From: an uncultured Prevotellaceae bacterium
GTDB lineage: Bacteria > Bacteroidota > Bacteroidia > Bacteroidales > Muribaculaceae
NCBI GenBank assembly: GCA_946409635.1
Contig: CAMJXD010000010.1
Coordinates: 1-47,724, forward strand
Direction of reading: 5' to 3'
DNA: 47,724 nucleotides
Shown here: positions 1 through 47,724 of the stretch, one piece after another
Layout of the letters: each line of letters begins with the position of its first letter
How positions within the stretch are numbered: position 1 is the first letter of the stretch
Translations under genes and position numbers: made by a program
The notes under the pieces: generated by a model
What the model was told of the DNA's origin: nothing
What the model saw: only the letters and a program-made list of their open reading frames with translations
The model's database searches: none

Positions 1-207
1 GAGATGGCCGCTATCAAGGACATCGACGTGGCCTTCCTGCCCTGCAACCTGCCCTTCACGATGACGCCCGAGCAGTGTGCCCACGCCGCCACGATGGTCG
101 GGCCCACCGTGCTCTTCCCCTACCACTACGGCCAGACCGACATCCAGCAGGTGGTCAAGCTCCTCGAGGGCAGCGGCATCGACGTCCGCATCAGGGATTA
201 CCAGTAA
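1..207 (+). CDS. Metallo-beta-lactamase-fold hydrolase, C-terminal fragment
   Basis: The gene enters from the left edge, so only its last 68 codons are visible (stop TAA at 205-207). The fragment carries the end of the MBL fold, with a segment reading LPFTMTPEQ, then VLFPYHYGQTD, where the late histidine typical of the UlaG-like / UPF0173 group of MBL hydrolases sits. The upstream HxHxDH zinc motif is outside the window, so the enzyme class cannot be fixed and no substrate can be given. It converges on the susD-like gene on the minus strand; a strong hairpin lies between them. The fold is fairly secure, the specific function is not. Confidence 0.65.
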   Translation, partial: EMAAIKDIDVAFLPCNLPFTMTPEQCAHAATMVGPTVLFPYHYGQTDIQQVVKLLEGSGIDVRIRDYQ

Positions 208-208
208 C

Positions 209-253
209 CTAGAGAATCTAGATAGTCTAGAAAATCTAGAGCATCTAGAAAAA
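209..253. repeat. Five-copy 9-bp tandem repeat CTAGAnnnT
   Basis: CTAGA recurs with exact 9-bp periodicity at 209, 218, 227, 236 and 245. The units read CTAGAGAAT, CTAGATAGT, CTAGAAAAT, CTAGAGCAT and CTAGAAAAA. The array starts just after the stop codon of the hydrolase and runs into the A-tract of the adjacent terminator hairpin. It is non-coding by position. Its function is unknown. Confidence 0.8.
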
Positions 254-293
254 AAAACACTGCCGCCGCGACTGTTGAGAGTCGCGGCGGCAG
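249..293 (-). terminator. Intrinsic terminator of the left SusC/SusD operon
   Basis: A perfect 14-bp stem, CTGCCGCCGCGACT at 260-273 paired with 280-293, has a 6-nt loop and an A-tract on its left (249-257). Read on the minus strand this is a GC-rich hairpin followed by a run of U, a textbook Rho-independent terminator about 43 nt after the susD-like stop codon. It may also stop the converging hydrolase transcript, but no T-run follows it on the plus strand. Confidence 0.85.
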
Positions 294-335
294 CCGTTGT
301 TATAGAGACCCATTCAAGGGCCTATGGTCAAGTGA

Positions 336-2057
336 TTACCAACCGGGGTTCTGGCCAATCTCGGGATTCAGGTTGCGCTGATCGTCGGGAATGGGGAACA
401 GGTTATACTTGGGATCCCACTGGCGGGGAGCACCGTTGTTGCGGCAGTTGATGTAACCATCGGCATCGATGTCGACGTCGCTGATCTTCACACCCTGGGC
501 ATCAAATCCGGCAACATATGCACCACGGCACAGGTCAGGATTCTTGTCGGTGTCGAGCAGCGAGAGCTGGTTCCAACGCAGCAGCGAGTAGTAACGGTCG
601 TTCATGCAGTACATCATCTCGACGCGGCGCTCACGGCGAACCTCCCAGATGATGTTGCTCACGCCCATGTTGTTGGCGGGATCAGCCTCGACAGCGGTGG
701 TCATGTGGGGCATGCCCACGCGGTCACGCAGCAGGTTGATCGACTTGTCCAGGTCGTTCTGGCTGATGTTACCCAGCTCGGCGCAAGCCTCGGCATAGTT
801 CAGCAGGATCTCGGCATACCAGAAGATGGGAGCGTCGGTCCAGTTACCATAGGTGCTCTGACGGTTGGTGTTGTCGATCAGGTTGGTATCGAACAGATAT
901 ACACCATAGCCCGTCGAAGCCGTGGACTGGGCACCGCCAAAGCGGGCATAACCGCAGCCGGGGAATTGCAGGATGTGGTCAACCTGGGCGCTCAGGCGCG
1001 GGTCGCGGTTGGCCAGCACGTTGCTGATGTCGATGTAGTGAGCCTCGCCCAGGCCCGAGTTGTCGTCGAGGACAACAACAGTACCGTGGTCACTCTTGTT
1101 CAGGCTGGTGGTAGCCAGGGGCTTACCATCCTTGAACAGGTAGCTGTCGAAGGCATCCTTGGTCATACCGTTCACCTGGGTAGAACCGCAGGTGTAGTCG
1201 ATAGTACCGTGAGCAAAGGTGCTCTGGATGTACTTCTTGTACATGATCATCTCGTTGTTACCGGCCAGGTCAAGCGAGTTGAAGTTAGCCTGGTAGTTGC
1301 TGTTGAGGCTGAAGTTGCCCGAGTTCATGATCTGCTCACAGGCGTTCTTGGCCTCGTTGAGGTAACGGTTGGCACGCTCGGTGTTCTTGGCCACATACTT
1401 GCTGTAGTCACCCTCATAGAGGCACACCTCGGCCTTCATGGCCAGAGCGACCCACTTGTTGAAAGCGGTGCGCGAGTTGGCATTGTCAGTGATGTTCTGG
1501 CAAGCGAAGTTCAGGTCCTCAAGCACCTTGTCCATCACGTCGTTGCGGGGCTGACGGGGACCATACAGAATCTCGGTGTCATTGGGGTCAAGCACCTTGT
1601 CCACCCAGTAGCAGTCGCCATAGGAGCGCACGAGCTTGTAGTGCTGCCATGCACGGTACAGGCGGCCGATACCCAGCCAGTTGTTCTTCTTGGCATCGCT
1701 CATCGAGGCAACGCCGGGAACAGCGGCAATCAGGGTGTTGGCACGGCGGATCTCAACATAGGGGGTGTTCCAGGCACCGGCGCTACCGGGCACATTCATG
1801 AACGTCCACTTGGTGATACCGGTCGAGGCCTGGTCGTCGTTCAGGGTGTTGAAGTAGTAGTCACCACTACCGCTACCATAACCGGCAAAGGTGTTGTAGA
1901 AGTAGTTGGCAAACAGCTGGACGTTGGTCTCGCTGGTGAAATAGTTGTCCTTGGTGAACTGATCGTAGGGCTCAGTGTCGAGAATATCGCTGCACGATGC
2001 GAACGACAGCATGACAACGCCCATACCAGCCAGTATAATTGATTTGAAAAGTTTCAT
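336..2057 (-). CDS. SusD/RagB-family outer-membrane lipoprotein (pair 1)
   Basis: This 573-residue protein has a lipoprotein signal (MKLFKSIILAG, then the lipobox LSFASC), so it should be lipidated at Cys22 and exported to the cell surface. The body has the usual SusD layout: an N-terminal helical part (SDILDTEPYDQFT, DNYFTSETNV), TPR-like helices in the middle, and the C-terminal SusD/RagB region with EILLNYAEACAELGN, EVRRERRVEMM and NLFPIPDDQRNLNPEIGQNPGW, all family hallmarks. SusD proteins form the lid over the SusC channel and capture ligand. It lies 102 nt downstream of its susC partner. Its first nine codons and the spacer before it are nearly identical to those of the pair-2 susD, while the rest of the protein belongs to a different subfamily. 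The ligand is unknown. Confidence 0.95.
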   Translation of the reverse strand: MKLFKSIILAGMGVVMLSFASCSDILDTEPYDQFTKDNYFTSETNVQLFANYFYNTFAGYGSGSGDYYFNTLNDDQASTGITKWTFMNVPGSAGAWNTPYVEIRRANTLIAAVPGVASMSDAKKNNWLGIGRLYRAWQHYKLVRSYGDCYWVDKVLDPNDTEILYGPRQPRNDVMDKVLEDLNFACQNITDNANSRTAFNKWVALAMKAEVCLYEGDYSKYVAKNTERANRYLNEAKNACEQIMNSGNFSLNSNYQANFNSLDLAGNNEMIMYKKYIQSTFAHGTIDYTCGSTQVNGMTKDAFDSYLFKDGKPLATTSLNKSDHGTVVVLDDNSGLGEAHYIDISNVLANRDPRLSAQVDHILQFPGCGYARFGGAQSTASTGYGVYLFDTNLIDNTNRQSTYGNWTDAPIFWYAEILLNYAEACAELGNISQNDLDKSINLLRDRVGMPHMTTAVEADPANNMGVSNIIWEVRRERRVEMMYCMNDRYYSLLRWNQLSLLDTDKNPDLCRGAYVAGFDAQGVKISDVDIDADGYINCRNNGAPRQWDPKYNLFPIPDDQRNLNPEIGQNPGW

Positions 2058-2480
2058 AATTATATCTGTTTTAGTTTTCAGTTCTCAGTTTTTCAGTTTT
2101 CAGTTGATTGCGGATGCCGCTGACAACTGACGACCGATAACTGACAACTTGATTGATAATTACTTCACGATAATCTCACAGATAGAAACACGGTTCCAGC
2201 TCAGTTCATCAAACATGTTGCTGATGCCCTGGCCCTGGGCGTTGATGCGCTTGGCATCGATACCATACTTCTTAACGAGCATATCCTTCACGCTGGCGGC
2301 ACGGCCGTTGGCGAGCTGGATGTTGTGGTCGGCAGGACCGTCCTTCGAGGCATAGCCATTGATGGTGCAGGTAGCCTCGGGATGGCTCTTCATGTAGGCG
2401 GCGATGCGCTCCACGTTGGGCTGCTGGTCGGCGCTCACGGCGGTCTTGTTCACGGGGAAGTGAACCAGGATGGTCATGTA
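2031..2480 (-). repeat. Inverted homology block, copy A (susC 3' end to susD start)
   Basis: This block covers the OmpA-coding 3' end of the left susC, the ~103-nt spacer and the first nine codons of the left susD. It matches 9800-10249 in inverted orientation. The last 38 nt up to position 2031 are identical, and around the susC stop I count about four differences in roughly 100 nt. The spacer itself is made of short repeats (GTTGTCAGTT and AACTGAAAACTGA types). Identity stops abruptly at codon 9/10 of susD. The inner boundary inside the OmpA coding region is gradual and only approximate. Confidence 0.85.
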
Positions 2481-5400
2481 CTGCAACGACTTGTCAATCA
2501 TGCCGCTCTTGCTCTTCTGGCAGTCGTTGAGGTCACGCTGCAGCTGGGCGTTGCGGTTGTTGGCAGCATTGAGCTGGTTCTGCAGTTCGGCGATGCGGGC
2601 GTTGGCTGCATTCTCGGCATCAGCCAGCTGAGCGCGCAGGTCGTTGATCTGGGCATTCAGGGCGCTGTTGTCAACGGGAGCAGCAACGGCACTGTGACCG
2701 CTGGCGCCGAAGGTCAGCTGCAGACCCACACTGTAGGTGCGCATGATGGGCTCGGTACGACCCCAAACGGCGTTGCCATAGCTACCCACACCATGGTTGA
2801 TCTCGGGATCGAGACCGGTACCGTTGCTGTGGTTGATGATGTCAAACAGGTTGTCGGTCGAAGCATAGATGCGCAGCTTCTCGATCAGGGCCTTGCGGGT
2901 GATGTGCTGCGGCAGCGTGTAACCCAGGGTGATGTTCTTCATGCGCAGGTAGCTCATGTTCACCAGATACTTGCTCTGGGGATAGAAGTTGAACTTACCC
3001 AGGTCAAGGATGTCGCTCGAGGCGGTACCACGGCCGGCACCACCACCCCACATGCGGGGGAAGTCGGCATTCTGGTCGATCTTGCCAGCGGCATAGTCGG
3101 CCTCGGTGATATAGCTGGTCTGGTTGTCATAGATAGCGTCGGCACCACGCATGAACGGCATCACGAATGCCGACTGCGTCCACATGTCGCGCTTGCCCAC
3201 ACCCTGCAGGTAGAAGTCAACGTCAAAGCCCTTCCAGGCAGCGCCCAGGCGCAGTGAGTACTGGTAGCGCGGGGTGAAGTTACCGATGCGCTTCAGGTCA
3301 CCGTGGTCCTCGGGAGTACCCTTACCCCAGTCAATCACGCCGTCATTGTTCAGGTCCTTGAACTTGATGTCACCAGGGCCGTAAACAAAGCCGTTGGACT
3401 CAAGCAACTTCTGGCTGGCAACACCCTGCTTGTAGGTGCCGTCGCTGTTGAAGTCGTTGAAGTCAAAGTAGCGGTCGGTCTCAAAGCCCCAGATCTCGCC
3501 ATACTCCTTGCCAGAGTAGTTGGTGTTGATCATGTTGTTGCTGTCCCACTTGGTGATCTTGGTCTTGTAGTCGCTCACGATAGCGGTAGCATAGAAATCA
3601 ACATTGCCAAAGCGGTTGCGGTAGTCAACCGAGACTTCCCAACCACGGGTGCGCATATCACCGGCGTTCTCCCAGGCAGCGCTTGCTCCGATAACCGAGG
3701 GCAGAGCCTTGCCAGGAGCCAGCATGTCCTTGTTCTCGCGCTGATACCAGTCGGCGGTAACGTTCAGGTGGCCGTTGAAGAAGGCCAGGTCAAGACCCAC
3801 GTTCAGGGTATGGATCTTCTCCCAGGTCAGAGACTCAGAAACCATCTTGGGAGCACCAAAGTAGTCATACTTCGAGTTGCCGGTACCAATCCAGTTCACA
3901 CCGTTGGTCACCTTGCCCATGGTCTCGAGGAACATGTACTGGCCCACCTCCTGGTTACCGATCATACCATAAGATGCACGGATCTTGGCATTGCTGATGG
4001 TGTTCTTGATAGGAGCCCAGAAGGCTTCCTCGCTGATGCGATAACCAATCGATGCCGAGGGGAAGAACGCCCACTGATCCTTCTTGGGGAACTTGCTCGA
4101 GCCGTCGTAGCGACCGTTCAACTCGATCAGGTAGATACCCTTGTAGTCATAGTTGATGCGGCCAAAGAAGCCTGCCGAGCCCCAGTGGTCGTGACGGTGG
4201 CTGTAGCTGTAGTCCTCGTTGGTCAGAGCCAGCTCAGGCATGTTCAGGTCCTGAAGGCCGTGACGCTCGTAGTACAGGTACTCATAGTCATACTTGTCCA
4301 CATTGGCACCCAACTTCAGGTTGAAGTTGTGGGCATCCTTGATCGACTTGTGGAAGTCGAAGTAGCCGTTGGCCACGTGGTTATGAGCTACGCTGCGGTC
4401 GGTCTCGATAAAGGTCGAGCCCGTGATGTCCACGGGACGCTGGGGATTCAGACCCCACGTGTTATACACAACCGAGGGAAGGCCGATGCCCTTGTAGCGA
4501 GTGTTGCGCTGGATAAAGGTGTAGTCGGCATTGAACGTCAGGCCACGGCCAAAGTCGATCTTGGCAAATGCGCCCAGGCTCATGTTGTTCATCTTATAGT
4601 AGCAGTCACCACCGGTGTTGCGGCCACCAATCATGGTGCGGGCGTCATACTTCTCACCGTCCTCGGGGTTCACAAAGTAGCCGTAGGGGCCGAAGAACGA
4701 ACCCCAGCGCCACAGGTACTGATAGGTACCGGCACCGCGCTTGTAGGGGGTCTCAAAGGTACGGTCCACATAGCTGATGCGAGTGCCCAGCTCCAACCAG
4801 TCGGTAGCGCGTACCGACACGTTAGAGGTAACGTTGTACTTGCGGAACTTGTCGGGGTTGAAGTTCATCAGCGACTTCTTCTGGTTGTAACCAACCGAGG
4901 TGTAGAAGTTGATGCGGCCCGAGTTGCCGGTTACACTCAGGTTATGGCTCTGCGAGGGAGCATGGTTGTTGAACATGATGCCGGGCACGTCCCAGTTGGC
5001 ATAGTAACCGTTCTCATCATAGTCGTCACCATAGATCATCTCACGATACTTGTCCTTGATGTCGCCATGCTTCTTGATCCAGTTGTTCATACCGTTCTGG
5101 AAAGCCTCACTGTCCAGGTACATACCGAAGAGCTCCGAGGCTACGCCCATGCGCTTGTTCACGTCGTTGAGCGCTGCCACCTGGGTGGGAACGTTGGGAT
5201 AGTCGGGCAGCGTGGTTGCCTGGCTCCAAGCGAAGTTGTTGTTGTAGCTCACCCTCACGTTGTCCTTGACGTGGGCAGTCTTGGTGGTGATCAGAACGAC
5301 ACCAAAGGCTGCACGCGTACCGTAGATCGAGGTCGAGGCAGCATCCTTCAGGACACTGATGTTCTCGATATCGGCGGGGTTGAGGTCGCCCAGAGACTCA

Positions 5401-5996
5401 ACGGGCACACCGTCAACGATGTACAACGGGTTGGAAATACCACTGTTGGACAGCGTACCGATGCCGCGGATCACGATCGAGGGATCGGCACTGATGTCAC
5501 CATTGGAATTCAAGATCGTCAAGCCGGGAACAGTTCCCTGCAGTGACTTACGGACGTCGGTCTCAGACTTGGAACCGAGCACCTTGTCAACGTCCACGGT
5601 GCTCACGGCGCCGGTCAGGTTGGCCTTGCGCTGTGTACCGTAACCAACGACTACGACCTCATCGAGCTTGGCGTTGTCCTCGGCCAGGACCACGCGCATG
5701 CCATTGGTGGCACGCAGCTCCTGAGTCTTGTAGCCGATAAACGAAATCTGAAGCTTAGCGTTGGGGCTAGCCTTGAACGAGAAGTTACCGTCCACATCGG
5801 TCGATGTGCCACGGGTCGTTCCTACCTCGACAATGCTGGCGCCGATGACGGGTTCTCCCTGCTCATCGACAACGCGGCCTGTCACAATGCCGGTGGCGGC
5901 ATTGGCCGTCACCTGGGGCGCAGGTGTAGCTTGTGCCTGGTAACCAGTACCGCACAGCATCATCAATGCGCCCAAAAGAGCTAAATGTCTTTTCAT
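2160..5996 (-). CDS. SusC/RagA-family TonB-dependent transporter fused to coiled coil and OmpA domain (pair 1)
   Basis: The protein has 1278 residues, counted from ATG at 5996; an in-frame GTG six bases upstream is less likely. The order is: signal peptide (1-23), CarboxypepD-regulatory-like domain (TGRVVDEQGEPVIGASI, about 36-113), TonB box DEVVVVGYG, plug domain with NPLYIVDGVPV and the SusC signature DIENISVLKDAASTSIYG, and a 22-stranded barrel ending YSVGLQLTFG near residue 1097. The family normally stops there. This one continues with a hydrophilic linker, a heptad-rich coil (NAQINDLRAQLADAEN onward, about 1110-1160) and an OmpA-like domain (about 1167-1278; NGYASKDG, NIQLANGRAASV, SWNRVSICEIIV). 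Since the last barrel strand ends on the periplasmic side, the extension should be periplasmic and able to bind peptidoglycan. It heads the operon with susD 102 nt downstream. The cargo is unknown. Confidence 0.95.
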   Translation of the reverse strand: MKRHLALLGALMMLCGTGYQAQATPAPQVTANAATGIVTGRVVDEQGEPVIGASIVEVGTTRGTSTDVDGNFSFKASPNAKLQISFIGYKTQELRATNGMRVVLAEDNAKLDEVVVVGYGTQRKANLTGAVSTVDVDKVLGSKSETDVRKSLQGTVPGLTILNSNGDISADPSIVIRGIGTLSNSGISNPLYIVDGVPVESLGDLNPADIENISVLKDAASTSIYGTRAAFGVVLITTKTAHVKDNVRVSYNNNFAWSQATTLPDYPNVPTQVAALNDVNKRMGVASELFGMYLDSEAFQNGMNNWIKKHGDIKDKYREMIYGDDYDENGYYANWDVPGIMFNNHAPSQSHNLSVTGNSGRINFYTSVGYNQKKSLMNFNPDKFRKYNVTSNVSVRATDWLELGTRISYVDRTFETPYKRGAGTYQYLWRWGSFFGPYGYFVNPEDGEKYDARTMIGGRNTGGDCYYKMNNMSLGAFAKIDFGRGLTFNADYTFIQRNTRYKGIGLPSVVYNTWGLNPQRPVDITGSTFIETDRSVAHNHVANGYFDFHKSIKDAHNFNLKLGANVDKYDYEYLYYERHGLQDLNMPELALTNEDYSYSHRHDHWGSAGFFGRINYDYKGIYLIELNGRYDGSSKFPKKDQWAFFPSASIGYRISEEAFWAPIKNTISNAKIRASYGMIGNQEVGQYMFLETMGKVTNGVNWIGTGNSKYDYFGAPKMVSESLTWEKIHTLNVGLDLAFFNGHLNVTADWYQRENKDMLAPGKALPSVIGASAAWENAGDMRTRGWEVSVDYRNRFGNVDFYATAIVSDYKTKITKWDSNNMINTNYSGKEYGEIWGFETDRYFDFNDFNSDGTYKQGVASQKLLESNGFVYGPGDIKFKDLNNDGVIDWGKGTPEDHGDLKRIGNFTPRYQYSLRLGAAWKGFDVDFYLQGVGKRDMWTQSAFVMPFMRGADAIYDNQTSYITEADYAAGKIDQNADFPRMWGGGAGRGTASSDILDLGKFNFYPQSKYLVNMSYLRMKNITLGYTLPQHITRKALIEKLRIYASTDNLFDIINHSNGTGLDPEINHGVGSYGNAVWGRTEPIMRTYSVGLQLTFGASGHSAVAAPVDNSALNAQINDLRAQLADAENAANARIAELQNQLNAANNRNAQLQRDLNDCQKSKSGMIDKSLQYMTILVHFPVNKTAVSADQQPNVERIAAYMKSHPEATCTINGYASKDGPADHNIQLANGRAASVKDMLVKKYGIDAKRINAQGQGISNMFDELSWNRVSICEIIVK

Positions 5997-6055
5997 AAGC
6001 ACGTTTTAATTTGTTAATATTAAGTTGATAATTCCAATTAAATCTCTTTTGCCGC

Positions 6056-6075
6056 GGCGATAGTCTTGCATCGCC
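6056..6075 (-). other. Leader hairpin upstream of susC (pair 1)
   Basis: GGCGAT at 6056-6061 pairs with ATCGCC at 6070-6075 across an 8-nt loop. On the minus strand it lies inside the predicted 5' leader of the left susC, between the promoter (6121-6150) and the start codon (5996). On the plus strand TTTTT follows it, so it would resemble a weak terminator, but no plus-strand gene ends here. A role in leader control is only a guess. Confidence 0.4.
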
Positions 6076-6120
6076 TTTTTAATAATGAAGTGCAAAATTC
6101 TATATTTTTTTTTAAATCAC

Positions 6121-6150
6121 CAAAAATATGACAAAATTTTCAAATGCAAA
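6121..6150 (-). promoter_or_regulatory. Bacteroidota-type promoter for susC (pair 1)
   Basis: On the minus strand, TATTTTTG (6128-6121) matches the -7 box TAnnTTTG, and TTTG (6150-6147) lies 18 nt upstream as the -33 box. Transcription would start near 6114, giving a leader of about 118 nt. The gap 5997-6417 between the divergent susC genes is otherwise AT-rich. On the plus strand I found no clean TAnnTTTG; TTAATTTTTG at 6254-6263 has one extra spacer base. Confidence 0.5.
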
Positions 6151-6417
6151 TGTTAAAAACCACGAAAAAAAGTACGCAATTCGAAAAAAATTGGTACAAA
6201 AACATGTTTTTTGGCCAAATGCAGTCATTTTTTCAACATTTTTTTTGGTCAAGTTAATTTTTGTTTGCAAATTTGCCTTTTGAAAGTCAGTTTTTTACAT
6301 GATGGGCAGCAAAACTGTCATGTTCTAACAATTCACTTTCCTCCAAAATATAACCGCGAAACTAAATTAGATATTAACCATTTCATTAACTTCAAATCAA
6401 TTAAAAGCAAAGTGCGT

Positions 6418-9400
6418 ATGAAAAAACAATTAGCACTGCTCTGCACACTGGCGATAGCCATGGGTGTCCCTGCTGGACTGGCCCCGAGTCAGTCGAGCAC
6501 GGGATTTACGGCTGTTGCCCAGAGCAACCGAGTATCGGGCGTCGTCAAGGACGCCAACGGAGAGCCGATGATTGGCGTTAATGTGAGGGTAAAGGGCACT
6601 AATACGGGAACGACCACCGACATCGATGGCCGCTACTCGATTAAAGCCGACCCCAACCAGACGCTCTTGTTCTCCTTTGTGGGCTACGATGCGATGGAAG
6701 TTCCTGCATCTCAAGCCGGCAACGTAGTGATGGCCGAAGGCGCCAACACCCTGCAGGATGTAGTGGTGACGGCCGAGTTCGGTATGAAACGTGTAGCCCG
6801 CACGGTGGGTTCTTCGGTTCAGAACGTCAAGGCCCAGGACATCGTTGAGTCGGGCCGCACCGACTTTATCTCGGCCCTGCAAGGCCGTGTGTCGGGTATG
6901 AGTGTCGTTAGTTCGGGCGGTGCCCCGGGTGCTTCGACGACTGTCGTGCTGCGCAGCGCCACGTCGCTGAGCGGTAACAACCAGCCGCTGTATGTCATCG
7001 ACGGTATCCCCATGAACAACACCTCGTTCAACCCCACTACGGGTCTGGCTGCCGCCGATGGTGGTATCACTGGCCTGACGCCCCGCACAACTGACTACTC
7101 ATCGCGTGGTAACGACTTCAACCCCGAGGACATCGAGTCGATGACCGTCCTCAAGGGTGCCGCCGCCGCAGCTCTGTACGGTAGTGACGCATCTAACGGT
7201 GCCATCATCATCACCACCAAGAAAGGTCGCTCTGGCCGCGCTCGCGTGACTTACAGCAATCAGTTGACTTGGTCCAAGGCCTACGGCTGGCCCGAGATCC
7301 AGGACAAGTACATCAATGGTGCCTATGGTGCTGCCAACTTCTACTTCACGAGCCGCTACGGTTCGTTGTATGACCACTCACTGCCGTTCTATGACAACAC
7401 GGCTGCCGTGCTGCAGACTGGTTTCATGCACCGCCACAACCTGTCGATGGAGGCTGGTAACGACAAGATGTCGATTCGCGCCAGTGCATCGTTCTTTGAC
7501 CAGGACGGTGTCATCAAGACCACGGGTCTGACACGTACCAACCTGTCGCTGGCCGGACGCGCCGAGCTGACCAAGTGGTTAGCTATGGAAGGTAGCATGC
7601 AGTATGTCAACGCCAAGAACGACAAGGCCCTGCGTGGTACCAGTGGTCCTGTGCGTGCCAGCTACCGTTGGCCCAGCGTCGACGACATGAGCCAGTATCT
7701 GGCCGAGGACGGTGCCCACATGAAGTATCCTGCTTACTACACCGATACCGACCTCTTGAACCCGCTGTTCGGTTTGAACAAGAACCTGATGCACGATGAG
7801 ACCGACCGCATCATCAGCGCCTTCTCGTTGAACTTCACCCCCATCACTCACACCTACTTGCGCTTGCAGATGGGTTGGGACGTGAGCACCTCGACCTATG
7901 AGAACGGTGTTCACCCCTACTACACAACAAACGCTAACCAGAGCGTGGATGACAGCAACAACAGCGGTTCCTACCATATTACCAAGTATAACACCAACGA
8001 TCCCACGCTCAACGTGCTCGCTGGCTATAACAACAACTGGATGGACAACAAGTACTCGCTGGGCGTGCAGGTGGGTTACCATCAGCTTGAGAACGGCGTG
8101 ACCAGCTTGTCATCCTATGGTTACAACTTCAAGGTGATTGACTTCTACAGCATCAACAACTGTACCGAGAGCACCGTGACCAGCAAGAAGCGTTCCACCA
8201 AGCGCCGCGTGCAGGCTATCTCGGGTCAGTTGGAGCTGGGTTATAACAACATGATCTTCTTGACCGGCCGCTTCCGTAATGACTGGTCATCGACCCTGCC
8301 CAAGGACAACAACCACTACTTCTATCCCGCAGGTGAGCTTTCAATCGTGCTGAGCGAGATGAAGTTCATGAAGAACGTCGGCTTCATCAATTACCTGAAA
8401 CTGCGTGGCGCTGTCGCCCAGGTAGGTAAGGATGCTCCCGTGCTCTCGATTGATCCCGAGCTCGAACCCACTGGCCTGAGTGGTGGTGGTTACAAGTATG
8501 GCTACACTGGTCCTAACCGCAACCTCAAGCCCGAGATGACCACCTCCTATGAGGCTGGTGTTGAGGCCCGCTTCTGGAACGACCGCATCAATGCCGACTT
8601 CACCTGGTTCCGCACCCATTGCGCCGACCAGATTGTGACCGGCTTCCGCATGAGTTACGCTACCGGATTTGTGCTCAACAACATGAACGTGGGTACGTTT
8701 AACACCTGGGGCTGGGAAGGCCATGCCGACGTTGACGTAGTCCGCACCAAGGACATCCGCTGGAACATCGGCGTGAACGTGTCGCACACCAACAGTGAGG
8801 TCGTTTACCTGCCCGAAAACCTCAAGGAATTCTATAACGCTTACTCCTGGAACTCGGGTGGCATCCGCAACGGTGTGATGAAGGGTCATCCCATCAGCAC
8901 CGTGACCGGTCAGGCCTATGAGCGCAACGAGGCTGGCCAGATCCTGATCAACCCCACCACGGGTCTGCCCCGCGTTTCTAGCGACTGGAGCATCCTGGGT
9001 AACCGTGAGCCCAAGCTGCGCTTCGGTATCACCACCGCCCTGAGCGTGAAGAACTGGCGCCTGAGTGCTATGTTCCAGGGCCGTTACCATGCCGACGTTG
9101 TCAATGGTACCATGCGTGACATGTTGAGCACCGGTCTGAACTGGCTCTCGGTTGACATGCGCGAGAAGGGCTTCGTCGTGTTTGACGGCGTGCTCTATGA
9201 CGGCAAGCAGAATACCGACAATCCCACCAAGAACACCATCGCTGTCAACCTGGGCGAGTATGGTCAGTACACCTACACTGGTGGAGATGAGGACTGGATC
9301 CAGCACAAGATCAACTACATCCGCTGCCAGGAGCTGCGCCTTGCTTACATCATCCCGCACAACTGGTTGAGCAATGTGACCCGTGGCACCATCCAGAATG

Positions 9401-10119
9401 CCAGCATCTATGCTTCGGCCAATGACCTGTTCACCATCACCAACTACACGGGTACCGACGTTGCCGGTAACACGATGTCGGCTGCTGCTGGCGGTACTGG
9501 TGGTGAAGGTTATGACATGTGGTCACTGCCCACCCCGCGCAGCTACTCGGTAGGTCTGAGCGTTACCTTCGGTTCCAATGAAGATGCTCCCAAGCCCGCC
9601 TATGTGAACACCACGGCTCTCAACGACCAGATCAATGACCTGCGTGCACAGCTCGCTAACGCCGAGAATGGCTACAACAGCCGCCTGGCTCAGCTACAGG
9701 GCGACCTTGACAACGCTAACCGCGCTCTGGCCAACTGCCGCAACGACCTCAACGCTGCCAAGAATGCTACCCCCAAGGTTGTTGACAACAGCAAGCAGTA
9801 CATGAACGTCCTTGTTCACTTCCCCGTGAACAAGACCGCCGTCGGCACCGACCAGCGTCCCAACGTGGAGCGTGTCGCCGCTTATCTCAAGAGCCATCCC
9901 GAGGCTACCTGCACCATCAAGGGTTATGCCTCGCCCGAGGGCAATCAGGAGAACAACATCAAGCTCGCTAACGGCCGTGCCGCCAGCGTGAAGGATATGC
10001 TCATCAACAAGTATGGTATCGCAGCTAACCGCATCAATGCCGAGGGCCAGGGTATCAGCAACATGTTTGATGAACTGAGCTGGAACCGTGTTTCGATCTG
10101 TGAAATCATCGTGAAGTAA
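6418..10119 (+). CDS. SusC/RagA-family TonB-dependent transporter fused to coiled coil and OmpA domain (pair 2)
   Basis: This 1233-residue protein starts at the ATG preceding KKQLALLCTLAIAM, a clear signal peptide; an upstream in-frame extension from 6211 is AT-rich leader and is excluded. Domains: CarboxypepD-regulatory-like (VSGVVKDANGEPMIGVNV, about 38-110), a diverged TonB box (LQDVVVTAEFG instead of DEVVVVGYG), plug (NNQPLYVIDGIPM, DIESMTVLKGAAAAALYG), and a barrel ending YSVGLSVTFG near residue 1052. A coiled coil (DQINDLRAQLANAEN to about 1121) and an OmpA-like domain (about 1122-1233; KGYASPEGN, NIKLANGRAASV) follow. The barrel belongs to a different branch from pair 1, yet the C-terminal ~170 residues are close to both other SusC proteins here. 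It is divergent to pair 1 and followed by its susD after 103 nt. The cargo is unknown. Confidence 0.95.
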   Translation: MKKQLALLCTLAIAMGVPAGLAPSQSSTGFTAVAQSNRVSGVVKDANGEPMIGVNVRVKGTNTGTTTDIDGRYSIKADPNQTLLFSFVGYDAMEVPASQAGNVVMAEGANTLQDVVVTAEFGMKRVARTVGSSVQNVKAQDIVESGRTDFISALQGRVSGMSVVSSGGAPGASTTVVLRSATSLSGNNQPLYVIDGIPMNNTSFNPTTGLAAADGGITGLTPRTTDYSSRGNDFNPEDIESMTVLKGAAAAALYGSDASNGAIIITTKKGRSGRARVTYSNQLTWSKAYGWPEIQDKYINGAYGAANFYFTSRYGSLYDHSLPFYDNTAAVLQTGFMHRHNLSMEAGNDKMSIRASASFFDQDGVIKTTGLTRTNLSLAGRAELTKWLAMEGSMQYVNAKNDKALRGTSGPVRASYRWPSVDDMSQYLAEDGAHMKYPAYYTDTDLLNPLFGLNKNLMHDETDRIISAFSLNFTPITHTYLRLQMGWDVSTSTYENGVHPYYTTNANQSVDDSNNSGSYHITKYNTNDPTLNVLAGYNNNWMDNKYSLGVQVGYHQLENGVTSLSSYGYNFKVIDFYSINNCTESTVTSKKRSTKRRVQAISGQLELGYNNMIFLTGRFRNDWSSTLPKDNNHYFYPAGELSIVLSEMKFMKNVGFINYLKLRGAVAQVGKDAPVLSIDPELEPTGLSGGGYKYGYTGPNRNLKPEMTTSYEAGVEARFWNDRINADFTWFRTHCADQIVTGFRMSYATGFVLNNMNVGTFNTWGWEGHADVDVVRTKDIRWNIGVNVSHTNSEVVYLPENLKEFYNAYSWNSGGIRNGVMKGHPISTVTGQAYERNEAGQILINPTTGLPRVSSDWSILGNREPKLRFGITTALSVKNWRLSAMFQGRYHADVVNGTMRDMLSTGLNWLSVDMREKGFVVFDGVLYDGKQNTDNPTKNTIAVNLGEYGQYTYTGGDEDWIQHKINYIRCQELRLAYIIPHNWLSNVTRGTIQNASIYASANDLFTITNYTGTDVAGNTMSAAAGGTGGEGYDMWSLPTPRSYSVGLSVTFGSNEDAPKPAYVNTTALNDQINDLRAQLANAENGYNSRLAQLQGDLDNANRALANCRNDLNAAKNATPKVVDNSKQYMNVLVHFPVNKTAVGTDQRPNVERVAAYLKSHPEATCTIKGYASPEGNQENNIKLANGRAASVKDMLINKYGIAANRINAEGQGISNMFDELSWNRVSICEIIVK

Positions 10120-10249
10120 TTATCAATCAAGTTGTCAGTTATCAGTCGTCAGTTGTCAGCGCAATCACCGCAATCAACTGAAAACTGAAAACTGAGAACT
10201 GAAAACAAAAACAGATATAATTATGAAACTTTTCAAATCAATTATACTG
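9800..10249 (+). repeat. Inverted homology block, copy B (susC 3' end to susD start)
   Basis: This is the partner of the block at 2031-2480 in opposite orientation, about 7.3 kb away. It includes the OmpA-coding end, the spacer 10120-10222 with repeated GTTGTCAGTT/AACTGAAAAC-type units, and the first nine codons of susD (MKLFKSIIL, identical at DNA level). Beyond 10249 the two susD genes are unrelated at nucleotide level. The left boundary is approximate. Confidence 0.85.
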
Positions 10250-12106
10250 TGTGCGCTGGCTTGTGTGACCTTGGGCCTGACATCCTGTGACGACTACCTG
10301 GATGTGAACAAGAACACGGACGCGCCCGATCATGTGGAGGGTTACCTCTATCTGGCTGGTATTCAGCAGGCCTATCAGGGCATCTACTGGGACCTGCGCG
10401 CCATCGCGCCGCTCACCCAGATGATGGGTACATCAAGCTATACTTCATTTGCCAACCACTACTACTCAAAGGGCAGTGATGCCGGTGGTGAAGCATGGCG
10501 CATGGTTTACTGGAACCAGGGCATGAACCTGGAGAACATGATCAACCAGAGTGTTGAGGCCGAGAACTGGACGCTTGCCGGTATCGGCTTGGCTATGAAG
10601 GCTTTCTCTTGGGACCTCTTGACCAAGGTCAATGGTGAGGCTCCCATGAAACAGGCCTATGTGTCTGGTCTGCTCTCTCATGAGTATGACTACCAGAGCG
10701 ACATCTATACTCAGGTGCGCGAGTGGGCTTATCAGGCTATCGAGTACCTCCAGAGGGAGGACAACTCAGCCTATGGCAACCGCATCAAGAACAACGACTT
10801 CATGTACGGTGGCGACAAGGACAAGTGGATCAAGTTCTGCTATGCCGTGATTGCACGCAACCTGGTCTCGTTGACCAACAAGAAGGACTTCAAGGAGAAA
10901 TACTACAACGAGTTCATCACCGCGGTGAACAATGCCTTCGCCAGCAACGATGACAACGCTACCTTGAAGATCTTGGGTGGCGGTGCCGACGCAGCCGAGA
11001 GTGGCTACAACAACTTCTGGGGTACCTATCGTGGCAACCTGAGTTACAGCTACTTCCAGCATGACTATGCTGTGCAGCTGTTCACGGGTACCATCCGCAA
11101 GTATGACGAGCAGGGCAACTATATCCAGACCGAGGATACCCTGCCCTTGAACAAGCAGCACTATCCCTACCAGCTGCTCGACAAGCAGATCACCAGCGAC
11201 ACCCTGCCCGATGCAGGTCACTTCGACCCGCGCCGCCTCGTCAAGCTGGCCACCACCGACAGCAGCAACTATGCTACCATCGCCGACCGCGAGGTGCTCC
11301 GCAGCCTCTACTATGTGGGCTCGGGATTCACCGGTGCCACCGGCCCCATCGCCACGGCGCCCTCGTTCTGGGGCCGCAATGCGGTGTCCAACACCACCTA
11401 TGACGGCTCGGGTCACTGGATCTATCGTGACGATGCTCCCTACATCATGGCCACCTATGCCGAGCTGCTGTTCGACCTGGCCGAGGTACAGTACAAGTTT
11501 GGCAGCAAGAGCGACGCCTTTGAGACCTGGAAGAAGGCCATGCAGGCCGATATGGACTTTACCGCCAGCTACATCGTGCCCGGAACCTTGAACGGCAACT
11601 ACCGTCAGGGCGACCGCGTGACCAAGGCCACCTTCAACACGCTGGCCCAGGAATACCTCAACGGTCCCTATGTGGCAGGCCTGTCACTGAACGACTTCTC
11701 GCTGTCACACATCATGATGCAGAAGTATCTGGCCCTGTTCCCCTGGGGCGGTATTGAGACTTGGGTTGACTTGCGCAAGAACTTCTATGACATCCAGTAC
11801 ACCGGCGAGTATCCCAAGTACCTCAATGGCTGGGACAAGACGACCATTGATCAGAAACGCGATGAGGATCCCACCAAGGTCTATAAGGGATTCTATCTGC
11901 AGCCTGCTCAGGTTCAGGGTCGCAAGAGTGCCTTCAACGAGGATAACAACGGTTCACCTTGCTTCCGCCTGCGTCCGCGCTACAACTCCGAGTACATGTG
12001 GAACCTGAATAACCTGCAGGCACTCAAGCCTATCCCTGGTGACGCTCTTGATTATCAGTGCTCCATCATGTGGTTCTGCTATCCTGGTGATATGCCTACC
12101 GAATGA
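10223..12106 (+). CDS. SusD-like outer-membrane lipoprotein, SusD_2/RagB subfamily (pair 2)
   Basis: The 627-residue protein opens with a lipoprotein signal MKLFKSIILCALACVTLG and lipobox LTSC, followed by DDYLDVNKNTDAP, the usual start of the SusD_2 (PF12771-type) branch. APLTQMMGTSSYTSFANHYY, the central helices and the C-terminal IMMQKYLALFPWGGIETWVDLRK fit that branch, which is distinct from the SusD proteins of pairs 1 and 3. The predicted role is a surface lid and ligand-binding partner of the upstream SusC-OmpA protein. The next lipoprotein gene starts 32 nt after its stop codon, so the three genes likely form one operon. The ligand cannot be inferred. Confidence 0.92.
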   Translation: MKLFKSIILCALACVTLGLTSCDDYLDVNKNTDAPDHVEGYLYLAGIQQAYQGIYWDLRAIAPLTQMMGTSSYTSFANHYYSKGSDAGGEAWRMVYWNQGMNLENMINQSVEAENWTLAGIGLAMKAFSWDLLTKVNGEAPMKQAYVSGLLSHEYDYQSDIYTQVREWAYQAIEYLQREDNSAYGNRIKNNDFMYGGDKDKWIKFCYAVIARNLVSLTNKKDFKEKYYNEFITAVNNAFASNDDNATLKILGGGADAAESGYNNFWGTYRGNLSYSYFQHDYAVQLFTGTIRKYDEQGNYIQTEDTLPLNKQHYPYQLLDKQITSDTLPDAGHFDPRRLVKLATTDSSNYATIADREVLRSLYYVGSGFTGATGPIATAPSFWGRNAVSNTTYDGSGHWIYRDDAPYIMATYAELLFDLAEVQYKFGSKSDAFETWKKAMQADMDFTASYIVPGTLNGNYRQGDRVTKATFNTLAQEYLNGPYVAGLSLNDFSLSHIMMQKYLALFPWGGIETWVDLRKNFYDIQYTGEYPKYLNGWDKTTIDQKRDEDPTKVYKGFYLQPAQVQGRKSAFNEDNNGSPCFRLRPRYNSEYMWNLNNLQALKPIPGDALDYQCSIMWFCYPGDMPTE

Positions 12107-12138
12107 AATTATTAATTGATTTTAAAAATTCAGTGACT

Positions 12139-13026
12139 ATGAAATATTTCAAATATATAGCATTATTGCTGCTGGTGGCTGTTACGTTGGGCTCCTGTGA
12201 AAAGAAAGATGTCTCCTACATGGCAGAGCCCGTTGACGAGTCAGCTAAGGCTTATGTGCAAATAGGCTACTATGCTCCCGTGACCGCTGGTGCAGCCAAT
12301 TACATGTACTATATCGACATCAATGACGTTGAGTATGGCAACGATGGTGCCACCTTCCTGGCTACCTTCAACACCGTTCCTTCGGGTGGTACAAACCGCT
12401 TCTATGCCGTGGATGCTGGTGAAGTCAATATCAAGCTTCACAGCAGGGTAGAGGTCGGTAAGACACCCCAGGGTGAGCCCATCTATGAGTATCCGGTTGT
12501 CTATAACCAGAACGTGAACGTTGAAGCCGGCAAGCGCTATTGCATCTATGTTCATGACCTCAACAAGGCGCCCATCCCCATCGAGATGACTCCGGCTCCC
12601 GAATTTAGCAAGGCACTTGATACCGACTCGCTGTGCCGCGTGCAGTTCATCAACCTGCTCTATGAGGCCGACGGAAAGCCCTACTCCGGCAAGGTGCAGT
12701 ATGGTGTTCAGAACCTTGACACCAAGGAGTATGAGCCCGTGGGCGAGCCTATAGGATTCGGCGAGTGCACCTCGTGGTGGTACACCAAGATTCGCAAGAC
12801 CGTCTATAACAGTAGCGGCTCGCAGCGTCGTGAGGTGTGCCTCTTTGCAGTGGACAACAGCGGCAAGGTGACCGGTAAGCTGCCTTACACCCTGTCCAAC
12901 GGCAACCAGGGTGAGTTTACCGACTACTGGACCTGGTACATCGGCCGCGCCTACCGCCAGATTGCCGCCGGCAACTGCGCCAGCAAGAGCATCCGTTGCA
13001 CCCTCTATCAGTTCGTGGTCGAGTAA
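12139..13026 (+). CDS. Accessory lipoprotein of SusC/SusD operon (possibly DUF4397-like)
   Basis: I start the gene at the ATG before KYFKYIALLLLVAVTLGSC, a clear lipoprotein signal with lipobox LGSC; the frame stays open upstream to 12103 but that part is implausible. The mature protein (about 275 residues) looks beta-rich. It has two similar halves, beginning KAYVQIGYYAPVTAG and CRVQFINLLYEADGKP, which resembles the duplicated beta-sandwich arrangement of DUF4397-type proteins; this family call is tentative. As the third gene after susC and susD it occupies the place usually taken by SusE/SusF-like surface glycan- or ligand-binding lipoproteins. It is followed by a strong terminator. Confidence 0.75.
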   Translation: MKYFKYIALLLLVAVTLGSCEKKDVSYMAEPVDESAKAYVQIGYYAPVTAGAANYMYYIDINDVEYGNDGATFLATFNTVPSGGTNRFYAVDAGEVNIKLHSRVEVGKTPQGEPIYEYPVVYNQNVNVEAGKRYCIYVHDLNKAPIPIEMTPAPEFSKALDTDSLCRVQFINLLYEADGKPYSGKVQYGVQNLDTKEYEPVGEPIGFGECTSWWYTKIRKTVYNSSGSQRREVCLFAVDNSGKVTGKLPYTLSNGNQGEFTDYWTWYIGRAYRQIAAGNCASKSIRCTLYQFVVE

Positions 13027-13061
13027 ACCTTGAGTAGGGGTAAGCCCCCCTACCCGACTAT

Positions 13062-13105
13062 AAAAAACGTCCGCCAGGGCTATCGTAGCCCCGGCGGCGT
13101 TTTTT
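13062..13105. terminator. Bidirectional intrinsic terminator
   Basis: An A-run (13062-13067), a long interrupted stem (CCGCC at 13071-13075 with GGCGG at 13093-13097; GGGCTA at 13077-13082 with TAGCCC at 13086-13091) and a T-run (13100-13105) form a symmetrical terminator. It lies between two convergent genes and should work in both directions. A second small hairpin (GTAGGGG 13034-13040 with CCCCTAC 13047-13053) precedes it. Confidence 0.85.
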
Positions 13106-13123
13106 GTCAACTTGCCGTTTGGT

Positions 13124-14254
13124 TTACTGTGCCGTGTCGATGTCGACTACGGGTGCCGTGTCAAGCAGACTGCGGTACAGGTCGGTCATCTTCTGGTAGA
13201 AGGTGGGATAGTCCAGGTGGTCCTGGAAATCCTTCTGAGCCTGTGTGCCCATGCGTGAGCGGCTGGCCGTGTCGTTGATGAGCACATTGATGGCTGTGGT
13301 CAGGGCATGCTCGTCGCCCGGGGGCACAAGCAGGCCGTTCACGCCGTCGTGAACATACTCGGGCTGGGCACCGTTGTTGCTGCAGATGTGGGCCTTGCCG
13401 GCCATCATGTATTCCAAGTTGCTGATACCCAGAGCTTCGGGCTGAATCGACGGCAGCACACCGAAGTCGGCCTGGCGCAGGTATTCCATGATGTTGTCAC
13501 GGAATCCCAGCAGCGACACATTGTTGACCATGCCGGCAGCAACAATGAATCCCTTGATTTTGGCCTTGTATTTGGGCTGTCCCTCGCCGATGAGCACGAG
13601 ATGGTACTTGGCCTTGTCCACATGGGTTAATGCGCCCAGGAGGGCTTCTATGCCCTTTTCGGGGGATATCTTGCCATGATACATGATCAGGGCCTGGTGG
13701 TGGTCCATCGCCAGCTCACGTCTCAGGTCGGGCACCTGGGTGCCGATGAGGCTGTCGCACACGCTGTCGCGCAACACTACCGCGCGGTCGGCATAGGATT
13801 TATTGGCCTTGCCCACGAAGGCCTCCCTGGCCATCTGTGACGAGAACACGAAGCAGTCAATCGACTTGTACAGCTTGTTATACATGTAGTTCTTCTTGGG
13901 CTTGTAGACACCGTGTACGCTGATCACGACCCGCGTGTTGCGGTTCTCGCTGATGCGGCGCGCCATCACGGCCATGAATGCGTCCCTGAAGCTGTGCACG
14001 TGGATGATGTTGTGGCCTTTGCGCAGCAGGCGTGCAAAGCGCACGGGGCTGTCGATGTCGGTCACACCCTTGAGCGGCAGGATCGAGATGGGTATCTCGA
14101 GCCGGCGATATTGCTTGAGCACATTGGGATGCTTGCGGCACACGACCTCGGCATAGAAGTCAGGGTCGTTGCGCAGGCGGTCCACCAGGTCGTAGGTATA
14201 CTGCTCGGCACCAGTCCAGTGCTTGTTAGAAACGATATGAAAAACGTTAATCAT
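13124..14254 (-). CDS. Glycosyltransferase family 4 (GT-B fold)
   Basis: The 376-residue protein has the two-domain GT-B layout of family 4. The N-terminal domain contains NKHWTGAEQYTYDLVDRL, the glycine-containing acceptor-side loop. The C-terminal domain begins near residue 188 (ALIMYHGKISPEKGIEALLGAL) and carries the donor-binding EX7E motif as EALGISNLE, followed by YMMAGKAHICSNNGAQPEYVHDG. Such enzymes transfer sugar from a nucleotide-sugar to lipopolysaccharide, capsule or glycolipid precursors at the inner face of the cytoplasmic membrane. No other surface-polysaccharide genes adjoin it, so acceptor and sugar are unknown. A TAACTTTG box lies about 57 nt upstream. Confidence 0.9.
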   Translation of the reverse strand: MINVFHIVSNKHWTGAEQYTYDLVDRLRNDPDFYAEVVCRKHPNVLKQYRRLEIPISILPLKGVTDIDSPVRFARLLRKGHNIIHVHSFRDAFMAVMARRISENRNTRVVISVHGVYKPKKNYMYNKLYKSIDCFVFSSQMAREAFVGKANKSYADRAVVLRDSVCDSLIGTQVPDLRRELAMDHHQALIMYHGKISPEKGIEALLGALTHVDKAKYHLVLIGEGQPKYKAKIKGFIVAAGMVNNVSLLGFRDNIMEYLRQADFGVLPSIQPEALGISNLEYMMAGKAHICSNNGAQPEYVHDGVNGLLVPPGDEHALTTAINVLINDTASRSRMGTQAQKDFQDHLDYPTFYQKMTDLYRSLLDTAPVVDIDTAQ

Positions 14255-14310
14255 CTGTCAATGAGGATTTTAAGCATTAAGGCTTGATGCAATGATCATC
14301 ATTCTCGCCA

Positions 14311-14318
14311 CAAAGTTA
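14311..14318 (-). promoter_or_regulatory. -7 box for glycosyltransferase gene
   Basis: TAACTTTG on the minus strand matches TAnnTTTG exactly. No clear TTTG sits at the -33 position. The predicted leader is about 50 nt. Confidence 0.4.
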
Positions 14319-14470
14319 TAAAAATTATTTCTACCCTCCCCCACCCTGCACAATAATTTGCCTCACTGCCACGAAGATAGCCCCGGTCGTCAAGGCAGTC
14401 CCCACGCCCTGTGCCGTAGTGTGCCGTCATGTCCCGTAATCCGAGGCTCTGCCTCGGACCACAGCAGCAC

Positions 14471-14500
14471 AAAAACACACGCCCCGCCGGGGGCGTGTGT
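14471..14500 (-). terminator. Intrinsic terminator of NfeD/SPFH operon
   Basis: ACACACGCCCC (14475-14485) pairs perfectly with GGGGCGTGTGT (14490-14500) over a 4-nt loop. AAAAA on the left gives a U-tract on the minus strand. It lies 29 nt after the SPFH stop codon. Confidence 0.8.
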
Positions 14501-14528
14501 AAAGTGTGGTTTCCTCTCCCCTACCCGA

Positions 14529-15500
14529 TTACTCCTTCTTGTTGCCGCCGTCGGTGCCAAACAGCTCCTTGATGCCGCCGATCGAACCAAGCAGGTTGGT
14601 GGCCTCATAGGGCAGATAGACCGTCTTGGTCTTGTCGCCGCTGGCTACGGTATCGAGCATCTGGATGTACTTCTGGGCAAGCAGGTAGTTGGCGGGATTG
14701 GTGCTCTGCCCTACTGCCTGGGTAATCTTGTCGATGGCGATAGCCTCGGCCTCGGCCTTGCGGATGCGGGCCTGGGCTTCACCCTCGGCACGCAGGATCT
14801 CGGTCTGCTTGTCGGCCTCGGCCTGATTGATGCGTGCAGTCTTCTGACCCTCGGACTGGAGGATGGCTGCCTGCTTCTGTCCCTCGCTGGTGAGGATGGT
14901 GGCTCGCTTGTTGCGCTCGGCCTGCATCTGCTTCTCCATAGCCTGCAATACCGTTTGAGGGGGCTGGATGTCCTGCAGCTCCACGCGGTTGACCTTGATG
15001 CCCCACTTGTTGGTGGCATCGTCGAGCACGGCACGCAGCTTGTTGTTGATGGTGTCGCGCGAGGTGAGCGTCTGGTCAAGCTCCAGTTCACCGATGATAT
15101 TACGCAGCGTGGTCTGGGTGAGCTTCTCGATAGCGTTGGGCAGGTTGTTGATCTCATACACTGCCTTGAAGGGGTCCATGATCTGGAAGTAGAGCAGTGC
15201 GTTGATCTGCGTCATGACGTTATCCTTGGTGATGACGTTCTGCTTGTCAAAGTCATAAACCTGCTCTCTCAGGTCGATGACCGATGTGGTGCGGTAGCGA
15301 CCGTGCTCATAGGCCACAATGCTCTTGGCGCGGTCGATAAAGGGGATAATCACGTTGATGCCAGGCTTGAGTGTGGCATAGTACTTACCCAGGCGCTCAA
15401 TAATCTTGGTCTCGCTCTGTGGAATGATCACGAGGCTGTTCTTGACCAAAATCAGCGCCAGCAGAATAATGACGATGAGAAAAATTGTTAGTACGTTCAT
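14529..15500 (-). CDS. SPFH/Band 7 (stomatin/QmcA-like) membrane protein
   Basis: The 323-residue protein has one N-terminal membrane segment (about 3-20, LTIFLIVIILLALILV) and an SPFH domain from about 25 to 190 (IIPQSETKIIERLGKY, INVIIPFIDR, ITKDNVMTQINALLYFQI). A long alanine/glutamate-rich coiled coil (about 200-265, repeated EGQKQAAILQSEGQ-type units) and a short C-terminal tail follow. Length and layout match QmcA/stomatin-type proteins, which form ring-shaped membrane microdomain assemblies. The partner NfeD gene lies 53 nt upstream on the same strand, the standard pairing for this family. Its physiological role here is unknown. Confidence 0.92.
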   Translation of the reverse strand: MNVLTIFLIVIILLALILVKNSLVIIPQSETKIIERLGKYYATLKPGINVIIPFIDRAKSIVAYEHGRYRTTSVIDLREQVYDFDKQNVITKDNVMTQINALLYFQIMDPFKAVYEINNLPNAIEKLTQTTLRNIIGELELDQTLTSRDTINNKLRAVLDDATNKWGIKVNRVELQDIQPPQTVLQAMEKQMQAERNKRATILTSEGQKQAAILQSEGQKTARINQAEADKQTEILRAEGEAQARIRKAEAEAIAIDKITQAVGQSTNPANYLLAQKYIQMLDTVASGDKTKTVYLPYEATNLLGSIGGIKELFGTDGGNKKE

Positions 15501-15553
15501 ATCGGTTCAGTTTTGTTATGAGTTGATGATGTAATTTCACTAGTTGATGCATC

Positions 15554-16006
15554 TCAGTCGACAGGCTCGACCGTGAGGATGATGCTGTCCATCTTGACAA
15601 CGCGCACGGTGGCACCCTTGTCGATCGCGCTGCCGTCGGCGCTGACGGCCTTCCAGTCGTCGCCGTCGATGGCCACGCGGCCATAGCCACCTGCCTCGAT
15701 GGGCTCGCTCACCCTACCCTGCTGACCTATCATGGCCTCGGCATTGCTCAGGCGCTCGCGGTTCGGCTTGTGCAGCTTCTTGATGAGTGCCGGCCGCACC
15801 AGGAGCAGGCTCAGTACCGACACGACGGCAAACACGATGATTTGTACTGTGGGAGATCCGCCACAGCCGGCTACGATGGCACTGGCAGCCGATCCGATGG
15901 CAAAACACAGGATGAAGAAGTCTCCCGAAGATAATTCCAGAATCAGGCATACGATGGATATGATTACCCACATGAGCCACAGGTTAGATGTGAAAAAGTC
16001 GATCAT
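15554..16006 (-). CDS. NfeD-like membrane protein
   Basis: The 150-residue protein has an N-terminal hydrophobic region with two to three membrane segments (LWLMWVIISIVCLILEL; FFILCFAIGSAASAIVAG; VQIIVFAVVSVLSLLLV). The C-terminal soluble part (about 95-150, IGQQGRVSEPIEAGGYGRVAIDG and ATVRVVKMDSIILTVEPV) is the OB-fold typical of short NfeD proteins. These usually pair with an SPFH protein, here directly downstream, and probably stabilise its assembly. It should be the first gene of this two-gene operon. I found no clear TAnnTTTG box upstream of it. Confidence 0.88.
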   Translation of the reverse strand: MIDFFTSNLWLMWVIISIVCLILELSSGDFFILCFAIGSAASAIVAGCGGSPTVQIIVFAVVSVLSLLLVRPALIKKLHKPNRERLSNAEAMIGQQGRVSEPIEAGGYGRVAIDGDDWKAVSADGSAIDKGATVRVVKMDSIILTVEPVD

Positions 16007-16480
16007 AGCTATATCTTTTTTATATGTTTGTTATATGATAGTCCTCTCTGCTCTATTCTTTCTATTACTTTGACGCATCGACTGTCTGAAAAACTACATC
16101 AGTTTCCGGAATTTTAAAAAAACTGGCCACATGGGTGGCAAATGCGTTTTTATCGTCGTGATGGACATGACCGACGGGACAGATGGTCAACAATCCTCAA
16201 AGGTACGGTTTTTATATTTTACTTGCAAATATTATGCCAATTTTTGTCCAAAAATGCCGTGTGACTCACCACGAGTTCCCGAATTTTTAATTCTCAGCGG
16301 GTTAAAATGCGTTTTTGGACTGAATTTCAGCAATTTTGGCCATTTTTGGAAAACAGTCAGAAAAATTGAAAATTGTCTTCTCGGGGCCAATTTTGCCTCT
16401 CGGGGTCAAATCTTGCCATTTTATGCTTGTTTGTCAAAATTTTGTGTTATCTTTGTGTCCCGTTTTAATCAAGCAGTGAA
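16007..16480. other. AT-rich divergent intergenic region with a 19-20-nt direct repeat
   Basis: I see no credible gene in this 474-nt stretch between nfeD and ybeY; the long open frame from 16131 is low-complexity and lacks protein-like composition. Near its right end, CTCGGGGCCAATTTTGCCT (16380-16398) is followed directly by a diverged copy starting CTCGGGGTCAAATCTTGCC (16399-16417). The word AAATGCGTTTTT occurs twice (near 16140 and 16305). The ybeY promoter lies at the right end. Confidence 0.55.
16426..16455 (+). promoter_or_regulatory. Promoter for ybeY
   Basis: TATCTTTG (16448-16455) matches the TAnnTTTG -7 box. CTTG (16426-16429) lies 18 nt upstream as a three-of-four -33 box. The start codon is 25 nt after the -7 box, giving a very short leader. 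Confidence 0.5.
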
Positions 16481-16924
16481 ATGACCGAGATTAACTACAT
16501 GACTCAGGGCAATGTCTCCCTACCCCGGCTCAATGTAGCCGCGGTAGAAAAATGGATTGTTGCCGTCGCTGCCACCTTGAATCAGAAGGTGGGCTGCCTG
16601 ACCTACGTCTTCTGTGATGATGAATATATCCTGGAGACCAATCGTCAGTTTCTTGGACATGACTATTACACCGACATCATCACGTTTGATTACACCAACT
16701 CGCGCCACATCGCCGGCGACATGGTCATCTCGCTCGACACGGTCAGGAGCAATGCCCAGGGCTTGGGTGTGCCCTATGAGTCGGAACTGATGCGCGTCAT
16801 CATCCACGGCGTGCTCCACCTGTGCGGAATCAATGACAAGGGTCCGGGTGAACGCGAAATCATGGAACAACACGAGAATGCGGCTTTGGCTATCCTGCCC
16901 GAAGGCGTGTTCTTGACCGATTGA
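16481..16924 (+). CDS. ybeY: Endoribonuclease YbeY (rRNA maturation / ribosome quality control)
   Basis: The 147-residue protein matches the UPF0054/YbeY family in length and motifs: LTYVFCDDEYILETNRQFLGHDYYTDIITFDY, given here as overlapping family landmarks VFCDDEYILETN and FLGHDYYTDIITF, then GDMVISLDTVRSNA and the metal motif HGVLHLCGIND. In E. coli YbeY three histidines bind zinc (HGxLHLxGxDH). Here His109 and His113 are present, but the position of the third holds Asp119, a substitution I believe is common in Bacteroidota homologues. YbeY is a single-strand endoribonuclease that acts in 16S rRNA 3'-end processing. mnmG follows after 62 nt on the same strand. Confidence 0.92.
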   Translation: MTEINYMTQGNVSLPRLNVAAVEKWIVAVAATLNQKVGCLTYVFCDDEYILETNRQFLGHDYYTDIITFDYTNSRHIAGDMVISLDTVRSNAQGLGVPYESELMRVIIHGVLHLCGINDKGPGEREIMEQHENAALAILPEGVFLTD

Positions 16925-16986
16925 TCATTATTTTTCCCCATTTATAATTTCAAACTTCATTTTTTCTTTTTTTCCTTTTTGAGATT

Positions 16987-18864
16987 ATGAGAAGTGACTA
17001 TGATGTCATCGTTGTGGGTGCCGGCCATGCCGGTTGTGAGGCTGCCTGTGCTGCTGCCCGATTGGGGTCATGCACGCTGCTCATCACCATCGACATGAAC
17101 AAGATCGCTCAGATGAGCTGCAATCCTGCAGTGGGTGGCATCGCCAAGGGACAAATCGTGAGAGAAATTGACGCCCTGGGGGGACAGATGGGTATAGTCA
17201 CCGACCGCAGCAGTATCCAGTTCCGCATGCTCAACCGCAGCAAGGGCCCCGCCATGTGGAGCCCGCGTTCACAGTGCGACCGCCAGCAGTTCATCCTGCA
17301 CTGGCGCGAGACGCTGGAGAACACCGACAACCTGTACATGTGGCAGGATTCGGTCAACGCTCTAGTCATCGACGGTGGGGTAGTGACAGGTGTAAAAACA
17401 GCCTTGGGCCTCACCTTTAATGCCCGCGCGGTGATTCTCACTGCCGGCACTTTTCTCAATGGACTGATGCACGTCGGCCCGGTAAAGACGCCCGGCGGAC
17501 GGGTGTCGGAACCCGCAGCAACAGGCATTACCGAGCAACTAGTTGCTCATGGCATCAAAGTCGGCCGCATGAAAACGGGCACGCCGCCGCGTCTCGATGA
17601 ACGCACAATCGACTTCTCGCAGTGCATCATCCAGGAGGGGGAACACGATTTCCATCACTTCTCTTATCTGCCGCAGGTGGCATCTCAACTGCCGCAGCGG
17701 CCTTGCTGGATCGTGCACACCAATGAGCAGGTGCACGAAATCTTGCGTCAGGGGCTGCCTCAATCGCCGCTCTTCAATGGCCAGATCACCAGCATCGGCC
17801 CCCGCTATTGCCCCAGCATCGAGACCAAGATCGTGACCTTTGCCGACAAGACTTCTCACCAGCTCTTCATCGAGCCCGAGGGCGCCACGACCCACGAGAT
17901 GTATCTCAACGGATTCTCGTCGTCGTTGCCCTGGCAGGTCCAGATCGAGGCGCTCAAGCAGATTCCCGCCCTGCGAGATGTGCATGCTTTCCGCCCCGGC
18001 TATGCTATCGAGTATGACTTCTTTGACCCCACTCAGCTGTATCACACGCTCGAGTCCAGGGTAATCAAGAACCTCTATCTCGCCGGCCAGGTCAACGGTA
18101 CAACCGGCTACGAGGAGGCAGCGGGCCAGGGCTTGATTGCCGGTATTAATGCTCACCAGCGCATCACGGGCGGTGAACCCTTCACGCTGGCTCGCGACGA
18201 GGCTTACATCGGTGTGCTCATTGACGACCTGGTGACCTGTGGCGTGGACGAGCCTTATCGCATGTTTACCTCGCGTGCCGAGCATCGCATCCTGCTGCGA
18301 CAGGACGATGCCGACATGCGGCTCACCGAGAAAAGCTATCGGCTTGGACTGGCGACCCGCGAGCGCTATGACCTCATGACCGCCAAGCGTGAGCAGATGG
18401 AACGCCTCACCGCCTTCTGCCGCGACTACACCGTCAAGCCGGCTGTCATTAACCCCATGCTTGAGGGTAGGGGACTGTCGCCCTTGACTCAGGGCCAACG
18501 GTTGCACGACTTGCTGCTACGTCCTCAACTGAGCATGACTGTCCTGGCCGAGTCGTTGCCCGAACTGCAACAACGCATCGCCGACCTTGACGCCGACCGC
18601 CGTGACGAGATTGTCGAGGCCGCCGAGATAGCCGTCAAGTATCGTGGCTATATCGAGCGCGAAACGGCCATTGCCGAGCGGGTCTCACGCCTTGACAATG
18701 TCACCCTCAAGGGAAAGTTTGACTACTCCCAGATTCGCCAACTCTCAACCGAGGCGCGACAGAAGTTGCAGGCCATCGACCCCGAGACAGTGGGGCAGGC
18801 CTCGCGCATCCCCGGCGTCTCGCCCAGTGATATCAACATTCTGCTCGTATTGTTGGGCAGATAG
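16987..18864 (+). CDS. mnmG: tRNA uridine-5-carboxymethylaminomethyl modification enzyme MnmG (GidA)
   Basis: The 625-residue protein is full length for MnmG. It opens with the FAD-binding Rossmann motif VVGAGHAGCEAACAAARLG, then has the family signatures CNPAVGGIAKGQIVREIDALGG, VKTPGGRVSEPAATG, MKTGTPPRLDERTIDFS, GYAIEYDFFDP and AGQVNGTTGYEEAAGQG. The C-terminal helical domain (IRQLSTEARQKLQAIDPETVGQAS, split landmarks QLSTEARQKL and IPGVSPSDINILL) binds MnmE. With MnmE it installs the cmnm5 group at U34 of several tRNAs, using FAD, NADH and methylene-tetrahydrofolate. A perfect parS site starts 2 nt after its stop codon. mnmE is not in the window. Confidence 0.97.
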   Translation: MRSDYDVIVVGAGHAGCEAACAAARLGSCTLLITIDMNKIAQMSCNPAVGGIAKGQIVREIDALGGQMGIVTDRSSIQFRMLNRSKGPAMWSPRSQCDRQQFILHWRETLENTDNLYMWQDSVNALVIDGGVVTGVKTALGLTFNARAVILTAGTFLNGLMHVGPVKTPGGRVSEPAATGITEQLVAHGIKVGRMKTGTPPRLDERTIDFSQCIIQEGEHDFHHFSYLPQVASQLPQRPCWIVHTNEQVHEILRQGLPQSPLFNGQITSIGPRYCPSIETKIVTFADKTSHQLFIEPEGATTHEMYLNGFSSSLPWQVQIEALKQIPALRDVHAFRPGYAIEYDFFDPTQLYHTLESRVIKNLYLAGQVNGTTGYEEAAGQGLIAGINAHQRITGGEPFTLARDEAYIGVLIDDLVTCGVDEPYRMFTSRAEHRILLRQDDADMRLTEKSYRLGLATRERYDLMTAKREQMERLTAFCRDYTVKPAVINPMLEGRGLSPLTQGQRLHDLLLRPQLSMTVLAESLPELQQRIADLDADRRDEIVEAAEIAVKYRGYIERETAIAERVSRLDNVTLKGKFDYSQIRQLSTEARQKLQAIDPETVGQASRIPGVSPSDINILLVLLGR

Positions 18865-18865
18865 A

Positions 18866-18881
18866 TGTTCCACGTGAAACA
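18866..18881. promoter_or_regulatory. parS site (ParB-binding palindrome)
   Basis: TGTTCCACGTGAAACA is an exact match to the parS consensus of chromosomal ParB/Spo0J proteins. It lies between mnmG and apt. Such sites bind ParB for origin segregation and normally cluster near oriC. parA and parB are not in the window. Confidence 0.9.
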
Positions 18882-18908
18882 ATATTAACATAAAATACTG
18901 ATTTACAG

Positions 18909-19442
18909 ATGAATAATCAAGAATTAGAACGAGTAAAAAGTGTGGTGCGCAACGTGCCCGATTTTCCTGTTCCTGGCATTCAGTTCAAGGACTTGACCAC
19001 GGCTTTCAAGGACCCTGAGGCCCTGCGTATCATGGTCGAGGCTTTGACCGACCTGTATCGTGATGCCGGCGTGACCAAGGTCGTGGGCATCGAAGCCCGC
19101 GGTTTTATTGGCGGCTCCATCCTGGCCACTCAGCTGGGTGCCGGTTTCGTGCCCCTGCGCAAGCCGGGCAAGCTGCCCGCCCAGGTCATCCAGAAGTCCT
19201 ACACCAAGGAGTATGGTACCGACACCATCGAGATCCACAAGGACGCCATCACGCCCGACGACGTCGTGGTCATCCACGACGACCTGCTGGCCACCGGCGG
19301 CACGATGCTGGCAGCCTATGAACTGGTCAAGTCGATGAGCCCCAAGAAGGTGTACATCAACTTCATCTGCGACCTGGCCGACCTGCATGGTCGTGAAGTG
19401 TTCCCGCCCGACGTCGAGATCACTTCGTTGTTCACCTTCTAG
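18909..19442 (+). CDS. apt: Adenine phosphoribosyltransferase
   Basis: The 177-residue protein has the length and motifs of Apt: FPVPGIQFKDLTT near the N-terminus, VVGIEARGFIGGSILA, the flexible-loop region PLRKPGKLPAQVIQKSY, and the PRPP-binding motif VVVIHDDLLATGGTM (about 117-131). It salvages adenine and PRPP to AMP in the cytoplasm. It follows mnmG after 44 nt, a gap that includes a parS site, and uvrC follows after about 50 nt, so these genes are probably co-transcribed. Confidence 0.97.
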   Translation: MNNQELERVKSVVRNVPDFPVPGIQFKDLTTAFKDPEALRIMVEALTDLYRDAGVTKVVGIEARGFIGGSILATQLGAGFVPLRKPGKLPAQVIQKSYTKEYGTDTIEIHKDAITPDDVVVIHDDLLATGGTMLAAYELVKSMSPKKVYINFICDLADLHGREVFPPDVEITSLFTF

Positions 19443-19495
19443 CACAGGACGGCATTTAGCCCTATGGGTCTGATAGAGACTTGCCCAGCGACAGG

Positions 19496-21352
19496 ATGGC
19501 CATGACCGACGAACTCAAACTCAAGTTATCGTTGCTCCCCGATGAGCCCGGCGTTTACCGCTACCGCAATCGGGAGGGCACGATCATCTATGTGGGCAAG
19601 GCCAAAAACCTCAAGCGCAGGGTCAATTCCTATTTCAACCGCGAGCACGCATCGGTGAGAACGACTATGCTCGTGCGCAACATCGTTGATCTGGAGTATA
19701 CTGTCGTCAATACCGAGGAGGAGGCCCTGGACCTGGAGAACGCCCTGATCAAGGAGTACCAGCCGCGCTACAACGTGCTGCTCAAGGACGACAAGAGCTA
19801 CCCCTGGATATGTGTGTCGGGCGGACTGTATCCGCGCGTGTATATCACGCGCGACGCGCGGGCTAGGGGAGACCGCTACTATGGGCCTTATCCCCGCACC
19901 GAGGTCGCCAAGGTGCTCATCGACACCATCCGCCAGATTTACCCGTTGCGCACTTGCCGCCTGGTTGTTTCACGTGAAACAATTGAGGCCGACAAGCACC
20001 GCCTGTGCCTGCAGTACCACATCCACCGTTGTGAAGGGTGCTGCAAGGGCCTGGTGAGCCCCGAGCGTTATGGGGAGTACATCAGCGAGATACGCCAGAT
20101 ACTCAACGGCGACACCCACCAGCTGATGGACCTGCTCATGCAGCAGATGCAGCAACTGGCCAGCGAACTGCGCTTTGAGGAGGCCGAGGTGCTCAAGCGG
20201 CGCTACAAGCTGCTGGAGCACGTGCGCCGTCGCTCAGTCATCGTCAGTCCCACGATTCACAACATCGACGTGTTCGGCCTGCTGCGCGACGACGATGCGG
20301 CATGGGTCAACTACATGCACATGCGGGGTGGGGCAGTGGTGCAGTCCTACACCCTTGAATACCGCCTGTCGACACGCGACGAGACCGATGCCGAGATCAT
20401 GTCGATGGCCATCGCCGAGGTCCACAAGCGCTTTGCCGAGACCTATGCCAGCGACCGCGTGACCGAGGTCATGGTCAATGTCGAGCCCGATGTCGAGTTT
20501 GCGGGTCTCACGTTCACCATCCCCCAGCGCGGGGATAAAAAGAAGCTACTTGACATCGCCGTCAAGAACGCGACCCAGAAGCGCACCGACCGCCTGCGCA
20601 TGATGGAGAAACTCAATCCCGAGCAACGCACCACGCGCACGCTCACCACCATGCAGCGCGACCTGCGGCTGGCGGTATTGCCTCGACACATCGAGTGCTT
20701 CGACAACAGTAACATCAGCGGATCGACACCCGTGGCATCGTGTGTAGTGTTCCGCAATGCCAAGCCGGCCAAGAAGGAGTACCGCCACTTCAACATCAAG
20801 ACCGTGGAGGGCGCCGACGACTTTGCCTCGATGCGCGAGGTGATTAACCGCCGCTACAGCCGCCTGGTCGAGGAGGGGCAGGACTTGCCCCAGTTGCTCA
20901 TCGTGGACGGTGGCAAGGGCCAGGTGACGTCGGCTCTCGAGGCGCTTGACGAGATAGGCCTGCATGGCCAGATTGCCGTCGTGGGCATTGCCAAGCGCCT
21001 CAACGAGGTCTATTTTCCCGGCGACAGCGTGCCGCTCTACATCGACAAGAACAGCGAGTCGCTGCACGTGATTCAGCGCCTGCGCGACGAGGCCCACCGC
21101 TTTGCCATCACCTTCCACCGCAACCAGCGCAGCAAGGGGCAGGTACACAGCGCCCTCGACGACATCCCCGGCATCGGGTCCAAGACCCGAACCCTGCTGC
21201 TCAAGCAATTCAAGTCGCTCAAGCGCATCAAGCAGGCTGGTGAGCAAGAACTAGCAGCCGTGGTGGGCCCGGTCAAGGCCAGGGCGCTGGTGGCTGCGCT
21301 GCAGGGCGAGCAAGGCGACCAAACCGTTAATCCAGAACCCCCGAACCCATAA
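19496..21352 (+). CDS. uvrC: Excinuclease ABC subunit C
   Basis: The protein has about 618 residues from the first ATG at 19496; a second ATG at 19502 is equally plausible and a TTG at 19481 less so. The GIY-YIG nuclease domain is at the start (GVYRYRNREGTIIYVGKAKN, NLKRRVNSYF), the UVR domain is near 205-240 (ASELRFEEAEVLKRRYKLL), then the UvrC RNase H-like endonuclease domain (IECFDNSNISGSTPVAS, LLIVDGGKGQV) and a C-terminal tandem HhH (DIPGIGSKTRTLLLKQF). With UvrA and UvrB it makes the dual incisions of nucleotide excision repair. A perfect 18-bp parS palindrome is embedded in the coding sequence, where it encodes VSRET. Confidence 0.97.
   Translation: MAMTDELKLKLSLLPDEPGVYRYRNREGTIIYVGKAKNLKRRVNSYFNREHASVRTTMLVRNIVDLEYTVVNTEEEALDLENALIKEYQPRYNVLLKDDKSYPWICVSGGLYPRVYITRDARARGDRYYGPYPRTEVAKVLIDTIRQIYPLRTCRLVVSRETIEADKHRLCLQYHIHRCEGCCKGLVSPERYGEYISEIRQILNGDTHQLMDLLMQQMQQLASELRFEEAEVLKRRYKLLEHVRRRSVIVSPTIHNIDVFGLLRDDDAAWVNYMHMRGGAVVQSYTLEYRLSTRDETDAEIMSMAIAEVHKRFAETYASDRVTEVMVNVEPDVEFAGLTFTIPQRGDKKKLLDIAVKNATQKRTDRLRMMEKLNPEQRTTRTLTTMQRDLRLAVLPRHIECFDNSNISGSTPVASCVVFRNAKPAKKEYRHFNIKTVEGADDFASMREVINRRYSRLVEEGQDLPQLLIVDGGKGQVTSALEALDEIGLHGQIAVVGIAKRLNEVYFPGDSVPLYIDKNSESLHVIQRLRDEAHRFAITFHRNQRSKGQVHSALDDIPGIGSKTRTLLLKQFKSLKRIKQAGEQELAAVVGPVKARALVAALQGEQGDQTVNPEPPNP
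19966..19981. promoter_or_regulatory. parS site inside uvrC
   Basis: TGTTTCACGTGAAACA is a perfect parS palindrome; with one more pair on each side it is 18 bp (19965-19982). It lies in frame within uvrC and encodes VSRET. It is 1.1 kb from the site after mnmG. Two exact 16-mers this close are not expected by chance. Confidence 0.92.
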
Positions 21353-21364
21353 CCAGTGATAAAG

Positions 21365-22234
21365 ATGACTATGAAGAAGTTGGTGATATTTGGTAATTCC
21401 TATCAGCAGGACGATGCTTCCAGGGTGATTGCACTGCTGGAGAGCCTGCGTGCCCGCAATCTTGAGGTAGCTGTCGAGGCCCACTACCTGCGCTTCCTAT
21501 ACGGTGGCACTACGGCCGGATTCCCCTCGTTTGACGCTAGCCAGGTGCCCGATGCCGACATGGCTCTGTCGCTGGGCGGTGACGGCACGTTCCTGACCAC
21601 GGTGATGTGGGTGTCGCGCCATGGAGTGCCCATCCTGGGCATCAATCTGGGCCATCTAGGCTACCTGACGGCCTGTTGTCTGGACGAGAGCACCGAGGTG
21701 ATAGATGATGTGCTGGCCGGCAACTACCGCATCGAGCAGCGCACGATGCTGCAGGTCGAGTGTGACGCGGTCGAGATAGAGCACCCCTGGGCGCTCAACG
21801 AGGTGGCCATCCTGCGCCACGACACTTCGTCGATGCTCGACATGGACACACGACTGCGCAACCGCGCTCTCACCGTTTACCGGGGCGACGGCCTCATCGT
21901 GAGCACCCCGACGGGCTCCACGGCCTATAACATGAGTGTGGGCGGACCTATTCTGGAGCCCACCACGTCATGTCTGGTGCTGTCACCCATCTCGCCGCAC
22001 TCGTTGACGATGCGTCCGCTTGTCGTGCGCGACGACAGTGAGATTGTGGTGTGCACCCACTCCAGGGGCACGCACTACGAGGTGAGTATCGACGGCGAGG
22101 TGACATTGTGCCCCAACGGCTCGGCGCTGACCATCAAGCGCGCTCCCTATTGCGCCCGAGTGGTCCAGCGCGAGGGCAACAACTTTGCCGCTACATTGCG
22201 CCAGAAGCTCCTGTGGGGCACCGACAAGCGCTGA
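21365..22234 (+). CDS. nadK: NAD kinase
   Basis: The protein has about 289 residues (ATG at 21365; ATG at 21371 also possible; GTG at 21356 unlikely). It carries the family motifs: VIFGNSYQQDD at the start, the ATP/NAD-binding LGGDGTFLTTV, ILGINLGHLGYLT, WALNEVAILRHD and the glycine-rich STPTGSTAYNMSVGGPIL. It phosphorylates NAD to NADP in the cytoplasm. It starts 12 nt after the uvrC stop codon and ends the plus-strand run that begins with ybeY. Confidence 0.96.
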   Translation: MTMKKLVIFGNSYQQDDASRVIALLESLRARNLEVAVEAHYLRFLYGGTTAGFPSFDASQVPDADMALSLGGDGTFLTTVMWVSRHGVPILGINLGHLGYLTACCLDESTEVIDDVLAGNYRIEQRTMLQVECDAVEIEHPWALNEVAILRHDTSSMLDMDTRLRNRALTVYRGDGLIVSTPTGSTAYNMSVGGPILEPTTSCLVLSPISPHSLTMRPLVVRDDSEIVVCTHSRGTHYEVSIDGEVTLCPNGSALTIKRAPYCARVVQREGNNFAATLRQKLLWGTDKR

Positions 22235-22263
22235 TCGCTCCCGTCACAGGCCCTGGTAAAGAT

Positions 22264-22302
22264 CAAGACGGTGACCTCCTCATAGTGGATGTCACCGTCT
22301 TG
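22264..22302. terminator. Hairpin terminator between convergent genes
   Basis: CAAGACGGTGAC (22264-22275) pairs perfectly with GTCACCGTCTTG (22291-22302) over a 15-nt loop, 29 nt after the nadK stop and 26 nt before the end of the converging glycosyltransferase gene. It lacks a clear T-run on either side, so the terminator role rests on position. Confidence 0.55.
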
Positions 22303-22327
22303 AATCTTCTGTGTCCCTTGAGCTCTT

Positions 22328-23470
22328 TTACTCCTGGTAGAGCCTGCGGTGCATGAGCACCGAGCGGTAGATGTGTATCATGTGATCGGCCAGGATCTTG
22401 CCGGTGAAGCGTTCGCTGTTTTCCCTGGCGGCACGCAACACGTTGTCCCTGGCGCCCGGCGTCTCGAGGATGTCGCTCAACTGGTCGGCACCGTCCTGGA
22501 AACCATTGTAGTAGATGGCGCCGTCGCCGCCCATTTCCCGGGCCTTGGCCGAGTCCTTGCAGATGACCAGTCCACCCGTGCGCTGGGCATTGATGAGCTT
22601 GTACAGGTCGCGAGCGCGATCGGTGTTGGGGATGATAACGGCTTGGGCCATGCGCACGACGGCGGTGATGTCGGCGTGATGCACCTTGTCCACTTGCTTG
22701 AAGCGGTGGAAGATGTGCAGGTCGTGGGCTTTCTCCTTGATGACGTTGTCAAAGTAGTCGGTCCTGTAACCCAGCAGCACGATCGAAATCTTGCGGTCGT
22801 GCAGCTCGTGCAACAGCTTCATGGCCTCCTCGAGGTTGTCGTCGCTGTTCATGCGCCCCTTGTAGAGGATGAACTTCTCGGGCAAGTGGTATTTTTCGCG
22901 CAGGATGTCAAACATGTTCTCGGGCACCGACTCGTCACAGCCCTCATAGAAGCAGGGGTACACGACCTCCACATTGTCAGGGTTCACGTGATAGTGGTCG
23001 ATGATGAGCTGGCGGTCAACCTCGTTCAGGGCGATGACGCGCTTGGCAAACTTGCACGCCTTGCGGGCGCGGCGCTGCATGAGCATGCGCTGAATCCAGC
23101 CTGAGGCACTGCGGTACAGCGGGTCGGTCATGGTAAACACGGTGGGGAAGTTGCTGCCGTTGAAGCCCGAGGCCAGGCCGTCGTCGATGCCGTGGAAGGT
23201 GTTGACACCGTGGGCCTTGGCCGAACGCACGATACCGTTAGAGACATACCACCGGTTCTTGTTGTGGATGTGGTTGCGCGGGAATTTCACGCGCACGCTG
23301 TCCTCGTTGAAGATGGTGGTCAGTCGCTTGTTGTGTTCGTTCTTGGGCGAGTAGAGGATATAATAGTTGTCGGGATAGTGTGTGGCCAGAGCCTTGATAA
23401 GGATGCGTCCGTAATAAGACGTATCATTATTCTCCATGATAATCTTGCGGCCACCGTAACCTACTACCAT
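22328..23470 (-). CDS. Glycosyltransferase, GT4-like
   Basis: The 380-residue protein resembles GT-B family 4 enzymes: an N-terminal MVVGYGGRKIIMENNDTSYYG glycine region (first strand and acceptor loop), the hinge near FILYKGRMNSDDNLEEAMKL at about residue 210, and a C-terminal Rossmann half with ISIVLLGYRTDYF and AVIIPNTDRARDLYKLINAQ. The classical EX7E donor motif is degenerate here, with aspartate in place of the first glutamate region, so activity and donor are uncertain. No sugar-nucleotide or export genes adjoin it. A TAATTTTG promoter box lies about 73 nt upstream. Confidence 0.82.
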   Translation of the reverse strand: MVVGYGGRKIIMENNDTSYYGRILIKALATHYPDNYYILYSPKNEHNKRLTTIFNEDSVRVKFPRNHIHNKNRWYVSNGIVRSAKAHGVNTFHGIDDGLASGFNGSNFPTVFTMTDPLYRSASGWIQRMLMQRRARKACKFAKRVIALNEVDRQLIIDHYHVNPDNVEVVYPCFYEGCDESVPENMFDILREKYHLPEKFILYKGRMNSDDNLEEAMKLLHELHDRKISIVLLGYRTDYFDNVIKEKAHDLHIFHRFKQVDKVHHADITAVVRMAQAVIIPNTDRARDLYKLINAQRTGGLVICKDSAKAREMGGDGAIYYNGFQDGADQLSDILETPGARDNVLRAARENSERFTGKILADHMIHIYRSVLMHRRLYQE

Positions 23471-23542
23471 AATCGTCGATTTTTATTCTTGTCGTTATTA
23501 ATTCCAGTTAATGACTCATACATGTCACTTGATGACAACTTG

Positions 23543-23550
23543 CAAAATTA
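23543..23550 (-). promoter_or_regulatory. -7 box for GT4-like gene
   Basis: TAATTTTG on the minus strand matches TAnnTTTG, about 73 nt upstream of the start codon. I see no clear -33 TTTG. Confidence 0.35.
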
Positions 23551-23604
23551 GCATGATTTTTTGATTTTATGCCGAGTTTTGGCCTATTTTTTGGCTATTT
23601 AGCT

Positions 23605-23612
23605 TAACTTTG
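23605..23612 (+). promoter_or_regulatory. -7 box for DUF4923-like lipoprotein gene
   Basis: TAACTTTG matches TAnnTTTG and sits 18 nt before the ATG at 23631. The nearest upstream TTTG (23578-23581) is 23 nt away, slightly more than in the other promoters here. Confidence 0.45.
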
Positions 23613-23630
23613 TCCCAAAACTAGACAGAT

Positions 23631-24239
23631 ATGAGACGCATTTTCACCATTTTGTGTGCCATGGCGCTGCTGGCATCTTGCTCCACGGCGCGCAGCAATC
23701 AGGCTAGGGTAGGGGACCTGCACCCCGACGACGTGTTTACCATTACCGACCAGGACATCGCCAGCGAGACCGAGCGCATCAACGACCTGATCAAGGGCGA
23801 GTGGAGTTACAGCGGCCCGGCTGTCGACGTCAGCGGCAAGAACCTGCTGGCCGGCATTGGCAAACCTCTTGCCAAGGGCAAGCTCAAGGGCAAGCTCAAG
23901 CAGGCCTACAAGAAGATAGGCCTGGACAAGGCCAGGCCCATGTTCACCTTCAACCGCGACGGCACGTGCTCCATCAGGCTGCTGGGCGTGAGTGTCAATG
24001 GCGAGTATAACTACAACCCCACGCTCGACCAGCTCAGCGTCAGGTGGCACGGCGTGCCCATCAATTCCCGCATCAAGCGCGATGGCAAGAAGAAACTGCG
24101 CATCACCTTTGAGGCCGACAAGCTGTTGAGGCTGCTCTCGCTCTTCAGCCGGGTGAGTGACAATTCGGGCCTCAAGGCGCTGTCAACCCTGCTCGACAAT
24201 TACGAGGACATCATGGTGGGCTTTGAGCTCAAGAAGTGA
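23631..24239 (+). CDS. DUF4923-like lipoprotein
   Basis: The 202-residue protein has a short lipoprotein signal (MRRIFTILCAMALLASC). The mature part contains LIKGEWSYSGPAVDVSGKNLL, a lysine-rich segment (KGKLKGKLKQAYKKIGL), and two beta-rich motifs, FTFNRDGTCSIRLLG and LRITFEADKLLRLLSL. The layout (GxWxYxGPA, basic middle, FTFNxDGT) matches the DUF4923 family of Bacteroidales lipocalin-like proteins. The function is unknown. It is a single-gene unit bounded by a promoter box and a strong terminator. Confidence 0.82.
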   Translation: MRRIFTILCAMALLASCSTARSNQARVGDLHPDDVFTITDQDIASETERINDLIKGEWSYSGPAVDVSGKNLLAGIGKPLAKGKLKGKLKQAYKKIGLDKARPMFTFNRDGTCSIRLLGVSVNGEYNYNPTLDQLSVRWHGVPINSRIKRDGKKKLRITFEADKLLRLLSLFSRVSDNSGLKALSTLLDNYEDIMVGFELKK

Positions 24240-24258
24240 GTCCCTATCGGCATTGACC

Positions 24259-24302
24259 ACACAGGAGGGAACCCTGGCCTGAGCCGGGATTCCCTCCTGT
24301 GT
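24259..24302. terminator. Bidirectional hairpin terminator
   Basis: A perfect 13-bp outer stem, ACACAGGAGGGAA (24259-24271) with TTCCCTCCTGTGT (24290-24302), encloses an inner stem (CCTGGC/GCCGGG with one G-U). It lies between convergent genes ending at 24239 and 24319. T-runs are absent. Confidence 0.7.
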
Positions 24303-24318
24303 AGTGTAGCTCGCGCCC

Positions 24319-24939
24319 TTATCGGCGGGGCGGCTGGCTCATCTGGCGCTTGCCCTCGTTGACGGCCTGCTTCTTGGTCATCATGCCGCCATGGTTGCTG
24401 CGGCCAGGCTGACTCTTGCTGGTGTTGCTCACCCCGGGCTGCATGCTCCCCATGCCGGGCTTGGGCTGCGACTTGCTCGTGGGAGCACCAAAGGTGCGCC
24501 CGTTGTATGCGCTGTGGTCAAAGTAGCGGTTGGAACCCTTATAGACCTGGTATCCGGGAGGGGCTGCGCGGTAGAAGCGGTCCTTGGGATAGCGGCTATA
24601 GATGCTGAAGACAAACTTCTTGTTCTCCCACGACACGGGGCGATAGAAGTATTCCTGCTGCAAGTAGTACTGGTACTGTGACGGTGAGAGCACATACCTG
24701 AGTTCGTTGTTGCGGCGGGTCCAGAAGGTGCCGAAGATGTCATCATACACGTCCAGGCACATGATGTAGTCCATATTGATCTCAAACACGGCATTGTACT
24801 GGTCGTCGCTCAGTCCAAGTTCGTAGGCCATCTTGTCGGTCAGGAAGAATGCCTGGTCGCGGGCCGACTTGTAACTCATCGCGTTGGCGGCTGCCCCCAG
24901 GGTCAGCACGGCCACCATTGTCAGGATAAAGCGTTTCAT
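24319..24939 (-). CDS. Secreted Bacteroidales protein of unknown function
   Basis: The 206-residue protein has an Sec signal peptide (MKRFILTMVAVLTLGAAANA). The mature N-terminal half, MSYKSARDQAFFLTDKMAY followed by ELGLSDDQYNAVFEINMDY, is helical and recalls LTXXQ-type periplasmic proteins in its spacing, though I would not assign that family. The middle is rich in tyrosine and arginine (FYRAAPPGYQVYKG). The last ~60 residues are low-complexity Gly/Ser/Pro/Lys/Met, probably disordered. I recognise similar proteins as conserved hypotheticals in Bacteroidales. It has its own promoter. Confidence 0.75.
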   Translation of the reverse strand: MKRFILTMVAVLTLGAAANAMSYKSARDQAFFLTDKMAYELGLSDDQYNAVFEINMDYIMCLDVYDDIFGTFWTRRNNELRYVLSPSQYQYYLQQEYFYRPVSWENKKFVFSIYSRYPKDRFYRAAPPGYQVYKGSNRYFDHSAYNGRTFGAPTSKSQPKPGMGSMQPGVSNTSKSQPGRSNHGGMMTKKQAVNEGKRQMSQPPRR

Positions 24940-24979
24940 AGTGCGTATGTTTTAAGTCGTTATTAATTGTTTGTTGTCT

Positions 24980-25011
24980 CAAAATTAGTCCAAATCATGA
25001 ATGACTGCAAA
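24980..25011 (-). promoter_or_regulatory. Promoter for the secreted unknown protein
   Basis: On the minus strand TAATTTTG (24987-24980) and TTTG (25011-25008) are 20 nt apart, a full match to the Bacteroidota -7/-33 pair. The predicted leader is about 35 nt. Confidence 0.6.
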
Positions 25012-25196
25012 TTTTTTAGACAAAGATTCATAAATACTAGACTAATCACCCCTGAATCTGCATATCCCGTGCCACCCGATGCATTGATGTGGCCTTGAGG
25101 CATACAAGGCCGCCGTTAGAGCCGATTTCATAGACAAAAGGCGGCTTTTACCTGTTTTTTAGGCCTCGTTTCCTATGGGGTTTCGGGGTTTATTAG

Positions 25197-25204
25197 TACT
25201 TTTG
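25197..25204 (+). promoter_or_regulatory. -7 box touching the GH3-like start codon
   Basis: TACTTTTG ends only 5 nt before the ATG at 25210. If transcription starts about 7 nt after the box, the mRNA would be leaderless or nearly so. No TTTG is visible at -33. Confidence 0.4.
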
Positions 25205-25209
25205 CCGCT

Positions 25210-26727
25210 ATGTTCAACTTCACGCCACTAGTCCGCGGCCACCTGGTCTCGCGCCTGCAGCAGCAGGTGCGCTACATCGACCATGCCGACGCCGTGCAGC
25301 AGGGCGAGCTGGTGCGCCTCGTCGAGCGGGCATCGCTCACGAGCTTCGGCCGCAAGTATGACTTCTCGTCGATACGCACCTATCGGCAGTTTGCCTCCAC
25401 CGTGCCCCTGTACAGCTACGAGGACCTGGAGCCGCACATCATGCGCATGGTCAACGGCGCGCGCGACGAGCTGTGGCCCGGCCGGTGCATCAACTTCGCC
25501 CAGTCGTCGGGCACCAGCGGACGCAGCAAGTACATCCCCATCACGCGCGAGTCCTTCCAGTGGAACCACTATCAGGGGGCCAGCGACGTGGTGTCTCACT
25601 ACCTGAACCTGAATCCCGAGAGCCGCCTGTTCTCGGGCAAGGCGTTTATCCTGGGCGGCAGCTTTGCCAACAACCTGCAGCTCAAGCCCGGCGTGAGGGT
25701 GGGCGACCTGAGTGCCAACCTCATCGAGAACATGAACCCCCTGGCGGGCTTGTTGCGCGTCCCCAGCAGGCAGATTGCCCTCATGGAGGACTGGACCCAG
25801 AAGCTGCCCCGCCTGGTCGATGCCTGCATCGGGCAGAACGTGACCAATCTGAGCGGTGTGCCCTCGTGGTTCCTGACGGTCATCGGCCGCGTGCTCGACA
25901 AGACGGGCAAGTCGTGCATCCACGACGTGTGGCCCAACCTGGAGGTCTTCTTCCACGGCGGCATCGCCTTTGAGCCCTACAGGCAGCAATACGAGGCCAT
26001 CTGCGACATGGACAAGATGCACTTCCTCAACAACTATAACGCGAGCGAGGGCTTCTTTGCCGTGCAGAGCTCGTGGGAGAGCACAGCAATGCTGCTGTTG
26101 CTCGATGTGGGTGTGTTCTACGAGTTCCTGCCCGTCGAGGACAGCGACAGTTCCACCCCCGAGGTCTATCCCATCTGGGAGATTGAACAGGGCCGCACCT
26201 ATGAGCTTGTCATCACCGCAGCCAACGGCCTGTGGCGCTACCGCATCGGCGACACGGTGACCATCGAGCAGCTCAATCCCGTCAAGATTTCCATCGCCGG
26301 CCGCACGCGCAGCTTCATCAACGCCTTCGGCGAGGAGCTCATGGTCCACAATGCCGACCAGGCCATCACCCTGGCTGCACGCGAGACCGGGTGCCAGGTG
26401 CTCAACTATACCGCTGCGCCGGTCTATGCCCGCGACGGTGAGCGCGGCCGTCACCAGTGGCTCATCGAGTTTGCCGCACCGCCGGCCGAGCCCGACCGCT
26501 TCATGCAGCTGCTCGACAGCCATCTGCGCCAGGTCAACAGCGACTACGATGCCAAGCGCACGGGCGACCTGTTCCTGGCTGCTCCCGAGCTGGTGATTGC
26601 CCCAACGGGCCTGTTCGACCGCTGGCTCGCCTCGACCGGGAAGCTGGGCGGCCAGCGCAAGGTGCCCCGCCTGAGCAACAACCGCGACCTCATCGACCAG
26701 ATGCTGCGCTTGATGGATCCCCGCTGA
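25210..26727 (+). CDS. GH3-family acyl-adenylating enzyme
   Basis: The 505-residue protein matches bacterial GH3 (auxin-responsive promoter) proteins of the ANL adenylase superfamily in length. Visible motifs are the ATP-binding loop QSSGTSGRSKYIPITRES near residue 97, FFHGGIAFEPYRQQYEAI, YNASEGFFAVQSS, and LVITAANGLWRYRIGDTV near residue 340, with a small mobile C-terminal domain after that. Plant members adenylate a carboxylate and join it to an amino acid; the bacterial substrates are unknown to me. The LtaS-like gene follows after 27 nt, so the two are likely one operon and may act on the same envelope product. Confidence 0.88.
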   Translation: MFNFTPLVRGHLVSRLQQQVRYIDHADAVQQGELVRLVERASLTSFGRKYDFSSIRTYRQFASTVPLYSYEDLEPHIMRMVNGARDELWPGRCINFAQSSGTSGRSKYIPITRESFQWNHYQGASDVVSHYLNLNPESRLFSGKAFILGGSFANNLQLKPGVRVGDLSANLIENMNPLAGLLRVPSRQIALMEDWTQKLPRLVDACIGQNVTNLSGVPSWFLTVIGRVLDKTGKSCIHDVWPNLEVFFHGGIAFEPYRQQYEAICDMDKMHFLNNYNASEGFFAVQSSWESTAMLLLLDVGVFYEFLPVEDSDSSTPEVYPIWEIEQGRTYELVITAANGLWRYRIGDTVTIEQLNPVKISIAGRTRSFINAFGEELMVHNADQAITLAARETGCQVLNYTAAPVYARDGERGRHQWLIEFAAPPAEPDRFMQLLDSHLRQVNSDYDAKRTGDLFLAAPELVIAPTGLFDRWLASTGKLGGQRKVPRLSNNRDLIDQMLRLMDPR

Positions 26728-26754
26728 AAAAAAGAATTGACACACACCCTCCTC

Positions 26755-28707
26755 ATGTTGAAAAGACTCGTCCATAGCCATATCGGTGCCGCCCTGCTGA
26801 ACATGGCGGTCGCCTATCTCGTGTGGATGCTCTCGCGCGTGGCCTTTGTGGCCGAGAACTGGTCCACCTTTACCCCCTATATGTCCTGGTCGCTGCTGGG
26901 CAGTATGCTGCACGGCGCCCTGGTGTTCGACACGTCGGCACTGCTCTATGTCAACAGCCTCTGGCTGGTGCTCATGCTGCTGCCGCTGCACCTCAAGGAG
27001 CGTCCCGCCTTCCACCGGGCCCTCAGGTGGCTCTTTGTCGTCACCAATGCCGTGGGCGTGGCCATGAACCTGATGGACGCTGTCTACTTCCAGTACACGG
27101 GACGCCGCTCCACGGTGTCGGTCTTCAGCGAATTTGCCAATGAGGGCAACATCACCTCCATCATCCTCACCGAGTTTGTGGGCCACTGGTACCTCGTGCT
27201 GGCCTTTGCCGCACTCGTGTTCATCCTGTGGCGTTGCTACACCAGGCCCCGACTGGACGTCTACCGTTTCGGCTTCCAGTACTACATCGCCCAGGCCCTT
27301 GCCCTGCTGGTGATGATTCCGCTGGCCATCGTGGGCATCCGCGGCAGTGTCACCGCCGGCACGCGCCCCATCACCATCAGCAACGCGGCCCAGTATGTCA
27401 ATCGTCCCGTCGAGTCGTCGGTCGTGCTCAACACCCCCTTCTCGATGATACGCAGCATCGGCAAGAAAGCCTTTGTCACGCCCGACTATATGCCTGCCGA
27501 CCAGATGCAGGCCCTCTACAGCCCCGTCCATGCCGCTCCTGTGGCCGACGGCCTGGCCCGCAAGGGCCGCAACGTGGTCATCCTCATCGTCGAGAGCATG
27601 GGCAAGGAATACATCGGCTCCCTTAACCCCGATCTGGACGGCGGCCGTTACAAGGGCTACATGCCCTTCATGGACAGCCTGGTGAGCCGGTCGATGACCT
27701 TCAGGTACAGCTTTGCCAACGGCCGCATCAGCATGGATGCCATGCCCTCTATCCTGTCCGGCCTGCCCATGATGGTCGAGCCCATCTTCCTCACCCCGGC
27801 CTCGCTCAACGACGTCGACGGCATCTCCTCGCTGCTCGACCGCAAGGGCTACAGCACTGCATTCTTCCACGGCGGGCACAACATCTCGATGGGCTTCAGT
27901 GCCTATGCCCACAGCATAGGTTACCGCCGCTATTACGGCCTCGACGAGTACTGCCAGTCGCCCAACTACGGCGGTATGGACGACTTCGACGGCAAGTGGG
28001 CCATCTGGGACGAGCCTTTCCTGCAGTTCACCCTCGACAAAATCCACGGCATGTCCCAGCCCTTCCTGGCCACCGTGTTCACCGCCTCGTCCCATCACCC
28101 CTACAACGTGCCCGAGCAGTACCGCGACTCGCTGCACGACGAGGGCGGCCAGCCCATCCACAAGTGTGTGCGCTACACCGACCTGGCCCTGCGCCGCTTC
28201 TTTGAGCGCGCCAGCCGCGAGCCTTGGTTCCAGAACACTGTCTTTGTCCTCGTGGCCGACCACACCAACCAGGCCTCTCACGACGTCTACAAGACCGACC
28301 TGGGCCTGTACAGCATCCCCATCGTCTTCTATACCCCCGACGGCACTCTCGTCCCTGCCGTGCGTGACGACGTCATCGCCCAGCAGACCGACATCACCCC
28401 CACGCTGCTCCACTTGGTGGGCTACGACAAGCCCTACCTCGCCTTTGGCGACGACCTGCTCGCCACCGATGCGGCCCAGTCGTGGGCTTTCAGTTACAAC
28501 GCCGGCATCTACCAGCTCGTACAGGGCGACCTGCTGCTCCAGTTCGACGGCCACAAGACCACAGCCGTCTACCGCTACAAGGCCGACCCCCTGCTGCGCC
28601 ACAACCTGGTAGACCGCTTGCCCGAGCAGCAGCCCCTCGAGCTCCGCCTCAAGGCCATCATCCAGCAATACATGTCGCGCATGAACGAGAACCGCCTCAA
28701 GCCCTGA
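26755..28707 (+). CDS. LtaS-like membrane sulfatase-fold phosphotransferase
   Basis: I start at ATG 26755 (650 residues); an in-frame TTG at 26737 is less likely. Five hydrophobic segments lie in the first ~190 residues (for example LLNMAVAYLVWMLS, LLYVNSLWLVLMLLPLHL, WYLVLAFAALVFILW). A periplasmic sulfatase-type domain follows (about 265-620): NVVILIVESMGKEYIG with the metal-binding Glu, GRISMDAMPSILSGLPMM with the probable Ser/Thr nucleophile region, FFHGGHNISMGF, TASSHHPYN and VLVADHTNQASHD. This is the layout of LTA synthase and related phosphoglycerol or phosphoethanolamine transferases. In a diderm the target is more likely lipid A, glycan or a capsule than teichoic acid. Confidence 0.88.
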   Translation: MLKRLVHSHIGAALLNMAVAYLVWMLSRVAFVAENWSTFTPYMSWSLLGSMLHGALVFDTSALLYVNSLWLVLMLLPLHLKERPAFHRALRWLFVVTNAVGVAMNLMDAVYFQYTGRRSTVSVFSEFANEGNITSIILTEFVGHWYLVLAFAALVFILWRCYTRPRLDVYRFGFQYYIAQALALLVMIPLAIVGIRGSVTAGTRPITISNAAQYVNRPVESSVVLNTPFSMIRSIGKKAFVTPDYMPADQMQALYSPVHAAPVADGLARKGRNVVILIVESMGKEYIGSLNPDLDGGRYKGYMPFMDSLVSRSMTFRYSFANGRISMDAMPSILSGLPMMVEPIFLTPASLNDVDGISSLLDRKGYSTAFFHGGHNISMGFSAYAHSIGYRRYYGLDEYCQSPNYGGMDDFDGKWAIWDEPFLQFTLDKIHGMSQPFLATVFTASSHHPYNVPEQYRDSLHDEGGQPIHKCVRYTDLALRRFFERASREPWFQNTVFVLVADHTNQASHDVYKTDLGLYSIPIVFYTPDGTLVPAVRDDVIAQQTDITPTLLHLVGYDKPYLAFGDDLLATDAAQSWAFSYNAGIYQLVQGDLLLQFDGHKTTAVYRYKADPLLRHNLVDRLPEQQPLELRLKAIIQQYMSRMNENRLKP

Positions 28708-28828
28708 GACAATGCATTAATGAACAGTGCTGATTATTTCCCCGGACACTAATAGTTGAATATAGTTTCTGTATAACGAGCTTACCCGTAGCCTGTTGTA
28801 GGGCCTCGCCTTGGCGTGGCCGCATCCG

Positions 28829-28845
28829 AAGCCCTAACGGGGCTT
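28829..28845 (+). terminator. Weak terminator after LtaS-like gene
   Basis: AAGCCC (28829-28834) pairs with GGGCTT (28840-28845) over a 5-nt loop, followed by only one further T. It lies 121 nt after the stop codon. The rest of the gap 28708-28957 shows no gene. Confidence 0.35.
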
Positions 28846-28875
28846 TCCCCTGACACCCTGTGATACTGAATGACG

Positions 28876-28912
28876 AAGGGTGGGCGACCCCCTTGCGGGA
28901 GCGCCCACCCTT
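28876..28912. terminator. Hairpin between LtaS-like gene and SusC/SusD operon 3
   Basis: AAGGGTGGGCG (28876-28886) pairs perfectly with CGCCCACCCTT (28902-28912). It lies 45 nt past the last gene of the minus-strand operon. No T-run follows on either strand, so the terminator call depends on position. Confidence 0.5.
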
Positions 28913-28957
28913 GCGGTGTGGAATTATGTTCTGTTTAAGGAACTAACTTCTCAAGGA

Positions 28958-29794
28958 TCAGTTGGCAGGATAAACGATTACCAAACGGCCACCAGAGTAC
29001 AGACCACCATCGTTGTCATTCAACAGGAAGTTGAAGTCGTGAGTGTTACCGTCATCAGCAACGAAGCAGTAGCCGCTGTATTGGCTGGGAACGTAGTAGA
29101 TGTAGTAGCCCCAGTAGCTCACATGGAAGCCCTCGGTGAAGCTCATCTTACCATCCTTCAAAGTGAACTCAAGGTAGTCATGATCGTTATCGGGATCGCC
29201 GGGGAACAGAGCCTCCATGGGATCAATGATGCGATAAACGTTGGAACGCTCACCATTGATCACTTTAACGCCCTCAGCTACCGTGGGTGCAGGAAGACCA
29301 AACATTGCGCAGGTGTAGTCATACAGGTCGCAAGTGCCGGCATCAACCCAGTTGAAATCGCACATTACCGATACAACAGACGACTTTAACTGCGCATTTT
29401 TATTATACGTGGTGTCGGCGGTCAGGATATCGGCGTCCGAGAGGTTAACCCTTGCGGAATAAGTCTCACCAGGCTCCATCTCATTGAACACTACAGTAGC
29501 ATAGGCAATGCCCTCGCCATTGGCAAAGGTTACCTGATTGCTCTTGAGTGATACATTGGCAGGTGCATTGCTGAGCGTAACATTGGCAGTGTAATCGCCA
29601 TCCGTGATAGCACGGGACAATGCCACGGGAACCTCAAGGCTGTTAGCCTTGGTGACAATAGTGCTCGGCTGGGCGGAGATAAATGAGATATTGGCAACCG
29701 CCGGCTCATAGATGGCACTCACGTTGTCGGTGTCACAACTGGTCAAGCCAGCAGCAACGAGAGCCAACCCTAAAATATATTTTCCTAATTTCAT
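28958..29794 (-). CDS. Accessory surface lipoprotein of SusC/SusD operon 3
   Basis: The start is taken at the ATG before KLGKYILGLALVAAGLTSC, a lipoprotein signal with lipobox LTSC (278 residues). The N-terminal ~100 residues are a beta-sandwich-like module (ISFISAQPSTIVTKAN, VPVALSRAITDGDYTANVTL) of the Calx-beta/DUF1735 type found in Bacteroidales surface proteins. The C-terminal half is unassigned and aromatic-rich (FHVSYWGYYIYYVPSQY), which often marks ligand-binding surfaces. It is the last gene of the susC-susD operon, 33 nt after susD, a position typical of SusE/F-like binding lipoproteins. The ligand is unknown. Confidence 0.8.
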   Translation of the reverse strand: MKLGKYILGLALVAAGLTSCDTDNVSAIYEPAVANISFISAQPSTIVTKANSLEVPVALSRAITDGDYTANVTLSNAPANVSLKSNQVTFANGEGIAYATVVFNEMEPGETYSARVNLSDADILTADTTYNKNAQLKSSVVSVMCDFNWVDAGTCDLYDYTCAMFGLPAPTVAEGVKVINGERSNVYRIIDPMEALFPGDPDNDHDYLEFTLKDGKMSFTEGFHVSYWGYYIYYVPSQYSGYCFVADDGNTHDFNFLLNDNDGGLYSGGRLVIVYPAN

Positions 29795-29827
29795 AATATT
29801 CAATTAGTTAATAAGATTTAACATACT

Positions 29828-31351
29828 TTACTTCTTGTCACCAATAGGATTCTGATCGGTGTCAGGATTCATGTTGACGTTGCCGTCAAACTCGGCCTGA
29901 GGAATCGTCAGTACCCATGCATAGGCAGCAGGATCCTTCAGTGCCTCGGCATGGGTGGGAACCAGCAGACCATCGGGCCAGCCATATTCACTCAGGCGCT
30001 CAAATCCCTGGTGCAAGCGGCGGATGGTATAGATACGTCCATCCTCGCCCCAAAGCTCGAGACGACGCTGGATCAGGATCTCCTCACGCAGCGAGCCAGT
30101 CTCTTCGGTAGTGAGCTTGCCAAGGGCAGTACCAGTCTTGTTGGTGTTGTAGCCAGGATCACGCTGGCTCATCAGGGCCATCAGGTATTCCTTGGCCAGA
30201 GATTCGTTGCCTGCCATACATGCAGCCTCGGCAGCGTTGAGATACATCTCCTCGACGCGCATCCAGATGTAGTCACCCTCCCAGGTCTGAGAGTTAGAGA
30301 AGTCAAACTTCTGCTGAACGTAGTCCTGATCGGGATCCCACCATGCACGACGGGTATCGGTACTCTTCATCTTGCCATAGAGCCAAGAGGAAATCTCCTT
30401 GGGAGCAGTCTGACCATAAGCCATGTAATTCTGCATGTGAGCAAAGAACGAGGCATACATACCAGCCTGGTCGGCCACAATCTGTGCACCCCACATCACG
30501 TTACCGGCATTAACATCGTTGGTACCCTTAAACGAGCTGATGGGCAGAATGCTCTTGCCACTGGCGGCGATAGCCTTCTGAGCAGCATCCAGGGCGTCGG
30601 ACCACTTCTCCTCGACCAGGGCGATGCGGGACTTCAGACCCAGAGCCACGGCATAGCTCATGTGGCTGGGATGACGCTGAGCAGGGCTCTTGGCCAGCAG
30701 TTCAACGGCCTTGTTGATGTCGTTGTCAATCTGCTCATAAACCTTAGCAACGGTCTCGCGGGGCTGACCGGTCGTCGTCGTCATCGTGGGACCATTATAG
30801 ATGGGCACACAAGGATCGTTAGGATAGGTGTAGTTGCGGGCAAAAATCTGTGACAGCATGAAGTAGCTGTAGGCACGGATAGCATAGGCCTGACCAATCA
30901 CGTAGCTGACGTCCTCGGTAGAGCCTTGCATGGTCTCCTCGGCAGCGATGATGTAGTTGGCATTGGCAATCCAGGTGTAATAGGCCATCCACAGGTCATA
31001 GCTGCGCCATGAGCTGCTGGTGTAACGGCTCTTTACATTGTAGGCAGCGTCAAACCAGAACCAGCCGCTGCCCTGGTCACCCATGATCAAGTCATCACCC
31101 ATCACCTCGGCCATCAGGTTATAGGCACTGATACCGAAGCACTGGTGCGTGTTACCAGTGGTAGACCAGCCGGCAGTGTACATCGAGCGGTAGATACCGT
31201 TCAGGGGGATGAGCGCCTTGGTGGCGTCGCTCATGAAGGTCGAACCCGACATTGAATCGGTAGGCTCGGTCTCGAGCAACTCGCTGTTGCACGACGAGAG
31301 GCTGAGCACGCCAAACATCCCTATAAACAAATATTTAAATATCTTTTTCAT
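29828..31351 (-). CDS. SusD/RagB-family outer-membrane lipoprotein (pair 3)
   Basis: The 507-residue protein has a lipoprotein signal (MKKIFKYLFIGMFGVLSLSSC), the conserved ELLETEPTDSMSGSTF start, TPR-like helices (YVIGQAYAIRAYSYFMLSQI, a family hallmark) and the C-terminal SusD signature WMRVEEMYLNAAEAACMAGN with EILIQRRLELWGEDGR and TIPQAEFDGN near the end. It should form the extracellular lid of the upstream SusC-OmpA protein, 53 nt away. Unlike pairs 1 and 2, neither the spacer nor the signal peptide shares the homology block. Confidence 0.95.
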   Translation of the reverse strand: MKKIFKYLFIGMFGVLSLSSCNSELLETEPTDSMSGSTFMSDATKALIPLNGIYRSMYTAGWSTTGNTHQCFGISAYNLMAEVMGDDLIMGDQGSGWFWFDAAYNVKSRYTSSSWRSYDLWMAYYTWIANANYIIAAEETMQGSTEDVSYVIGQAYAIRAYSYFMLSQIFARNYTYPNDPCVPIYNGPTMTTTTGQPRETVAKVYEQIDNDINKAVELLAKSPAQRHPSHMSYAVALGLKSRIALVEEKWSDALDAAQKAIAASGKSILPISSFKGTNDVNAGNVMWGAQIVADQAGMYASFFAHMQNYMAYGQTAPKEISSWLYGKMKSTDTRRAWWDPDQDYVQQKFDFSNSQTWEGDYIWMRVEEMYLNAAEAACMAGNESLAKEYLMALMSQRDPGYNTNKTGTALGKLTTEETGSLREEILIQRRLELWGEDGRIYTIRRLHQGFERLSEYGWPDGLLVPTHAEALKDPAAYAWVLTIPQAEFDGNVNMNPDTDQNPIGDKK

Positions 31352-31404
31352 GTTTATATTCTATTTAATAATGATGAATGTTGTTTGAACTCGTAGCCTC
31401 GGCA

Positions 31405-34400
31405 TTACTTAACAATGATTTCGCAAATCGAAACACGGTTCCAGCTCAATTCGTCAAACATGTTGCCGATACCCTGGCCAGCGGCGTTGATGCGGTTGGC
31501 AGCGATACCATACTTCTTGACGAGCATATCCTTCACGCTGGCGGCACGGCCGTTAGCGAGCTTGACGTTCACGTCCTCCTTGCCCTCGGGCGAAGCATAA
31601 CCCTTGATGACGCAGGTAGCCTCGGGATGGCTCTTGAGGTAAGCAGCCACGCGCTCAACGTTGGCACGCTGGTCGGCGGTAACGGCGGTACCACTCTTGG
31701 GGAAGTGAACCAGGATGTTCATGTACTGCTTGCTGTTGTCTACCACCTTGGGAGCGGCATTCTTGGCAGCATTCAGGTCGTTGCGGCAGTTGGCCAGGGC
31801 GCGGTTAGCGGCGTCGAGGTCACCCTGCAGCTGAGCCAGACGGCTGTTAGCGTCGGCAGCGGCGTTATGGGCGTCGGCGAGCTGAGCGCGCAGGTCGTTG
31901 ATCTGGCCGTTCAGTGCATTCACGTTAACGGCGGGAGCGGCGGCAGCGTAGCTCTTACCGAAGTTCAGCTCGATACCTACGGTGTAGGTGCGGTTGGGGC
32001 TGTAGTCATAGTTGGTACCACCCGAGAAGTTGTACTGGGGATCCATACCATTGAGGTGTGTCCACAGGGCCAGGTTGTCGACCGAACCAAAGATGCGGGC
32101 ACCGGTCATACCCAGCTTGCCAATCCAGCTCATGGGCAGAGCATAGGCCAGGGTAATGTTCTTGATAGCAAAGTAGCTGGCATCGATCAGGTAGCGGTCG
32201 GTGTTGAGCATCGAGCCTGCGATGGTAGCACGGGGAACGTCGGTGATGTCACCGGGCTTCTGCCAGCGGCGCAGCATGTTCTTGTTCCAGGTTGAGCTGA
32301 TGTACCACAGGTCCATGTCGCTGGCATACAGGCTGTCATAAACCTTGCCACCCAGCGAGTAGGTAGTCAGCACGCTCAGGGTCAGACCCTTCCAGGTGAA
32401 GTCGGTACCCAGCGAACCGAACAGGTCGGGCTGGCGGCTACCCAGATAGTACTTGCAGTTGGTAGCAATCGAGGAGTTGTCGGTGATATAGTCAGTACCC
32501 TCAATCTTGTTACCTTCCTTGTCCTTCTCATAGGCCCAGTACAGGGGATAACCGGTCGAGGGGTCAACACCTGCGCTCTTGTTCATATAATAGGTATAGA
32601 TGGGCTTGCCCTCCTCAATCACGCGAACGCCATAGGTCAAAACAGGAGCCTCCTTGGTCAACTTGATGACCTTGTTCTTGTTGTGGGTGGCCATTGCAGT
32701 GATGTTCCACTCAAAGTCGGCAGTGCGGACGGGAGTGATGCGCAGCGATGCCTCAACACCGCGGTTGCGCATGTCACCGATGTTGTCCATGTAACCGGTG
32801 AAACCGGTCGACAGTGCCATGGGACGCTCAAGGAGCAGGTCCTTGGTCAGACGGTTGTAGAAGTCGACGTTCAACTGCAAGCGGTGGTTGAACAGGATAG
32901 CGTCGAAGCCGGCATTGAAGTTACGGCTCTTCTCCCAAGATACGGTCTGGTTCTCGAGCGAAGAAATGAGTGCACCGATGTTGGTGGCATTGCTGTAGCT
33001 CAAGTCGTAGAGCGACTGCCAAGCATAGTAAGTCGAGAGCATATCGTTACCCTGCTCACCATAGCTGGCCTTTACAGACAGGTTGTTGACCCAACCCACA
33101 TTCTGCATGAACTTCTCACCCGAGATACGCCAGTTGGCACCGACGCTCCAGAAGGTACCCTTGTTGTGGTCGGGGTGGAAGCGCGAAGACTTATCCTGAC
33201 GCAGCGAAGCGCTCAGGAAGTAGCGGCCACCGTAGTTGTAGCTTGCACGACCCAGCCAGGAGTCGATGCGATACTTGTCGCTGTAGGAGTCGGCCTCGAG
33301 CAGGGTGGTTGCGGGACGCAACTCAAGGATGCCGTCAACCAGGTTGGTCTTGCCGGCCAGCAGGTAGCTGTACTCATAGGCATACCACTCGTGACCAGCC
33401 AACAGACCGATGGTGTGCTCACCGAAGGTGCGGTCCCAGGTCAACAACTGGTTGAAGGTATAGCTCTGGATGCGACGGTTGTACTTCTCAAGCAGACCAC
33501 CGGCGTTAGCCTGGTTACCGTGCTGAGAGTTCATGTAACGGGTGTTGTTGATCGTCTGATAGTCGGTGCTGAAGTTGACAGCCAGCTTGATGCCCTGACG
33601 CCAGCCATACTTGGCCAGGTCGCTACCCAGCACGATACCGGTGCGCAGACCGGCAACGTCACGCTTGGCATAAGCCTTATCCAGCATCAGCATACCCAGC
33701 GACGAGAAGTCGCTCAGCGAACCGGGACGGGTGCCATTGGCAGTAGGCTCACCCCAGTCATACAGGATGTTGCCGTCACCGTCATACATCGTCTTACCAT
33801 CGATGTCCTTGAGGTAAACAGGGAACAGCGGGTTGATGAACTGTGCGGTGTACCAGGGGTTAGACGTGCTGGTATCCTCATAGTCGTTGAAGTTCTGCAT
33901 AGCGTGGGCCAACGAAACGTTGATGTTGGCACCCAACCAGTCAGTGATCTGGCTGGTGACGTTGGCACGGCCAGTGTAGCGCTCATAGTTGGTGGTCTTC
34001 AAGATACCATCCTCGTTGAGGTAACCCAGCGACATCATGTACTGAGCATGCTCGCTACCGCCGGTCACCTGCAACTGGTGCTCGTGACGGAAGGCATTGT
34101 TGCGGATTACGCTGTCATACCAGTCCTCGTTCCAGGCACTCTGTGCATCGGCGCGCACTTGACCGGTTACCGGGTCAATGATCTCACCCCAAGTGTAGTT
34201 CTTGAAGGGGTTGTACTGCTCACCACCGAGCTGGCCGCTCAGACCAGCGCGGGCGATGGCCTCGGCATCATTCCAGCTGTTGCCGTTGTCAATAGCCTGG
34301 TTGCGCAATGACTCATACACGAGCTGTACAAATTCCTTCTGATCCACGTGGTCGTAGCGCTTGGTAGCACGCGAAGACCAGCCGAAGGTCGAACGCCACA

Positions 34401-35100
34401 TGATGTTGCTGCGGCCCTCAACACCCTTCTTGGTAGTGATCATCACAACACCGTTGGCACCACGGGCACCATACAGAGCCGAAGCACTTGCGTCCTTGAG
34501 GACGGTCATCGACTCGATATCCGACGGGTTGATTGTGCTGAGCGTACCGTCAAAGGGGGCACCGTCGACAACATACAGCGGCTGGCTCGATGCGTTGATC
34601 GAACCGTAACCACGAATTTGGATGCTGGGCGATGAACCAGGCTGACCAGAAGCGGCAGTTACCTGCAGACCAGCTACGTTACCCTCGAGGGCCTTGGTAG
34701 CGTCGGTCACAGGACGCAACTCCAGTTTCTTGTTGGATACAGCCTCGGCCGAACCGGTGTAGGAAGTCTTCTTGGCAGTACCATAGGCAACAACCATCAC
34801 CTCGTCCAGAGCCGTGCCATCGTCGGTCAAGGTGATGGACATGTTAGGCTGGATAGGAAGTTCCTGGGTCTTATAACCCACATACGAAACTTTGAGGGTC
34901 TTCACATTGTAAGGAAGATTGAGCGAGAACTCACCGTTAACGTCGGTGGCCGCGCCGTTTCCTCCGCCAATGGGCTGGATCGTTGCACCAATCAGCGGCT
35001 CGCCGTTGGCGTCAACTACCTGTCCCCTCACTACTTGTTGGGCACTCATGCCCAGTGAGATAGCACAGATGGCTATCAGCAGCAGAAATAGCTTCTTCAT
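31405..35100 (-). CDS. SusC/RagA-family TonB-dependent transporter fused to coiled coil and OmpA domain (pair 3)
   Basis: The 1231-residue protein has a signal peptide (MKKLFLLLIAICAISLGMSAQ), a CarboxypepD-regulatory-like domain (VVRGQVVDANGEPLIGATI), TonB box DEVMVVAYG, plug (SSQPLYVVDGAPF, DIESMTVLKDASASALYGARG) and a full barrel ending TYTVGIELNFG. The usual end is followed by an alanine-rich coiled coil (NGQINDLRAQLADAHN, SRLAQLQGDLDAANRALANC; about 1061-1119) and an OmpA-like domain (about 1120-1231; KGYASPEGKED, NVKLANGRAASV, SWNRVSICEIIV). The coil and OmpA parts are almost identical in sequence to those of pair 2, 21 kb away, while the barrels are only distant relatives. It leads a three-gene operon with its own promoter. 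The cargo is unknown. Confidence 0.95.
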   Translation of the reverse strand: MKKLFLLLIAICAISLGMSAQQVVRGQVVDANGEPLIGATIQPIGGGNGAATDVNGEFSLNLPYNVKTLKVSYVGYKTQELPIQPNMSITLTDDGTALDEVMVVAYGTAKKTSYTGSAEAVSNKKLELRPVTDATKALEGNVAGLQVTAASGQPGSSPSIQIRGYGSINASSQPLYVVDGAPFDGTLSTINPSDIESMTVLKDASASALYGARGANGVVMITTKKGVEGRSNIMWRSTFGWSSRATKRYDHVDQKEFVQLVYESLRNQAIDNGNSWNDAEAIARAGLSGQLGGEQYNPFKNYTWGEIIDPVTGQVRADAQSAWNEDWYDSVIRNNAFRHEHQLQVTGGSEHAQYMMSLGYLNEDGILKTTNYERYTGRANVTSQITDWLGANINVSLAHAMQNFNDYEDTSTSNPWYTAQFINPLFPVYLKDIDGKTMYDGDGNILYDWGEPTANGTRPGSLSDFSSLGMLMLDKAYAKRDVAGLRTGIVLGSDLAKYGWRQGIKLAVNFSTDYQTINNTRYMNSQHGNQANAGGLLEKYNRRIQSYTFNQLLTWDRTFGEHTIGLLAGHEWYAYEYSYLLAGKTNLVDGILELRPATTLLEADSYSDKYRIDSWLGRASYNYGGRYFLSASLRQDKSSRFHPDHNKGTFWSVGANWRISGEKFMQNVGWVNNLSVKASYGEQGNDMLSTYYAWQSLYDLSYSNATNIGALISSLENQTVSWEKSRNFNAGFDAILFNHRLQLNVDFYNRLTKDLLLERPMALSTGFTGYMDNIGDMRNRGVEASLRITPVRTADFEWNITAMATHNKNKVIKLTKEAPVLTYGVRVIEEGKPIYTYYMNKSAGVDPSTGYPLYWAYEKDKEGNKIEGTDYITDNSSIATNCKYYLGSRQPDLFGSLGTDFTWKGLTLSVLTTYSLGGKVYDSLYASDMDLWYISSTWNKNMLRRWQKPGDITDVPRATIAGSMLNTDRYLIDASYFAIKNITLAYALPMSWIGKLGMTGARIFGSVDNLALWTHLNGMDPQYNFSGGTNYDYSPNRTYTVGIELNFGKSYAAAAPAVNVNALNGQINDLRAQLADAHNAAADANSRLAQLQGDLDAANRALANCRNDLNAAKNAAPKVVDNSKQYMNILVHFPKSGTAVTADQRANVERVAAYLKSHPEATCVIKGYASPEGKEDVNVKLANGRAASVKDMLVKKYGIAANRINAAGQGIGNMFDELSWNRVSICEIIVK

Positions 35101-35176
35101 AAAATAGTGATGTTTATTAATTAATACAATAGTAGTTAAAAATGTGTTTTGTTATCTTCATCATTTATCATTAGTT

Positions 35177-35226
35177 TTGTAAGGTCTCGATGGTGCATTC
35201 TGGTAGACGCTATCGAAGATTTACAA
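35177..35226 (-). other. Predicted leader stem-loop upstream of susC (pair 3)
   Basis: TTGTAA (35177-35182) pairs with TTACAA (35221-35226), with an inner imperfect TCTCGAT/ATCGAAGA stem. It lies at the very 5' end of the transcript predicted from the adjacent promoter, about 80-125 nt before the start codon. Function is not known. Confidence 0.35.
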
Positions 35227-35231
35227 GTATG

Positions 35232-35263
35232 CAAAACTAGTCAAAAAATGTGAAATGGGCAAA
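35232..35263 (-). promoter_or_regulatory. Promoter for SusC/SusD operon 3
   Basis: On the minus strand, TAGTTTTG (35239-35232) is an exact TAnnTTTG box and TTTG (35263-35260) lies 20 nt upstream. Transcription would begin near 35225, giving a leader of about 125 nt. Confidence 0.6.
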
Positions 35264-35427
35264 ATAAATGGAAGTTTTTAACTAAATGCCCCTGTTTTCT
35301 ATCTTTTTGAGCACTTTATAAATAAATTGTAAGAAAACTACGATTTTATTACATTTAATATATCAACTAGCTAAAAACAAACAAGTTATACTCATTTTTA
35401 AGGGATTTTTTTGAATTCCATAATAAC

Positions 35428-35469
35428 AATTTCAATTGTTAAATACAACACATTTTAACAATTGAAATT
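35428..35469. repeat. Perfect 16-bp AT-rich inverted repeat
   Basis: AATTTCAATTGTTAAA (35428-35443) is the exact reverse complement of 35454-35469, with a 10-nt spacer. It lies in the AT-rich gap 35101-35609, about 165 nt upstream of the susC -33 box and about 140 nt after the TrmH-family gene. No gene is visible in the gap. Symmetry suggests a dimeric regulator site, but nothing here identifies the protein. Confidence 0.6.
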
Positions 35470-35609
35470 TAACTAAATCCACTACCTGAAACTACAGATT
35501 CTAATTATTTTTTTGCCCTAAATTGACAATTTTTGTCCCTGTTAATAACTTTTTCCATCATTTGTCACACGCCCGCAGTCGACCCCTTCCAGCACTTTAA
35601 ATGATTGAA

Positions 35610-36140
35610 TTATTGAAACTGGCAGTAGAGGTGCCACATGACTATGGCGGCACAGCACGAGATGTTGAGTGAGTGCTTGGTGCCATGCTGGGGTATTTCC
35701 ACACAATAGTCGCTGGCATCCACCACCTCCTGACTAACGCCCTTCACTTCATTGCCCATGACGATGGCCAGTTTGCCGGCCGGATCTGGCTTGAATGCAT
35801 CCAGGCTCACGCTGTCGTGTACCTGCTCGACCGAGCAGACAATGTAACCTGCCTGCTTGAGCCGGTCAACTGCTTCTAGTGTGGTGGGATAGTATTGCCA
35901 GTCCACTGCATCCTCAGCCCCGAGAGCCGTCTTGTGGATTTCGGCCTTGGGCGGCTGTGGCGTAATGCCACACAGCACGATACGCTCAATCAAGAAGGCA
36001 TCGGCCGTGCGAAATACCGATCCCACGTTCATCTCGCTGCGCACATTGTCCAGCACTACCGTGACGGGCAACTTCACCGACAGCCTGTACTGTTCTACAC
36101 CCACACGGTGCAGTTCAACCATCGTTTTCTTCCTTGACAT
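35610..36140 (-). CDS. TrmH/SpoU-family RNA 2'-O-methyltransferase
   Basis: The 176-residue protein is a single SPOUT domain. Motif 1 is VVLDNVRSEMNVGSVFRTADA, seen as NVRSEMNVGSVFRTADAF near residues 32-49 with the catalytic Arg. Motif 2 is LAIVMGNEVKGVS (about 125-137) and motif 3 is IPQHGTKHSLNISCCAAIV, forming the trefoil knot that binds SAM. Family members methylate a ribose 2'-OH in tRNA or rRNA; the exact target cannot be told without the extra N-terminal domain that some subfamilies have. It has its own full promoter and is divergent from nadA. Confidence 0.9.
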   Translation of the reverse strand: MSRKKTMVELHRVGVEQYRLSVKLPVTVVLDNVRSEMNVGSVFRTADAFLIERIVLCGITPQPPKAEIHKTALGAEDAVDWQYYPTTLEAVDRLKQAGYIVCSVEQVHDSVSLDAFKPDPAGKLAIVMGNEVKGVSQEVVDASDYCVEIPQHGTKHSLNISCCAAIVMWHLYCQFQ

Positions 36141-36160
36141 AATTAAGTGTTAATCCACCA

Positions 36161-36192
36161 CAAAGGTACACAATTGTTTTTAGAGCCACAAA
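36161..36192 (-). promoter_or_regulatory. Promoter for TrmH-family gene
   Basis: On the minus strand, TACCTTTG (36168-36161) and TTTG (36192-36189) are 20 nt apart, both exact matches to the Bacteroidota consensus. The -7 box lies 21 nt from the start codon. Confidence 0.65.
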
Positions 36193-36223
36193 ATCGATGC
36201 GTTGATGGCGATGTCAATAACCC

Positions 36224-36545
36224 TGTTGATAGCTGTTGAAAAGTATTTCAAAAAAAATCACAAAAAACACTTGACAAATCCAAATCGGTTGTGCTTATCA
36301 ATCTTTTCATGCCGGCCAAAAAAGTTAGCACAAAAATTTTATTGCTCTTTAAACATGGTTTTCACCAGCCAATGTTAGAAAAATCCGTAATAAAATATTA
36401 ACTTTGCGGGTTGTTTACACCCTGTTAATAAAATAGGGAAAAGGCTAATGCACAGCCATTAGGCTTGTAGATAAACTATCAATAAGTGCCTGGTGGGCGT
36501 TGATAACGTCACAGGGGGCTATTGCAGCCCAAAAAGTTTTCAACA
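36224..36545. other. AT-rich divergent region with DnaA-box-like 9-mers; candidate origin element or long nadA leader
   Basis: The 475-nt gap between the TrmH-family gene and nadA holds no gene. It contains TGTTGATAG (36224), TGTTGAAAA (36234), TGTTAATAA (36423), CGTTGATAA (36498) and TTTTCAACA (36537), variants of TGTTRAWAA on both strands, close to the DnaA box TTATCCACA read in reverse. Hairpins CTAATG/CATTAG near 36450-36470 and GGGCT/AGCCC near 36516-36530 also occur. Two parS sites lie 16-17 kb to the left. An origin role is a hypothesis; long untranslated leader for nadA is the alternative. Confidence 0.3.
36399..36406 (+). promoter_or_regulatory. -7 box for nadA
   Basis: TAACTTTG matches TAnnTTTG; TTAG at 36375-36378 lies 20 nt upstream as a weak -33 box. 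It implies a leader of about 200 nt, unusually long for this window. Confidence 0.4.
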
Positions 36546-36615
36546 CAATTGACAGGCATAATAATTGTAGTAAGATTTAAAGTTTTAAAAAATTAAAAAC
36601 AAAATAATATATAAT

Positions 36616-37602
36616 ATGAATGTCGAAAAAGGCTACGTCGATGAGCCCATCGAGGAAGGCATCGACCTGAGAAAAGAAATCCTGCGCCTGAAAAAGGAGC
36701 GCAATGCCGTGATCATGGCCCATTATTATCAGCGCGAGGAAATCCAGCAGCTGGCCGACCACATCGGCGACAGCCTGGCTCTGGCGCAGCTCGCCGCCAA
36801 GACCGATGCTCCGGTGATTGTGCTGTGTGGTGTTCACTTCATGGGCGAGACGGCCAAGATCCTGTGCCCCGACAAGACGGTGATCGTGCCCGACCTGAGT
36901 GCCGGATGCTCGCTGGCCGACAGCTGCCCTGCCGATGAGTTTGAGCAGTTTGTCAAGGCTCATCCTGGCTACACGGTCATCAGCTATGTCAACACCAGTG
37001 CTGCCGTCAAGGCGGTGACCGACGTCGTGGTGACATCGTCCAATGCCAAGGAGATTGTGGGCAGCCTGCCCCAGGACCAGAAAATCATCTTCGGTCCTGA
37101 CCGCAACCTGGGCAACTATATCAACAGCATCACTGGCCGCGAGATGCTGCTGTGGGACGGAGCCTGCCACGTGCACGAGAAATTCAGCGCTGCCAAGCTG
37201 GCCGACCTCAAGCGTGAGCATCCTGGAGCCAAGGTGCTGGTGCACCCCGAGTGCCCCAAGCCCGTGCGCATCATGGCCGACAAGGTGGGCTCGACACAGG
37301 CGTTGCTCAACTTTGCTGTCGACGACGAGAGCCAGGAGTTCATCGTGTGCACCGAGAGCGGCATCCTGTTTGAGATGCAGCGCCGCTGCCCCGAGAAGAC
37401 GTTCATTCCCGCTCCGCCCGACGACGGCAAGTGTGCCTGCAACGAGTGTGAGTACATGAAGCTGATCACCCTGGAGAAGCTATACAACTCGCTCAAGTTT
37501 ATGGCACCCGAGATTACCGTCGATGCCGACATCGCCCAGCGTGCCGTGCAGCCCATCCAGCGCATGCTCGACATCTCGCGTGATTTAGGTATTATTAAGT
37601 AG
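36616..37602 (+). CDS. nadA: Quinolinate synthase
   Basis: The 328-residue protein is full length for NadA. It contains KKERNAVIMAHYYQREEIQQ near the start, DSLALAQLAAK, VVLCGVHFMGETAKIL, STSA-equivalent YVNTSAAVKA, GPDRNLGNY, WDGACHVHEKF and the C-terminal CACNECEYMKL. The three cysteines at CGVHF, GACH and NECEY positions are the expected ligands of the oxygen-sensitive [4Fe-4S] cluster. It condenses iminoaspartate and dihydroxyacetone phosphate to quinolinate in de novo NAD synthesis. nadB and nadC are not in the window. A secreted glutathione peroxidase gene follows after 23 nt. Confidence 0.97.
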   Translation: MNVEKGYVDEPIEEGIDLRKEILRLKKERNAVIMAHYYQREEIQQLADHIGDSLALAQLAAKTDAPVIVLCGVHFMGETAKILCPDKTVIVPDLSAGCSLADSCPADEFEQFVKAHPGYTVISYVNTSAAVKAVTDVVVTSSNAKEIVGSLPQDQKIIFGPDRNLGNYINSITGREMLLWDGACHVHEKFSAAKLADLKREHPGAKVLVHPECPKPVRIMADKVGSTQALLNFAVDDESQEFIVCTESGILFEMQRRCPEKTFIPAPPDDGKCACNECEYMKLITLEKLYNSLKFMAPEITVDADIAQRAVQPIQRMLDISRDLGIIK

Positions 37603-37625
37603 CCTGATGAACAATTCAAGTGTAT

Positions 37626-38231
37626 ATGAAAAAGATTAGTATTCTATCATTATTAATTATATTTAATGTATTCAACATCATGGCACAGAACGTTTATGAT
37701 TTCACTGTGAAGGATCGTCGTGGCAACGACGTTTCATTAACCCAATATAAGGGCAAAGTGCTGCTCATCGTCAACACGGCTACCCGCTGCGGCTTCACTC
37801 CTCAATATGAGGAACTCGAGGCATTATATAAGGAATATAAGGGCCAGGGTCTGGAGATTCTGGACTTCCCCTGCAACCAGTTTGGCGAGCAGGCTCCCGG
37901 AACCGAGGAGGAAATCCACCAGTTCTGTACGCTCAACTTCGGCACCGAGTTCCCGCAGTTCAAGAAGATCGAGGTCAACGGTGAGAACGAGTCACCGCTG
38001 TTCACATTCTTGAAGGCCCAGCAGGGATTCAAGGGTTTTGACAAGGACCACAAGATAGGTGCTCTGCTTGACCAGATGTTGTCTAAGGCCGATCCCGACT
38101 ATGCCAGCAAGCCCGACATCAAGTGGAACTTCACCAAGTTTCTCATTGACCGCGACGGTAACGTGGTAGACCGCTATGAGCCCACCACCGACTGCAAAGT
38201 CATCGAGGAAGCCATCAAGAAATTGCTTTAA
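37626..38231 (+). CDS. Glutathione peroxidase-family thiol peroxidase, exported
   Basis: The start is the ATG before KKISILSLLIIFNVFNIMAQ, which reads as a Sec signal peptide; a GTG six bases upstream is less likely. The mature domain is a complete Gpx fold: NTATRCGFTPQY with the peroxidatic cysteine (a normal TGC codon, not selenocysteine), FPCNQFGEQAPG with the Gln of the catalytic tetrad, and KWNFTKFLIDRDGNVVDRY with Trp and Asn. Such Cys-type enzymes usually draw electrons from thioredoxin-like proteins. Export would place it in the periplasm, which is less usual than the cytoplasmic form. It is likely co-transcribed with nadA. Confidence 0.92.
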   Translation: MKKISILSLLIIFNVFNIMAQNVYDFTVKDRRGNDVSLTQYKGKVLLIVNTATRCGFTPQYEELEALYKEYKGQGLEILDFPCNQFGEQAPGTEEEIHQFCTLNFGTEFPQFKKIEVNGENESPLFTFLKAQQGFKGFDKDHKIGALLDQMLSKADPDYASKPDIKWNFTKFLIDRDGNVVDRYEPTTDCKVIEEAIKKLL

Positions 38232-38233
38232 TC

Positions 38234-38262
38234 TGGGACAAAGGGACGGTTCTTTTGTCCCA
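38234..38262. repeat. REP-like palindrome (GGGACAAA type)
   Basis: TGGGACAAA (38234-38242) pairs perfectly with TTTGTCCCA (38254-38262) around the 11-nt loop GGGACGGTTCT, followed by AAAAAA. I recall near-identical GGGACAAAGGGACGGTTC-type palindromes scattered in many bacterial genomes as REP-like elements. It sits directly after the peroxidase stop codon and 22 nt before leuS, and could double as a weak terminator. No REP-associated transposase is in the window. Confidence 0.6.
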
Positions 38263-38284
38263 AAAAATATTAATATTATAATTA

Positions 38285-41056
38285 ATGGACTACAACTATA
38301 AGGAAATAGAGAAAAAGTGGCAACAGTATTGGCGTGAGCACCACACCTACAAGTGCGAGATTGACAAGAATAGGCCCAAATTCTATGTGCTCGACATGTT
38401 TCCCTATCCGTCGGGAGCAGGTCTTCACGTGGGTCATCCGCTGGGCTATATTGCCAGCGACATCTATGCCCGCTACAAGCGTCTGAAAGGTTTCAATGTG
38501 CTGCATCCCATGGGATATGATGCCTATGGCTTGCCTGCCGAACAATATGCCATCCAGACGGGACAACATCCTGAAATCACCACCACACAGAACATCGCCC
38601 GCTATCGTGAGCAGCTGGACAAGATAGGTTTCTGCTACGATTGGGACCGCGAGGTGCGCACGTGTGACCCCAAGTACTACAAGTGGACCCAGTGGGCCTT
38701 CCTGCAGATGTTCAAGAGCTACTATAACACCGAGCTTGACAAGGCGCGTCCCATCGAGGAGCTGGTGGCCCACTTTGAGCAGCACGGTACCAGCGGCTGC
38801 CATGCCCACACAAGCAGCACAGACGAGTTTACTGCCGACGAGTGGAACCACATGAGCCAGGTCGAGAAGAATGACGTGCTCATGAACTACCGCATCGCCT
38901 ACCTGGGCAACACGATGGTGAACTGGTGTCCCAAGCTGGGCACCGTGCTGGCCAACGACGAGGTGAGCGAGGGCGTGTCGATACGCGGCGGTTATCCCGT
39001 GGAGCAGAAGATGATGAGCCAGTGGTGCCTGCGCGTGTCGGCCTATGCCGGCCGCCTGCTGCGTGACCTGGAAACCGTCGAGTGGACCGAGTCGATCAAG
39101 GAGACTCAGCGCAACTGGATAGGTTACAGCGAGGGTGCCGAGATGACCTTCAAGGTGGCCGACAGCGACAAGAGTCTGTTGATTTTCACCACCAGGGCCG
39201 ACACCATCTTCGGCGTGACTTTTATGGTGCTTGCACCCGAGAGCATCTATGTCGACGAGGTAGTCACTGCCGAGCAGCGCGCTGCCGTCGACGCCTATCT
39301 CGACGAGGTGAAGCACAAGACCGAGCGCGAGCGCATGATCGAGAAGAAGGTGAGCGGCGTGTTCACCGGCAGCTATGCCGTCAACCCCATCACGGGCAAG
39401 AACATACCTATATATATAAGTGACTATGTGCTCGCGGGCTATGGCACGGGTGCCATCATGGCAGTTCCTGCCCATGACAGCCGCGACTATGCCTTTGCCA
39501 AGCACTTCGATCTGCCCATCATTCCGCTCATCGAGGGCGCCGACGTGAGCGAGGAGAGCTTTGATGCCAAGGAAGGCATCATGGCCAACTCGTCTAACGA
39601 GCGCCTGCAGCTCAACGGACTGCAGGTCAAGGAAGCCATTGCCAAGACCAAGCAGTACATCGAGGAGACCGGCATCGGTCACGTGAAGGTGAACTATCGC
39701 CTGAGGGACGCCATCTTCAGCCGCCAGCGCTACTGGGGTGAACCGTTCCCCATCTATTATGACGAGAACAACCAGCCTCAGCCGCTTGACGAGAGCCAGT
39801 TGCCGCTGCAGTTGCCCGAGGTGGACAAGTTCCTGCCCACCGAGACTGGAGAGCCCCCTCTGGGCCGCGCCAAGAACTGGGTGACCACCGACGGCCACCC
39901 GCTGGAGCTGAACACCATGCCGGGCTTTGCCGGTTCGTCGGCCTACTATCTGCGCTATATGGATCCGCACAACGACGAGGCTCTAGTTTCGCGTGAGGCC
40001 GATGACTACTGGCGCCAGGTTGACCTGTATGTGGGCGGTACCGAGCATGCCACGGGTCACTTGATTTACAGCCGTTTCTGGAACAAGTTCCTGTATGACT
40101 ACGGCTATGTGTGCGAGGCCGAGCCCTTCCGCAAGCTCGTCAACCAGGGCATGATCCAGGGGCGCAGCAACTTTGTTTACCGCATCAAGGACACCAACAA
40201 GTTTGTCTCGCTCAACCTCAAGGACCAGTATGACGTGACGCCCATCCACGTCGACGTGAACATCGTGGACAAGGATGCGCTCGATATCGAGAAATTCCGT
40301 GCCTGGCGTCCCGAGTTCAAGGATGCCGAGTTCATCCTGGAGAACGGCAAGTACATCTGTGGCTGGGCTATCGAGAAGATGTCCAAGTCGATGTTTAACG
40401 TGGTGAACCCCGATGATATCGTGGACGACTATGGTGCCGACACGTTGCGACTCTATGAGATGTTCCTGGGTCCTGTCGAGGCCAGCAAACCCTGGGATAC
40501 CAACGGCATCGACGGCGTGAACCGTTTCCTCAAGCGCCTGTGGGCTCTGTTCTACAAGGGCGACGACATGCAGTTGACCGATGAGCAGCCCAGCAGTCAG
40601 GCCCTGAAGTCGGTGCACAAGCTCATCAAGAAGGTGAGCGGTGACATCGAGTCGTTCAGCTACAACACATCGGTGGCAGCCTTCATGATCTGTGTCAACT
40701 CGTTGACACAGATGAAGTGCCGCAGTCGCGAGGTATATGAGCCCATCGTGGTCTTGCTGGCACCGTTTGCACCGCACATTGCCGAGGAGCTGTGGCACGT
40801 GCTGGGTCACGACGGCAGCGTGTGTGACGCCCAGTGGCCCACGTGGAACGAGGAGTATCTCAAGGAATCGACGGTGAAATATGGCGTGTCGTTCAACGGC
40901 AAGTCGCGCTTTACCATCGAGGTGCCTGCCGATGCCGACGAGGAAGAGGTGAAGCGCCTGGCCCTGACCGATGCCAATGCTGAGCGCTGGCTCGACGGCA
41001 AGACGCCCCGCAAGATTATCTTTGTCAAGGGCAAGCTCGTCAACATCGTCGTGTAA
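38285..41056 (+). CDS. leuS: Leucyl-tRNA synthetase
   Basis: The 923-residue protein has the length and order of bacterial LeuRS. The class I HIGH-type motif is [16 protein letters not shown] near residue 40. The CP1 editing domain (about 225-420) contains [20 protein letters not shown] and [20 protein letters not shown]. The leucine-specific region includes [11 protein letters not shown], and the KMSKS motif is exact at residues 698-702. The anticodon-binding domain and C-terminal extension follow. It charges tRNA-Leu in the cytoplasm and is essential. rdgB lies downstream. Confidence 0.98.
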
Positions 41057-41076
41057 TCACTTTTTGAAAACAGTTT

Positions 41077-41137
41077 GGACAGCTTGGACAACTTTTCATG
41101 GACTAAAAAACAGTAGATTGAGTTGTTCAAGCTGTCC
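41077..41137. repeat. Interrupted 16-bp inverted repeat between leuS and rdgB
   Basis: GGACAGCTTGGACAAC (41077-41092) pairs with GTTGTTCAAGCTGTCC (41122-41137) with a single G-U, separated by 29 nt. The left arm also contains the direct repeat TTGGACA. It ends 10 nt before the rdgB start codon, so it could terminate leuS transcription or mask the rdgB start. Confidence 0.55.
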
Positions 41138-41146
41138 TTATATAAA

Positions 41147-41737
41147 ATGGATATGAAGAAGATTGTCTTTGCTACCAACAATTCTCACAAACTGACTGAG
41201 TTGCGTCAGATGCTGGGTGACCGTTACGAGATACTGGGTCTTGCCGACATAGGCTGTCATGAGGATATTCCCGAGACGGCCAGCGTCATCGAGGGCAATG
41301 CCCGCATGAAGGCCCAGTATGTCAAGGAGCACTACGGCTATGACTGCTTCAGCGACGACACTGGACTCGAGATTGACGCCCTGAACGGCGAGCCTGGTGT
41401 CTACTCGGCACGCTATGCCGGTCCGGGCCACGACAGCGAGGCCAACATCGACAAGGTGCTGAGCAAGCTGGAAGGCGTGACCAACCGCACGGCCCGATTC
41501 CGCACGGCCATTGCCCTGTTGCAGGGCGATGAGATGCACCTGTTTGAGGGTCAGGTCGAGGGCGTTATCCTCACCGAGCGTCACGGCACAGGAGGCTTTG
41601 GCTATGACAGCATCTTCCAGCCGCTGGAGGGCGATGGACTCACCTTTGCCCAGATGCCGCCCGAAGAAAAGAACCGCATCAGTCACCGCGGCCGCGCCGT
41701 TGCCCGCCTGGTAGCCTACCTGTCAGGCAACGAGTAA
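41147..41737 (+). CDS. rdgB: Non-canonical purine NTP pyrophosphatase (RdgB/HAM1)
   Basis: The start is the ATG at 41147 (MDMKKIVFATNN); the ATG at 41153 is equally good. The frame is open upstream into the inverted repeat, which I exclude. The ~196 residues carry the family motifs KKIVFATNNSHKLTELRQML, CFSDDTGLEIDALNGEPGVY, SARYAG, GTGGFGYDSIFQP and ISHRGRAVARL. The enzyme hydrolyses ITP, dITP and XTP to the monophosphates, cleaning the nucleotide pool. It follows leuS by about 90 nt. Confidence 0.96.
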   Translation: MDMKKIVFATNNSHKLTELRQMLGDRYEILGLADIGCHEDIPETASVIEGNARMKAQYVKEHYGYDCFSDDTGLEIDALNGEPGVYSARYAGPGHDSEANIDKVLSKLEGVTNRTARFRTAIALLQGDEMHLFEGQVEGVILTERHGTGGFGYDSIFQPLEGDGLTFAQMPPEEKNRISHRGRAVARLVAYLSGNE

Positions 41738-41805
41738 CCACGTGATGGATAACAGACATTTCAAGTATATCATTATATAATTAAGCCTATTAATACTTTA
41801 TTGTT

Positions 41806-44640
41806 ATGAAGAAGTTTTTTTTGATTTTGATGGCGGTGCTGTTCTGTGGCATGGCGGCCATGGCAGTGCCAGCCAAGCCGGGTTGGCACCAGATTACCCA
41901 AAGTGACGGTTCCACATTGACAGTCCAGGCTGTGGGCAATGCCTTCAACCATGCGCTGGTCACTACCGACGGGTTGACTGTTGCACGGGGCAGTGACGGT
42001 GACTTCTACTACATGTCGTCGGTGACGGGATTGTCGGGCGTTCGTGCCCATGATGCCAGCGAGCGCAGTGCCAGCGAGGCATCCTATGTGGCCATCCAGC
42101 GCGATGCGTTACAGATGGCGGTAAAGGACCGCAGGCCGGTGAAGCGTCAGGACAAATTTGCGGTTGGCGGCAGCAATGCCGACTCGTGGGTTCCTGCCAA
42201 CGGCTCCCGTCGCATTCCCATCATCCTGGTGGAATTTCAGGATAAGAAGTTCAGTAACACGCGTGAGGAAATCATTGAGTCGATGCTCACAGGCAGTGAG
42301 AGCGTTGGGCAGTACTTCCGTGACCAGTCCAATGGGTTGTATGAGCCCGAATTTGAGGTGTTCGGCATCTACACGTTGTCTCAGAACCGTCAGTACTACG
42401 GCGGTAACAGCGGTGGCAGCGACAAGGGGCTGGGTTCGATGGTTACCGAGGCTTGCCAGAAGGCATCGGCCGCGGGCGTGTCGTTTGGTCCCTATGACAC
42501 CAACGGTGATGACTATTGTGATGTGGTCATTGTCATCTATGCCGGCGTGGGCGAGGCTCAGGCTTCATGGAACCATCCCGAAGCCATCTGGCCCTGCAAT
42601 TGGGACCTGAATTCGGCCGCCTACTATAACACCGGCGGTAATGGCGAGTTCCGCCCAGCCATCAACGATCCGCTGGTCAATAACTTTGCCGTGTTCAACG
42701 AGCTGCATGGCAGCGACGACAATGGCAAGACCATCGACGGCATCGGCACGTTTGCCCACGAGTTTGGCCATTGCCTGGGCTTGCCCGACTTCTATGACAC
42801 GGGCAACGGCAACCACATCGGCATGGCCGACTGGGACATCATGTGCATGGGCTGCTACAATAACGACGGCTTCACGCCGCCGGGCTACTCGGCCTATGAG
42901 AAGGTATTCATGGGGTGGATAGAGTATGTGGAGCCACGTCCAGGCACCTATTATACCTTGCCCGTGTTTAACCAGAAGAATGCTGCCACCGACAAGGCGC
43001 TGTGTGTCAAGAGCGACCTGAACGAGAATGAGTTCTTCATCTTTGAGAACCGCCGTCGACAGGGTTGGGACCGATACATGCCGGGCAATGGCATCATGGT
43101 GACCCATGTGACCTATAATGCCGACCGCTGGAGCCAGAACACGCCCAACAACGAGGACATCCAGCTCATGACGATTGTTCCGGCTGACAATAGCCTGTCA
43201 TACAACACTGAGAGTACCGACTTGTGGCCGCAGCAGAACAAGACCGAGTTGACTGACAACAGCACCCCGGCCACCAGGCTCTACATGACTGCCAACGGCA
43301 ACATCACGGGCAACGCCGGCTATCTGGGCAAACCCGTGACCGAGATGGTCATCAACGGCGACGGAACGGCCAGTTTCTGGTATATGAAGGGGGCTGCTGT
43401 CGATCCAGTGATATCGGTTTCACCCACCGAGCTCGACTTTGGCGCTGTGATGATGAACGACAGCAAGTCGCTCACGTTTAAAGTGATGGGCCAGGCGTTG
43501 ACCGGCGATGTGAACGTGGCGCTCAATGATGTCGACGGAGTATTCAGCATCAATTCCACGGTCATCAGTGCTGCCGATGCGGCCAATGACCCGATGGTGA
43601 CCGTCACCTTCAGTCCCGATGCTATCAGGGACTATGGGGCGACAATCACCCTAAGCAGCGACGGTGCCCAGGATGTCATCGTCAACCTCACTGGGCGCGG
43701 ACTCATCGAGAGCTACACCCCCGTGATGCTTCCGGCCGACGAGGCAGCCATCAACTTGACCAAGTTCCGTGCCGACTGGACCGATGCCACACCCGAGCAG
43801 AATGTGTCCAGCTACACGCTGGAGGTCAATCTCAAGCCCAATGTAGCATTGCTGGAAACTGCCGACTTCAGCACCATGCCCGATGTTCTGGACGGAGAGT
43901 ATCTGAAAGACATCTCGACTGAATACGAACAGTATCTGCCGGCAGGATGGTATGGCTCGAGCTATCTGGCTTCCTACGGCGGTGGCCTGATTCTGGCCTA
44001 TGAGGCCATCTTGAGGACGCCGGCCTATAACCTTAAGGGATATGACAAGGTGACTGTTGTGGTCAATGGAGCAACCTACGGTGGTACCAGCAGCACGATG
44101 CGCGTGTCGACCAGCCAGGGTGCCCAGGAATTGACCTTGGGCGACAGCTTTACCGACTATGTCGTCGTGCTTGACTGTGCCGACGATGATGCTGTGACGA
44201 TAGCCGATGTAGAGAGTTTTGTATACGTCAAGCAAGTACAGGTCTATGCCGGCGACCTCACCACAGTATCGCGGGCCGATGTACCCGATGACAGCACTTA
44301 CCGTTTCATCACCGGCATCACCGACAAGCACTTTACGGTGACTGGTCTGCAGGCCGAAGGCACATTCCAGTATAAGGTAAAGACCGTGTACAGCGACGGC
44401 AGCGAGAGTGCCTGGAGCAATGTCGAGGAGGTGACCCTGCATGCAGGCAGTCATGGATTTGAAGTCGGCGACGTGAACCACGACGGTAAAGTCAACATCA
44501 CCGATGTGACCTTGATGATTACCGCAGTGACCAGTAACCAAGGCGGCATTTGTCCCATCTGTTCCGACTTCAATGGCGACGGCAACTACAACATCAGCGA
44601 TGTCATAGATATCATCAACTTCATCGTCAATGGCCGATAG
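41806..44640 (+). CDS. Secreted M6-family metalloprotease with ASH-like, Fn3-like and dockerin-like modules
   Basis: The 944-residue protein begins with a signal peptide (MKKFFLILMAVLFCGMAAMA) and a propeptide-like region (VPAKPGWHQITQSDGSTLTV, TTDGLTVARGSDGDFYY). The M6 catalytic domain (about 135-530) has the zinc motif HEFGHCLGLPD with His318, Glu319, His322 and Asp328, and the downstream Met-turn-like WDIMCMG. Then come an ASH/HYDIN-like beta-sandwich (VISVSPTELDFGAVMMNDSK), a region of uncertain fold, and an Fn3-like module (KHFTVTGLQAEGTFQYKVKT). The end is a dockerin-like pair of calcium loops, DVNHDGKVNITD and DFNGDGNYNISD, with CPIC between them. It is a likely exported or surface endopeptidase. 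A shorter paralogue follows. Confidence 0.92.
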   Translation: MKKFFLILMAVLFCGMAAMAVPAKPGWHQITQSDGSTLTVQAVGNAFNHALVTTDGLTVARGSDGDFYYMSSVTGLSGVRAHDASERSASEASYVAIQRDALQMAVKDRRPVKRQDKFAVGGSNADSWVPANGSRRIPIILVEFQDKKFSNTREEIIESMLTGSESVGQYFRDQSNGLYEPEFEVFGIYTLSQNRQYYGGNSGGSDKGLGSMVTEACQKASAAGVSFGPYDTNGDDYCDVVIVIYAGVGEAQASWNHPEAIWPCNWDLNSAAYYNTGGNGEFRPAINDPLVNNFAVFNELHGSDDNGKTIDGIGTFAHEFGHCLGLPDFYDTGNGNHIGMADWDIMCMGCYNNDGFTPPGYSAYEKVFMGWIEYVEPRPGTYYTLPVFNQKNAATDKALCVKSDLNENEFFIFENRRRQGWDRYMPGNGIMVTHVTYNADRWSQNTPNNEDIQLMTIVPADNSLSYNTESTDLWPQQNKTELTDNSTPATRLYMTANGNITGNAGYLGKPVTEMVINGDGTASFWYMKGAAVDPVISVSPTELDFGAVMMNDSKSLTFKVMGQALTGDVNVALNDVDGVFSINSTVISAADAANDPMVTVTFSPDAIRDYGATITLSSDGAQDVIVNLTGRGLIESYTPVMLPADEAAINLTKFRADWTDATPEQNVSSYTLEVNLKPNVALLETADFSTMPDVLDGEYLKDISTEYEQYLPAGWYGSSYLASYGGGLILAYEAILRTPAYNLKGYDKVTVVVNGATYGGTSSTMRVSTSQGAQELTLGDSFTDYVVVLDCADDDAVTIADVESFVYVKQVQVYAGDLTTVSRADVPDDSTYRFITGITDKHFTVTGLQAEGTFQYKVKTVYSDGSESAWSNVEEVTLHAGSHGFEVGDVNHDGKVNITDVTLMITAVTSNQGGICPICSDFNGDGNYNISDVIDIINFIVNGR

Positions 44641-44675
44641 CTGACCACATCAAGTTATAGCCGATGATACCATTC

Positions 44676-44711
44676 GATGCGGCAGGGTTGATAATCACAC
44701 CCTGTCGCATC
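44676..44711 (+). terminator. Hairpin terminator after first M6 protease
   Basis: GATGCGGCAGGGT (44676-44688) pairs with ACCCTGTCGCATC (44699-44711) with one G-U, 36 nt after the stop codon. Only a short T-run (TTTTA at 44716) follows. Confidence 0.6.
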
Positions 44712-44810
44712 CATGTTTTAAAGAACTGGACAGCCCCTCCCGGAACCCTCTTGATAAAGGTAGTGTGTGCCAAAATGAAGACCAAATTATGCAAGATAGC
44801 TCCTTAACTT

Positions 44811-44842
44811 CTTGTGATGTCTGATAATTATGCTTAATTTTG
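44811..44842 (+). promoter_or_regulatory. Promoter for second M6 protease
   Basis: TAATTTTG (44835-44842) is an exact TAnnTTTG box; CTTG (44811-44814) lies 20 nt upstream as a three-of-four -33 box. The leader would be about 100 nt. The gap 44641-44947 thus holds a terminator then a promoter, so the two protease genes are probably transcribed separately. Confidence 0.45.
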
Positions 44843-44947
44843 CCACGTTTTTATTGCTTACCGTGACCTTGTAATGTTGAGGCCGGGGCATCGTTTTTTT
44901 TATTGAAGTTATCATTTAATCATTCAATATCATTAATTCAACAAAAG

Positions 44948-46720
44948 ATGAAAAGAAATCTTCTGCTGTGTGCATTGCTGTGCTGCTGTGTAGCAGCTAT
45001 CGCTGTTCCTGCAAAACCGGGTTGGCACACAATCGCCCAGAGTGACGGCACTGTCCTGAAAGTACAGGCCCGAGGTAACGCCTTCAACAATGCAATCTTT
45101 ACGACCGACGGACTGACAGTGGCCCGCGGCGTTGACGGTGACTACTACTACACCTCATCGGTGACTGGCCTGACGGCTATGAGAGCTCATGAACCCAGTA
45201 ACCGCAGTGCGATGGAGAATGCCTTTGTCAAGGCTCAGCGCAGCATGCTGGCGATGCCGGTCAAGTCCTACAAGCTGCCGGCGGCTGCAGGAAAGCTAAA
45301 TGCCACGGGCAGCAATGCTACGGCCGATGTGCCTGCGACAGGCGAGCGCCGCATTCCCATCATTCTGGTGGAATTTCAGGACAAGAAGTTCAACAACACC
45401 CGGGAGAAGATTATCGAGTCGATGCTCACCGGCAGCGAGAGTGTGGAGAAATACTTCCACGACCAGTCCAACGGCTTGTATAAGCCCAAGTTTGACGTCT
45501 ATGGCATCTATACTTTGAAGGAAAACCGCGAGTACTACGGCGGCCACAACGGGACGACCAAGGACAAGGGCATCGGCTGGATGGTGACCGAGGCCTGTGA
45601 AATGGCTGCTGCCGACAGCGTGTCGTTCAAGCCCTATGACACCAACAGCGACTACTACTGTGACGTGGTCATCGTCATCTATGCCGGCGTGGGCGAGGCC
45701 CAGGCCGCTACCTATCACCCCGAGGCCATCTGGCCCTGCAACTGGACCCTTGATGCAGCCAAGTACTACAACCGCGGCGGCAACGGCTCTTTCCAGCCCG
45801 GTCCTGGTGACCCCTATGTCAACCACTTTGCCGTGTTCAACGAGCTGCATGGCAGCAATGACAATGGCAAGACCATTGACGGCATCGGCACCTTCTGCCA
45901 CGAGTTTGGACATTGCCTGGGCCTGCCTGACATGTATGACACGGGTAACAACGACAACTACGGCATGGGCAACTGGGACATCATGTGCCTGGGCTGCTAT
46001 TGCAACGATGGCTACACCCCGGTGGGCTATTCGGCCTACGAGAAAGCGTTCATGGGTTGGGTGGAATATATCAAGCCTGTGCCCGACACCTACTATACAT
46101 TGCCCGTCTGGAACAAGGGCAACATCGATACCGACAAGGCCGTGCAGATTGTGAGCGACGTGAACAAGAACGAGTATTTCATCCTCGAGAACCGTCAGCG
46201 CCAGGGATGGGACCGCTATCTGCCTGGTACGGGAATTCTGGTGACCCACATCACCTATAGTGCCAACCAGTGGCAGAACAACAAGCCCAACAATGAGAAA
46301 ATCCAACTGATTACCATATTGCCGGCCGACAACAAACTGTCTAACTACAGCGAGAGTGGTGACACGTGGCCCAACGGCAGCAAGGTCAACCTGACTGATG
46401 AGTCAACGCCGTCGACCAAGCTGAACATGACCTCCTATGGTGACATCACGGGCAATGCTGGCTACCTGGGCAAGCCCGTGACCCAGATGATGATTAATCA
46501 TGACAAGACCGCCAGCTTCTGGTACATGAAGAGAGTGCATACTCCTGGCGACGTGAACCACGACGGCAGCGTCAACATCACCGATTGTACCACAATGGTC
46601 AATGGCCTGTCAAATATTGATGAAGAAATGTGCAGCGTGTGCAACGATGTAAATGGTGATAAATCATTCAATATCAGCGACGTCATTGAATTAATCATCA
46701 CGCTGAGCAACGCCAGGTAG
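44948..46720 (+). CDS. Secreted M6-family metalloprotease with dockerin-like C-terminus (short paralogue)
   Basis: The start is the ATG before KRNLLLCALLCCCVAAIA, a signal peptide; the upstream frame from 44903 is rejected. The 590 residues align with the first gene through the propeptide (VPAKPGWHTIAQSDGT) and catalytic domain, with HEFGHCLGLPD again at residues 318-328 and WDIMCLG after it. The shared sequence NAGYLGKPVTQMMI and ASFWYMK marks the end of the M6 domain. Directly after it comes the dockerin-like segment DVNHDGSVNITD, then CSVC, then DVNGDKSFNISD. The ~345-residue middle block of the first paralogue is absent. It is probably a tandem duplication followed by module gain or loss. 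Confidence 0.92.
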   Translation: MKRNLLLCALLCCCVAAIAVPAKPGWHTIAQSDGTVLKVQARGNAFNNAIFTTDGLTVARGVDGDYYYTSSVTGLTAMRAHEPSNRSAMENAFVKAQRSMLAMPVKSYKLPAAAGKLNATGSNATADVPATGERRIPIILVEFQDKKFNNTREKIIESMLTGSESVEKYFHDQSNGLYKPKFDVYGIYTLKENREYYGGHNGTTKDKGIGWMVTEACEMAAADSVSFKPYDTNSDYYCDVVIVIYAGVGEAQAATYHPEAIWPCNWTLDAAKYYNRGGNGSFQPGPGDPYVNHFAVFNELHGSNDNGKTIDGIGTFCHEFGHCLGLPDMYDTGNNDNYGMGNWDIMCLGCYCNDGYTPVGYSAYEKAFMGWVEYIKPVPDTYYTLPVWNKGNIDTDKAVQIVSDVNKNEYFILENRQRQGWDRYLPGTGILVTHITYSANQWQNNKPNNEKIQLITILPADNKLSNYSESGDTWPNGSKVNLTDESTPSTKLNMTSYGDITGNAGYLGKPVTQMMINHDKTASFWYMKRVHTPGDVNHDGSVNITDCTTMVNGLSNIDEEMCSVCNDVNGDKSFNISDVIELIITLSNAR

Positions 46721-46748
46721 TGCCTCAAGACATCAGGTAACTTGTAAA

Positions 46749-46786
46749 GCGGCTGTGACAGCTCCCGAAATCGGAGTCACAGCCGC
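46749..46786. terminator. Hairpin terminator between convergent genes
   Basis: GCGGCTGTGA (46749-46758) pairs perfectly with TCACAGCCGC (46777-46786), with an inner CTCC/GGAG stem. It lies between the second protease (ends 46720) and the MATE gene (ends 46826). CCCTTTA follows on the plus strand and CTTTACA on the minus strand. Confidence 0.7.
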
Positions 46787-46825
46787 CCTTTATATCATTA
46801 GCGTAGTATTTGGGCCGGATTTTCT

Positions 46826-47724
46826 TCAGGATTGCAGCACGCCTCGCTTGATATAGCTGCCGTACAGGATGGTCTGGATGATGCCGCGCAGTGCCAGGAA
46901 GCTCAGGTAAGCAATCCACAGGCGATTGTTGGCCCAGTCCTGTGGCGTGAGCCAGTAGATGACAAAAAACAGCGACCAGGCGATGCTGGCACTGATGAGC
47001 ATGCCCATCGAGCGGGTGAGGCTGATGAACACGCCGTCCCACACAAAAGCCGCCATGCCGGCAGCGGGTATCAACGCGCACCACAGGCGGTAGTCCATGG
47101 CTGCCTCGATGACGCTCTGCTCGTTGGTGAGCAGCCAGAAGGCCAGCCGCGGAAACGAGTAGATCATCGTGAACACAGCAGCCACGCCGGCTCCCCAGAG
47201 GAAGAGCAGCCTGATGCAACGCCTCATGCGAGGCATGTCGCCCATGCCATAATACTTGCCGACGACGGCCTCGCCAGCAAATGCGATGCCGTCCATAAAG
47301 TGGCTGTAGAGCGTGAACAGCTGCAATATCAGGGCGTTGACAGCAAGGATGAGGTCACCGCTGCGGGCTCCGATCGAGACAAACGCCAGGCTGACCGTCA
47401 TCAACAAGAAACTGCGCACAAAGATATCGCGGCTCACCCTGAAGTACCGTCCTGCGCCCTTGAATCGCCACACGCGGCGCCAGTCAATCATGCCGTTGAG
47501 CTGCGGGAACTTGTGCTGCACCGTCAAGGCGGCATACAGCAGCCCGAGCCACTCGCCTGCCAGCGTGCCCACGGCAATGCCGACAAATCCCATTCCCAGC
47601 AGATAGACGCAGATGAGGCTGGCCACGATGTTGAAGACGTTGGTCATGATAGAGATCCACATCGCGCTTTGGGAGTCCTGCATGCCCAGCAGCCACCCCT
47701 TGAAGGCCATCATCACCAGCACGG
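46826..47724 (-). CDS. MATE-family efflux transporter, C-terminal part
   Basis: The gene runs off the right edge; about 299 C-terminal residues are seen. Repeated hydrophobic segments with short charged loops fit a MATE (multidrug and toxic compound extrusion) protein of the DinF-like branch: MLVMMAFKGWLLGMQDSQSAM, split as KGWLLGMQDSQ and SAMWISIMTNVFNIVASL, then MGFVGIAVGTLAGEWLGLL, LYSHFMDGIAFAGEAVVGKYYG and AFVWDGVFISLTRSMG. The F-M-D-G-I-A-F-A-G-E-A motif and the WDGVFI motif are typical of DinF-type MATE carriers. It would export small molecules against a Na+ or H+ gradient. The substrate is unknown. Confidence 0.9.
   Translation of the reverse strand, partial: VLVMMAFKGWLLGMQDSQSAMWISIMTNVFNIVASLICVYLLGMGFVGIAVGTLAGEWLGLLYAALTVQHKFPQLNGMIDWRRVWRFKGAGRYFRVSRDIFVRSFLLMTVSLAFVSIGARSGDLILAVNALILQLFTLYSHFMDGIAFAGEAVVGKYYGMGDMPRMRRCIRLLFLWGAGVAAVFTMIYSFPRLAFWLLTNEQSVIEAAMDYRLWCALIPAAGMAAFVWDGVFISLTRSMGMLISASIAWSLFFVIYWLTPQDWANNRLWIAYLSFLALRGIIQTILYGSYIKRGVLQS

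Follow-up and report, generated by a model that had tools for sequence, protein, structure and literature searches.

Three SusC proteins encoded in the window (the whole 47,724-nucleotide stretch of an uncultured Prevotellaceae bacterium analysed here) run on beyond their barrels into a coil and an OmpA-like domain. The explanation that fits best overall, and that we consider rather probable, is that the C-terminal half of the organism's own OmpA was captured by a SusC gene, was spread by recombination and now anchors importers non-covalently to the cell wall.

The frames (Table 1) are open at the positions given in the earlier note, but their strands needed correction: only SusC2 lies on the plus strand and the other two are on the minus strand. 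Family membership is clear for all three. The SusC/RagA model TIGR04056 scores 823, 635 and 812 bits for SusC1 to SusC3 (S1 to S3; cut-off 368), and the plug signature TIGR04057 yields 57 to 68 bits in each (cut-off 46.2). The barrel family PF00593 is matched in two; S3 has no match at 0.001, and its TIGR04056 match spans the entire barrel. Like other SusC/RagA porins, S1 to S3 combine a plug, a barrel and an N-terminal CarbopepD_reg_2 domain with an adjoining SusD gene, found directly downstream in all three cases. The nearest solved SusC/RagA chain is BT_2264 of B. thetaiotaomicron (PDB 5fq6/5fq7), to which SusC2 is closest. Judged by family, the products would be TonB-driven SusCD importers. 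A Pfam scan of 26 neighbouring ORFs returned no glycoside hydrolase or lyase; two glycosyltransferase-like proteins were seen among them.

Table 1. Positions of the SusC and SusD genes, tail segments and shared leader in the window.
Feature	Positions	Strand	Basis
SusC1 (S1), SusC/RagA TonB-linked porin with OmpA tail, 1278 aa	2160..5996	-	ORF, Pfam, TIGR04056
S1 tail (linker, coil and OmpA-like domain), all behind F1096, the last barrel residue	2163..2708	-	Alignment; tail-less orthologues end here
S1 coil, 51 residues (1112-1162)	2511..2663	-	Heptad test
S1 OmpA-like domain, residues 1180-1260	2217..2459	-	PF00691
SusD1, 573 aa	336..2057	-	PF07980/PF14322
Shared SusD leader, copy at S1/SusD1	2031..2068	-	38 bases identical to 10212-10249
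SusC2 (S2), SusC/RagA with OmpA tail, 1233 aa	6418..10119	+	ORF, Pfam, TIGR04056
S2 tail after F1051	9571..10116	+	Alignment, tail-less orthologues
S2 coil, 50 residues (1067-1116)	9616..9765	+	Heptad test; helix in models
S2 OmpA-like domain, residues 1135-1215	9820..10062	+	PF00691, model, fold search
Shared SusD leader, second copy	10212..10249	+	Identical to 2031-2068
SusD2, 627 aa	10223..12106	+	PF12771
SusC3 (S3), SusC/RagA with OmpA tail, 1231 aa	31405..35100	-	ORF, Pfam, TIGR04056
S3 tail after F1047	31408..31959	-	Alignment, tail-less orthologues
S3 coil, 53 residues (1062-1114)	31759..31917	-	Heptad test
S3 OmpA-like domain, residues 1133-1211	31468..31704	-	PF00691
SusD3, 507 aa	29828..31351	-	PF14322/PF07980

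Compared to typical SusC/RagA porins, S1 to S3 have about 180 more residues after the barrel. Each frame continues without interruption beyond the last barrel strand into a coil of about 50 residues and then an OmpA-like domain, which PF00691 detects with 50 bits in S1 and 45.5 bits in both S2 and S3 (Pfam cut-off 27.2). The architecture reported in the earlier note is thus confirmed by open frames, TIGR04056 and PF00691 in all three proteins. Its heptad-rich coil, put at about 55 residues, also holds: using a scoring devised for this analysis, 22, 3 and 0 of 5000 shuffles per coil (S1, S2, S3) show heptad spacing as good as that of the actual 50 to 53 residues. The other SusC genes of the same genome stop at the barrel in seven out of seven cases with a readable end (leaving aside L011, with a short frame that stops close to a contig end, and the fragment L030). 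Barrel topology implies that a SusC tail would hang into the periplasm. A linker and a long helix, perhaps paired with other helices, would then lead from the barrel to a periplasmic OmpA-like domain at the importer C-terminus.

Structure prediction, suggested in the earlier note, agrees with this assignment. In the AlphaFold2 model of the S2 tail (pLDDT 88.6) the coil is one 52-residue helix and the fold is OmpA-like, with 3td3_A as the best Foldseek match (E 7e-13, TM 0.82 by target length, rmsd 1.6); a model of barrel plus tail passes from the last strand (1041-1051) through the helix into the OmpA fold. The nearest solved fold is that of Omp38 of A. baumannii (PDB 3td3-3td5; OmpA-like domain). 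The SusC tails have this fold in common with OmpA-like domains known to bind peptidoglycan, among them those of Omp38, OprF (5u1h) and Pal. PorE of the type IX secretion system is also a Bacteroidota envelope protein with a terminal OmpA-like domain, but it is not a TonB-dependent transporter, and S2 scores only 24.6 bits against NF052230 (cut-off 600).

The binding site itself is kept in part. PMC6572160 gives an Asp as required for diaminopimelate in A. baumannii OmpA. At the diaminopimelate site, Arg (R286 of that protein) is present in all 109 SusC tails matched, some of which represent one gene drawn from two collections, whereas at the site of Asp D271 a text pattern finds Ser in 108 tails and Ala in one; an acidic residue lies two places further on in 108 of the 109. 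Because the Asp is replaced by Ser, the prediction of peptidoglycan binding is somewhat weakened despite the Arg. The Ser is no peculiarity of the SusC tails, since the donor OmpA has it too; an Asp is retained at this place in all six of the genome's OmpA domains other than those of OmpA and the three SusC. A putative cell-wall tether nonetheless appears likely from the modelled fold, and the tail probably ties the importers either to the wall or to something wall-bound.

Over tail residues 19-171 the tail matches the genome's free OmpA (G000:C6, 418 aa) in its C-terminal half with 63% identity. This protein and other OmpAs of the family have the coil, the OmpA-like domain and the GYAS...R signature in common with the SusC tails. 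The difference lies in what comes first: about 257 residues, which we take to be a small barrel of its own, precede the coil in free OmpA, against about 1050-1100 residues before the tail in SusC. Replacement of free OmpA by the tails, one of the roles proposed earlier, is rejected, as the free protein is retained both here and, among the matches listed, in 36 of 38 tail-bearing genomes (in four of these 36 the frame is short, at 168-205 aa).

A tree of 79 tails (out of 156 classified sequences: a random sample per group plus named ones) places all 52 SusC tails in one clade (support 100/99) with no free OmpA inside. It branches as sister to the C-terminal halves of free OmpAs from this species group (100/97). 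The bootstrap had not fully settled (0.984), and the tree holds two identical pairs of tails; as the same species can occur twice among the loci of two collections, sequence counts are not species counts. Since all SusC tails form one clade, the sequences point to a single capture, followed by copying to four or more old SusC paralogues (S1 to S3 here, S4 in relatives). The earlier note had instead counted three independent examples. Separate OmpA-to-SusC fusions would suit the low overall identity of the other two SusC to S1 (34-38%), but we reject them on the tree and give them hardly any credence.

Tail-less orthologues of all four paralogues are found within the genus: L115, L116, L118, L125, L130 and L135 for S1 (68-70%), L182-L185 for S2 (69-73%; the end of L183 is not counted below), L194-L203 for S3 (64-69%), and L186 and L188 for S4. 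Wherever a tail-less end was read, the protein stops with the last strand, at the point where the fused proteins switch to the tail. The final residue is F, except in four members of the S1 set, which have L; SusD comes next wherever this was read. Adjoining S4 (minus) and S1 (plus) genes occur without tails in L118, L130 and L135 and with tails in L102, L105 and L109. The tail-less arrangement is not uniform, given that S4 lies downstream of S1 rather than divergent in L115 and that L116 shows no S4. A barrel tree (65 rows, quick method without mixture model, with a long-branch warning) requires seven changes between tail and no tail. Trees and tail-less orthologues together suggest that a gut/rumen Muribaculaceae-type clade joined the C-terminal half of its OmpA gene to a SusC end, directly behind the barrel's last strand, and that recombination between SusCD operons would have placed this same tail on the further paralogues.

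Traces of such copying are visible between S1 and S2, where the shared DNA extends past the stop codon and through the intergenic stretch into the SusD start. The two leader copies are the only sites in the genome at up to three mismatches. For this pair the copied tract includes both the intergenic stretch and the beginning of SusD; gene conversion is presumed as the mechanism. This DNA beyond the stop codon, the location of the window's three tailed genes on one contig and the discordance between tail and barrel type in L062, L136 and L137 would also suit a tail that is neutral and functionless in SusC and was carried from one SusCD operon to another by gene conversion. Indeed, the tail could have spread by copying without benefit, which is a counterpoint to anchoring. 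We regard a functionless tail as improbable, however, in view of the Arg kept in all tails matched (some being the same gene twice), of its occurrence in 38 of 101 genus genomes and of purifying selection across species, with median dN/dS of 0.16-0.18 for the tails (7-8 sequences per gene).

Selection also bears on a second alternative, that the tail clusters transporters and does not bind peptidoglycan, its coil pairing with that of free OmpA or of another SusC to form arrays. The coil was acquired together with the OmpA domain, has heptad spacing in all three copies and is modelled as one long helix, and the canonical Asp is absent. Still, we judge clustering unlikely. Constraint is stronger on the OmpA domain (median dN/dS 0.11-0.16) than on the tail as a whole (0.16-0.18, by plain comparison of medians), and the last 18 residues are identical in eight out of eight SusC tails aligned, neither of which a coil-only role would need. 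In the alignment, free OmpA also has a coil shorter by 11 residues. Non-covalent anchoring to peptidoglycan or wall-bound partners is the most likely action. It would steady the barrel against the pull of TonB and would hold these transporters on the cell and out of shed vesicles. For E. coli, PMC8284480 describes truncated OmpA as packaged into vesicles more than full OmpA.

An assembly artefact is rejected, in line with the earlier note, because the fusion recurs in 38 of 101 genomes of the genus (a hand count among the matches listed, including frames cut by contig ends) and in named MAG records. A scan of 198 genomes of the family (E <= 1e-30) gives a match in 94 and fused frames in five, all of this genus. 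Across 393 genomes of the order, a profile of barrel end plus tail matches 25 at 1e-25 and shows no fused frame outside this genome among the best five candidates each; the tail alone matches 26 at 1e-14 (best nine candidates at most), all 32 rows outside this genome lying in frames of 379-431 aa. No tailed SusC is therefore seen in other genera by these scans, which are blind to distant OmpAs: most scanned genomes have no match at all, so that an independent fusion from a more distant OmpA would escape. Judged by titles and abstract openings, we found no description of a SusC-OmpA protein among the papers listed in literature searches.

SusCD importers are the dominant route of nutrient uptake in gut Bacteroidota, and we know of no settled account of how barrels pulled by TonB stay in place and on the cell, not in vesicles. 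We lean slightly towards regarding the SusC-SusD junction (OmpA coil and domain, intergenic stretch and SusD leader) as a transferable cassette, made once from the organism's own OmpA and gene-converted among at least four importer operons, yielding wall-anchored importers whose adjoining barrels and SusD lids are still exchanged. Here one domain is seen spreading across paralogous operons within genomes. In related species the same importer loci occur either with a possible wall-anchor domain or lacking it, and this natural experiment opens the role of anchoring to direct testing.

Three SusC genes of the window (S1, S2 and S3; table) run from the end of the barrel into a tail, comprising a linker, a coil and an OmpA-like domain, in one open frame, and each adjoins a SusD gene. 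Identity to S2 over the full length is 34% for S1 and 38% for S3; in the tail the values are 69% and 85%. The window's genome (completeness 83.6%) holds 11 SusC genes above the model cut-off, these three included, and in all seven others with a readable end the protein stops where the barrel stops (L011, whose frame stops short close to a contig end, is left out of this count). It also encodes ten OmpA domains. The nearest to the tails belongs to a free OmpA of 418 residues on contig 6, which is 63% identical across tail residues 19 to 171 and, as aligned, has a coil 11 residues shorter than that of the tails.

Features of the window by coordinates and strand
Feature	Position	Strand	Remark
S1, SusC with tail	2160-5996	minus	SusC/RagA model and Pfam OmpA cut-off passed
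S2, SusC with tail	6418-10119	plus	SusC/RagA model and Pfam OmpA cut-off passed
S3, SusC with tail	31405-35100	minus	SusC/RagA model and Pfam OmpA cut-off passed
SPFH/Band_7 and NfeD pair	14529-16006	minus	ordinary
GH3-family protein	25210-26727	plus	auxin-conjugase-like, in a gut bacterium
Two adjacent Peptidase_M6 proteins	41806-44640, 44903-46720	plus	each with a C-terminal type I dockerin domain

A tree of 79 tails places all 52 SusC tails in a single clade (support 100/99). Its sister, at 100/97, is a set of 11 free OmpAs from the same species group (93/94 for that set itself). The barrel tree requires seven changes between the tailed and the tail-less state. Transfer of tails between barrels is, we infer, the simplest reading. 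Two loci (L136, L137) combine a barrel of a fourth paralogue, S4, with a tail from within the S1 tail clade (93/91). The partial frame L062 combines an S1 barrel with a tail that groups with those of S2 to S4 (97/97). Such disagreement between tail type and barrel type points to an exchange of tails among paralogues. In a divergent S1 type (L119-L124 and similar) the barrel is about 50% identical to that of the window, the tail is still S1-type (86-92% identical) and the adjacent SusD, read at L124, is equally divergent (44%). Here the pair of barrel and SusD lid appears to have been replaced next to a constant tail.

Orthologues without a tail exist for S2, S3 and S4 in the same genus, and for S1 in named contig records. 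The tail-less ends read finish with the last strand, on its terminal F or L; the fused proteins keep the terminal F and continue with Gly. In several relatives S4 lies between S1 and S2. An adjacent S4(-)/S1(+) pair is tail-less at L118, L130 and L135 and tailed at L102, L105 and L109. Unlike the former three, the tail-less S1 of L115 is followed downstream by S4 in the same orientation; at tail-less L116 no S4 is visible.

The likeness between S1 and S2 continues in the DNA (81.7% identity across 649 bases), extending 129 bases beyond the S1 gene end through the intergenic stretch into the start of SusD. A 38-base stretch is identical at both SusD starts and occurs in the window's genome at these two sites only, with up to three mismatches allowed. 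The same start, MKLFKSIIL, is also found at S4 and S1 of L102; SusD leaders differ in the tail-less orthologues read. DNA shared by S2 and S3 ends at the stop codon. Gene conversion between operons would best account for the shared S1/S2 junction.

Among the matches listed, in which tail-strength matches rank first, at least 38 of 101 genomes of the genus carry one or more fused frames, frames cut by contig ends included. None was found outside the genus in 198 family-draw genomes (94 gave any match at threshold), nor beyond the window's genome in 393 order-draw genomes (26 gave any match); these scans leave room for independent fusions outside the genus. The relatives that have names are MAGs, with Muribaculaceae, Prevotellaceae, Porphyromonadaceae or Bacteroidales as their labels; the isolate names of several refer to goat, sheep, water buffalo and roe deer stomachs. 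Candidatus Sodaliphilus limicaballi carries one tail-less S1 orthologue, and the genus probably lies at or near Sodaliphilus. A record labelled Caryophanon sp. (L125), a Firmicute name, also holds a tail-less S1 orthologue, so the label is probably wrong.

The S2 tail is modelled as a 52-residue helix plus an OmpA fold (mean pLDDT 88.6), with the Omp38 domain of A. baumannii as top solved-structure match; barrel plus tail (pLDDT 73.4, pTM 0.69) best matches the SusC BT_2264. In A. baumannii OmpA, D271 and R286 are required for diaminopimelate binding (PMC6572160). The Arg is present in 109/109 SusC tails; the Asp position holds Ser in 108/109, and an acidic residue follows two positions later in 108/109. 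Because this Ser is common to the donor OmpA and to 45 of 47 free OmpAs matched, the tails show no decay relative to their donor. The main OmpA of the lineage (L004) has Ser at this site, against Asp in all six other non-SusC OmpA domains of the window's genome (L001, L002, L003, L008, L009, L010). Median dN/dS indicates purifying selection on tails (0.16-0.18) and barrels (0.13-0.19).

The component parts are already known; no description of the SusC-OmpA combination or its spread was found in open-licence papers, judged by titles and abstract openings. Clustering through the tail coil, whose heptad spacing exceeds that of shuffled sequences, is the main rival to the likeliest putative role, anchoring of the tailed importers, either to the wall itself or to partners bound to it. 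As truncated OmpA of E. coli enters vesicles more than the full-length protein (PMC8284480), anchoring makes a concrete prediction: tailed importers would be retained on the cell.
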